39,958 nucleotides of DNA. It comes from an uncultured Erysipelotrichaceae bacterium. Its GTDB lineage: Bacteria > Bacillota_I > Bacilli_A > RFN20 > CAG-826. Location of the stretch: positions 1-39,958 of the forward strand of contig CAMVEL010000018.1 in assembly GCA_947166565.1 (NCBI GenBank), given 5' to 3'. The position numbers and the translations under genes were made by a program. Under the pieces are notes generated by a model that worked only from the letters and a program-made list of their open reading frames with translations, did not search any database and was not told the DNA's origin. Below are positions 1 to 39,958 of this stretch, in pieces (the stretch's first letter is position 1; each line of letters opens with the position of its first letter).

Positions 1-1620
1 GCCGCCGACGAACGGGAGGGTCGCTTCGACGAGCGAGGACATTCCCTTGAAGGCGGAGGAACCGATGGATAGCACTGAGTCCGGGACGAGGAGGCGCTCG
101 ATCAGCGCCATGCCTTCGAAGGCGCTGGGCCCGATGGACTTGACACCGTTCGGCAGTACTAAAGATGTGGCTAAAGCGCAGTTTCTGAAGGCTCCGTAGG
201 ATATTGTCTTGACTCCAGAGGGCAAGACGAAGGCGCCGTCGGAGTCGGAGTTGAGCCTGGAGAGGGCGGAGCAGCCGCTGAAGGCGGACGACCCTATGGA
301 CTCGGTCGAGTCCGGGATGCGGATCTCGGTGACGTTAGTGAGGCCGCTGAAGGCGCTATCTGGGATCGTGGGGTCGTCGGTGATCCTGACCGTCGCGAGC
401 GTGGAGGGGACGGACGAGAAGACGGTGGAGAACGTCGCCGTTGAATCCCGCGAGCCGCCGACGAACGGGAGGGTCGCTTCGACGAGCGAGGACATTCCCT
501 TGAAGGCGGAGGAACCGATGGAGAGCACGGAGTCGGGGACGAGGAGGCGCTCGATCAGGGCCATGCCTTCGAAGGCGCTGGGCCCGATGGACTCGACACC
601 GTCCGGGATGGAGAAAGCGGTTGCCGACGAGCAGCCGTAGAAGGCATAGCTGCCTATCGACACCACGCCGTCCGGGATGGAGAACGAGGTGGCCGACGAG
701 CAGTTTCTGAAGGCTCCGTAGGATATTGTCTTGACTCCAGAGGGCAAGACGAAGGCGCCGTCGGAGTCGGAGTTGAGCCTGGAGAGGGCGGAGCAGCCGC
801 TGAAGGCGGACGACCCTATGGACTCGGTCGAGTCCGGGATGCGGATCTCGGTGACGTTAGTGAGGCCGCTGAAGGCGCTATCTGGGATCGTGGGGTCGTC
901 GGTGATCCTGACCGTCGCGAGCGTGGAGGGGACGGACGAGAAGACGGTGGAGAACGTCGCCGTTGAATCCCGCGAGCCGCCGACGAACGGGAGGGTCGCT
1001 TCGACGAGCGAGGACATTCCCTTGAAGGCGGAGGAACCGATGGATAGCACTGAGTCCGGGACGAGGAGGCGCTCGATCAGCGCCATGCCTTCGAAGGCGC
1101 TGGGCCCGATGGACTTGACACCGTTCGGCAGTACTAAAGATGTGGCTAAAGCGCAGTTTCTGAAGGCTCCGTAGGATATTGTCTTGACTCCAGAGGGCAA
1201 GACGAAGGCGCCGTCGGAGTCGGAGTTGAGCCTGGAGAGGGCGGAGCAGCCGCTGAAGGCGGACGACCCTATGGACTCGGTCGAGTCCGGGATGCGGATC
1301 TCGGTGACGCTGGCGAGGCCGCTGAAGGCGCTATCTGGGATCGTGGCGTCGTCCGTTATCGCGATCTTGGAAAGAGTGGACGGGACGGACGAGAAGACGG
1401 TCGAGAACGCCGACGTCGAATCCCGTGAGCCGCCGACGAACGGGAGGGTAGCTTCGACGAGCGAGGACATTCCCTTGAAGGCAGAGGAACCGATGGATAG
1501 CACTGAGTCCGGGACAAGGAGGCTCTCGATCAGGGCCATGCCCTGGAAGGCGTAGATGCCTATCGTCTCGCAGGAGGACGGGACGACGAGCGCGCCGGGG
1601 GCGCTGAAGGACGACACCAG
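1..1620 (-). repeat. Nearly identical 453/522-bp tandem repeats inside the LRR region
   Basis: The landmark beginning GCCGCCGACGAACGGGAGGG recurs at 1, 454, 976 and 1429, giving periods of 453, 522 and 453 bp. The 522-bp unit has exactly 69 extra bases (about 600-700), equal to one 23-residue BspA LRR. Long stretches are base-for-base identical between copies, so the duplications are recent or kept uniform by gene conversion. All periods are multiples of 3, so gain or loss of a copy keeps the frame. The array reaches the left edge, and its copy number may be collapsed in the assembly. Confidence 0.9.
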
Positions 1621-4600
1621 CGGGCAGGAGGCGAAGGCCTCGTCTCCGATCGACTTCACCCCGTCCGGAACGTTGAAAGAGGTGGCCGAGGAACAGCCCT
1701 TGAAGGCGTAGTTCGGGATGGCCGTCACCCCGGACGGCAAGTTGAACACGCCGTCGGAGTCGGAGTTGAGGCGGACAAGGCCGGCGCAGTCCCTGAAGGC
1801 GGACGGCCCGATGGACTCGGCGGAGTCTGGGATGCGGATCTCCTCGAGAAGGTCGAGGTTCCTGAAGGCCTCCGTGGGGATGGACCTCTGGGTGGTGACC
1901 ACCACCCTGCGGAGCGACTTTGGCACGTAGTAGAAATAGCCGGTATCGCCGTCATAAGTCGCTTGGGCGACAGCGTTAGAATTCTCGGTGCTCTGTCTTA
2001 GAGAGGAAAAGCTGCCAGTGATGCCGGGAGCCCCGAACGCGTGACCGAGAACGGCCTTCCTCGCTGACGAGGGGCTGACCGCGTCGCCAACGAACGGGAT
2101 CTCGAGGTCGGTCAGGGACGTCATCCAGCTGAGGGCTCCGTCGCCGATGAATGTAACGGACTCTCCGATGACGAGATTTGTAACAGACGTTAGATTTGCG
2201 CACGACCCTGAAGGAATGGTTCCTGATTCGATGGTTAAGGATTTTAAAGAAGAGGGAATATAGTAAGTCGTTTTGTTTTGGACCGCGCTATAAGACCCAG
2301 TATAAGAAGAGGTTCCAAAATAATAGCCGATATTCTTTTCAAACAAACTGGGAATACGCAATTCTTGGAGGCTGGACATGCCTGAGAAACCGTTGTTATC
2401 AACATAGGTAACCCCATCCCCAAGCCATAAATGGGAAACGCTTGAGGCCCCAATTAAAGAAACTTGGCCGTTCCGAATCTTGACGTTCGTAAGATTGGCA
2501 GGATAGCAATTTTGATTTTCTCCAAATAACCGATATAGATAATCACTGGTATAACCAAGATCAAAATTCTCTACGTTCACACAGCCTTCAAAGCAGGAAC
2601 TGTATAATAGAGTATTGTCATTTGTCTTAATCAAAGTAATGAGCGGTAGCCCTGAAAAAGCGTAATTACTGACGACATTAACGTTTGGCAAAACCATTTC
2701 TCCGTCAGTCTCACTATTGACCCTAATAACGGATGAGCAACCGGCAAAGCATCTCGAAGATATTGTTGCGACTGAAAAACCGGAAGCGAACTGGATTTCA
2801 GATAACGATGAGCAACCTTCAAAGGCGCTTACCCCAAGAAGCCCATTATTTCCATTAATATTCTCGAAAGACGGATGAGTTAGCATCGAGGTGCACCCTA
2901 AAAACGCATAATCATCTATTATTACCGGTTTTAGGTCAGGGAAAGAGACAAGTGAAGGACAATTCCTAAAAGCGTTTGTCGCAACGCGCAACACCTGGCT
3001 CAAATCCATATTTAAATTGACTAAATTGACGCATGACTCAAACGCCGATTCAGAGATTAAGGTAATATCGTCATCGTTGTCGATGAAGGTTGTTAAATAC
3101 CTTAATCCGCTGCAGAGTTCACCAGGTATTCCATACGTTCCAGAGTATTCCACCTCAACCAAAGAGGTTGGCAAATAATACTCGTCGTCATATGACGAAT
3201 ATTGAGAATAAGGATGGAAGGAATAATACGATGAGGATGAAGGATCATATTTACCAAACATTTGGAATAATGGAAAACTCCCCATTATTTCGCGAGATAA
3301 TTCGATTCTTTGCAAAGAATAGCAGCCATCAAAGATGTGTTTTGCATTAGTATCTGCTTTGAATCCTTCGATTTTGGTAAATGACTTGCACCCTCCAAAA
3401 GCGTAGTCCCCATAGGAAACGACATTGCTTAAATCTGGGCTTTCTGGTAAGGCCTCACATCCATAGAAGGCATAAGCTGGAATGGTGGTTAATGCCATCG
3501 CGGGAAGTTCGTTTAACGAGGAACAGCCTTTAAACGTTTTTGTCTCAATGGAAGAGATAACGCCATCGGTATCTAATCTAGGCAACGAGGAGCATCCTTC
3601 AAAAGCGGATTCCCCTATTTTGCTAACCTCTCCGATTGAAAGGGAGGTTAATGAACTTAAACCATGGCAGAGATGGTCGGGGATATCCAAATCGCCGACG
3701 ACCTCCAAACTAACCAAGGCCTTAGGCACGAAGTACGATTCGTCTTCTCCAAATGAGGCTTCATAGAAATCTTCGGTATTTTTTATGTTTATTTCGCCAA
3801 ATAACTTGGAAACGTAGATTTCATTGACTGTGGTGGAGAAAGAAAGGGATATCGCGGAAATCCCAGCGCATCCGCTAAAGACGGATTCCCCAAATTCGGC
3901 GGACCCATCCATATGAACTATCTCATCAAGCCCACGGCATCCAGCGAAGGCATAGTCGCCATACGAAGAGACGTTTACCAATTCCGGCGTCTCTAAAAGC
4001 GATTCGCATCCATAGAAGGCATAAGAAGGAATGGAGGCGAGGTCCATTGCAGGAAGATGCTGTAAGGACGAGCAATCTTTGAATGTTTTCTCACCAATCG
4101 AGATGATTTTATCGGTCAGGTTGGCAGTCGTTAATCCACTGCATCCTTCGAAGGCGGAATCGCCTACTTCTTCTACTTTCCCACCAGAGAAGGAAACCAA
4201 AGAACTAATCCCATGGCAAAGATGGCTTGGAACGTTTTGGTCCCCAACCACTTCAATTTGAGTCAAGACCTTTGGAATATAGCAAACGACACCTTCGCTA
4301 ACTTCGCTCGCGTAATACTTCTCGCTTTCCTCTAATTCCTTATTACCAAAGAATTTGGAAATATAGAGTTGTTCAATAGGCTCGCGGAAAGAAAGAGCAA
4401 GCTTAGAGATATTCTCGCAGGCGGTGAAAATGAAGTCGCCAAAGTCGGTCGCACCGTCTAGCCCCTGTATATCGCTTAGCAATGTGCAGCCTTCAAAGGC
4501 GTAATCGCCAATTGAGGTAACATTGGAAAGATCTGGCGAAACCAATAGGGATACGCATCCGGAGAACGCTCTCTCACCAATAGAATTCAAAACGGCACTG

Positions 4601-7600
4601 AAATCAAGATTAACTAGAAGGACGCAATCTTTAAATGCGTTAACGCCAATCGATTCGACGGAAGAAAGGGACGGAAGAACATAAAGTTTAAGGCATCCGG
4701 AGAAAGTCTCGTCTTTTATGATTTGAAGCCCTTCTGTTCCATTGATTATTCCAAGGGAAGAACATCCTTTGAAAGCGGCTTTGCCAAATTCGGACACTTT
4801 GTCAGAGAATGTTACTTCGGTTAAATCGGTAATTCCTGCAAAAGCAGAATCCCCAATTACGGTAACCGGTTTTCCTTCAATATATTCCGGAACAAGAATA
4901 CTTCCAGAAATAGATTTGGCTTTGGTGATAGTTGCATTAGCGGTTCCTAACGCATAATCGAAATGGCTGGCCTTCACTTCTTCTGAATAATAGGCATAGG
5001 CCTTCGCATCAGAAGCAGGCATTGTTCCAAATGGCGTTTCCTGGGTTGGGTCGGAATACCATCCAGCAAAAGTAAAGCCATCGCGGGTTGCGACTGTGGC
5101 AGAAGGAATGGATTCTTCATATTTCAAGGTGGCGTTTTGAATCGCCGTCCCGCCATTGGTCACATAAGTTAAAGTATAGGAATTGCGCGTGTAATAGAAA
5201 TCGACTACCAAAGAGCCATCCGGTGCAACCGTCGCAACTTGATTCTCTTTTGTTGGGGTGAAGCCAGAATAAGAGGTTTTGGCGAAGACGGTGACTTCTT
5301 TGTCGGAAGTGCCTTCGAATTGCTCGCTATCGCGAATCTCATATTCGCCATTAAGCTTCTCGATGAAATGGCGAACGGTATATTTGGTGTTGGTGTTAGC
5401 TTGCCAGTTCGCGGTTAAATGCACGTCGTTAGCAATCTTCCATTTTCCGGTTAATGGGAAAGTTTTCTGTTCGGCATCGCTAAATTGAACGAAACCATAA
5501 CCGACCCTAGTTGGGGTGAGGATTGAATAATCTTCGTCATAGGTGAAGAGGTATTCGTTCTTTTCCGACGAACCGCCATTCAAGTCGATGGTGACTTTAT
5601 ATTGATTAGCCTTCCAATGGGCGGTAAGGGTAAGGTTGCCACTGCTACCTTTGGAAATGACAAGGCCGATGGTAGGTTCATTGACTTCATCGGTTGTCCA
5701 ACCCAAGAAGGTATAACCGACCTTGCTCGGATCCTTCAAGGTGAAGGAATCGGTCATATGGTCATAGGAAACGGGGTTAGATGGATCGTTCGTGCCACCT
5801 TCCAAATTATAGAAAATGGAATAGGTGACGATTTCCCATTTCGCGGTCAAATACAAATCTTCCGTTAATGTATACACGCCCTTCGTATATTGTTTGAGGT
5901 TCTTATCGTGCCATCCTTGGAAGGTGTATTCGGAATAGACGGCTTCAGGAAGCTCATAAGGTTGATCAAAGGTGACCTTGATTTCCGACTTTTCGACGGT
6001 TCCTCCGGCAGGATCAAGGTGGATGAGGTATTCGTTGGCCTTCCAATTAGCAACGAATGTCTTATCTCCAGTACTTCCTTCTGGCAAAACGTAATTGATT
6101 TGGGGTTCTTCTAAACCATTGGTTGTCCACCCAATGAAGGTATACCCACGTTTTGTCGGGTTTGGCAAAGCCACCGATTCCTCGGTATCGTAATCGGTTG
6201 GCAAATTATCCGCGGAACCACCGTTAAGATCGAAATTCAACGAATAGATAATCGTTTCGTATTGGGCTTTGAGGGTTATGGCCGCATAGAAATCGCCGGC
6301 TTTGAGGGTGTAGTTATCCAACACCCAACCATGGAAGGTATAGCCAGCCTTTTCCGCTTGGTTATCGATATAAAGACTTCTTTTGATAATTTCTGAGGAA
6401 TATTCTCCTTGGCCTCCATCAGCGTCATAAGTGACATCGACCGTTCCACCGATGTTATAGATATAATCGATACCCGTTTCGTAATCTTTCGCCTCGAATG
6501 ATTCGCCCGCGCGGACCATCGTTTTGAGTTTTGCGGTTTCGCCATAGGAACCGTTTTCTCCTAAGAGGGCATTGGCTTCATCATATTTGCCTGCATCGAT
6601 TAGTTCCTTAGCCTTGTTTTGCTTGCTTTCAGGAACTAAGAATAAGAACGTTAGAAGCAAAGCACCCGTTATGACCAAAGCTCCTGCCCCAGAGAAAATG
6701 GCAATCTTCTTGGCCTTTTTGGCTTTTTTAGCCTTTGCCCTAGCTTTTTCTTCCTTTTCTTTTGCTAATTGGGCCTCATATTCTTTGAGAATTCCTTCGT
6801 ATTGGACGAGCAATTGATTCGCGTCTTTGTAACCAGAAATCTTGGCTAAATTGGCGCAGGCCTCCCTTAATCTCTTCTCTTCGGTCCTTGGATTGATTTC
6901 CCCTTCGAAAAGACACGTTTGATAAAGTGCTTCTTTCTGAGCCTCTTCCTTAAGCTTGGCGCACACACCAATTTGAGTCTCGGAATCGCGATATCTCTGA
7001 ATGGTCATGAAGAGGGAGCTTGCTTCATCAAACTTACCGGCATCGCGCAACGAGCAGGCACGTTCGTAAATCTCCTTGTTCTTCAACTCAGCGCATTCAT
7101 CGACCTGAGAATCGGAATCGCGATACTTCAAAATTGTCATGAAGATGGAACTTGCCTCATCGAACCTGCCGGCATCGCGCAACGAGCAGGCGCGGTCGTA
7201 TATCTCTTTGTTCTTTAGCTCCTTGCATTCTTCGATTTGCTGCGTGGAGTCTTTGAAATCCTCAATCTTTTGGAAATTAGAGATGGCGGAGTCATATTCG
7301 CGGCGTTCTTTCATTAGGCACGCACGATTATAGATTCCCTGTTTCCCAAGCTTTACGCATTCCGAAGCTTGGGAAGTCGCGTCGCGATATCCGGCAATAG
7401 ATGAGAAAGCCTGTTCCGCTTCGGCATATTGCCCAGAGGTTTTATAATTCACCGCGATGCCGTAGATTTTCTCTAACCGCGCTTCTTCATTTCGTTTATC
7501 GATCCATTCGTTAATCGCGGCGAGGCGACTTCTTTGGGCGGAGTCGCCAAAATCAAACGCCTTCTTGAAGTTCCCATTCCCGGCAAGGTTATTGGGCTGA

Positions 7601-8712
7601 TTTTTCAATTCGTCAATAGAAGTAAGGCCAAGTTCAATGAGCAATTTAAGGAGATAGGCTTGGGAATTCTTCGGGTCATTGTCAAGGGCGCGTTCGAGCA
7701 AGTCGTCGGCCTTCTCATAATTCTTGTCCCCGATAAGAATCTCGGCACGGGTAAGCAAAGCCTCAACGTTAACATCGGTTTGAATAATCTTGGTCTGCTG
7801 GGCTTGCTTTGTGGAATCCCTGCCCATAATCTTATCGATACCGCGGGTCAAATCCTGGAGGAATCCTAATTTGGAAAGGTCTTGGGCCTGGAGTGAAAGG
7901 AACTCCTCCGGCATGTCATAGGCGTTCATGTCGCGATAGCAGGGAATTAGATAACGGTCAGGCCTCGTTTTCATCAAATCGAGGTAACGCGACCATTCGT
8001 TTTTAACCCAAATAGCCTCGAAATACGATTTTTTGGTACCTATAGCGAGCATGATCTTGGCGCTATTAAGAGCAGCGAAGATATATGGCTCATACATGGT
8101 CCCAAGTTTGTTTTCGAGGGTGATTCTTGAGAAGAAGACTTTATATCCGCGGTCTGTTAAGGCTCCATAAATATCTTGAGCTAAGACGGAATCGGGGGTT
8201 CTTCTTCCGTTCTCGTCAGTCTCCTTATAGCAAATGAAGATGTCAAAGGGTTCTTCTTTTTGAGAGATAGCGAGGAGGTTCTTTTGAATATCGGCAATTT
8301 CTTGGGCTTGTTCTTGGTAGACTTCACGCGCTACGGCATCAGCGTAAGACAAAGCGGAAAGATAATCGCTATCTTTGAGAATGCTTTCATAGGAAACGCG
8401 GTGGATGGTTGGCTTTTTGGTTTTGGTGGCAGGATCATCGACGTATTCAATACCATAACGGCAGAGGGTAATGCCCCAGTGGGCTTCTGGTTCGTTCGGG
8501 AAGATGGCTAAAATGGATTGATAGGCTAGAAGGGCTTTATCGAATTCGCAGTTTGCGCGTAACGCGTTCGCGCGATTAAAAAGATTCTCTTTTCGCTCGT
8601 CGTCAGCATTAGCGACGGTTTGTTTCGAACCGCAGTAAGCGCATGTTGCAACAGTGGAACCCTTCTCCACTTCTAGTTGCGCGCCACACATTTTACACTT
8701 GTAAATAGCCAT
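1..8712 (-). CDS. Giant TIR receptor-like surface protein: zinc ribbon, TIR, TPR, TM, InlB repeats, BspA LRRs (3' end off the left edge)
   Basis: The frame is open for 2904 codons from ATG 8712 (preceded by AGGAG) to the left edge, so the C-terminus is missing. Seen in order: a four-cysteine zinc ribbon (C6, C9, C24, C27); a TIR domain at about 155-295 with FDIFICYKE at 156-164 and WVKNEW, whose E239 aligns with the catalytic glutamate of SARM1-type NADase TIRs (WVHKE); TPR-like repeats at about 300-640, two of them nearly identical 44-residue units; a Lys/Ala-rich stretch; one hydrophobic helix at 670-692; InlB/Listeria-Bacteroides repeats at about 750-1240 (GYTFxGW motifs); and BspA-type LRRs from about 1245 to the edge. 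The zinc-ribbon-TIR-TPR front end is a family known from gut Bacillota; joined to a TM and LRR ectodomain it predicts a cytoplasmic TIR and an extracellular LRR. It is the last gene of a five-gene run, 14 bp after its neighbour. Ligand and activity are unknown. Confidence 0.9.
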   Translation of the reverse strand, partial: MAIYKCKMCGAQLEVEKGSTVATCAYCGSKQTVANADDERKENLFNRANALRANCEFDKALLAYQSILAIFPNEPEAHWGITLCRYGIEYVDDPATKTKKPTIHRVSYESILKDSDYLSALSYADAVAREVYQEQAQEIADIQKNLLAISQKEEPFDIFICYKETDENGRRTPDSVLAQDIYGALTDRGYKVFFSRITLENKLGTMYEPYIFAALNSAKIMLAIGTKKSYFEAIWVKNEWSRYLDLMKTRPDRYLIPCYRDMNAYDMPEEFLSLQAQDLSKLGFLQDLTRGIDKIMGRDSTKQAQQTKIIQTDVNVEALLTRAEILIGDKNYEKADDLLERALDNDPKNSQAYLLKLLIELGLTSIDELKNQPNNLAGNGNFKKAFDFGDSAQRSRLAAINEWIDKRNEEARLEKIYGIAVNYKTSGQYAEAEQAFSSIAGYRDATSQASECVKLGKQGIYNRACLMKERREYDSAISNFQKIEDFKDSTQQIEECKELKNKEIYDRACSLRDAGRFDEASSIFMTILKYRDSDSQVDECAELKNKEIYERACSLRDAGKFDEASSLFMTIQRYRDSETQIGVCAKLKEEAQKEALYQTCLFEGEINPRTEEKRLREACANLAKISGYKDANQLLVQYEGILKEYEAQLAKEKEEKARAKAKKAKKAKKIAIFSGAGALVITGALLLTFLFLVPESKQNKAKELIDAGKYDEANALLGENGSYGETAKLKTMVRAGESFEAKDYETGIDYIYNIGGTVDVTYDADGGQGEYSSEIIKRSLYIDNQAEKAGYTFHGWVLDNYTLKAGDFYAAITLKAQYETIIYSLNFDLNGGSADNLPTDYDTEESVALPNPTKRGYTFIGWTTNGLEEPQINYVLPEGSTGDKTFVANWKANEYLIHLDPAGGTVEKSEIKVTFDQPYELPEAVYSEYTFQGWHDKNLKQYTKGVYTLTEDLYLTAKWEIVTYSIFYNLEGGTNDPSNPVSYDHMTDSFTLKDPSKVGYTFLGWTTDEVNEPTIGLVISKGSSGNLTLTAHWKANQYKVTIDLNGGSSEKNEYLFTYDEDYSILTPTRVGYGFVQFSDAEQKTFPLTGKWKIANDVHLTANWQANTNTKYTVRHFIEKLNGEYEIRDSEQFEGTSDKEVTVFAKTSYSGFTPTKENQVATVAPDGSLVVDFYYTRNSYTLTYVTNGGTAIQNATLKYEESIPSATVATRDGFTFAGWYSDPTQETPFGTMPASDAKAYAYYSEEVKASHFDYALGTANATITKAKSISGSILVPEYIEGKPVTVIGDSAFAGITDLTEVTFSDKVSEFGKAAFKGCSSLGIINGTEGLQIIKDETFSGCLKLYVLPSLSSVESIGVNAFKDCVLLVNLDFSAVLNSIGERAFSGCVSLLVSPDLSNVTSIGDYAFEGCTLLSDIQGLDGATDFGDFIFTACENISKLALSFREPIEQLYISKFFGNKELEESEKYYASEVSEGVVCYIPKVLTQIEVVGDQNVPSHLCHGISSLVSFSGGKVEEVGDSAFEGCSGLTTANLTDKIISIGEKTFKDCSSLQHLPAMDLASIPSYAFYGCESLLETPELVNVSSYGDYAFAGCRGLDEIVHMDGSAEFGESVFSGCAGISAISLSFSTTVNEIYVSKLFGEINIKNTEDFYEASFGEDESYFVPKALVSLEVVGDLDIPDHLCHGLSSLTSLSIGEVSKIGESAFEGCSSLPRLDTDGVISSIETKTFKGCSSLNELPAMALTTIPAYAFYGCEALPESPDLSNVVSYGDYAFGGCKSFTKIEGFKADTNAKHIFDGCYSLQRIELSREIMGSFPLFQMFGKYDPSSSSYYSFHPYSQYSSYDDEYYLPTSLVEVEYSGTYGIPGELCSGLRYLTTFIDNDDDITLISESAFESCVNLVNLNMDLSQVLRVATNAFRNCPSLVSFPDLKPVIIDDYAFLGCTSMLTHPSFENINGNNGLLGVSAFEGCSSLSEIQFASGFSVATISSRCFAGCSSVIRVNSETDGEMVLPNVNVVSNYAFSGLPLITLIKTNDNTLLYSSCFEGCVNVENFDLGYTSDYLYRLFGENQNCYPANLTNVKIRNGQVSLIGASSVSHLWLGDGVTYVDNNGFSGMSSLQELRIPSLFEKNIGYYFGTSSYTGSYSAVQNKTTYYIPSSLKSLTIESGTIPSGSCANLTSVTNLVIGESVTFIGDGALSWMTSLTDLEIPFVGDAVSPSSARKAVLGHAFGAPGITGSFSSLRQSTENSNAVAQATYDGDTGYFYYVPKSLRRVVVTTQRSIPTEAFRNLDLLEEIRIPDSAESIGPSAFRDCAGLVRLNSDSDGVFNLPSGVTAIPNYAFKGCSSATSFNVPDGVKSIGDEAFASCPLVSSFSAPGALVVPSSCETIGIYAFQGMALIESLLVPDSVLSIGSSAFKGMSSLVEATLPFVGGSRDSTSAFSTVFSSVPSTLSKIAITDDATIPDSAFSGLASVTEIRIPDSTESIGSSAFSGCSALSRLNSDSDGAFVLPSGVKTISYGAFRNCALATSLVLPNGVKSIGPSAFEGMALIERLLVPDSVLSIGSSAFKGMSSLVEATLPFVGGSRDSTATFSTVFSSVPSTLATVRITDDPTIPDSAFSGLTNVTEIRIPDSTESIGSSAFSGCSALSRLNSDSDGAFVLPSGVKTISYGAFRNCSSATSFSIPDGVVSIGSYAFYGCSSATAFSIPDGVESIGPSAFEGMALIERLLVPDSVLSIGSSAFKGMSSLVEATLPFVGGSRDSTATFSTVFSSVPSTLATVRITDDPTIPDSAFSGLTNVTEIRIPDSTESIGSSAFSGCSALSRLNSDSDGAFVLPSGVKTISYGAFRNCALATSLVLPNGVKSIGPSAFEGMALIERLLVPDSVLSIGSSAFKGMSSLVEATLPFVGG
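7007..7270 (-). repeat. 132-bp tandem repeat encoding 44-residue TPR-like units
   Basis: Two adjacent copies starting at 7007 and 7139 are highly similar (ATGAAGAGGGAGCTTGC versus ATGAAGATGGAACTTGC, and onward). Each encodes a helix-turn-helix unit with ACSLRDAGxFDEASS and YRDS motifs. More diverged copies follow on both sides within the cytoplasmic part of the giant TIR protein. Confidence 0.8.
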
Positions 8713-8726
8713 AAATACGACTCCTA

Positions 8727-9296
8727 TTAATCTTTTTTCGGACCTGACGTTATATATTTGATCCACAATCTCAATGTTTCGATCTTTAGTACGCCACGGG
8801 CTCTAATTGCAACATCGTTACGGTTTCCGTGAATTGTTTTTGCACCTTCAAAAACAAAACAATCCCCAATGATTTGATATCGCCCATGAGCAAACGAGTT
8901 TCTAAGATGGAAAAAGAGACTTAAAAATGCGTTTCCCATTGCGTTATAAAAAACTACTCGTTCAAAAGAAATGTCTTTATGAAAACCTTTTCCGAGTTTG
9001 TTTGACAAAAACTTCCTCTTTAAATCAGAGCACTTTGTCACCGATATAAATAATTCTTTTTTGATACTCGGGGTTTCCGCCAGAAGTTTTTCTTTTAGAT
9101 TTAGTTTTTTCCAAGCGCCTTTTGGCCAACCGTACTCTGACAGCGGTTTTCCTTTGTCGCTAAGATTTTCTATAAGAGTATTCGTCACAAAAAAATCAAA
9201 AAGATCAGAATAGGCATTAGCCACTCCGTCTTTTTTAATCCATCCCGGTTTCCTTGGGGCGCATTCAATGTCTGATTCTGTTTCTTTCTTCGACAT
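8727..9296 (-). CDS. Small soluble protein with HEPN-like RNSFAH motif
   Basis: This 189-residue protein has no signal peptide or membrane helix. A helical C-terminal half contains LRNSFAHG, with R132 and H137 forming the R-x4-H signature of HEPN domains, which are often RNases in conflict systems; HEPN proteins of the Apea-like type have a similar RNxxAHG. The family assignment rests on this motif and the surrounding helical pattern only. It lies 14 bp before the giant TIR gene and 3 bp after the membrane protein gene, so it is almost certainly cotranscribed with both. It could instead be a non-catalytic HEPN-fold scaffold. Confidence 0.75.
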   Translation of the reverse strand: MSKKETESDIECAPRKPGWIKKDGVANAYSDLFDFFVTNTLIENLSDKGKPLSEYGWPKGAWKKLNLKEKLLAETPSIKKELFISVTKCSDLKRKFLSNKLGKGFHKDISFERVVFYNAMGNAFLSLFFHLRNSFAHGRYQIIGDCFVFEGAKTIHGNRNDVAIRARGVLKIETLRLWIKYITSGPKKD

Positions 9297-9299
9297 CTT

Positions 9300-10010
9300 T
9301 TACTTTCCCGCTTTACAAAGCGCATTTCTCTCCGAAAGGGTATTTCTCATTCTCACAAGAATGTCTCTTGTGTTGGACTCGTTTCCTTCTTTTATTGCTT
9401 CATCCAATTCTTGGAGAAGAGAAAGCAATTCGGATTCAGAATCCAGTGTTTTATCGTTTGTGATTGGATCAGATCCACGTACAATGTCATATAGATCTTC
9501 GAGTTCGCGGGAGACGCTTTCAATCGCGTTAATTGCAACCAAAGCCTTCATTCTCGCGCGGAATTCATCCATGAATTTGGTGTTTTTCTCGCTTTCCTTG
9601 AAAGCCTGGACATGGCTTTTGAAGAAGAATCCCTTGGATGCGCAGATGATCATGTAACCAATGACCACCGCTTCAACCACTACGACCACCCAAATAGGCA
9701 ATTCGATGAAGGCGTTAACCAAGAAGAATGCGATTGAGACAATAAGTTGTAAACCCAAAGCCACAAAACCAGAATGGATAATCGGAAGTCCGAGTACCCT
9801 TTGTCCTGGGTCTTGTTCACCAAACATCGTTATGGCGAATATGACCCCTTGAACGACAAGGACAAAACTCGCTAAACCATAGTTTAGAAAATGAGCGATA
9901 GTCGAAACCTTTGTAAATGGAATTGCGAAGGTGAAGACATTAAGCAAGGCTAGAAGAGCTAAGGTAATAATCGTCGTGGCCAATACGCCACCTTTGGTAC
10001 GTTTATCCAT
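9300..10010 (-). CDS. Four-helix membrane protein with charged helical C-terminus
   Basis: The 236-residue product has four hydrophobic segments at about 8-30, 36-63, 73-102 and 104-125, followed by a roughly 110-residue charged, probably coiled-coil cytoplasmic tail. The start at 10010 (MDKRTK) is chosen because GGAGT lies 7-8 bases upstream; a longer reading from 10037 would overlap the previous gene. I do not recognise a named family. Its position directly after the SPFH gene suggests it could be a membrane partner of the SPFH protein or of the TIR receptor; that is inference. Confidence 0.8.
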   Translation of the reverse strand: MDKRTKGGVLATTIITLALLALLNVFTFAIPFTKVSTIAHFLNYGLASFVLVVQGVIFAITMFGEQDPGQRVLGLPIIHSGFVALGLQLIVSIAFFLVNAFIELPIWVVVVVEAVVIGYMIICASKGFFFKSHVQAFKESEKNTKFMDEFRARMKALVAINAIESVSRELEDLYDIVRGSDPITNDKTLDSESELLSLLQELDEAIKEGNESNTRDILVRMRNTLSERNALCKAGK

Positions 10011-10015
10011 GGTTG

Positions 10016-11431
10016 TTACTCCTTTTTTGCTCCGCATTCACCACAGAATTTGCCGGTATTGCCATCGTGTCCGCATGCAGGGCACTTCCAAGTTTCTGAT
10101 CCTTCTGGCTTTTTCGTGCCACACTCCTCGCAGAATTTGGCGACGTTGCCTTCATGTCCGCAGGTAGGACATTTCCATGTCGATGGGGCTTCAGGCTTCT
10201 TCGCTCCGCATTCACCACAGAATTTGCCGGTATTGCCTTCATGCCCGCAAACGGGGCATTTCCAGCCAGCGTTTGCAAATTTAGGTGCTTCGTTTATGGC
10301 GTTAGGATTCATCATGTCCCCCATGACGCCATTCATCGCGCCAACCGTCGCTTTACCAACGGCTACGGCCGCGCCAATACCAACACCGGCTTGGACAACA
10401 CCACTCATGGCTCCCCCAACTCCACCAGCGCCACCACCGGATTCATTGGAAGCGATGGCCACTCCGATTTCACGCTGGGTCTCTTGGCCATAGGTATAGC
10501 CTTGGGCCTTCATGGCATCGGCTTTAGCAAGGCCTTCCGCGCGAGTTTTCTCAGCTTCGGCATAAGCCATTCTTCTAGTCGCTTCCTCTTCGGCTTTGAC
10601 CCCGATTATCTTAACTTCGGCAGCGGTTTCGGCTTCGACGGTAACGCGAGCCTTCCTCGCTTCCGCTTCAGCTTGTTTGATTCTTTCTTCTTGCACGCGA
10701 AGATAACGTTCCGCATGTTGGGCTTTCAATCTACGGAAGTTAGGGTCATCGTCTGGAGTGGCGATGTTCGTGATAAAGAACTCTGGAAGTATCAATCCAT
10801 AGGATTCGAAGGTAGTGTTCAATTGTTTGCGAATATATTCACTGATTTCGTCAAGATGCTCATCGACCTCAAGGATATCGATGTTATTTTCCCTGATGGC
10901 TTTCGGAAGGAAGGATTTGACCTTCGTCATGATAAGGGCGCGGAATTTGCCAGATACCGAGGCGGTCGTATAACCCGATCCTCCAACGATATCCTCTTTT
11001 TTCATTCCTAGCTCGGTTCCGACCAATTTCAAAAGAACCTTGCCCGTATCGGCGACGCGGATATTGAATTCGCCAAAAGCGCCAATCTCGAGGTGAAGCC
11101 CGGTCGCGGGATCATACATCCTAACTTTGGAGTCCGTTCCCCATTTGACGCCCATGATGGTGGCGAGGTTGATGAAATAGACCTCCGCGTGGAACTGGGA
11201 TGGACCATCCGCAACCTTCTTGAAGAAGGATTTCATTAAGGGCATTGATTCGGTTTCAAGAGTATATTTGCCTGAACCAAAGCGGTCGAGAGCACGACCA
11301 TCACGGTAGAACACCGCTTCCTGGGATTCGTGGACGATTAGTTGGGAACCTGTATTGAAATCCTCAGAAGGATGTTTGAAAACGAAGGTTGAGTTATCAC
11401 CTTCATATTTAATTACATCAATGATAGCCAT
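10016..11431 (-). CDS. SPFH-domain protein with three C-terminal zinc ribbons
   Basis: The 471-residue protein belongs to the SPFH / virion-core (YdjI-like) family. It has an N-terminal SPFH region, an Ala/Glu/Lys-rich coiled coil at about 245-335, a Gly/Ala-rich segment, and then three tandem zinc ribbons at about 390-471. Each ribbon has the form WKCPxCGHxGNxxKFCxECGxKK and they are spaced 29 residues (87 bp) apart. The start at 11431 (MAIIDV) is supported by GGGAGGT just upstream. SPFH proteins form oligomeric scaffolds at membranes; the zinc ribbons resemble the one that opens the TIR protein of the same run, suggesting a shared interaction theme. It starts 2 bases after the stop of the RHH gene. 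Confidence 0.9.
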   Translation of the reverse strand: MAIIDVIKYEGDNSTFVFKHPSEDFNTGSQLIVHESQEAVFYRDGRALDRFGSGKYTLETESMPLMKSFFKKVADGPSQFHAEVYFINLATIMGVKWGTDSKVRMYDPATGLHLEIGAFGEFNIRVADTGKVLLKLVGTELGMKKEDIVGGSGYTTASVSGKFRALIMTKVKSFLPKAIRENNIDILEVDEHLDEISEYIRKQLNTTFESYGLILPEFFITNIATPDDDPNFRRLKAQHAERYLRVQEERIKQAEAEARKARVTVEAETAAEVKIIGVKAEEEATRRMAYAEAEKTRAEGLAKADAMKAQGYTYGQETQREIGVAIASNESGGGAGGVGGAMSGVVQAGVGIGAAVAVGKATVGAMNGVMGDMMNPNAINEAPKFANAGWKCPVCGHEGNTGKFCGECGAKKPEAPSTWKCPTCGHEGNVAKFCEECGTKKPEGSETWKCPACGHDGNTGKFCGECGAKKE

Positions 11432-11432
11432 A

Positions 11433-11633
11433 TTATTTACCTCCCTCATCGATAACGGCATGGTCAACAGCATAAGCTAGCAGGATTTGGACCATCTCGT
11501 TCCTATTACGGTTGGTTTTACTCGCGAGGCTTTCGATTTTTTTCAATAAATCTGTGGAAACCCGCGCGGAAAGAATCGTCGTCGCGTCGGTTTTGAACTC
11601 CTTTGGGGTTAGAATCAGCTTTGAATCTTCCAC
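11433..11633 (-). CDS. Ribbon-helix-helix (CopG/Arc-like) regulator
   Basis: A 66-residue protein starting at GTG 11633, with a purine-rich AAAGGGA upstream. Residues about 18-60 fit a ribbon-helix-helix fold: a strand (TTILSARV) followed by two helices with NRNRNEMVQILLAYAV. RHH proteins bind DNA as dimers and often regulate their own operon. It is the first gene of the five-gene TIR run, and two TTGTTTACAA sites lie upstream, so autoregulation is likely. Confidence 0.8.
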   Translation of the reverse strand: MEDSKLILTPKEFKTDATTILSARVSTDLLKKIESLASKTNRNRNEMVQILLAYAVDHAVIDEGGK

Positions 11634-11656
11634 GGCATCCCTTTCCCGTATACACC

Positions 11657-11700
11657 TTGTTTACAAAGTGCATACGTTTTGTTTTATGTTTTGTTTACAA
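11657..11700. promoter_or_regulatory. Paired TTGTTTACAA sites, candidate RHH operator
   Basis: TTGTTTACAA occurs at 11657-11666 and again at 11691-11700, 34 bp apart (about three helical turns). Each has TTGT/ACAA inverted arms. They lie in the divergent gap between the RHH gene (-) and the membrane-protein pair (+), downstream of a TATAAA-like box on the minus strand. Binding by the RHH protein is inferred. Confidence 0.5.
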
Positions 11701-11762
11701 TATTTATACAGCATGTATGGTTTCAGCATTTGAAACCGTAGAGGCTTACAATTGTCTAACGT

Positions 11763-12350
11763 ATGAAAAGCAAGGTTTTCGCTAAAAACACGGCATTTAT
11801 CTCGTTGGTCCTTCGGGTTTTTTCACTCCTTCTTGGCATTGGGGCGTTATTCGTTCCCTTCGCAATTGGATTAAAATCCGTCGTCGCCTCCGATTCTGGA
11901 TCTGTCATCACCAATTACGGCCCGGCGTTTTCCTTTATCTTCGGGGGCGTTATTTCTACAGGGCGCGTAACGTATAACACAAACGGTGTTTCAGTAATTG
12001 GCACCATCGCCTATGTTTTAACCGCATTATCCCTAATAAGCTTGCTTGCCTTTTTCTTTCTTAGAACTAAAAAGAACGCCAAGTGGTTTATCCTCAGCGC
12101 TTTGGTTTTATCCTTAACCTCCGCAATTTTAGCTATCTCTTCTCACGTTAATGCCGCGACAGTCTTAGCAGATTCAGTCCTTGGAAGGCGCTCAGAATCC
12201 GTGGTGGCGACGATGATTAGAAACACCACGCTTCAATTTGGATTTTGGGGTATCTCCCTATTTGGCTTCCTTTCCGCCTCTTTTCTGATCGCTTCCTTTA
12301 TTTTTGATGGAACTATCGATGAAATAAGAGCAAGAATCACCCGTAGATAA
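11763..12350 (+). CDS. Four-helix membrane protein, unknown function
   Basis: The 195-residue product has hydrophobic segments at about 11-38, 75-98, 106-130 and 156-180, a Gly/Ser-rich extracytoplasmic loop between the first two, and a short basic C-terminus. No ribosome site is obvious before the start. It is transcribed divergently from the RHH-led run and is followed 2 bases later by another membrane protein, so the two probably form a pair. I do not recognise a family. Confidence 0.75.
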   Translation: MKSKVFAKNTAFISLVLRVFSLLLGIGALFVPFAIGLKSVVASDSGSVITNYGPAFSFIFGGVISTGRVTYNTNGVSVIGTIAYVLTALSLISLLAFFFLRTKKNAKWFILSALVLSLTSAILAISSHVNAATVLADSVLGRRSESVVATMIRNTTLQFGFWGISLFGFLSASFLIASFIFDGTIDEIRARITRR

Positions 12351-12352
12351 AA

Positions 12353-12613
12353 ATGGAAAAGAAAAGGTATTTCAAAAGAGGTTCTACCAGCTATCGGGTG
12401 TTGGTTTTATCAATAGCCTTCGTTATTCTTTCGGTCTCAATTCTTACGCCCGTCTTTGTGGTGGAAGGCGGAAACCGTACACTCGGAATCGTCCTCGCCT
12501 GTGTATTAGGCGCAACATTTATTCTTATTCTTTTATACTTTCTTTACGATTGGATGAAAACCAAACCCATAAGTGGGGCAAGCGAGTCTAACGATAGAGA
12601 AAAGAGAGACTGA
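12353..12613 (+). CDS. Small two-helix membrane protein
   Basis: This 86-residue protein has two hydrophobic helices at about 15-37 and 43-67 and a charged hydrophilic tail. It starts 2 bases after the stop of the preceding membrane protein gene and lacks a clear ribosome site, so its translation is probably coupled. Function unknown. Confidence 0.7.
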   Translation: MEKKRYFKRGSTSYRVLVLSIAFVILSVSILTPVFVVEGGNRTLGIVLACVLGATFILILLYFLYDWMKTKPISGASESNDREKRD

Positions 12614-12670
12614 AACACTCCACCGGCTCTACATTTAACAAACACCGGCTATCATTTTCTCCAACCGAAA

Positions 12671-12703
12671 TAGTGAAAAAATAGTGAAAAAATAGTGAAA
12701 TTG
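12671..12703. repeat. Three 11-bp tandem repeats TAGTGAAAAAA
   Basis: TAGTGAAAAAA begins at 12671, 12682 and 12693, the third copy being incomplete. They sit between the ends of the + strand membrane pair and the minus-strand vWA terminator. Role unknown; polymerase slippage is the simplest origin. Confidence 0.7.
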
Positions 12704-12710
12704 CATAATT

Positions 12711-12748
12711 GAAAAAAAGCGGGCAAGACAATGGAATCTTACCCGCTT
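12711..12748 (-). terminator. Rho-independent terminator of the vWA operon
   Basis: On the minus strand a 12-bp stem (AAGCGGGTAAGA with TCTTGCCCGCTT, one G-U pair) closes an 8-base loop and is followed by seven or more U residues. It lies 13 bases past the vWA stop codon. Confidence 0.85.
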
Positions 12749-12761
12749 CACCAAGATCTAT

Positions 12762-13358
12762 TTACTGTTTCTTCGACGGTTTCCTTCTGATACCCTCAAT
12801 CTTCGCGCACATGAAATTGGTCTGTTTGAGGATGCCTTCCGGAGTCGCGGAGAACGACATCGTGTTATCCCTTTGGATTCCTAACTTGTCCGCTTCTTTG
12901 AAGGTATCGATGTTCGCGGCTTGGAAGATGAATTCCCATCCGCATTTACGCTGCATCTCAATCATGGATTTGACCCTGTTATAGGTATATTCCCTTGAGG
13001 AATTCTCCATTCCATCGGTCATGATGGAGAAGATCGTATGTTCTGGTAGATCCTCTTCCTTGGTAAGCGCGTGTTTAGCCTTAATAAAGGAGATCGCGTC
13101 CCCAACCGCGTCTAACAAGGCGGTCGTGCCCGAAGGGGAATAACTTCTTCCATCAAGGGGCTTGATGTTATCGATATCCTCCCTTTCATGGATGAATTTG
13201 CTTTCATTGTTGAAGAAGATCGTGCTGACTAAAGTCTTTCCTTCCTCCTTCTTCTGCTGCGCGATAAGGGAATTGAAGCCCCCGATGACGTCATCTTCAA
13301 GGCCTCCCATGGATCCGCTGCGATCGATGATGATCATGAGTTCGGTTAAGTTTTTCAT
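12762..13358 (-). CDS. vWA-domain protein with intact MIDAS
   Basis: The 198-residue protein is almost entirely a von Willebrand factor A domain. The metal-binding MIDAS residues are present: D12-x-S14-x-S16, a threonine in SPSGTTA (78/79) and D115 in MTDGMEN. It is soluble, with no signal peptide. Stand-alone vWA proteins of this TerY-like size act as metal-dependent protein-interaction modules in stress and conflict systems. It is the second gene of a two-gene unit after the 314-residue protein at 13442-14386 and ends at a strong terminator. Its partner and trigger cannot be read from the sequence. Confidence 0.9.
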   Translation of the reverse strand: MKNLTELMIIIDRSGSMGGLEDDVIGGFNSLIAQQKKEEGKTLVSTIFFNNESKFIHEREDIDNIKPLDGRSYSPSGTTALLDAVGDAISFIKAKHALTKEEDLPEHTIFSIMTDGMENSSREYTYNRVKSMIEMQRKCGWEFIFQAANIDTFKEADKLGIQRDNTMSFSATPEGILKQTNFMCAKIEGIRRKPSKKQ

Positions 13359-13441
13359 TGGTTTAAAAATCCTCCTAATAATGTTGTGCCATTACTATGG
13401 AGGATAAGAGATCGTATTTGGTCAATTCCGAATTGACTTTT

Positions 13442-14386
13442 TTAGTCACGGGGTTTCCAGCCAAGCAAAGGAAGGCCCCTCTCGTTAAGCTCGGAATTGA
13501 TGGTATCCAAATCGTAGACCCCTTCCTTTATATATTTATAGATAACCATATCGAAGGTAAGGGATTTGGATAAGGTGAAGCCCGCGGAACTCAAAAGGCG
13601 ATTTGCCTCAGTTAGATTTAAACCTAACCCGATGATAAGGCAGATTATCGTTGGTTTAGTCGGAATCATCTCGGGAGAAGAGATGATCTTGGAGAAGACC
13701 TGTTTCGATAAGCCACCCTTATGGTAGATATCCGCGTTAGGGAGATTGGCTTCCTTTAGGTAATCAAGGAGCAATTCGTTGAAGGATTTCTCCAAAGGCA
13801 AGGAATTCTCTCTTGGCATGGCGATGAAACTATTCATCATCACGTTGGAGAGGTCTTTGGTCTTCTTGGTTATATCCGCCTTTGAATAACGGATTCCACT
13901 AGGACCTGATGGATTTAATACATGGACCCCGCCTCGAGCTTTAGGAAGAGGAAGTTCACCTCTAGGTTTGTAGGAAACATAAGGCCTTTCTTCCTTCAAG
14001 GGCTTATCGAATGGTTTAGGAACATTGATACCTAGAAAATCGATTAAGGGGGCGAACCTTTCTAACAAATGGGTCGGTTCTTTGGTTATCAAACCGATGT
14101 TAATGTCCTTATCCAAAACGTAATCATGGATCGCATTAAGAAGAAAGGGAAAGACGTTCTCTTCCTCATCTAATCCTCTTTCTAGGAATATCTCGTATTC
14201 CCCGAATTCCGCTTTTTTGGCAAGATTAAGGATCTTCTTATAATCCTGAACTGGATTGGAGGAGAAATTAAAACAGGTAAAAGACTGTCCTTTGATTGTG
14301 CAAAGCCAGACATCCGTGTAGCGATGGAAGATCGCTCTTGCGTGTCTATCTTCGATGGAATTCGCGTAAGCTAGATATAATGACAT
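13442..14386 (-). CDS. Unknown protein with C-terminal helical domain seen with vWA/macro-domain proteins
   Basis: A 314-residue soluble protein. The C-terminal third (about 190-314) has the pattern LSKQVFSKI..., then LGLNLTEANRLLSSAGFTLS and a D-x-[VI]-I-Y-x-YI-x-x-G-x-YD segment. From memory this helical, HTH-like domain is appended to vWA and macro-domain proteins in Bacillota. The N-terminal half is unrecognised, and a Pro/Gly-rich linker at about 130-165 separates the halves. No Shine-Dalgarno sequence precedes ATG 14386. A weak promoter candidate, TTGCGA-N16-TATCAT, lies about 40-70 bases upstream. Cotranscription with the vWA gene 83 bases downstream suggests they work together. Confidence 0.75.
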   Translation of the reverse strand: MSLYLAYANSIEDRHARAIFHRYTDVWLCTIKGQSFTCFNFSSNPVQDYKKILNLAKKAEFGEYEIFLERGLDEEENVFPFLLNAIHDYVLDKDINIGLITKEPTHLLERFAPLIDFLGINVPKPFDKPLKEERPYVSYKPRGELPLPKARGGVHVLNPSGPSGIRYSKADITKKTKDLSNVMMNSFIAMPRENSLPLEKSFNELLLDYLKEANLPNADIYHKGGLSKQVFSKIISSPEMIPTKPTIICLIIGLGLNLTEANRLLSSAGFTLSKSLTFDMVIYKYIKEGVYDLDTINSELNERGLPLLGWKPRD

Positions 14387-15048
14387 AGGTGATTAATAAT
14401 AGATATACGTATTGCCTATTTATGATATTGCTTTGTTGGGAACTCGCAATAGCGGATATTGGCCGATTGACTATTTGCCTTTTTCCCATGATGACCTCAA
14501 GGAAGTGTTGTTGAATGAAAACAATTAATGGGCAATCGTTACAGTCCTAATTTATCCTTCATAAAAGTCTAATGAAAGGGACGAAAACCGTTAATATGTG
14601 TACTCGAAATCCAACGCAAAGCTTCAGTCCTAAGGCGCGTTAACGAAGCTCATTTTTTCGAAAAGTGTGAAATTTTACATTTTTCGAAGTCGAAAATTGT
14701 GTTTTGTTACACTTTTCGAAGATTTATGGTGTTTGGTCACCCAATGAGGAACAACATAAAAGATGGGGGAACCCAGATCCGAGGTCCGCCCATCGGTTTT
14801 TTGATGAATGGTTGGCACTTAAGTCAATTATCGTCTTATTTGGTCATAACATAAGCGGCATCAGACGAACCTCATGCATGGAGCAAGATGCGGGCTGTTT
14901 CGGTGATGAATAATTAATCTCGATGTTATCGGAAGAATATCAAAATTATTTCTATTGTTAATTTTTGCCTTAACGTAGTTAGGGTGCGGTTGTAAAAAGG
15001 TTGTAATGGATTTCCGTTAAAAAAGATTGATATTTGTTATCAGAAATA
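14387..15048. other. 662-bp gene-poor gap between the vWA unit and the Nif11-like gene
   Basis: No convincing gene. A 69-codon + frame at 14704-14913 matches nothing I recognise and has no ribosome site. The clearest structure is the four-site cluster at 14657-14720. A weak hairpin (AATATTT/AAATAT) followed on the minus strand by a T run at about 15016-15054 may end the Nif11-like transcript. Confidence 0.5.
14657..14720. repeat. Cluster of four ACANTTTTCGA(A) half-sites in alternating orientation
   Basis: TTCGAAAAGTGT (14657-14668) and ACACTTTTCGAA (14709-14720) form a perfect 12-bp inverted repeat. Between them are ACATTTTTCGAA and TCGAAAATTGT, two more copies facing opposite ways. The alternating arrangement looks like an operator array, yet no intact gene follows it. 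Confidence 0.65.
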
Positions 15049-15333
15049 TTATTGAATCCAATTCCAGCGCGCATGGCAATTGTTGCATTCCATCTCATCG
15101 GCCGGCCTGCCATCGTCAGCAGTAACACGTCTTATGCGGTTGATGTATTCGCTTTGGCAAAAAGGGCATCTTGGTCTGTTGCTGCATCCGCCACCAGAAA
15201 CAGCCTCAAGTTGTTGGTCGGTAAGTTCGATGCCTTCTTCTTTGGCAAGGGCAAGAATCTCTTCTTGGCTTTTGCACGCTTTGACCTTAACGATCTGCTC
15301 TTCGCTTAAGCCTTTTAATAATTCTTCTTTCAT
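15049..15333 (-). CDS. Nif11-type double-glycine leader peptide fused to a zinc ribbon
   Basis: The 94-residue protein starts at 15333 (MKEELLKG), 5 bases after AGGAGG; a longer reading from 15375 lacks support. Residues 1-49 look like a Nif11-type RiPP leader: an acidic amphipathic helix with ILALAKEEGIELTDQQLEAVSGGG, in which G47-G48 would be the cleavage site. The rest is not a typical core peptide but a compact zinc ribbon (C56-x2-C59, C83-x2-C86). No maturase, peptidase-transporter or immunity gene lies nearby. It may be an orphan precursor, or a zinc-ribbon protein that keeps a leader-like helix. Confidence 0.75.
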   Translation of the reverse strand: MKEELLKGLSEEQIVKVKACKSQEEILALAKEEGIELTDQQLEAVSGGGCSNRPRCPFCQSEYINRIRRVTADDGRPADEMECNNCHARWNWIQ

Positions 15334-15787
15334 TGACGCTCCTCCTGAATGTGGAATCTCTTTTTTTATTATCATACAACGAACAAAGCCTGAAGAAAAC
15401 GCCCTCCTACGCGAAACGTTCCATACTGGAACGCGAATAACATATGCACAGCGCGCGGTTCATTTTTGGTATAAATGCCTTTCTTGGGCAAACGAGAGAC
15501 GATAATCTAAGGTGCTCCAAACGCTATGGATTCTTAGTGTTTTTCGAATCGATTCACGGTCTTTATTTTGCTCCGAGAACCCCCCGTGGAAGGCGCACAA
15601 TTTTATCGTGTCGTGAAAGGATAATGCTCAAAACGGGTTGTAAACGGGTTGTAATGCAAAAGTCGAAAAAACGAAAAAAGCCAGACTAGGTCTGACTAAT
15701 TCGGAAATACTGGAGCACGATGCGGGTCGCAGCCTATAACCCAACGTCCTTTTAAAGTCTACTTTTAAAGTCTACTTTTGGTAAACT
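15334..15787. other. 454-bp gap upstream of the Nif11-like gene
   Basis: I find no gene with a credible start and family match. The + frame at 15444-15689 has no recognisable domain and no ribosome site. A 13-bp tandem repeat lies at its right end. Confidence 0.5.
15749..15779. repeat. 13-bp tandem repeat CTTTTAAAGTCTA
   Basis: Copies lie at 15749-15761 and 15762-15774, followed by a partial third (CTTTTGG). They are just past the stop codon of the HATPase_c_4 fragment. Function unknown. Confidence 0.65.
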
Positions 15788-16429
15788 TTATTTGAGAGCA
15801 ACCCATCTCCCGGCCTTTTTCGAGCCTTCCCTCACAAGCAGTCCCGATTCGGTGAGACCACCGACGATCTTCTTGACTCCGGCCAAGCTGAGCCCGACGG
15901 AATCGGCGACTTGCTGAAGGGTCGCTTCGGGATGGGCGGAAAGGTACTCGAAAACTGCGTTTTGCCCTGAGGTAAGCGTGGCTTTGAGCCTTTTCCTAGC
16001 CAAAACGTCGTCCCGAACGTAATTCAAGGGGAAGGTAACCATGGTCATCTCGCTCGAGAGCGAAACGCTTTCGCGCCCGTAGTTCTCGACGATCGTGCTC
16101 ATGCCATGGCCCGACTGCTCCGAGAGCCTCGCCGACATGAACAGGGCGAACAGAGCCCTATTCACGGGCAGGCTCTTCCCCGCGAAGAATTCGTCTTCGC
16201 TTAGGCCAAAAGGAATCGTCCCGTAAGACACCACTTCAAGTCTGTCGTCGTAAAGAAAGACGGAAGGCGGCAGGCTTTGCCCCCAGTCGTTATGAACAGC
16301 CGCGTTGACCCACGCTTCGCGAAACGACTCAAAATGAAACAAAGGGGTTTCTTCTCTGACCCCATTGCCGAGGTCAACCCTCGTCTGGCAAAGAGCCCTG
16401 ACGTAATCGATTCCTTTTTGGACGGACAC
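15788..16429 (-). pseudogene. C-terminal fragment of an AlbA_2/HATPase_c_4 ATP-binding regulator
   Basis: The 213 codons match the C-terminal half of the AlbA_2 (Schlafen-like) plus HATPase_c_4 regulator family. FREAWVNAAVHNDW and EQSGHG are typical of the ATP-binding part, and a winged-helix tail follows at about 150-213. Intact members are roughly 450-500 residues, with an N-terminal AlbA_2 domain that is missing here. The frame opens just after an in-frame TAG near 16459 with no ATG; the only start is an internal GTG. The first bases overlap the broken AbiEii gene in another frame. An N-terminal piece of the same family lies at 18412-18495 on the same strand, so both are probably remnants of one interrupted gene. 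Confidence 0.8.
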
Positions 16430-16815
16430 GAGCAGGCATCCTGGTTGCCCACAGCGTTTCTATAGGAAAGGACAAAAGAATCCAACGCATGGGTCTCCTT
16501 GCTCTGGGCACTGAGGCGATATCCCATTCCGAAGGTCGCGGCGGAAAGCCAATCCTTGATCGCGGTCTTGTCCGCGACCATCGTTTCTCTGTCTTCCCCA
16601 ACATAATCCAAATCGATGTCGACGGAGAGGCGGGGCATGCCGGCATAGAAGAGATTTATGGCCGTTCCGCCTTTCAGGGCGAGGCGATTGGAATAAGGCG
16701 AGGCGAAAAGCATCTCCAAAATATCCATGAGGCGCATAACTTTCTCAAGATTGTCGCGGATAAAGCCCGTTTCCTCCGCGATGGTTTGGATTCTTCTGCC
16801 GTTGATCTCCATCAT
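16201..16815 (-). pseudogene. Truncated AbiEii-type nucleotidyltransferase toxin
   Basis: The start at 16815 overlaps the antitoxin stop as ATGA, the usual AbiE arrangement. Residues 1 to about 126 match AbiEii/AbiGii toxins of type IV systems: KGGTAIN at 48-54 and the DIDLD metal-binding motif at 66-70. After SYRNAVGNQD the match stops abruptly near 16435; the remaining 78 codons run antiparallel to sense, out of frame through the HATPase_c_4 fragment. Intact toxins are about 250-300 residues, so the C-terminal half is lost. The catalytic motifs survive, but a folded, active toxin is doubtful. Loss of the toxin while the antitoxin stays intact is a common decay route. Confidence 0.85.
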
Positions 16816-17555
16816 TCACCCTCCCAATAATCATAGTCGGATTGTTTTGGGGCCTTGACGCGCCATCTTGCATCCTTATCGCCCTCTTCGCCAGTCGCGC
16901 ATAGGTCCACCCACGCGGTGCCGATATTCCTCTCGCACGCCTCAAAGAAGGACGCGCCTAGTCCTTTGACGCCCAGTTTGGACAAAATGAAACCTGCCTT
17001 TTGGTATAGGTTTTTCTTTTGGTATAAGCCGAGGTATTCCAGCACTTTATCGCCCTGAAGACTATCGAGAGCGGAAAGGCAGTTGCAGAGCTCCTCGTAG
17101 CCTCCGCAAAGATCAATGCGGTCGAGGCAATCCACGACCGTCCTCTCGAGGCCGGTGACGCGGATCGGCGCTGAGCCAAACCGTTCCGCCACGCCTTCCT
17201 CGATCGTTTTGCTGAAAAAGCGGTAAAGCACCCCTTCGACGGTCTCTTCCCCGTATCGAGCCGGGCATAGGCAGTAGGCTTCGGAATAAGCTTGGTGCCC
17301 CAAGCCGTAATACTCCAAGGCGGTGTGATAGGCGATGACGCTGCCAAGATGCAAGGCGGTCCCGATTTCGAAGGTGGAGGCGAAGATCCCGCCCGTCAGC
17401 GGATTGACGCGAGCATAGAGCCCCCGTCGGAGCTTTTTTATCATGCCCTGTCCTTCCAACCGGCGCAAAGCGGAGGCGGCCCCTTGCTTGGTAAGGCCGG
17501 ATTGCATCACGCTCTCAAAGGTGAATAGAGATTCTTCGAGGAACTTGTAACTCAT
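16812..17555 (-). CDS. AbiEi-type antitoxin / transcriptional repressor
   Basis: A full-length 247-residue protein. An N-terminal winged helix-turn-helix (about 1-60, with LRRLEGQGMIKKLRRGLYA) is followed by an AbiEi-type domain containing IAYHTALEYYGL and GLERTVVDCLDR. In type IV toxin-antitoxin systems this protein represses the operon and counters the AbiEii nucleotidyltransferase without forming a complex with it. It is translationally coupled (ATGA) to the truncated toxin. No Shine-Dalgarno sequence precedes ATG 17555; an inverted repeat abuts the start codon instead. Confidence 0.85.
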   Translation of the reverse strand: MSYKFLEESLFTFESVMQSGLTKQGAASALRRLEGQGMIKKLRRGLYARVNPLTGGIFASTFEIGTALHLGSVIAYHTALEYYGLGHQAYSEAYCLCPARYGEETVEGVLYRFFSKTIEEGVAERFGSAPIRVTGLERTVVDCLDRIDLCGGYEELCNCLSALDSLQGDKVLEYLGLYQKKNLYQKAGFILSKLGVKGLGASFFEACERNIGTAWVDLCATGEEGDKDARWRVKAPKQSDYDYWEGE

Positions 17556-17559
17556 GCAT

Positions 17560-17579
17560 ATACTTTACGCTATAAGTAT
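17560..17579. promoter_or_regulatory. Inverted repeat before the AbiEi gene, candidate operator
   Basis: ATACTT-N8-AAGTAT lies immediately upstream of the start codon, with further ATGCAT-like bases on both sides. AbiEi repressors are known to bind inverted repeats in their own promoters, so autoregulation is likely. Confidence 0.5.
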
Positions 17580-17662
17580 GCATATGTGAATACTTTCAGC
17601 GTGTTTTATATATATTTGATTTGTTAGAGTCGCGCCAAATTAGAGTCTGCAGGGCGTTTTTA

Positions 17663-18271
17663 TTAATCGGCATTGAGCAGCACCTCCATCTGGGAACGAA
17701 TTTCCTTTTCTATTTTGAGTATTCGCGCGTACTCCATGAGCTTGTTGATGTCCTTATTGGTCGAGCGGGCATAGAGGTTCAGGGCCTTTACATATGTTTC
17801 GAACTCCACTTTGCCCTTATGCCTGATCAGGTCGCAGATTGTCTTTTCTTTGTCGTAAGCCCTCACGACGTTCCCGAGGTTCGTCGTCACATCCACGACG
17901 CCAAGCGCATAGGATTCCCCTACCGTGTCAGTGTGCACGATGATGTCATCTCTAATTCGTGACATGGGCCGATAGTTGAGCGGACCGGTCACCTCGAGAT
18001 AGCTCGGGAGGATGTCACCAAGGCCATGAAGATAGACCGCCGAACCAAAGGAATAAATGAACTTCGGGTAGGCATACTGGAAGACGACATAGGGATCGAT
18101 GATCCATTCCTCCGTCGCGTAGAAACCCCTGGCGATCCGTCTAAGGCCATGCTTTCGCACGTATCTGCTGAGGTAGACGGACGGGATGCCGTGGCCGTCG
18201 ATATCCTTCCTCGTGACGTACCCACGGTTCGATTCGATGATTTCTTTGATCTCTTTTTCCATAATATCCAT
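17663..18271 (-). CDS. Second AbiEi-family antitoxin-like protein, without its own toxin
   Basis: The product is about 202 residues from ATG 18271 (MDIMEK) or 199 from 18262. The further upstream start at 18322 is rejected because the promoter lies between. The N-terminal winged helix (GYVTRKDIDGHGIPSVYLSR and RIARGFYAT) matches the AbiEi N-terminal domain, and AYDKEKTICDLI with a helical tail continues the family pattern. No nucleotidyltransferase gene follows; the next gene 3' is another AbiEi. It may be an orphan regulator, or its toxin was lost when this region was rearranged. Confidence 0.85.
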   Translation of the reverse strand: MDIMEKEIKEIIESNRGYVTRKDIDGHGIPSVYLSRYVRKHGLRRIARGFYATEEWIIDPYVVFQYAYPKFIYSFGSAVYLHGLGDILPSYLEVTGPLNYRPMSRIRDDIIVHTDTVGESYALGVVDVTTNLGNVVRAYDKEKTICDLIRHKGKVEFETYVKALNLYARSTNKDINKLMEYARILKIEKEIRSQMEVLLNAD

Positions 18272-18290
18272 GTGTTCCGTATACAACCAT

Positions 18291-18319
18291 ATATTACATA
18301 ACAATGGTTTTATTTGCAA
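18291..18319 (-). promoter_or_regulatory. Sigma-70-type promoter of the second AbiEi gene
   Basis: On the minus strand TTGCAA (18319-18314) is separated by exactly 17 bases from TAATAT (18296-18291), placing transcription start shortly before ATG 18271. It rules out the longer start at 18322. Confidence 0.6.
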
Positions 18320-18411
18320 CATAGCGGGAGATTTCCCTCGCGAGCGATCAGTTGGATTGTAGATGGCGGGTCGAATCGGATTTCCGCCAAAAGCTTTTTC
18401 TTTACTACGGC

Positions 18412-18495
18412 TTAACAGGTTTTGTAATCGACGTCATCCAGTTCAGCAGTGCTTTTTTTATGTTCGATATACTCGTTTTCTGCCTCAAGTTTCAT
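18412..18495 (-). pseudogene. N-terminal remnant of an AlbA_2-domain regulator
   Basis: An intact gene front end: GGAG about 9 bases before ATG 18495, then 27 codons opening MKLEAENEYIEHKKSTAEL and ending in TAA. The EYIExKKSTAEL pattern is the classic start of AlbA_2 (Schlafen-like) regulators such as the one whose C-terminal half lies at 15788-16429. The same order and strand, with the AbiE genes between them, suggest one gene split by an insertion that also removed about 200 codons. Confidence 0.75.
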
Positions 18496-18510
18496 AACAC
18501 TATTCTCCAA

Positions 18511-18562
18511 TTAGCGACATTTTGGCGACAATTAGCGACAAAACAAATGCCACTTAGCGACA
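18511..18562. promoter_or_regulatory. TTAGCGACA operator array upstream of the AlbA_2 remnant
   Basis: TTAGCGACA lies at 18511-18519, 18532-18540 and 18554-18562, with a variant TGGCGACA at 18523-18530. The three perfect copies are 21 and 22 bp apart (two helical turns), directly upstream of the remnant's ribosome site. This arrangement is what an autoregulating DNA-binding protein would need; the regulator itself is now broken. Confidence 0.65.
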
Positions 18563-18705
18563 ATTCCCAGCAAAGTTTGTTTGTCTTTACAATGCGAAGA
18601 AAAAAGAACGCCTAGCATTTGAGATGAGACCTTCCAGTTGGAAGTCCAACTTTTGGGTAGGCCCTTTTTTCTAGACTGTCCGAATTACGGGGTCCAGTTT
18701 ATAAG

Positions 18706-18876
18706 ATGAGGCACCTTTTTGGATTCTTGGTCCTAAAATCCAGCAAAATCGATATGTCCACGGGAAAGAATTTACGTGACGAGGTCTTCATCACCCGCGT
18801 CTATCGCCATGGAGATGATGGAATCGCTTTCATCCCCTGCCTCCATCATCCTACCGTTGCAAAAATCCGCGCCTAG
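18706..18876 (+). CDS. Possible small protein of 56 residues
   Basis: An ATG at 18706, or internally at 18754, opens a frame ending in TAG at 18874-18876, 15 bases before the acyltransferase start. Codons from about 18780 on look like those of the following gene (many CGC, GTC, ATC). No family is recognised and no strong ribosome site is visible, so this could be chance or the tail of a lost gene. Confidence 0.25.
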   Translation: MRHLFGFLVLKSSKIDMSTGKNLRDEVFITRVYRHGDDGIAFIPCLHHPTVAKIRA

Positions 18877-18891
18877 GATAAACTCCTCGCG

Positions 18892-20178
18892 ATGGATAAT
18901 AACCCCGCGACGCAAAACGAAGGATTCAAAGAGCGGTTATACGAGTACCGCCTCTTTTATTCCTCCACTCCCCTTGCCCCGCTCACCATGCGCTTCGAAT
19001 TGACGCTGACCCAAGACATCGACCCTAAAGCGCTGCAGCTATCGGTAGACCGCACCATGCCGCGCTACCCTTATTTCGACGTGCGCTTGGCGCGGATAAA
19101 GAAAGACTATTACTTCGTTTCCAACACCAGCCCCCTGCTTGTCCGTCAAAAGAAAGAGAGGGCAAAGCTAGGGACGAAAAGTAACGCCCTGCACCATATC
19201 GCGGTCGATTACCAAGGGAAAGTCATCGGCATTGACTTCTCCCATTTCCTCACCGATGGCGCTGGCGCCTACCAATGGATCAAGACGCTTCTTTACCATT
19301 ACGTTTCCCTCGCTTACCACGTAACCCTAGAAAAAGAGAATACCCGCCTTTATGGGGAAAAAATCCCCGCGGAGGAACTCGCCCCGATCCCTGACGATTT
19401 ACCCTTGCCCACCCCACCAAAAAGCGCTTTGGTCCAAGCGTTGAACATTCCGCTTGGGGAAGCCAAACCCGTCTATTTCCATTTTGTCCTTCCCGAAGAC
19501 ACATTCGTCGCGAAAGCAAGATCTTTGGGCGCGACGCCCAACACCTTGATGGCCATTCTGGCGCAGACGCTGATCCGCCATCTAAATCCCCTGGACAAGC
19601 ATCCCATCCGCGTCGCCATATGCGTCAACGAAAGGAAAGCGCTTGGCTTGGAGCTCGCCCACCAATCCTTGGTCGGGGGCGCGGTCATTGCCTTCGACGA
19701 AGAATTGGAGTCATTGCCGTTAGAGGAAAAGAGTCATCGGGTGCGTGAGCAATTCAAAAAGCAAATCCAAGGGGAGCCCTCGCTATATTCCTTTGCCGCC
19801 CTGCGCGGGCTGATGAAGATGATTATGGAAAAGCCGACCGACGATGAGCGACGGGTCTTCGCCCAAGAGGTAAGGAAATACGCCGACAGTTCCATATCTG
19901 GCACCGTAAGCTACGTCGGCAAAAGCGATTTCGGCGGGGCGGACCCCTATATCGAGGACTTCGTCACCTTGACCTCCCCTACCTGCGGGATTCTTTTTGA
20001 GCTCGCAGCGGTCCATGGGAATATCTTCCTCGAGCTCATCCAGCCTTCGCGCGATGACCGTTACGCGGAGGAACTCGGATGTCTCTTTACCACGCTTGGT
20101 TTGCCTTACGAAAACAAAGGATGCCGCGATTTGGACGTCCCTGGCGTGAAGATGCCATGGGATGAGGAGGATGATTGA
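18892..20178 (+). CDS. Condensation/alcohol-acetyltransferase-like acyltransferase
   Basis: The 428-residue soluble protein belongs to the chloramphenicol-acetyltransferase-like superfamily (condensation domain / alcohol acetyltransferase branch). The active-site motif HxxxDG is present as H118-FLT-D122-G123, in a segment that continues GAYQWIKTLLYHY as in the family. The usual two-lobed length of about 430 residues is complete. Such enzymes move acyl groups from CoA or carrier proteins to alcohols or amines, for example in surface lipid or peptide synthesis; the substrate cannot be inferred. It stands alone, with visibly higher GC than the genes that follow. No clear ribosome site precedes the start. 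Confidence 0.85.
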   Translation: MDNNPATQNEGFKERLYEYRLFYSSTPLAPLTMRFELTLTQDIDPKALQLSVDRTMPRYPYFDVRLARIKKDYYFVSNTSPLLVRQKKERAKLGTKSNALHHIAVDYQGKVIGIDFSHFLTDGAGAYQWIKTLLYHYVSLAYHVTLEKENTRLYGEKIPAEELAPIPDDLPLPTPPKSALVQALNIPLGEAKPVYFHFVLPEDTFVAKARSLGATPNTLMAILAQTLIRHLNPLDKHPIRVAICVNERKALGLELAHQSLVGGAVIAFDEELESLPLEEKSHRVREQFKKQIQGEPSLYSFAALRGLMKMIMEKPTDDERRVFAQEVRKYADSSISGTVSYVGKSDFGGADPYIEDFVTLTSPTCGILFELAAVHGNIFLELIQPSRDDRYAEELGCLFTTLGLPYENKGCRDLDVPGVKMPWDEEDD

Positions 20179-20227
20179 TCTTATCTTGATTCCAACCTTA
20201 CCAAGACATCAACATCATGAATAACCT

Positions 20228-20320
20228 TGTAATGGGTCGGTTGTTTTGCTTAAGAATAAAGATATGGCCCATCGGGGTTTTCCTGATGGGCTATTCAGGC
20301 ATTTGCCTGCAGGGGGCTTT
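20228..20320. repeat. 93-bp structured repeat, copy 1
   Basis: About 90% identical (nine mismatches) to copy 2 at 22857-22949, in the same orientation. It contains GCCCATC/GATGGGC and AGGCA/TGCCT hairpins followed by a T-rich stretch. It lies between the convergent ends of the acyltransferase gene and the 323-residue gene, so it may serve as a terminator as well as a repeat. Confidence 0.85.
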
Positions 20321-20333
20321 ATTTTGACTTGTT

Positions 20334-21305
20334 TCACTTTCTTCTTTGAAATTTGGTCGTCAGGAAGTTTATATCATCTTTCCAGTCAGAAACGGCATAT
20401 TTGTACATTTCTTTTTGATGTCTTGAAATCAACCATTGAATGAAATCGATGATCCTAGAAGGCGTTACTCTTTCGCCATTTGAATCTCTTCCGTATTCAA
20501 TAGCGATTTCCAATATGCGATGCCTTTGCTTGATAGTTAATTTCGATGTCTTTCCGACTTGATAACCCAGTTGTCCAAGGAATGACTGCGTTTGGAGATC
20601 TTCGTTAAACGTGGATTCGGTAACTATTTGGTTTTTGGTTATGTTGCAAACCAATGGGTGACCCTTTGACCTTGCATACTTCCATTCTTCTTTGGTCATT
20701 AAGAACGCATGCTCGCTTGTTGAATACGCCATTCTGATCCTCTCGGAAGTGCAAAGAACGGCATTTTTCGTTATGTATTGGATTCGATAATATTTAGACT
20801 TTAAAGAAAACGGTAATCTGTCGACGACCTTTATATCCTGACATATTTCAAGAACATGCCCTTCTGGGAAATTGAGTTTGTCATTTTCGATGGATGGGTC
20901 AACTATTTTTGGCGTGAGATCAACCACCTTTTCGGTAGCGTTCTCCTTTTTGGTCCATAGATACCTGTAGGTGCAATCTATGGACTTCTTGATTTGTTCT
21001 ATCGATAGATTCGTTCTAACATCAAATTTGAAATATAACGACGGTCCGTCTTTTGTTTTTTCGCGGACAACGACAAGGGACCCATTCATTTTATCGGTAA
21101 AGAGAATCGTGGACCCGTCTATTCCGGAAATGATTTGGATGGGTGTATGGTTTTTGATTATTCCAATCCTTGCTTTGGGATCGCGATAATTTTTAATGTA
21201 GTCAAATAGATAAGCAAGGAGGCAATTTCGCTTGGGATTCCCTCCAACAATAGCCTTTCCGTCAACTACTAACGACTCGGAATCATAACCTAGAAATCTG
21301 GCCAT
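20334..21305 (-). CDS. Hypothetical protein, 323 residues
   Basis: Unrecognised soluble protein with a good ribosome site (AAAGGA 8 bases upstream). The N-terminal two thirds are rich in beta-type segments; the C-terminal 90 residues are helical and basic (KLTIKQRHRILEIAIEYG, then SRIIDFIQWLISRHQKEMY). Its codons are visibly AT-richer than the acyltransferase gene. It is divergent from the other unknown gene of this segment, with a shared 240-bp control region, and the pair sits between 93-bp direct repeats, suggesting acquisition as a unit. Confidence 0.7.
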   Translation of the reverse strand: MARFLGYDSESLVVDGKAIVGGNPKRNCLLAYLFDYIKNYRDPKARIGIIKNHTPIQIISGIDGSTILFTDKMNGSLVVVREKTKDGPSLYFKFDVRTNLSIEQIKKSIDCTYRYLWTKKENATEKVVDLTPKIVDPSIENDKLNFPEGHVLEICQDIKVVDRLPFSLKSKYYRIQYITKNAVLCTSERIRMAYSTSEHAFLMTKEEWKYARSKGHPLVCNITKNQIVTESTFNEDLQTQSFLGQLGYQVGKTSKLTIKQRHRILEIAIEYGRDSNGERVTPSRIIDFIQWLISRHQKEMYKYAVSDWKDDINFLTTKFQRRK

Positions 21306-21383
21306 ATTTTTATCCTTTAATCTTTGATTAAATTATAGCACATAGCTATCTTTAAATGAACAAATATACATTAATTGGAAATG

Positions 21384-21456
21384 ATGAAACATGTCATTAC
21401 TATGTAATGTTATAAAGATATGAAACATGTTAAAGTTAATAATTTTATGGTATAAT
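21384..21456 (+). promoter_or_regulatory. Divergent control region with extended -10 promoter and paired operators
   Basis: TGGTATAAT gives an extended -10 at 21451-21456 for the + gene. Upstream, ATGAAACATGT occurs twice (21384-21394 and 21420-21430, 36 bp apart), and between them is a palindrome CATTAC-TAT-GTAATG (21395-21409). The spacing suggests a regulator acting on one or both divergent genes. Confidence 0.55.
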
Positions 21457-21545
21457 CTATTAGATTATAAATCGTTCAAAAAAGATAATCGTTATTTCCT
21501 AGTTATTTAGCTTTCTTTGCGCAAGAAAAAAGGGAGAGTATTCAT

Positions 21546-22655
21546 ATGTCACCTGCTTTAAAAAGCGAATCGAAAATCCATTCAGCTGAACCCCACGCGA
21601 AGAATCGTCCGATCGGGGCGCCTTCGCAAAAAATAGATTCAATAACAATCTCCATTAACAGCATTGCGAAAGAGATTGCGAGAATCATCGCCCACAATGA
21701 GAGGGCTATCCAAATGGAAAAGGAATCGGAGTTTGGCTTTCTTCCTTACAAAGACAATGAGGATTTGTCCTTATTCTATTTGGGACATGACCTTCATCTT
21801 GTTGTTGCAACTCTTTCGTCGGAACCTCCCTTGTTTGATGAAGGCCAATTGGACGAAATACTTCAAAAGACAGATTTTCTATTCACAAGAATCCTTGTCC
21901 ATTGTTGCTGCTGTAAAACCGTTCTTGAAAACGACAGTCCGAAAGTCATTTTGATAAAGGAAATGGTCCAAATCTACTACTACAGCAACCATCGCATGTT
22001 GGTTAAATATCTTGATCAGGTATTCTTGAATAAGAAAAGCATTTCAAAGATTCCAGGCTTTCGCTTGATTAAAAATCGACCTTTCGGATATTTAGAAGAG
22101 GATCTTGTTTTCAACGGGAAAAGATTCGCTGGAGGATTTATGGATTTTTTCTTTTCTCTTGGCGTTCGGAAATGTGGAAGACGTGAGAACGGTTTTATTT
22201 GGGATGGATTGAAAAAACAGTTTGAGGTCAAATGGAAGAAAAACGGTTCTTTTGTTTCTTACAACATCTATCCAAAAAAGGAAGGCCTTGAATTTACAAA
22301 ATTCAGTAAGGGGAAGGAAAGGTTTTTGGTCCCATATATATGGGATGGCTTAAACCCCTCTATTTTCAACGGAATTTCGATGGACGTAGAAATGCTTAAC
22401 GGGCTCCACGGGGCCTTTATGGAGCTCCAGAGGCATGCTGACTTGCAAAACTGCAAAGGATTGTCTTCCTACTATGAAAATGTCCCATTTATTACCCTTC
22501 TTCCAAAGGAAGAATGGAAGGATATCTTGCCAAAGCAAATAGAGAGTGAAGTCACCAAACTTTTAAGCGTAGCCATCAAGAAGGAATCTAAGGAAATTAA
22601 GACTTTGCTAAAAGCCGAAAAACTAAAAAATCCATTAAAAACAGACGCAGGTTAG
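21546..22655 (+). CDS. Hypothetical protein, 369 residues
   Basis: Not recognised. The start is supported by GGGAGAG 7 bases upstream. No membrane helix is predicted. Notable features are a run of four cysteines (HCCCCK near residue 120), a tyrosine cluster (IYYYSNHRM) and a Lys-rich C-terminal tail. The AT-rich codons match its divergent neighbour, not the flanking genes. The two probably function together; being flanked by direct repeats, they could be a small mobile or defence-type unit, but nothing in the sequence proves that. Confidence 0.7.
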   Translation: MSPALKSESKIHSAEPHAKNRPIGAPSQKIDSITISINSIAKEIARIIAHNERAIQMEKESEFGFLPYKDNEDLSLFYLGHDLHLVVATLSSEPPLFDEGQLDEILQKTDFLFTRILVHCCCCKTVLENDSPKVILIKEMVQIYYYSNHRMLVKYLDQVFLNKKSISKIPGFRLIKNRPFGYLEEDLVFNGKRFAGGFMDFFFSLGVRKCGRRENGFIWDGLKKQFEVKWKKNGSFVSYNIYPKKEGLEFTKFSKGKERFLVPYIWDGLNPSIFNGISMDVEMLNGLHGAFMELQRHADLQNCKGLSSYYENVPFITLLPKEEWKDILPKQIESEVTKLLSVAIKKESKEIKTLLKAEKLKNPLKTDAG

Positions 22656-22856
22656 CAGCCTTGTTTAAAGATTTAGCCTATAGGTGGGATAGTCTGCAAC
22701 CAGAAGACAATAGCGAAGCATCATAACCTCAAATGTTTATTGGAGCCATTCTTTATTATTCGGAAAAAGCCACGATAAGAGGCGATGACGATGAATTATT
22801 TAAATGCCCTTAGCAGATTTGAAGCTTTGAAAAATATCAAACGATTTCAAAAACCA

Positions 22857-22949
22857 TGTAATTGGTCGATTGTTTTGCTTAAGAAGAAAGATATGGCCCA
22901 TCGGGGTTTTCCTGATGGGCCTTATAGGCATTTGCCTGTAGGGTGCTTT
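22857..22949. repeat. 93-bp structured repeat, copy 2
   Basis: Same orientation as copy 1 at 20228-20320, 2629 bp away. The long central stretch around GATATGGCCCATCGGGG is identical; differences cluster between the two hairpins. It ends 3 bases from the stop codon of the exonuclease gene, so it marks the left boundary of the AAA/helicase cassette. Confidence 0.85.
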
Positions 22950-22952
22950 TCC

Positions 22953-24209
22953 CTAACTAATTAATCTATTGAATTCTTCTCGAAGCAAAACCTTCAGTTC
23001 TTTTGTGTCCAATATATTGAGCAAATACTGTCTTTCCGCTTCGTCATACGCCACTAGGTAGGCGACGTTGAGATGGCGTCTTAGGAAGAATCCCCGCTCC
23101 ACCCACTTTTTGATCATCGGAAGGGTCTCGTCCACGTGCATCTTAGTCTCAAGGGAGACGGCGAACATCCTTTCCTTCGGCGCATCTTCTGGCGTCGGGG
23201 CGCTTAGGAGTTCGTTGAGCTCTTCGTGGTAAGGGGCGAGCTCGGCCTTCCTTTTGTTGATTTCCGCCCTTCTTGCCGCGTTTTCCTTATGGCGTCTCTT
23301 CATTGACCTGTATTCCCTGATGGATTCACGCTGACACGCGGGACAACCGTATATTAGTTCCATGACGGTCTTGCTTGTCTTTTCGACAATCGCCTTGAGG
23401 ATCATCATCGTGATGTAGGCGTCCTCGTCAGGGCGGTGCTGGGTTATCCCCTCGATGCTTAGCCCAAGGAACGTGGCCGCCTTCTCTAGCGACGGGATTC
23501 CTTTGAAGTCCGGGAATTCCTTCATAAAGATTTGTTGGACGTCGTAGGAGACAAAGGACGGGCAGGTCATCCTGTAGCGAAAACATTGATCGAGCAAGGC
23601 CTGGATATCGTTCTCGGATGCCCACATAAACACCAGGACGCTCGGCTGTCTGAGATAGAACGAGATGTCGTTGTGGAACTCGTCGAATCGGGGCGACCTT
23701 TTGTATTCGGCGTGGGAATGGGCGAGGATGAGGTCGCGGTGTCCCTTGCGTCCGACGAGGTTGAACCTCCCATCCATTCCTGGATTCATCAGGATGTCTT
23801 TCCTGCCGTTTTGTATCTCGCTGAAAGAAGTGTCGGTCGCATAATGACCATATTCGCACATCTTGTAAACGCCGTCGAAGCAATTAGAACTCTCTGTGTC
23901 GACGAAGAGCAAGGATGAGAATGAGGCTTTGTATGGGTCGATGCCCTCTTTCCTCAAGGCGGCCTCGATTTTTTCAATCCTGCATTCGTTTTCCATTTGT
24001 CTATTTCTATCCTCAAAGAACGGTGCTTCCATCTCTTCGACGTTTCTAGAGACGATTTCTTTCGGTTGGTCGCTCAGATCAGCAGATTCGACCACCGTTT
24101 TAGTGTTGGGTCTTTGGGCGTCTCTTAAATCAGCTAGGATCTCCGCTCTAGTATTGGTGACGCGCTGGCGCCATTCCTTCAATAATTCGTTGGTTTCTTT
24201 CTTTTCCAT
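22953..24209 (-). CDS. DEDDh-type 3'-5' exonuclease domain protein
   Basis: The 418-residue protein has an RNase-H-fold exonuclease core. Visible motifs are D104-x-E106 (LFVDTES), D201 in ASENDIQALLDQ, and H258-x4-D263 (HRPDED), which together match the DEDDh (DnaQ/RNase T) superfamily. An acidic/basic helical N-terminus (about 1-95) precedes the core and a charged coiled-coil region (about 295-345) follows. C284 and C287 could bind metal. Start: AAGGAGG about 10 bases upstream of ATG 24209. It is the last gene of the cassette, set off by hairpin/operator copy D. It probably degrades or trims nucleic acid for the system. Confidence 0.8.
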   Translation of the reverse strand: MEKKETNELLKEWRQRVTNTRAEILADLRDAQRPNTKTVVESADLSDQPKEIVSRNVEEMEAPFFEDRNRQMENECRIEKIEAALRKEGIDPYKASFSSLLFVDTESSNCFDGVYKMCEYGHYATDTSFSEIQNGRKDILMNPGMDGRFNLVGRKGHRDLILAHSHAEYKRSPRFDEFHNDISFYLRQPSVLVFMWASENDIQALLDQCFRYRMTCPSFVSYDVQQIFMKEFPDFKGIPSLEKAATFLGLSIEGITQHRPDEDAYITMMILKAIVEKTSKTVMELIYGCPACQRESIREYRSMKRRHKENAARRAEINKRKAELAPYHEELNELLSAPTPEDAPKERMFAVSLETKMHVDETLPMIKKWVERGFFLRRHLNVAYLVAYDEAERQYLLNILDTKELKVLLREEFNRLIS

Positions 24210-24253
24210 GTTTGGTTGTTCCTCCTTGGATGGCTAAATGATGGACCAAACGG

Positions 24254-24282
24254 AAAAGAACCGCACTGCACCGGCGGTTCAA
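24254..24282 (-). promoter_or_regulatory. Cassette element copy D: hairpin/operator before the exonuclease gene
   Basis: Minus-strand TTGAACCGCCGGTGCA (24282-24267) is one of four similar elements in the cassette. It also forms a hairpin GAACCGC/GCGGTTC (24280-24258) followed by TTTT, so it may attenuate read-through from the radical-SAM gene, whose stop codon it overlaps. Confidence 0.6.
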
Positions 24283-24824
24283 TGGATACCTAGGAGCTCT
24301 TCGACCAGTGTTTTGCTGCGGCCGTGCAGCTCGATGCCGTCTCCAATAATGGCCTCGTAGGAGGAAGGCTTTTGAAAGTCCTTAGCGGTATATCTGTCGG
24401 TGAATAGGTCGATTCTTTGGTTTCTGGAGCCCATGAGATAGAGGGAGTCGTCCCTTTGGCTTGGGTCAAAGGGCCCGCTAATGACGCAGTCGCAGAGCCT
24501 TGCGGTTTTCAGTTTGTCGCCCTCCAATTCACTTAGGTTATACCCGGTGAAGAGGATGATGCCGACATCCCTTCTCTTTAATTCGGAGACGAATTCGAAG
24601 ATCTCGCCCTGCTGAAGAGGCTCGCCTCCCAAGAGGGTCACCTCCTTGCTTACGACCTCATCGGCCAGTTTGGCTGGCTCATAGAGGGATTCGGGTTCGC
24701 TCGACCATAGTTCGGGGTTGATGCAGCCCTTGCACCGGAGCGTGCAACCCTTGAACCAAATGACGTCCCTGTTCCCGGGGCCGTAGATTTTCGATCCGTG
24801 GAATAGGCGATGGACGTTCAGCAT
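24279..24824 (-). CDS. Radical-SAM activase-like protein (NrdG/PFL-activase type)
   Basis: The 181-residue size and the CxxxCxxC cluster (C27-TLR-C31-KG-C34, within WFKGCTLRCKGC) are typical of small glycyl-radical activases such as NrdG. GGEP (LLGGEPL, about 64-70), used for SAM binding, is present. No glycyl-radical enzyme is encoded nearby. Its 1-bp overlap with the DUF1257-like gene ties it to the cassette, so it may modify a cassette protein or a nucleotide instead. Radical-SAM proteins are known in some antiviral systems (viperins), but this one is of the short activase form. Confidence 0.85.
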   Translation of the reverse strand: MLNVHRLFHGSKIYGPGNRDVIWFKGCTLRCKGCINPELWSSEPESLYEPAKLADEVVSKEVTLLGGEPLQQGEIFEFVSELKRRDVGIILFTGYNLSELEGDKLKTARLCDCVISGPFDPSQRDDSLYLMGSRNQRIDLFTDRYTAKDFQKPSSYEAIIGDGIELHGRSKTLVEELLGIH

Positions 24825-25348
24825 CAGTATTCCCTCCGCACGAATTGGAGCTGAATGCCCTGCTTCGTCTTCTCTTCGATGACATCGTAGCCTTTTGCCT
24901 CAGCAGCCTCACAGAGTTCTTCTTTGATTGCCTCACATTCGGGTTTTTCCTGCCGTTGCATGGCCGCGATGCTTTTTGTCTTTGCCTTCTCCATCTGCTC
25001 GATTTCCGCGAGTAGGGAGGCTTCGGCTGCGGCGCTCTCCCTCAATCGTCTTTGGTTCTCTTCGAGTTCGTTAAGGTAATCGCTTTGGGCTACCGCGATT
25101 CTTTTCGTGAATAGCTCCCGAAGCTCGCTCCTTTTATTTGATTGACGCATGTGACTACCGTATTGGAGGACAATCCTTTTGCCGATGGCGAGTTGGCCGA
25201 GGTATTCTCCGCCGATATAGAGAGCGTTTGACTTTAATTCGCCACGCATCTCCTCGACGCAGGATAGGAAGACTCGCCTCATCGTCTGTTCTGGGACGAT
25301 GCAGGACGCGGCCATAAGGGTAATGTCAAAATTCACAGTGCTGCTCAT
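24824..25348 (-). CDS. DUF1257 (Ycf35)-like protein with coiled-coil insert
   Basis: The 174-residue protein ends with a segment (AEAKGYDVIEEKTKQGIQLQ) resembling the C-terminal part of DUF1257/Ycf35 proteins, which have a GYxVxEE...GxIxL pattern. Residues about 90-140 form an Ala/Glu/Arg-rich coiled coil that ordinary DUF1257 proteins lack. It overlaps the upstream DUF2997-like gene by 4 bases and the radical-SAM gene by 1. In cyanobacteria and plastids the DUF1257 family and the Ycf46 AAA protein are both conserved, which fits the Ycf46-like ATPase in this cassette. Assignment moderate; function unknown. Confidence 0.75.
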   Translation of the reverse strand: MSSTVNFDITLMAASCIVPEQTMRRVFLSCVEEMRGELKSNALYIGGEYLGQLAIGKRIVLQYGSHMRQSNKRSELRELFTKRIAVAQSDYLNELEENQRRLRESAAAEASLLAEIEQMEKAKTKSIAAMQRQEKPECEAIKEELCEAAEAKGYDVIEEKTKQGIQLQFVRREY

Positions 25349-25542
25349 ACGATTACCCCCACTCCGCTTTCAACGGTCTCTTCTTCTTCATAATAGTCGG
25401 ATTTGTGCTCGAAGCCATCCACTTCGGCGAATTCGTCGAAGAGTTCCGTGATGGCCTTGACGCAGGAAGGCCCTCTGTAGCCGTCGGTCTCGACAAACAC
25501 CTTTCCGCCGTTGTCAAGAGATACGTTTATCTTCTTAGGCAT
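25345..25542 (-). CDS. DUF2997-like small protein
   Basis: The start at 25542 (MPKKINVSL) is chosen over 25602 because GGAGTTCG precedes it and it begins like the family. The 65 residues show the DUF2997 pattern: short strands, then GGKVFVETDGYRGPSC, then a helix (AITELFDEF) and an acidic YYEEEE tail. DUF2997 genes typically sit next to DUF1257 genes, as here. It overlaps the genes on both sides (8 and 4 bases), so translation is tightly coupled. Confidence 0.75.
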   Translation of the reverse strand: MPKKINVSLDNGGKVFVETDGYRGPSCVKAITELFDEFAEVDGFEHKSDYYEEEETVESGVGVIV

Positions 25543-25852
25543 GATCGCCGAACTCCTTCCTCGACCAATTGTAGGCATCAATCCAGTCGATTCCCCGCAC
25601 AATAAGTTCTGCCCTTAACGCGTGGAGTCTCATCTCATTCTCAGTTTTGGCCTTATCGGCTTTATCGAATTCTGGATTGTTCTCGAGACCCCCTTTTCTT
25701 AGCGCATCGTGGACGGCAATAATAATCTCCCCGTTGCCTTTCATTGCCCTGTCCATAGCCTCTGTGAGCAAAGCCTCAGTTGGCATCTCTTTGACGTCGA
25801 GCATGTCCTGGACTCTTTTTATTTTGGATTTGGTTTGTTTGCATGTCTGCAT
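25535..25852 (-). CDS. Small helical protein of the cassette
   Basis: The 105-residue product starts at ATG 25852, 10 bases after AAGGAGA; the longer reading to 25909 would run through the hairpin. It is almost entirely helical and charged (EALLTEAMDRAMKGNGEIII, LRAELIVRGIDWIDAYNWSR). No family is recognised. It opens the second subset of cassette genes after hairpin/operator copy C. Confidence 0.7.
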   Translation of the reverse strand: MQTCKQTKSKIKRVQDMLDVKEMPTEALLTEAMDRAMKGNGEIIIAVHDALRKGGLENNPEFDKADKAKTENEMRLHALRAELIVRGIDWIDAYNWSRKEFGDHA

Positions 25853-25885
25853 ATTTGGTTTTTCTCCTTGTTGTGCCCAAATGAT

Positions 25886-25925
25886 AGAAAAACCGCCGAT
25901 GCTTCTCACTGCACCAGCGGTTCAA
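25886..25925 (-). promoter_or_regulatory. Cassette element copy C: hairpin/operator between gene subsets
   Basis: Minus-strand TTGAACCGCTGGTGCA (25925-25910) matches the shared element. AACCGC (25922-25917) can also pair with GCGGTT (25896-25891), followed by a run of T, giving a terminator- or attenuator-like hairpin just after the 450-residue gene and 36 bases before ATG 25852. Confidence 0.6.
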
Positions 25926-25935
25926 ACATTTTAGG

Positions 25936-27288
25936 CTATTGTTTCGAATCGAGGATAAGCGTCGCTTCTAAGCCGCTTTCCTTAAGCCAGGCTTTGCCCT
26001 CTTTCAGCTTGCCTTCATCGGCCAAGGCGAGGTAATTGGCCTTGCCTTTGACAAGAAGTGTGCCGAGCAGCTCGTGAGGGACGACAAACGACTCCTTGCT
26101 TTGGTTAATGGTCGGGAAGCTGTTCTTTTTGTTCTTGAGGGCATCAACCCCGTAATCGAGGCCGGACACCAACTCGTTGTAGAGGCGGACCTTCTCCTCA
26201 AATACAGGCTCCGATTGTACGGTCTTGATTCGCTTAGCGACGCCCTTATCGTCCAAGTCGAGCTTCTCGAGCTTTTCGAGCCCCGATTGGATTTGTTCCG
26301 CGATCTGCTTGCGGATCTTGTAATTCGGGGACAGCTGGTAGCTGCCGTCCCTGACCATTGGTAGGACGTCCACGTTGATTTCGGTTCTGACGGAGATTTG
26401 GTTCCTCTTGGCATAGATGGAATCGAAGTCCGGCTCATAGCCATCTACCTCGCCAACCGGGACATAGACGGTTTCGTTGATGGTCTCGACGTCCAGCACC
26501 TGGAGGTTCTTCCCCTTGTAAAAGATATTTTTCCAGACGAGGTCTTTCGGGCTTGCGTGTTCTGGGTCAAAACTATTGGCATACTGAAGGTCCCAGCCGT
26601 TCTCGATTTCATAGAAGGCGTCCGGGATGATCTCGACGAAGAGTCTTCTTTGGTCGACGTATGCCCTGCAGTCAAGCGGCATGGCGATGGCGGTTTGCTC
26701 GTAATTGCCGAGTTCGCTGACGATAATGCCTTTGTTGCTTGGGATCCCGACAGTGGCGAAATCGTGCTGAGTTGACCCCGCCTTGGCCCCTACCGATGGA
26801 ACCGGCATGACGACGCTTAGCATCGTTTGCTGGACCTCCCTCGACTCGCCGAACGAGTATTCGTTGTCGGTTTTTGTCCAAAGGAGGTGGTTGGCGAACT
26901 GGAAGATCTCGTCCGACCCTGCGGCGATTTTATTGATGCGGCCTTTACCGAAGCATGCCCACGCCTCCTTCTTATCGATGATGATAAGTCCGAGACCCAC
27001 CGTCTCATTCGTTGCACGGAAGAATCCGGTGTTGACGCCCCTACCCTTTAGGCCGGCGAGCGTCTTCTTGCTGACCAGGCCGGCGACCACGACTTTTTTA
27101 TCGTTTAGGATACCGGCGCATTCGTTAAGGAATGAGCCGAGGATATAATCGCCCGTGTCGACGATTGTTACGCTCGTCTCCGCTTTGGAACACACTTCGC
27201 AAACCGAAGGACTCGTTGTGTTTTGATCCTTGAGAATGAACCCATATCCAAGAGGGGAATCGTTTTGATAAGTTCGAGTTTTTCTCAT
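25936..27288 (-). CDS. Large cassette protein, possibly with an inactive PLD-like domain
   Basis: The 450-residue soluble protein overlaps nothing and starts 4 bases after the preceding stop, with AAGGAG upstream. Two cysteines (C30, C33: CEVC) lie near the N-terminus. Residues about 40-150 (LKGRGVNTGFF, GLIIIDKKEAWACF, FANHLLWT) resemble the beta-alpha layout of a phospholipase-D-like domain, but the HxK catalytic histidine is not where expected, so it would be a non-catalytic version. The remainder, to a helical C-terminus, is unrecognised. It ends the first subset of cassette genes. Alternative: an unrelated scaffold. Confidence 0.7.
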   Translation of the reverse strand: MRKTRTYQNDSPLGYGFILKDQNTTSPSVCEVCSKAETSVTIVDTGDYILGSFLNECAGILNDKKVVVAGLVSKKTLAGLKGRGVNTGFFRATNETVGLGLIIIDKKEAWACFGKGRINKIAAGSDEIFQFANHLLWTKTDNEYSFGESREVQQTMLSVVMPVPSVGAKAGSTQHDFATVGIPSNKGIIVSELGNYEQTAIAMPLDCRAYVDQRRLFVEIIPDAFYEIENGWDLQYANSFDPEHASPKDLVWKNIFYKGKNLQVLDVETINETVYVPVGEVDGYEPDFDSIYAKRNQISVRTEINVDVLPMVRDGSYQLSPNYKIRKQIAEQIQSGLEKLEKLDLDDKGVAKRIKTVQSEPVFEEKVRLYNELVSGLDYGVDALKNKKNSFPTINQSKESFVVPHELLGTLLVKGKANYLALADEGKLKEGKAWLKESGLEATLILDSKQ

Positions 27289-27292
27289 CGTT

Positions 27293-28792
27293 TTACTCCT
27301 TTATCATGTCGATCAAGCTCTTTCCGGATTTGACAACTTCCGCGTTATTTACTGGGAAAAGGTTTCCTTTTGTCTCGGAAGAGTGAGGCTTGAAAATCTG
27401 CCCGATCTCGCATGTACACAAGAGAACTTGGTGTCCACCATTTCTTAGATCGAAGACGAGGTACCTATCATGAAAATCATCGATTAGGCCTTCTTTGTCT
27501 TTGATGGATACGCCTTTTTGGGAGACCATCGTCCTAAGGGTCGGATCTTCTTCCTGATTCGGCCTGTCGCGCCATTTTTTGAAGACGACCGTCATGCTCG
27601 GGTAATACGCTTTTAGCGCATCAATGCTATCCAAAATGCGATTGTTCCTCGTTTTCACGAATGGGTAGCCCATGACTAAGTGAAGCCGAGTGACTTCGCT
27701 GGGAGACACTTCGTTCGCGATTGCGGCGGCCAATTCGGAATAGTTTTTGCATCTGGAGAAGCTCGTATTCTTCATCGTCTCTAAGCCCAAATATTCCTCC
27801 ATGACCCTCAGGCGATAATCCAGTTTCGAGTATTTTTCCGGGGGCAAGTTTCTCTTGAAGGCGTTTCTATTGACTTCAATCGTCGACACAAAATCACGAA
27901 GCGAAGCGTCAATGATAGGGCTCGTTGCGATCTCGTTTTGTACGAGTTCCTCCATCTCTTCTAGCGAATAATAGTTTCCGGCCATAAGGCGCTCGTATAG
28001 CCACAGGAATACGTATTTGCTTGCGACAGCCTCGGACTTTATCAAAAGCGGGATGTCGATTAGCTCGACCGGGGCCGCGGAAAGGGTTGTGACGCCGTTC
28101 ATTAGCGAGCGTGTATCGAAGTCCTCCAAATTGAGGACCACGACGGACATGTCTTCCGTAAGTACGCAGTAAGGGAATAACTCTTTTGATTTTTCGACTG
28201 CGAATTTGAAGAGAATGTCATGGAACTTATCCCCCATGCAAAGTCTTTTCCCTTTGTATTCGTAAGTTCCTTGAGACAAATTGAAGACCACCCTGTTCTT
28301 CTGCTCATGAAGCAGATAGGCCGTCTGATTCCCTTCGACGTTGATTGAGACCATGTAGCCTTTCTCCGTGGCGTCGATTCCGAATTCCACGCCCTCTATA
28401 GCAACGGCAGGTTCTACTCTGCTTTTTTCGGCTTTTTCGGTGGACAGTTTTCGCATTACCTGCGGAACGAAGGACATCCCCAAGCCATCATCTGGCAGGA
28501 AGCAGTATTCAAAAGAGAATATCCCCTCTTCGTCCTGAGCAAGCCTCGGATTTGCAATGAAGGCATCGGATTTCGCCGTTAGCGACCCGCTTCCGTCGAG
28601 CAGCCCGTCCCTCTTAAGCTTGGTGGACACCGCACTAGCCACTGGGGCCGACGAAAACACAGAAAGAAGGGTATGTCCTTGCTTAAGTTCTGTAAGCAAT
28701 TTCGCCACGTCCTCGCGCATCCTCTCGTAATGCAGCGAGGCCTTTGTTTCGACAACGGTCACTTCGACCGGTAAGGTTAATCTAATCGGCAT
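27293..28792 (-). CDS. Large cassette protein with C-terminal PLD-like HDR motif
   Basis: The 499-residue protein starts 2 bases after the helicase stop codon. The C-terminal part contains FHDRYLVFDL (H441-D442-R443) followed by CEIGQIF, a pattern seen in PLD-like domains that use HDR in place of HxK. Residues 1-430 show no known domain; about 35-80 could be a winged helix (TKLKRDGLLDGSGSLTAKSD). Together with the gene after it, this gives two non-enzymatic or PLD-like partners next to the helicase, as in several defence loci where helicases pair with PLD nucleases. Nuclease activity is not established. Confidence 0.75.
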   Translation of the reverse strand: MPIRLTLPVEVTVVETKASLHYERMREDVAKLLTELKQGHTLLSVFSSAPVASAVSTKLKRDGLLDGSGSLTAKSDAFIANPRLAQDEEGIFSFEYCFLPDDGLGMSFVPQVMRKLSTEKAEKSRVEPAVAIEGVEFGIDATEKGYMVSINVEGNQTAYLLHEQKNRVVFNLSQGTYEYKGKRLCMGDKFHDILFKFAVEKSKELFPYCVLTEDMSVVVLNLEDFDTRSLMNGVTTLSAAPVELIDIPLLIKSEAVASKYVFLWLYERLMAGNYYSLEEMEELVQNEIATSPIIDASLRDFVSTIEVNRNAFKRNLPPEKYSKLDYRLRVMEEYLGLETMKNTSFSRCKNYSELAAAIANEVSPSEVTRLHLVMGYPFVKTRNNRILDSIDALKAYYPSMTVVFKKWRDRPNQEEDPTLRTMVSQKGVSIKDKEGLIDDFHDRYLVFDLRNGGHQVLLCTCEIGQIFKPHSSETKGNLFPVNNAEVVKSGKSLIDMIKE

Positions 28793-28794
28793 GT

Positions 28795-31749
28795 TTATTT
28801 GACCTCCTGGTAGAGCTGCCTAAGAAGTTCACGGTTCCCTAGGCTTTGGAAGAACGGTTCGTTTCCGAAGACTATCAGCTTCTCTTTCGCCCTGGTGATG
28901 GCGACGTTCACCCTGTTGATGCTATCCAAGAATCCCTTGCCCCTCCTTCTAACAACGGAAAGGTATACGACATCCGCCTCTTGTCCTTGGAATTTGTCGA
29001 CCGTATTGATGGTGACGTGGAGATTTTCCGAGAAAAAGTTGTACAGGCTTTTGCTTCCGAATAACTTTTGGACTTTGTTTCTGAGTGAAATCAGCTGTCT
29101 GTTGTAGAACGTCAGTACGGCCAGTTCGTATGGCTTGCCGTCATTCCTCGGGTGGCTTTTTGAGAACGCCACGAAGTTCTCGAGTTCCTTTAATATTGCA
29201 TTCGCCTCGTTCTCGTTGAGGTTCTGCATCCCGTTTGCGGGCGCATCTATCAAACGAAGTTCTAATCTGGAAGCGGTTTTGCCGGGATAATCGAAGTGCG
29301 ATTCCCAATATGGACTGTCCTTCAGAGCCTTGTCTTCGTAGACGTATTTTCTCGATACTCTCGAAATATCCGGGTGCATGCGGTGCTGATATTCGAGCAT
29401 GATGAAGCGATTTTGCATATCCTCTTCGTTGATGCCATGTGTGAGGATGGATATGTGCTGACTTTCCCGCCTATCAACACCCTCTTGAAGCATCATGATG
29501 ATGGACGGAATCGCTATGTCGCTTAATAGATGCATGCTTTCCAGGAACGATTCCTTTTCGTCGTCCGCCAAAAGGTCTGTGTAGGCATCTATGACAGAAC
29601 GGCAGTTTTTGGCCGATTGCTGGTCTTCCTTGAGTTCGTAGAGTCGGATAAGCCGCCAAATGATTTCGTCCTCGACTCTTTTTTGAAATTCGTCGAGTTC
29701 GTCATCGTAAGATTCACCAAAGCCGCCCTTGGATTTGATCGAGATGAAGCGCGGATCTTTCCTTAGGTCCGTCTTATAATCGATGACCTCGCATTTTGGA
29801 GGAAGGTATTGGATTGCGTCTTTTGCGAGAGATTCTTCCAATAAGAACGTTGCGGTGTCGGCCGAAAGAGCCACTACCAGAGGCGTCTTGGCCCTTAAGT
29901 CATCACTGCTGATAGTCGTGATTCGCCCAAGCGCGGAATTGGTACATGCCACTAGGGGCATTCCTTGGAGTCTTGCAACGTTTTTATCGATGTACTCGAT
30001 TGTGGTTTTTGGCAATACAAATGCCCTATTAGCCGTTTGTGCCTTTCGGCGGTTGTTGGCAAGATGATAGAGCAATTGCAACCCTATCCTTTTCGTTGGC
30101 TCGTTCAGCGCTGGGCATTCCAAAAGGGTCGGCACCAAATCGCTCTGCTCGACGTATGGAGCGAGCTGTTTTACGTCGCCGACCACGATCCATTTTTTGC
30201 ATACGATCGCCGGGACCAAGAATTCGCTGAACGTCGTTTTAGAGGCTTCGTCGAGGATCATCACGTCGAACATCGGTTCTAAAGAAACGTTCTTCGCGTT
30301 GTCGATAGCCTTTTCGATTTCGGGATATCTAAGGACGCCAATTACCGTCCCACAAACAAGGTTAAAGCTGGAATCGACGATTTCGTCGTAGCCGGGATTT
30401 ATCTTGCCCTTAATCTCGTCGTACATGAACGGCTTGACGGCATCGGAACAGATTCTGTTGGCGTCGCCCACGCGGACTGGATTGATGGCCGCAAGTAAGT
30501 CGTCCTTCGCTGGATGGGAGAGTATTTTCTCTAAGACATTATCGATAGCGACGTGGGTTGAAGCACATAGGAGAACCCTTTTCCCCTCTTTGCAAAGCTG
30601 GTATATGAGTTCGAGGATAGCCGTGGTTTTGCCTGAGCCTGGCGGCCCTTGCAAAATCATAAAATCGGGGGTTTGGAGCGCGTTCTGGACAAACTTTCTT
30701 TGGGTCGCGGTGCCACTTCTGTTCATATCGGTAAGGACTTTGTAGCGGATTGAAACTGTGTTTGGATTAAAATCATCCAAGCCAAACTTATCTTTGTCGA
30801 AGGCTAGTGTTAACAACGGTTTATGCCAAATCGACGGGCGTCTGGTAAGAATGTTCAACGCGTTTTGCTGCCTGAACAATTGGGTCAGATCGGTGTTTAC
30901 ATAGACCTTTTTATATCCAGAGATGTTTTTGCCTTCGGTCTTAATCGTGATTGTCCCGCTTTCGCGTTCCCTGTCGACGATATCGAACGTTTCGCTCCTG
31001 TTTTGATCGAAATAGACGGAATCGTAATCGCCATCGAAGAACACGTCATAAAGAGATAGTTCCGATGTTGGATCGTCCTCTATTTCTATTACGGTCCTCC
31101 CCTTTCCAGGGCCTCCGACCTTGGTTAGGCTGTATCGGATGCTCGAGTCGGCGGAATCGAAAACACCGGAGTCGTCATAATTTGGAATGTGTACCTTACC
31201 ATTCAACACCCCATATTGCTTGCCTTTGAAAATAACGCTCAACGAGGCGAAAGGAGCCCTGTCGATTTGCAAAGAAGGGTCGCCGTTAATTACGACGACA
31301 TCTTTGTCACCGCACTCGACAATGGCCTTCCCGAAACTCATTCGGAGTGGGAAAAGCCGCCCATTTACAGAGACAGATTCTATTTGGATGTCCTCAACCG
31401 GAATTCCATAGCTTTGCGCGGCTTCATAACCCGCTGGGTCGTAGGGGCGGACCTGGCCGTTTATTTTCTTATTCAAGATCTTAACCAAGAACACCGGTGA
31501 CAGGCTGTATTCGTCGTTCGCGTTGTGTATTCTAAAGGATGCGCCAGCCGAGGATTTGCCTCTAGCCACATCCAACGCTTTTTTCACATACGAGACGAAT
31601 TTCCCATATTGAACATGGACCGCGGTCTGAACCACCTTGCTTTTTCTTTCGCCGTAAATTGCATCGAAAGCCAGCTCTTTTGCTTTCTCGAAAGACGTGT
31701 AATTCTTGTCCGGTTGTCCTTGTTGTCTTGCTTCTTGTTTTTCTGGCAT
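28795..31749 (-). CDS. Upf1-like superfamily 1 helicase
   Basis: The 984-residue protein has an N-terminal extension of about 340 residues rich in beta strands, then a complete SF1 helicase: Walker A GPPGSGKT at 368-375, DEAS motif II at 500-503, GDVKQLAP (motif III) near 525-532, TVDKFQGQE (motif V) near 920 and NVAITRAK (motif VI) near 945. The motif set is that of the Upf1/AAA_11-AAA_12 group, which unwind RNA or DNA 5'-3'. It lies 6 bases after the AAA+ gene and 2 bases before the next one. The N-terminal extension is not recognised and may bind cassette partners. Confidence 0.95.
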   Translation of the reverse strand: MPEKQEARQQGQPDKNYTSFEKAKELAFDAIYGERKSKVVQTAVHVQYGKFVSYVKKALDVARGKSSAGASFRIHNANDEYSLSPVFLVKILNKKINGQVRPYDPAGYEAAQSYGIPVEDIQIESVSVNGRLFPLRMSFGKAIVECGDKDVVVINGDPSLQIDRAPFASLSVIFKGKQYGVLNGKVHIPNYDDSGVFDSADSSIRYSLTKVGGPGKGRTVIEIEDDPTSELSLYDVFFDGDYDSVYFDQNRSETFDIVDRERESGTITIKTEGKNISGYKKVYVNTDLTQLFRQQNALNILTRRPSIWHKPLLTLAFDKDKFGLDDFNPNTVSIRYKVLTDMNRSGTATQRKFVQNALQTPDFMILQGPPGSGKTTAILELIYQLCKEGKRVLLCASTHVAIDNVLEKILSHPAKDDLLAAINPVRVGDANRICSDAVKPFMYDEIKGKINPGYDEIVDSSFNLVCGTVIGVLRYPEIEKAIDNAKNVSLEPMFDVMILDEASKTTFSEFLVPAIVCKKWIVVGDVKQLAPYVEQSDLVPTLLECPALNEPTKRIGLQLLYHLANNRRKAQTANRAFVLPKTTIEYIDKNVARLQGMPLVACTNSALGRITTISSDDLRAKTPLVVALSADTATFLLEESLAKDAIQYLPPKCEVIDYKTDLRKDPRFISIKSKGGFGESYDDELDEFQKRVEDEIIWRLIRLYELKEDQQSAKNCRSVIDAYTDLLADDEKESFLESMHLLSDIAIPSIIMMLQEGVDRRESQHISILTHGINEEDMQNRFIMLEYQHRMHPDISRVSRKYVYEDKALKDSPYWESHFDYPGKTASRLELRLIDAPANGMQNLNENEANAILKELENFVAFSKSHPRNDGKPYELAVLTFYNRQLISLRNKVQKLFGSKSLYNFFSENLHVTINTVDKFQGQEADVVYLSVVRRRGKGFLDSINRVNVAITRAKEKLIVFGNEPFFQSLGNRELLRQLYQEVK

Positions 31750-31755
31750 CTTATC

Positions 31756-33300
31756 CTACCCTAGCAACGGGTTGTAGCATTCCGTCTTTAAGCGGACGAC
31801 CTGCTCAGTCCCCTGGATCTCTTCTGTGAACTCATCGCCGGCGATCCTAGCCCGGTTCTTCGCCCATTCCCTGATGGCCGCGATTTTTTCCGACATCACG
31901 GTGGAAATCGGCGTGAGCTTTCTTCTGACGGCAATTATACCATCGGTATCGATATCTTTCCCTTGGGAAAAAGCATCAAATAACGAATCCGCGATTAGAG
32001 AGCCAATTTCGGCGCCCGTGAGGCCGTTGGTCTTCTCCGCGAGGAGGTCCAGATCGAACCCCTTCGGATCGCGTTTCTTCTGGGCGAGGTGGATCCGGAA
32101 AATCTCCTTCCTCTCCTCGAAGGACGGGAGGTCCACGAAGAATATCTCGTCGAATCTGCCCTTCCTTAGCAACTCTGGCGGAAGCTGCTCTATGTTGTTC
32201 GCGGTCGCGACGACGAACACGGGCTCCTTCTTCTCCTGCATCCAGGTAAGCAAAGTGCCGAACACTCGGGACGCCGTTCCGCCATCGGTCCTATCGGACG
32301 AACCCAAGCCGGAAAGTCCCTTCTCGATTTCGTCAATCCACAGGACGCACGGGGCGATCGTCTTCGCGACGTCGAGAGCGCGGCGCATATTGGCCTCGCT
32401 TTGCCCCACCACTCCGCCGAAGACCTTGCCAAGATCAAACCTTAACAACGGGTAGTTCCAGGATTTGGCGATGCACTTCGCCGTAAGCGATTTGCCACAT
32501 CCAGGCAAGCCCAAGAGCAACACGCCCTTTGGCGTATCTAATCCAAACTCAGAGGCAGTTTGCGTGAATGCTTTCCCGCGGAGCGAGAGCCAGTTTTTCA
32601 AGGATTTGAGGCCGCCGATATTATCCATGCCGTCACTAACATGGTAATACTCCAGCAAGCCATCTTTCTTGATGATATGCTCCTTTTCGGAGATGAGATA
32701 GTCGATGACGGAATCGTCGAGCCTGCCGTACTTTTGGACGGCCTTTAGGAAGGCCAGTTCCACCTCCGTGGTGGTTAGACCCAAGACGGAATTAAGCAAT
32801 TGCTCCGTGATGGCATAGCGGTCGGTAGCGAGCTCCGTGTTAATAATGACGCTTTGGGCGATCTTCTTGATGAAGTCCCTGTCGGGAAGGGGCATGTCGA
32901 GAACCGCTATCTCTTTGGCAAGAGCCGATGGGAGACAAACGTCGCTTGTCTCGATTATGAGAGACTTCTGCTTTACCTTCTTCATCTTCACAATTTCAAA
33001 CAGAAGATTAATGACCTCCGCGTTGTTCATGAAGAGATTGAAGTTTTCAAGAATCAGGTAGTAGGAATCTTGATCATCTCTATATTTCCTAAGAAGGGCA
33101 AGAGGATCCTTAATTGGTTCGATTGACCCATCTGTGTCGACAATGCCAACGGATTGGTTCCACCGCTTCCATTTGGTGAGATTTGCCCCGGCGATTGCAT
33201 TGACGGCGGTCTGGAGTTTCTGCCACTCGTAGGTGACGACCTCAATGATGGGTTTTTTACACTTGAGCAGTAATTCAAACTCTTCTTCAAATCGATTCAT
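31756..33300 (-). CDS. Ycf46-like AAA+ ATPase
   Basis: The 514 residues equal the usual Ycf46 length. The N-terminal half (about 1-215) is the family-specific inactive ATPase-like region (YYLILENFNLF). The C-terminal AAA+ module has Walker A GLPGCGKS at 264-271, Walker B WIDEIEKG (D323-E324), sensor-1 VVATANN and the arginine-finger segment LRKGRFDE. Start: AAGGAG about 10 bases upstream of ATG 33300. In cyanobacteria and plastids Ycf46 accompanies DUF1257/DUF2997 families; here all three occur in one cassette. It is the likely motor that remodels the other components. Confidence 0.93.
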   Translation of the reverse strand: MNRFEEEFELLLKCKKPIIEVVTYEWQKLQTAVNAIAGANLTKWKRWNQSVGIVDTDGSIEPIKDPLALLRKYRDDQDSYYLILENFNLFMNNAEVINLLFEIVKMKKVKQKSLIIETSDVCLPSALAKEIAVLDMPLPDRDFIKKIAQSVIINTELATDRYAITEQLLNSVLGLTTTEVELAFLKAVQKYGRLDDSVIDYLISEKEHIIKKDGLLEYYHVSDGMDNIGGLKSLKNWLSLRGKAFTQTASEFGLDTPKGVLLLGLPGCGKSLTAKCIAKSWNYPLLRFDLGKVFGGVVGQSEANMRRALDVAKTIAPCVLWIDEIEKGLSGLGSSDRTDGGTASRVFGTLLTWMQEKKEPVFVVATANNIEQLPPELLRKGRFDEIFFVDLPSFEERKEIFRIHLAQKKRDPKGFDLDLLAEKTNGLTGAEIGSLIADSLFDAFSQGKDIDTDGIIAVRRKLTPISTVMSEKIAAIREWAKNRARIAGDEFTEEIQGTEQVVRLKTECYNPLLG

Positions 33301-33319
33301 ATGAGTTAGTCTCCTTTAT

Positions 33320-33727
33320 TCAATGCGTAGAGAAACTGAGCACTCCACGGAAGCCATAGCGTATCGTCTCTTTTTCCCTGCGACGGAGGAAGAGACGTTT
33401 TTGTTCTTTACTGTCCTGCTTGTCTTCGTTTTTTGACGATCGGACTATTTCAAGATTTTGGCAATGGGCCCTTTGATCTTGGATGTTGCGAGCACGGAAA
33501 TAAGGGTCGTTCATATTCATCTCGAGTTGGACGCGGAATTCCTCTTCATTCACTTTTCGAACGCTGACAATCGCGTCCTTCCAGTGGTGCTTGACCCTAC
33601 CGAATCCGCGCACCTTGGTCGCGGCCTCGCTTGGGTTTTCAGCTTTGGTCGGGAATGTTTTGATGGTGAAGTTGTTGCGTCCGACATGGCCGCATTTCGC
33701 TTCGACGATGTAATATTTCTTTTCCAT
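33320..33727 (-). CDS. Small cassette protein of unknown function
   Basis: The 135-residue product starts at ATG 33727, 6 bases after AGGAGG; the 33754 start is less likely. The N-terminal half is a compact alpha/beta domain (YYIVEAKCGHVG, then KVRGFGRVKHHWKDAI); the C-terminal 40 residues are highly basic (RLFLRRREKE), as in nucleic-acid-binding tails. It is the first gene after operator copy B and starts the main run 19 bases before the AAA+ gene. Unrecognised family. Confidence 0.75.
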   Translation of the reverse strand: MEKKYYIVEAKCGHVGRNNFTIKTFPTKAENPSEAATKVRGFGRVKHHWKDAIVSVRKVNEEEFRVQLEMNMNDPYFRARNIQDQRAHCQNLEIVRSSKNEDKQDSKEQKRLFLRRREKETIRYGFRGVLSFSTH

Positions 33728-33787
33728 TGATGTGTCCTCCTTCGTTTTGGACACCCATATGTTATTAATAGGTTTATAGGAGAACCA

Positions 33788-33803
33788 TGAACCCAGAGTT
33801 CAA
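33788..33803 (-). promoter_or_regulatory. Cassette element copy B upstream of the main operon
   Basis: Minus-strand TTGAACTCTGGGTTCA (33803-33788) is the most diverged of four related elements but keeps GAAC/GTTC arms. It lies 61 bases before ATG 33727. TATAAA, 19 bases past the TTGAAC, is a possible -10, so it may overlap the promoter of the main operon. Confidence 0.5.
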
Positions 33804-33810
33804 AGGGCAG

Positions 33811-33847
33811 AAAAAAAGACAGCGCCCCTTAGCGGAGCAAGCTGTCT
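33811..33847 (-). terminator. Strong terminator of the first XRE gene
   Basis: On the minus strand, AGACAGC-TT-GCTCC-GCTAA-GGGGC-GCTGTCT forms a two-part stem followed by T7. The 5' arm lies inside the last codons of the XRE gene and the stop codon is in the stem, so the regulator is a separate transcription unit from the AAA/helicase operon. Confidence 0.85.
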
Positions 33848-34053
33848 AAACTCACTTCGAGCACCATCGCGATGCGGCAGATCGTATCCAAGCGCGGTGT
33901 CTTGAACCCGTCCTCATAGTCATAGACCAGACGGGTGCTGACGTCCACCATCTCGGCGAACGCCTCGTAGGTGATGCCTTTTTCAAGGCGGATCCTGCGA
34001 AGATTGGGGCCGAAATTCTTCGTGTCGAGTGGGTTTTGTTTTTTGTTAGTCAT
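33829..34053 (-). CDS. XRE-family HTH regulator 1
   Basis: The 74-residue protein is a bare Cro/C1-type helix-turn-helix: LRRIRLEKGITYEAFAEMV, VSTRLVYDYEDG and a DTICRIAMVLEVSLDSLL tail. A strong AAGGAGG precedes ATG 34053. It has its own extended -10 promoter, a TCACA/TGTGA palindrome that probably serves as its operator, and its own terminator. It is likely one of two dedicated regulators of the downstream cassette. Confidence 0.9.
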   Translation of the reverse strand: MTNKKQNPLDTKNFGPNLRRIRLEKGITYEAFAEMVDVSTRLVYDYEDGFKTPRLDTICRIAMVLEVSLDSLLR

Positions 34054-34090
34054 CTGTGCTGTCCTCCTTTGACAGATTCGCGGGAAGTAA

Positions 34091-34122
34091 TCACAGTTGT
34101 GACTAACACGGAAATTATACCA
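34091..34122 (-). promoter_or_regulatory. Promoter and operator of XRE gene 1
   Basis: TGGTATAAT (34122-34114) is an extended -10. TCACA-GT-TGTGA (34091-34102) is a perfect palindrome just downstream, near the expected start of transcription, well placed for autorepression. TCCGCTAAGGGGC (34124-34136) just upstream is the inverse of the terminator arm at 33824-33836. Confidence 0.6.
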
Positions 34123-34141
34123 TTCCGCTAAGGGGCTTTCC

Positions 34142-34384
34142 TTAATTGGTTTCGCGGGAACTAAAACCTAAGACGAGTTCGTCGACGCTCACGTTGAACC
34201 GATTACAGATTGCCACGACCGTTCTAAGGCTGGGAACGGAGGTACCTGATTCCCACTTTTGAACAGATGACGCACTAAAAGATCCAATCTCTTTGGCAAA
34301 CGAATCGCGAGATAAGCCAAAACCGTTTCGCAAGGAGCGAATGCGGAGGCCAATCGCTTTTGAATCCAAGAAATGTTTGTTCAT
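34142..34384 (-). CDS. XRE-family HTH regulator 2
   Basis: An 80-residue Cro/C1-type HTH protein starting at ATG 34384 (MNKHFL), 5 bases after AGGAGG; 34399 is less likely. It contains LRNGFGLSRDSFAKEIGSFS, SSVQKWESG and a short helical tail ending VSVDELVLGF. It differs clearly from XRE regulator 1, so the two probably recognise different sites. The perfect palindrome TGAACC-GCT-GGTTCA upstream of it, repeated at three other cassette gene starts, is a good candidate for its operator. Confidence 0.9.
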   Translation of the reverse strand: MNKHFLDSKAIGLRIRSLRNGFGLSRDSFAKEIGSFSASSVQKWESGTSVPSLRTVVAICNRFNVSVDELVLGFSSRETN

Positions 34385-34427
34385 TTTTCCTCCTGCCAAA
34401 AATTATGTATTAGAAAGTCATCACCGC

Positions 34428-34445
34428 TATGAACCAGCGGTTCAA
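34428..34445 (-). promoter_or_regulatory. Cassette element copy A: perfect palindrome before XRE gene 2
   Basis: Minus-strand TTGAACCGCTGGTTCATA contains TGAACC-GCT-GGTTCA, a perfect 15-bp palindrome, 44 bases upstream of ATG 34384. This is the most symmetric of the four cassette copies, as expected for the autoregulatory site of the regulator that binds them. Confidence 0.6.
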
Positions 34446-34571
34446 AAAACAAGATACTTTAAACCAAAACTAATTCTCATTGTAAAAGCCTAAGTCCGGC
34501 ATTTTCCAATTTGGAACCTACTTGTGAATTCGTAATATCGATGAGCGAATCTTCGTTGTAGAAAAAGCCGT

Positions 34572-34580
34572 TTGCTATAA
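34572..34580 (+). promoter_or_regulatory. Extended -10 promoter of the HNH gene
   Basis: TGCTATAAT, a consensus extended -10, lies 30 bases before ATG 34610 on the + strand; a -35 hexamer is poor, as is usual for extended -10 promoters. Confidence 0.55.
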
Positions 34581-34609
34581 TTAGATTATTGTAAGGGAAG
34601 TCATCGATA

Positions 34610-35437
34610 ATGCACCCAGGGTTAGTCTTCTTATTTATATTGATAGGTGGAACAGTACTCTTTTTGGCTATATTCTTGCCAATCTTTTTGATTCTCAGGA
34701 AATATAAGGAGATCGTAAGATCCCATAGTCTTTCTTTTAAAACAATAAAAGAAATCGAAGGCAAATATGATTTTAATCCGATCCCAAATTTTAATATGTA
34801 CCATTCCTATGATAACGAGAATTTCTATTCGGATATTTCGTGCCACGATTATCTGACTTATGAGTTGGTCTATCTTAAAAAGGATGTCTTAACAGCATGC
34901 GAAGACGCGGAGAAGAACCACATACAATTTGAAAAAATGCTTGAGGAAGCTAAGAACAGATGTGAACTTGGTAAATACGATTGTGAAGTTAAAGTTCGGT
35001 TCCGCAAGGTTCTAGATAAAATTGAGGAAAAGCTATGTTTCCAAGCAATTCCTCAACCACAAACAAGATTTACCATTACCGTCCAATTAACCCTCACAAA
35101 TATCAATGGAGTTTATAGAAGAGCAAAAGCGTCGGAATTTGATGCTGACGAAATAAAAGCAATCATCCATTATCTAAACCAAAAACGAGGTGATTTTTAT
35201 TTAGACCGTGGAACATATGAGGCAATTGCAAGGGTCGAACGCGGAAAAGTCTCAAACAGAATGAGGTTTGCCATTTATAAAAGAGATGGGTATCGCTGCA
35301 GAAAATGCGGAAGAACCACGGATTTAGAGATAGATCATATCATTCCAATTGCAAAAGGCGGAAAGACAACCATGTCTAATCTCCAAACTTTATGCCATAG
35401 ATGCAATCAACGAAAGGGGGATAGGATTGAATACTAA
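34610..35437 (+). CDS. Membrane-anchored HNH endonuclease
   Basis: The 275-residue protein begins with a hydrophobic helix at about 5-29 followed by basic residues, consistent with an N-terminal membrane anchor and a cytoplasmic body. The middle (about 30-215) is unrecognised and partly helical. The C-terminal 58 residues are a complete HNH domain: YRCRKC, the DH pair in LEIDHIIP, NLQTLC and CHRCNQRKGD. Its start has AAGGGAAG about 10 bases upstream and it has its own extended -10 promoter. It is divergent from XRE gene 2 and may belong to the same accessory region. Membrane-tethered HNH nucleases occur in anti-phage settings, but the target here is unknown. Confidence 0.88.
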   Translation: MHPGLVFLFILIGGTVLFLAIFLPIFLILRKYKEIVRSHSLSFKTIKEIEGKYDFNPIPNFNMYHSYDNENFYSDISCHDYLTYELVYLKKDVLTACEDAEKNHIQFEKMLEEAKNRCELGKYDCEVKVRFRKVLDKIEEKLCFQAIPQPQTRFTITVQLTLTNINGVYRRAKASEFDADEIKAIIHYLNQKRGDFYLDRGTYEAIARVERGKVSNRMRFAIYKRDGYRCRKCGRTTDLEIDHIIPIAKGGKTTMSNLQTLCHRCNQRKGDRIEY

Positions 35438-35664
35438 TGTTTGAATCAAATCAGGTTGAAAACGGCAGTCCCATTTAACGGTTAATAAAAAAGTGATTTG
35501 TCTCTAATGTTGGGTGATTTTGAACCTGAAGTTCATTTAGTTTTATAGCTTCTTTTTACCTTTTGCTGTATCTATTCAATGACAGGAGTTTGTTATTTTG
35601 CTTTTCGACAACAACATAATCTTTCGCGGATTTTCCAAGGAACGTTTTAATATCCACTTCCGTT

Positions 35665-36021
35665 TCAAACAAAACGATCGTGAGTAAACCTTTGGGAACA
35701 GTTTGGTGCGTCGAGGCAATCATTTCCTTTCCTGATAAAGGTATTTACGTTATAACGCAGTGTCCATTCTCCATCTTTGAACCAAGTGAGTTGATCCTCA
35801 ATGGATCGAGTGACGTAGCTATGGGAAACACGGTTCATCGTCTTGCTGTACTGAATCCAATCGATGGGCTTCCCTTGAAGGGCTTCGTCCCATACCTTGA
35901 AGAGAGCCTTATATTTCACGTCTATAAGCTGTTCGATAAGCCTTTGGGCTATGTCTTGTTTTAAACTATCTGAAGCAGGTTTAAATCGTTTGGGTCGTAA
36001 AGTAGTTTCTGCATTGAACAT
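35665..36021 (-). CDS. Hypothetical protein, 118 residues
   Basis: Start taken at ATG 36021; a TTG 9 bases earlier is the only other in-frame start after a stop codon. The AAAGGA ribosome site is too close to this ATG to be convincing, so initiation is uncertain. The protein is basic and helical at the N-terminus, with a Trp-rich middle (WDEALQGKPIDWIQYSK, LTWFKDGEWTLRYN). No family recognised. It may be a fragment of a longer gene. Confidence 0.5.
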   Translation of the reverse strand: MFNAETTLRPKRFKPASDSLKQDIAQRLIEQLIDVKYKALFKVWDEALQGKPIDWIQYSKTMNRVSHSYVTRSIEDQLTWFKDGEWTLRYNVNTFIRKGNDCLDAPNCSQRFTHDRFV

Positions 36022-36130
36022 TCCTTTCAAACAGGTTTCTTGATGTCATAAAACCTTGCGGACATAGTATAACAAAGAGGGTTGTTTAAATGCATTTTTG
36101 TCCCAAAATCGTTACCACTTTCGTAGTCTT

Positions 36131-36286
36131 TTATTTGTCGTCCTTATCCCCTTTATCGTCCTCGTCAGGTTTGAACGGACCCTTCCATTCGTGTTTATCT
36201 TTGTCATCGGAAAACGTCCAGCGGAATACCTGGACTACTCCCCACACAAGAAATATGAGTATGGCAATTGTCATTCCGGTCGTCAT
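36131..36286 (-). CDS. Small single-helix membrane protein, 51 residues
   Basis: ATG 36286 preceded by GGGGGA 6 bases upstream. One N-terminal helix (MTIAILIFLVWGVVQVF) is followed by a strongly charged Asp/Lys tail, so it is a typical small membrane-anchored subunit or regulator. It follows the FtsH-like gene and another tiny membrane gene on the same strand. Confidence 0.65.
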   Translation of the reverse strand: MTTGMTIAILIFLVWGVVQVFRWTFSDDKDKHEWKGPFKPDEDDKGDKDDK

Positions 36287-36314
36287 TTTCTTTCCCCCAT
36301 TCTATAGGCGATTG

Positions 36315-36392
36315 CTATTTTCGCCACCGATTCCAGCCTCCCATCACCGCCAGAAATAGCATGATAAGGAAGATAGCTATATATACAAACAC
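36315..36392 (-). CDS. Tiny single-helix membrane protein, 25 residues
   Basis: GTG 36392 with GGGGGA 7 bases upstream, the same ribosome site as the next small gene. Almost the whole protein is one hydrophobic helix (VYIAIFLIMLFLAVMGGW) with a basic end (NRWRK). It lies 57 bases past the stop codon of the FtsH-like gene and 28 bases before the next small membrane gene. Short, but the paired ribosome sites and amphipathic pattern support it. Confidence 0.5.
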   Translation of the reverse strand: MFVYIAIFLIMLFLAVMGGWNRWRK

Positions 36393-36449
36393 TTCCGAAT
36401 CCCCCACAGTTCCCTAAAGGCCGACGAACGAGTCATTCAGTCCGTCGAC

Positions 36450-37814
36450 CTAATTGGCCCCTTCGAGGGGTTTGGCGTTCTTGGCGATGATCAAGGCGAT
36501 TTCATCCTTCGATAAATTAGACTTCTTCTTAAGGATAGGATGGATCAGTCGCCCTATCTCCATGTTCTCCTTGACCGCTTCGACCGCCTTATCAAGCGCC
36601 GATTCAAGGTTCGCGCGTATTACTTCGTTCCTGACTTGGGCGGCCCCTTTTCCCATCTCGAAGACCGAGCGGCCATAGGCCGCATAGGTGCGTTCGAGGT
36701 CGGCCAAGTCGATGCAGTCAAAGCCGAAGGCACCGCTCGATACGCAGAGAGAGATCATGCCGGTGGCCTTCCCTATGTCACCCGCGGATCCGCAGTACCT
36801 CTGTCCGAGGAAGACCTTCTCCCCGGCGATGCCGCCCATGTATACCGCGGCTTTGTTGAGGAGCTCGCTCACGGATGACTCGCCTAACTCTTCACCAGTC
36901 GCTGAATCCTTGTCGTCGACCTCAGCCCTTCCCTCGATGTCTCCATATTTGTCCAACGAGATAGAGGTGGGCTCCCCATAGATCGCGTAATGAGTAAGCA
37001 TATGGCCTATCTCATGATATATGAGGTGGTCGCCAGGCTCCTTCTTTCTCTCCTTCTTGATCTCCCCGAAGCGGATTGGGGGGATAGCGCGGAGGAAATC
37101 GTCCATGACCGGGTTGCGTTTTTCCCGAACAGCATCGACGAGTGCGTTGTTGACCATGGCCTTGATGTCCGCTCCGGTGAAGCCTGCGGTCTTGGAGGCG
37201 AGGGAGGCGGAGTCGATCCCGCCTATCCTATGCTCGTTCAGGTAGAGCTCGATTATCTTCCGTCTGTCTGTAAGACTCGGTTTTTCGAAGCTGATCTGCC
37301 TTTCTAGCCTCCCGCTCCGCAACAGGGATTTTGGGATGTAGGACTTGCAGTTGCTGGTCGCGATGACGAGCACGCCAGAGCTCGCCTCTATGCCGTCGAT
37401 CTCAGATAGGAGCGTCTTCAGGCAGCCCCTGGTCTCGTCGCTCTCGTAGCCCAAGAAATACTTCGTCGCCGCGTTTACGGCTATCGTCTCGTCCAACTCG
37501 TCTATGAAGAGGATCGAGGGCGCGCTCTCCTTCGCCTTCTTGAAGGCAAGGGTGAGTTTTTCGGCGGACTCGGCCCCCTTTCCGTCCTCGGAGTTGTAGA
37601 TGATGATTGGGACATTCGCCTCGTTGGCGATGGCCTTGGCGAACATGGTCTTGCCGACCCCGGGATCCCCTGATAGGAGGAGGCCTTTGGGGACCTCGGC
37701 CCCGCGCTTCCTGTAGTCGTCGTACCTGCACAGGACGTCGATCAGCGCCCTCGCCTGCTCCTTCTCCTCCTCGTACCCCGCGATTGATTTTAGTGTGATG
37801 TTTTTCGTTTCCAT
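36450..37814 (-). CDS. FtsH-like AAA+ zinc protease without the N-terminal membrane segment
   Basis: The 454-residue protein combines an AAA+ domain (Walker A GDPGVGKT at 49-56, Walker B D105-E106, arginine finger SGRLER) with an M41-type protease: HEIGH zinc site at H267-H271 and the third ligand D346 in GSAGDIGKAT. Normal FtsH is about 600-650 residues with two N-terminal membrane helices; both are absent here, starting directly at the AAA module. Two small membrane proteins follow in the same direction and could supply the missing anchor. Start: AGGGGT 7 bases upstream. It follows a terminator, so it has its own promoter, which carries a TTTGCAC/GTGCAAA repeat. Confidence 0.92.
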   Translation of the reverse strand: METKNITLKSIAGYEEEKEQARALIDVLCRYDDYRKRGAEVPKGLLLSGDPGVGKTMFAKAIANEANVPIIIYNSEDGKGAESAEKLTLAFKKAKESAPSILFIDELDETIAVNAATKYFLGYESDETRGCLKTLLSEIDGIEASSGVLVIATSNCKSYIPKSLLRSGRLERQISFEKPSLTDRRKIIELYLNEHRIGGIDSASLASKTAGFTGADIKAMVNNALVDAVREKRNPVMDDFLRAIPPIRFGEIKKERKKEPGDHLIYHEIGHMLTHYAIYGEPTSISLDKYGDIEGRAEVDDKDSATGEELGESSVSELLNKAAVYMGGIAGEKVFLGQRYCGSAGDIGKATGMISLCVSSGAFGFDCIDLADLERTYAAYGRSVFEMGKGAAQVRNEVIRANLESALDKAVEAVKENMEIGRLIHPILKKKSNLSKDEIALIIAKNAKPLEGAN

Positions 37815-37867
37815 TTGGTTGACCCCTTTCTGCCCTTATCCTAGCAAATGCCAGCCGGATATCTGGC

Positions 37868-37890
37868 TTTGCACGGGAAACGTGTGCAAA
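37868..37890. promoter_or_regulatory. TTTGCAC-N9-GTGCAAA inverted repeat before the FtsH-like gene
   Basis: Perfect 7-bp arms at 37868-37874 and 37884-37890, between the HTH gene's terminator and the FtsH-like gene, make a good operator for the adjacent HTH regulator. Binding is inferred. Confidence 0.5.
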
Positions 37891-37908
37891 AAAGGGCCTT
37901 CGCGGCCC
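37888..37908 (-). terminator. Terminator of the HTH gene
   Basis: GGGCC-GCGAA-GGCCC on the minus strand followed by T6, 10 bases past the stop codon. Confidence 0.75.
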
Positions 37909-37917
37909 CATCACCCC

Positions 37918-38187
37918 CTAGAGGATGATGTAACTGCGAAGGTCCATGTTGAGCTCTATTGCGAAGAGGTTCACCCAATAGGTATCGAGCCTCTCTGGGT
38001 TGTTTATGACCCTGGAGACCACGTTCCTGCTGACGGGGATCCGCTTGGCGAACGCCCCCTGGTTCCCGTACTTCTGCCTTATCAGGTATCGGACGTCATC
38101 GAGGAAATCCTCTGCCGCGAAGCGGGTGGACACCCCAGCGACGCAGGCAAGGCCCTGCCCGTCGAAGGCGTTGTTGTTATCCCTCAT
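37918..38187 (-). CDS. HTH (XRE-like) regulator
   Basis: An 89-residue protein with an HTH at about 34-82: LIRQKYGNQGAFAKRIPVSR, NVVSRVIN and a DTYWVNLFAIELNMDL helix. The GGGAGGG ribosome site lies 7 bases before ATG 38187, which overlaps the preceding stop codon as ATGA. It ends the three-gene operon next to the FtsH-like gene and probably controls it or its own operon. Confidence 0.75.
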   Translation of the reverse strand: MRDNNNAFDGQGLACVAGVSTRFAAEDFLDDVRYLIRQKYGNQGAFAKRIPVSRNVVSRVINNPERLDTYWVNLFAIELNMDLRSYIIL

Positions 38188-38642
38188 AGGCAGCCCTCCC
38201 TATAATCGACATCGAGGTCGGTCTCCGGGATAGGAATCGAATCAACCTCCCTTCCGTCCGCGAGCTTGGCGAGCGCGAGGGACTCGGCCATATCAAGGCG
38301 CACCAGTGCGATGACATAACGGATAAGGGGCACGCAGGGATTGTCCGGCTGCTCCTCCAATCCCTGGAATATGCGATCGTATTCGCCCAGGGGGAATCCG
38401 TCGATCTCTTGGACCCATGATTCATCGTTCATCCGTTCGAGGACCTCGTCGTCTTCCTCGATGAGGGATTCGTAGGCGTCTTCGCCATTGAGGTAGAAGC
38501 AGGGTATCCCCTCGACTTCCACGCAGTGGAGCCAGCGATGCTCCCCATCGTCTTTGGAAAAAAGCACCGATGCGACCACACATTGGATGAATAGACCGCC
38601 TTCAGACAGCCCTACTTTTGCTTGGTGGATATAGTATTTCAT
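38184..38642 (-). CDS. Hypothetical acidic protein, 152 residues
   Basis: No recognised family. The N-terminal part has alternating strands (YYIHQAKVGLSEGGLFIQ); the rest is acidic, with about one quarter Asp/Glu (ESLIEEDDEVLERM, YRIF-type helix after PLGEYD). High acidity and a position between a small basic toxin-like protein and an HTH gene are typical of an antitoxin or inhibitor. The AAGGAG ribosome site is about 10 bases upstream; the gene overlaps both neighbours (1 and 4 bases). Confidence 0.7.
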   Translation of the reverse strand: MKYYIHQAKVGLSEGGLFIQCVVASVLFSKDDGEHRWLHCVEVEGIPCFYLNGEDAYESLIEEDDEVLERMNDESWVQEIDGFPLGEYDRIFQGLEEQPDNPCVPLIRYVIALVRLDMAESLALAKLADGREVDSIPIPETDLDVDYREGCL

Positions 38643-38902
38643 TATTCGTTATCTCCTTTGTTGTTTTTGGGATAGACGGTTATTAGGACTCCGCCATCCC
38701 CGTAGATCCATAGGAACCCTTGGTAATCGATTGCGATGCGATTCACCGATCTCCCGTTCCAATAGGTTTGTTCTATGTCGCTTGGTTTACCACGTTGGAA
38801 AGCCAATTGGCATCTTCTCTCCCTTTCTTTTGGAGATTTGATGCCTAGGCGTTCCTTCATTCTTTTGTGAGCGTGATTGGTAACTAATTGGTATATTGTC
38901 AT
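38642..38902 (-). CDS. Small protein resembling DUF4258-type RNase toxins
   Basis: The 86-residue basic protein has HAHKRMKERLGI near its N-terminus, like the H-x3-RM-x-ER motif of DUF4258/BECR-type toxin domains, and a strand-rich end (IAIDYQGFLWIYGDGGVLITVY). It is first in an operon with an acidic protein and an HTH regulator, an arrangement found in toxin-antitoxin loci. The assignment is tentative: an anti-restriction or phage protein of similar size is possible. It has its own strong ribosome site (AAGGAGG) about 8 bases upstream. Confidence 0.6.
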   Translation of the reverse strand: MTIYQLVTNHAHKRMKERLGIKSPKERERRCQLAFQRGKPSDIEQTYWNGRSVNRIAIDYQGFLWIYGDGGVLITVYPKNNKGDNE

Positions 38903-38950
38903 GGTTCCTCCTTGACCTTATATCCTATATCCGTTGGCTCCCTATAAAAG

Positions 38951-38989
38951 AAGCCCGCGGTCGGCATCGATCGCGGGCTTTTGTTTTTT
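38951..38989 (+). terminator. Terminator-like GC-rich hairpin with T tract
   Basis: AGCCCGCG (38952-38959) pairs perfectly with CGCGGGCT (38972-38979) and is followed on the + strand by TTTGTTTTTT. On the minus strand it is followed by CTTCTTTTATA, so it could also end a minus-strand transcript from the adjacent fold-back element. Confidence 0.7.
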
Positions 38990-38997
38990 ATCCTTTT

Positions 38998-39120
38998 TTG
39001 ATATAAGCCTTGATCGATTCCATCGAAGTCTTTCAACTTCTATGTTCCGGGTTCATTTCCGAACCCCGAATTGGTTTTGCCGCCCTCCTTAGACGGATTG
39101 ATCAATTTCGCTTATATCAA
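38998..39120. repeat. 123-bp fold-back element with 11-bp terminal inverted repeats
   Basis: TTGATATAAGC (38998-39008) is inverted as GCTTATATCAA (39110-39120), and TTGATC (39010-39015) as GATCAA (39100-39105), giving a long closing stem. Inside are a GGGTTC/GAACCC hairpin (about 39047-39065) and a CCG/CGG stem. It could be an untranslated RNA or a miniature transposable element; no RNA family is recognised. Confidence 0.6.
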
Positions 39121-39369
39121 TTCGACATGCACTTGATCTGTACACGGCGAACTGCAACTGAATCGTTGCGAAATTATTAGACCAATTCAAGACATTGATG
39201 TCAAGACTTTTATGTTAAGCGAAGACCGTAGATAACTCTGTTTTTGTTACAAATTCCAAATCAAGAGACACATTAATTTACAAATCGAACGGAATGGAAA
39301 GGAAAGGCTGCCCAAGGTAAAATTAAGAAGGGCCTCCTCGTTTCTGCTTTTTCTAGTAAAGGTTTAATT

Positions 39370-39915
39370 ATGAAAAAAGAATCGTTTAAACTATTGCCGC
39401 CAGGAGATGCGGCCAACCATTCGAAGGATGGACAAATCGTCTATATGGAATGCCGAAGGCTGTTTGGCTTTAAAGACATCAGTTTGGCCCTTAACCAAAA
39501 TTCAAACATAAGCATTTTGATTGCGCCGAACGGTTTTGGTAAAACAACTTTTTTGAATCTGCTTAATGGAATAATAACCTTTTCAGATTATTCTAAACGG
39601 CCCGCCTATTATGAGAAGGACTATTCTGGAAGCGGACCTATGAACAAAGAAGTTTGTTCGGTATTAAAAAAAGCAGCTTATATTCCTTTCGGCATCTTTT
39701 CCATTGTTCGTTATGAAGAAGGCCAGTATCGGCTTTGCTCTTTGATATCAAGTTTTTATTTGTTAAAAAGGGTCAGCGGTGCGCGTTCGATCTATTCCAA
39801 CTCATTTTATTATGTTAGCGATGTTCTTGATCCTGCGGATTTGACGTGCAAACAAATAGACCAGTTAATCGCTCTTCAGAAGCAAAGGGTTGAAAACGCC
39901 GCACAAGAAAAATAG
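39370..39915 (+). CDS. Short AAA ATPase-like protein, N-terminal half only
   Basis: The 181-residue product has a P-loop PNGFGKTT (53-60) after LALNQNSNISILIA, the start of a RecF/OLD/Rad50-type ABC ATPase. The Walker B, signature and D-loop segments, which lie hundreds of residues later in this family, are absent, and the reading frame ends in TAG. It is therefore a truncated or split ATPase, or a distinct short protein. The rest could lie just past the window edge. Start: AAAGG 8 bases upstream. Confidence 0.65.
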   Translation: MKKESFKLLPPGDAANHSKDGQIVYMECRRLFGFKDISLALNQNSNISILIAPNGFGKTTFLNLLNGIITFSDYSKRPAYYEKDYSGSGPMNKEVCSVLKKAAYIPFGIFSIVRYEEGQYRLCSLISSFYLLKRVSGARSIYSNSFYYVSDVLDPADLTCKQIDQLIALQKQRVENAAQEK

Positions 39916-39958
39916 GATAAGTCTTGCCAAGTAGTTTTTTCTCTTTTTGGGCTTTCTC

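Follow-up and report, generated by a model that had tools for sequence, protein, structure and literature searches.

Organization of the cassette

The stretch of DNA analysed (the window) comprises 39,958 nt of contig CAMVEL010000018.1 from an uncultured Erysipelotrichaceae bacterium. Between positions 22953 and 34445 an ORF listing, with start codons refined, gives twelve ORFs, all on the minus strand. G115 in the list denotes another genome that carries the cassette.

34142-34384, minus strand: XRE regulator 1 (HTH_3 match; homologue in G115)
33829-34053, minus strand: XRE regulator 2 (HTH_3 match; 47% identity to the G115 copy)
33320-33754, minus strand: 144-aa protein with a CGHV...RVKHH motif, present in 7/7 cassette loci
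31756-33300, minus strand: Ycf46-like AAA+ ATPase (Walker A GLPGCGKS, Walker B VLWIDE)
28795-31749, minus strand: SF1 Upf1-like helicase, MkoA-related (Pfam and PADLOC matches)
27293-28792, minus strand: 499-aa protein, likely phospholipase-D (PLD) fold, HxR motif (His441/Arg443) near the C-terminus
25936-27288, minus strand: 450-aa protein, likely degenerate PLD fold, without an HxKx4D motif
25535-25852, minus strand: small accessory ORF (105 aa from ATG; 124 aa from GTG)
25345-25542, minus strand: DUF2997 protein, 65 aa (profile matches)
24824-25348, minus strand: 174-aa protein adjoining DUF2997, family unconfirmed
24279-24824, minus strand: NrdG-like radical-SAM protein (CTLRCKGC and GGEP motifs), below the NrdG equivalog cut-off
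22953-24209, minus strand: DEDDh exonuclease-like accessory (DTE at 104, HRPDED at 258)

The intergenic gaps from the AAA+ gene to the radical-SAM gene are -8 to +6 bp, with the exception of 83 bp upstream of the small ORF, and a gap of 69 bp lies upstream of the exonuclease gene. Scans of the operon with Pfam, PADLOC and NCBIfam took in ten of its proteins.

The helicase and the phospholipase-D-like proteins

The helicase is matched in Pfam by AAA_12 (119 bits) and AAA_11 (105 bits), and in PADLOC by MkoA (PDLC03920; 248 bits, E 4.4e-74) over three stretches, the best of which spans positions 884-1081 of the 1112 in the profile; other PADLOC models match it as well. MkoA belongs to Mokosh, in which a helicase is paired with a PLD protein. 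A kinase domain is found in or beside MkoA, and the PLD nuclease (MkoB or MkoC) carries an HKD motif. PMC10952713 lists PLD for Mokosh, and NERD for its type I.

On the basis of structural models, the 499-aa and 450-aa proteins are likely to be PLD folds; the Foldseek matches of the 499-aa model all have E-values of 0.001 or greater, and the 450-aa model has a pLDDT of 55. The motif of the 499-aa protein is HDR (i.e. HxR, not HxK) in all four members of the family, while HxKx4D is absent from the 450-aa family. As the sole PLD-like motif is HxR rather than HxK, catalysis is doubtful. Neither protein matched any PADLOC family, and when the two profiles were compared with the sequences of solved structures nothing scored below E 0.2. 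The 499-aa profile gave no match to the PIN or Vibrio PLD profiles of the plasmid operons described below, nor did that of the 450-aa protein to the PIN, Vibrio or 499-aa profiles. The N-terminus of the 499-aa protein aligned with the Vibrio 370-aa protein at E 0.0096 and a probability of 4%, and we do not claim a link. The MkoB model, run over 295 genomes of the phylum, was matched in its PLD part alone, in two of them. No kinase or NERD domain was found by Pfam in the ten operon proteins.

The effector half of the cassette thus resembles Mokosh (MkoA/MkoB, MkoC) in combining an Upf1-like, MkoA-related SF1 helicase with PLD-fold proteins. However, it has no kinase or NERD match, no HKD motif and no MkoB match, so that we do not regard the cassette as a member of Mokosh. 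It differs further in its additional AAA+/DUF2997/radical-SAM module and dyad operators.

The AAA+, DUF2997 and radical-SAM module

The AAA+ protein, which we take to be of the type named Ycf46, matches PF00004 in Pfam (107 bits), phrog_8638 (426 bits) and, in PADLOC, IetA and others. It is 36-47% identical to seven plasmid relatives (profile E 3e-126). Relatives of the Ycf46 type are also found in phages and in one injection-system-like locus, so membership of the family does not by itself indicate defence. The DUF2997 protein scores 24.0 bits in Pfam against a cut-off of 24.1, and profile-profile comparison with four plasmid DUF2997 proteins gives E 1.6e-8. The radical-SAM protein contains CxxxCxxC and matches Fer4_12 (92 bits); its nearest named family is NrdG, at 80.8 bits against an equivalog cut-off of 126.1, and its PADLOC match, to pVip, is only 18 bits. 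The host assembly, which is 92% complete, contains two other matches to the NrdG profile, of merely 32.7 and 23.7 bits. AAA-DUF2997-radical SAM modules that lack the helicase occur on plasmids.

The 174-aa family gave no match to DUF1257 in any of its four members, and PF06868 (DUF1257) matched nothing anywhere in the host assembly. Comparison with a DUF1257 profile was also negative, although with two sequences in the profile this is a weak test. A solved-structure sequence search with the 174-aa profile gave nothing below E 0.2.

The exonuclease has DxE and HxxxxD motifs and matches phrog_192 (E 3.6e-5), and a homologue of it matches PF21762. The small ORF, present only in the window copy, has a weak match to GreA_GreB_N that is below the cut-off. 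Because both are missing from all three other loci able to show them, we regard these two genes as accessories.

An earlier note on this DNA had described twelve same-strand genes, as is borne out by the common minus strand and the tight gaps. Its AAA+, helicase and radical-SAM labels are firm, both members of its XRE pair are HTH_3 proteins, DUF2997 falls just under the cut-off with the backing of the profile-profile comparison, and DEDDh rests on the motifs, phrog_192 and the PF21762 match of the homologue. The PLD-like label holds at the level of the fold but not of the HKD motif. DUF1257 found no support in the four members or the host assembly, so that from the proposed Ycf46/DUF1257/DUF2997 trio recalling cyanobacteria the Ycf46/DUF2997 link is real and the third member falls away.

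Regulators and putative operators

A 15-bp dyad, TGAACC-N3-GGTTCA, lies upstream of the 144-aa-type gene in 8/8 loci, a count that includes a solitary 144-type gene with its dyad and no cassette (G078, locus L052). The same dyad is found upstream of the exonuclease gene and the small ORF of the window. It is a new observation here, and we consider it a putative operator. The copies in the window are:

34430-34444, minus strand: putative operator preceding the gene of XRE regulator 1 by about 46 bp; TGAACC-GCT-GGTTCA, a perfect dyad
33788-33802, minus strand: putative operator preceding the 144-aa gene; one mismatch
25910-25924, minus strand: putative operator preceding the small ORF; one mismatch
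24267-24281, minus strand: putative operator preceding the exonuclease gene, at the stop codon of the radical-SAM gene; one mismatch

There are 23 matches to the dyad compared with a mean of 4.7 in shuffled sequence, and five of the eight sites in the genome fall within 11.3 kb. The dyads upstream of the exonuclease gene and the small ORF place both accessories in the same likely regulon. Locus L053 (G134) has an exact dyad, but inside a gene, and L054 (G649) matches a longer form of the motif; both are taken as chance occurrences, L054 without closer study. The 144-aa gene and the XRE genes are not arranged in the same order in all loci. A homologue of the 144-aa protein adjoins nrdG-nrdD in phage NatCom_17901; no match to this protein was found in plasmids.

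Two other identities for the dyad were rejected. It is not a LexA box, because its GAAC and GTTC half-sites are 5 bp apart; the Bacillus LexA box has an N4 spacer. Nor does the region appear to be an RNA element: some copies are terminator-like, and the structure is not conserved. Eight folds have z values from +0.22 to -5.36, with six between +0.22 and -1.33, and an Rfam search of the region gave no match.

Distribution and mobility

Eight genes together with at least one XRE gene recur in four distinct complete loci, and three further loci are cut by contig ends (each locus was counted once, L016 being the G115 contig and L018 contig 68 of G630). The cassette is rare, occurring in two of 147 genomes of the order, 2/395 of the class and 2/392 of the phylum, its own genome being included each time. 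A scan of genome contigs for the helicase alone gave no match.

Two copies lie at rlmD; the match between them extends for 3860 bp at 94.3% identity. They agree at each of the final 33 bp of rlmD, while the preceding 117 bp contain 40 mismatches and the RlmD proteins are 46.9% identical. Near-identity that extends outward from the 3′ end of such divergent genes means that the cassette has been transferred, and it is thus horizontally mobile, at least at rlmD. In both G115 and L017 serine recombinases adjoin the cassette. The 130 kb of G115 that were searched contained no attR copy of the rlmD 3′ end.

In PADLOC the neighbours of the cassette are Wadjet JetC (725 bits) and JetD (340 bits) with TmtA (710 bits) in G268, DISARM DrmA (424 bits) and DrmB (125 bits) in L020, and PDC-M33A (340 bits) plus a methyltransferase in G115. 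By contrast, the single visible flanks of L018 and L019 carry metabolic or housekeeping genes, not defence genes. No relatives of the helicase, the AAA+ N-terminus, or the 144-aa and 499-aa proteins were found in viral contigs (a collection different from that of NatCom_17901), in a weak test using two short patterns for each.

No PADLOC model covers the gene set. For the ten proteins, no NCBIfam match was above its curated cut-off among the best 25 listed, and no description of the gene set was found in a literature search in which preprints and subscription papers were thinly covered.

The earlier note had read the genes as a candidate conflict system, and this is partly supported, by the defence genes near three loci and the movement at rlmD. 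Scattered core metabolism in relatives, which would have counted against it, is contradicted by synteny and rarity, and the matches to named PADLOC systems are confined to the helicase, the AAA+ protein and the 18-bit radical-SAM hit. Of the twelve genes, eight recur together with XRE, the exonuclease and small ORF being accessories, though ones with the dyad.

Related operons

An operon of Proteobacterial plasmids has the order helicase-PIN-370 aa-AAA-radical SAM in five of six records examined (from 14 matching plasmid records), the Aliarcobacter record being without it. Like the cassette it has an MkoA-like helicase, a nuclease, an AAA+ protein and a radical-SAM protein, and a C-terminus that is weakly DUF2997-like (profile E 3.1e-4, probability 39%). 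However, its nuclease is PIN rather than PLD, with an N-terminus that matches MkoB (E 1.1e-5), and its AAA+ protein is ClpB/ClpA-like (271 bits), a different family from the Ycf46-like protein. No published name was found for it in the literature searched.

Of the helicases that do not belong to the cassette, those most closely related to its own (profile E 3e-106) are in a Vibrio/Pontibrevibacter plasmid operon, helicase-370 aa-PLD-sigma54 regulator (RtcR_PspF1, CARF-AAA-HTH). This also has a PLD protein, which is DrmC-like (98 bits), but a CARF-type regulator takes the place of the radical-SAM module.

The cyanobacterial/plastid set of Ycf46, Ycf35 (DUF1257), DUF2997 and ferredoxin 7 genes shares a Ycf46-type AAA+ protein, DUF2997 and an Fe-S partner with the cassette. 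In the cassette, by contrast, radical SAM stands in place of ferredoxin, DUF1257 is unconfirmed and the module is coupled to a helicase and PLD-like proteins. In cyanobacteria DUF2997 and Ycf35 adjoin a ferredoxin gene (PMC4284462).

Probable function of the cassette

We consider that the cassette is probably a mobile, operator-controlled system directed against invaders (phage or plasmid), a reading drawn from sequence comparison. The XRE proteins would bind the dyads and keep the cassette low. Upon release, the helicase and the two PLD-fold proteins could form a complex that tracks and cuts nucleic acid, as is thought for Mokosh, given the relatedness and the fold. The Ycf46-type AAA+, DUF2997, 174-aa and radical-SAM proteins may make up a regulatory module by which the effector is remodelled or licensed, perhaps through radical modification of one small protein. 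Judging from gene content this module looks exchangeable, since it occurs alone on plasmids and has a counterpart with helicase and PIN in Proteobacteria. The exonuclease and small ORF would be optional members of the regulon; their dyads are observed, and binding is presumed. The break in identity shows that, at rlmD at least, integrated elements carry the cassette as cargo and so spread it.

Could the cassette instead be a stabilizing or housekeeping set of a mobile element, acting in RNA repair, maintenance or transfer? It rides on integrated elements, with serine recombinases beside two loci, and the cyanobacterial genes next to ferredoxin (PMC4284462) would be in keeping with such a role. 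Yet none of the twelve proteins matches a relaxase or conjugation family, three loci are neighboured by different defence systems, and an SF1 helicase with PLD or PIN recurs elsewhere; we therefore think this unlikely. If the cassette were a divergent Mokosh that had picked up passenger genes, this would account for the match of the helicase to MkoA and for the PLD folds, but not for the failure of the 499-aa and 450-aa proteins to match PADLOC, the lack of a kinase or NERD match in the ten operon proteins scanned, or the missing HKD motif. Moreover none of the four complete loci lacks the AAA+, DUF2997, 174-aa or radical-SAM gene, so that these are hardly passengers; we think this account slightly less plausible still.

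It is highly improbable that the radical-SAM protein is the anaerobic ribonucleotide reductase activase of the cell and the operon serves nucleotide metabolism. NrdG is indeed the nearest named family, the other candidates in the host assembly score far lower, and the phage homologue of the 144-aa protein adjoins nrdG-nrdD. Against this, the score is below the equivalog cut-off, the operon contains no glycyl-radical enzyme family, and the plasmid radical-SAM relatives accompany AAA+ and DUF2997.

Beyond the anti-invader function that we favour, we tentatively suggest a possible immune class in which a helicase-nuclease effector is licensed by an NrdG-like radical-SAM protein and an AAA+ protein, and in which PLD can be exchanged for PIN as the nuclease and a Ycf46-like for a ClpB-like protein as the AAA+ component; the cyanobacterial/plastid Ycf46/DUF2997/Fe-S set might then be a branch, domesticated or shared, of that regulatory module. 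If this is correct, helicase-nuclease immunity would include a control step based on radical chemistry, found in two designs, in Bacilli and on proteobacterial plasmids. It would open a way into the roles of DUF2997, Ycf46 and related genes, and the conserved dyad would be a means to find further members of the regulon.

Gene content of the cassette

The twelve minus-strand genes at 22953-34445 lie where an earlier note, which proposed a conflict system there, had placed them (open reading frame list, with start codons and spacing rechecked). They encode XRE1, XRE2, a 144-aa protein, an AAA+ protein, a helicase, 499- and 450-aa proteins, a small ORF, DUF2997, a 174-aa protein, a radical-SAM protein and an exonuclease. 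The note's upper limit, 34445, falls at a dyad upstream of XRE1. Profile scans took in ten of the twelve proteins, and one further scan nine of those ten. The proteins that the earlier note called Ycf46-like and Upf1-like are firmly named as AAA+ and helicase. Its radical-SAM label can be extended to NrdG-like by profile, at a score below the NrdG cut-off, while its DUF2997 label scores just under that profile's cut-off. The scans gave nothing useful for the 499-, 450-, 174- and 144-aa proteins. The motifs of the helicase, AAA+, radical-SAM and DEDDh exonuclease proteins are all present. Phage NatCom_17901 encodes a protein homologous to the 144-aa one (49% over 82 aa) at L033:7004-7411, directly upstream of nrdG and nrdD.

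Copies in other genomes

A helicase search of 147 genomes of the order found the cassette helicase in one other genome, G115. The 499-aa protein, searched as a two-row profile, matched one other genome in the class (395 genomes) and one in the phylum (392), in both cases G268; G115 was not among the matches listed. The AAA+ N-terminus, used as query against the species-genome collection and restricted to two short patterns, yielded five loci, one being the G115 contig. There are seven distinct cassette loci: the window, G115 (L016), G268 (L014), L017, L018, L019 and L020. Four are complete, having 144-type, AAA+, helicase, 499-type, 450-type, DUF2997, 174-type and radical-SAM genes and at least one XRE, and the order from AAA+ to radical SAM is identical in all four, the small ORF of the window excepted. 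Contig ends truncate L017, L018 and L019, leaving the helicase or AAA+ gene incomplete. In the window, G115, L018 and L019 the XRE genes come before the 144-type gene; in G268, L017 and L020 they come after it. Pfam finds two HTH_3 regulators in the window and in G115, and similarity points to two in L018 and L019 as well; G268 has one and an ORF with no Pfam hit, and L020 has one. The small ORF and exonuclease gave no tblastn match in the other cassette loci, of which only G115, G268 and L020 reach far enough. The named contigs come from assemblies of one uncultured Erysipelotrichaceae bacterium, two 'Bacilli bacterium' and two 'Tenericutes bacterium'. Because identity between the window and G115 falls from 76% (AAA+) through 54% (radical SAM) and 46% (helicase) to 35% (499- and 450-aa proteins), the cassette is, judged by sequence comparison, an old synteny under selection.

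Probable integration at rlmD

A 3860-bp match links L019 to L016 at 94.3% identity, whereas identity between the two RlmD proteins is 46.9%. In rlmD itself, the final 33 bp are the same in both genes and the preceding 117 bp contain 40 mismatches. Near-identity starts at these 33 bp, as would be expected of an element inserted into the rlmD 3′ end; a search for a second attachment site found none. We take rlmD and rumA to be orthologues. In Streptococcus suis, rumA is described as a known hotspot for such integrated elements (excerpt of PMC7168690). The visible part of L018 is shared at 87% identity from the dyad before XRE1 onward, and its flanking genes are unrelated. Pfam identifies a serine recombinase near the copy in G115, and two recombinase-like genes precede that of L017 (translations read by eye).

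A putative operator

Four junctions of the window's cassette have the dyad TGAACC-N3-GGTTCA, and a fifth match lies nearby:

Before XRE1: exact
Before the 144-aa gene: one mismatch
Before the small ORF: one mismatch
Between the radical-SAM and exonuclease genes: one mismatch
35521-35535: one mismatch, downstream of an HNH gene (34610-35437), no obvious target gene

All eight loci compared (the seven cassettes, L020 with two mismatches, and the solitary gene of G078) have the dyad upstream of the 144-type gene, and four of them, the window, G115, L018 and L019, have it upstream of XRE1 too. In G115 a further copy with two mismatches precedes a different accessory, a 224-aa gene. With up to two mismatches the eight stretches contain 23 matches. 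In 20 single-base shuffles the average was 4.7 and the highest count 9, and five other spacer lengths gave 2-6. Several of the 23 fall within genes, where chance is the likely source. The host assembly has eight places with up to one mismatch, five of them within 11.3 kb at the cassette, and four for the reversed control. Of 57 family genomes, 4 carry an exact copy of the longer motif TTGAACCGCTGGTNCA. We infer that the XRE proteins bind this putative operator.

The proposed effector half

The helicase matches the PADLOC model of MkoA, the helicase of the Mokosh defence system, with 248 bits; its best matches among solved structures are Smubp-2 and Upf1. Of the top 31 Foldseek rows for the structure model of the 499-aa protein (pLDDT 80, from a three-row alignment), 26 are chains of tyrosyl-DNA phosphodiesterase 1 or phospholipase D1/2/3, many being repeat entries of the same protein. 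The best row overall was MITD1 (E 0.0055), and none fell below E 0.001. The model of the 450-aa protein is of low quality (pLDDT 55), its best rows being TrmB, TrmBL2, F13, FAM83-type, Nuc and Zucchini chains (E values from 1.5e-4 upward). TrmB, MITD1 and FAM83 we take to be phospholipase D (PLD) folds. By our reading of strand and helix order, the PLD part would be C-terminal in one protein and N-terminal in the other. HDR at 441-443 is kept in the 499-type protein of all four complete copies, and HxKx4D is in none of the four 450-type proteins. As we read it, the two proteins may be halves of one PLD-type unit, with one half-site altered and one dead.

The proposed regulatory half and parallel plasmid operons

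The AAA+ protein has plasmid matches in 47 records with E values no higher than 1e-60; seven of these were examined. The order is AAA-DUF1257-DUF2997-radical SAM in Paenibacillus and AAA-141 aa-DUF2997-one further gene-radical SAM in Rhodococcus and Paenarthrobacter; AAA, DUF1257 and DUF2997 genes occur in B. licheniformis. A Treponema succinifaciens plasmid (L025:8366-10521) carries a radical SAM-AAA pair, its AAA+ being Ycf46-like, within a contractile-injection-like locus. In Phytobacter and Exiguobacterium the AAA+ gene has other settings, with no DUF1257, DUF2997 or radical-SAM partner annotated, nor is one annotated in the single phage record examined of 54 matching at 1e-30. In Synechocystis, DUF2997, Ycf35 and ferredoxin 7 are placed in one cluster (excerpt of PMC4284462).

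A search with the helicase matched 14 plasmid records. Five of the six examined (Acinetobacter, Polaromonas, Moellerella, Leisingera and Photobacterium; L031, L032 and L037-L039) have a helicase-PIN-370 aa-AAA-radical SAM operon, and the sixth, Aliarcobacter, lacks it. The Acinetobacter operon encodes an MkoA-like helicase (320 bits), a PIN protein whose N-terminus matches MkoB at positions 6-189 (E 1.1e-5) and a ClpB-like AAA+ (271 bits). Its 370-aa protein has a C-terminus with weak resemblance to DUF2997 (E 1.5e-4 by blastp in a small set; E 3.1e-4 with probability 39% by profile; E 0.05 by Pfam). Family profiles of the cassette and plasmid helicases match in their ATPase parts only. PADLOC named no such system for the Acinetobacter copy (all genes except radical SAM). 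Of the grounds for proposing that radical-SAM, AAA+ and DUF2997-like parts act as regulators of helicase-nuclease effectors, their separate pairing in this operon is the best.

Vibrio and Pontibrevibacter plasmids carry helicase-370 aa-PLD-sigma54 (CARF) operons (L008, L009, L010), with cas genes next in V. aerogenes and dnd genes preceding that of Pontibrevibacter.

Neighbouring defence genes

Defence genes accompany the cassette in three of the seven loci, which suggests enrichment. In G268 PADLOC identified the Wadjet genes JetC and JetD upstream of the cassette, with TmtA immediately downstream; in L020, DrmA, DrmB and a NERD-helicase upstream; and in G115, PDC-M33A and a methyltransferase 6.5-11.4 kb downstream. 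L017 has type I restriction-like genes (translations read by eye), and the single visible flanks of L018 and L019 have no defence gene by eye. The wider region of the window has an AbiEi-like gene (below cut-off) and FtsH/IetA-like genes.

The AbiEi-like regulator is followed by an AbiEii-nucleotidyltransferase-like ORF (by eye), a possible AbiE-type toxin-antitoxin pair (16201-17555). The FtsH-like AAA+ gene at 36450-37814 has an M41 peptidase domain and matches IetA models; a similar gene, and a homologue of the window's exonuclease, lie in the rlmD-linked stretch of G078 (L052). vWA-like proteins, alike by eye, are encoded at 12762-13358, 9.6 kb from the cassette, and directly after the cassette at L020:18696-19292. 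A tandem pair of near-identical long ORFs, 522 bp apart, occupies a G+C-rich stretch (0.63) at 209-1174.

None of the profile libraries and literature listings searched gives a name to the gene set, which is real, old, mobile and accompanied by defence genes in three of seven loci. The effector half resembles Mokosh, but the cassette fails the membership tests for that system and adds a radical-SAM module.
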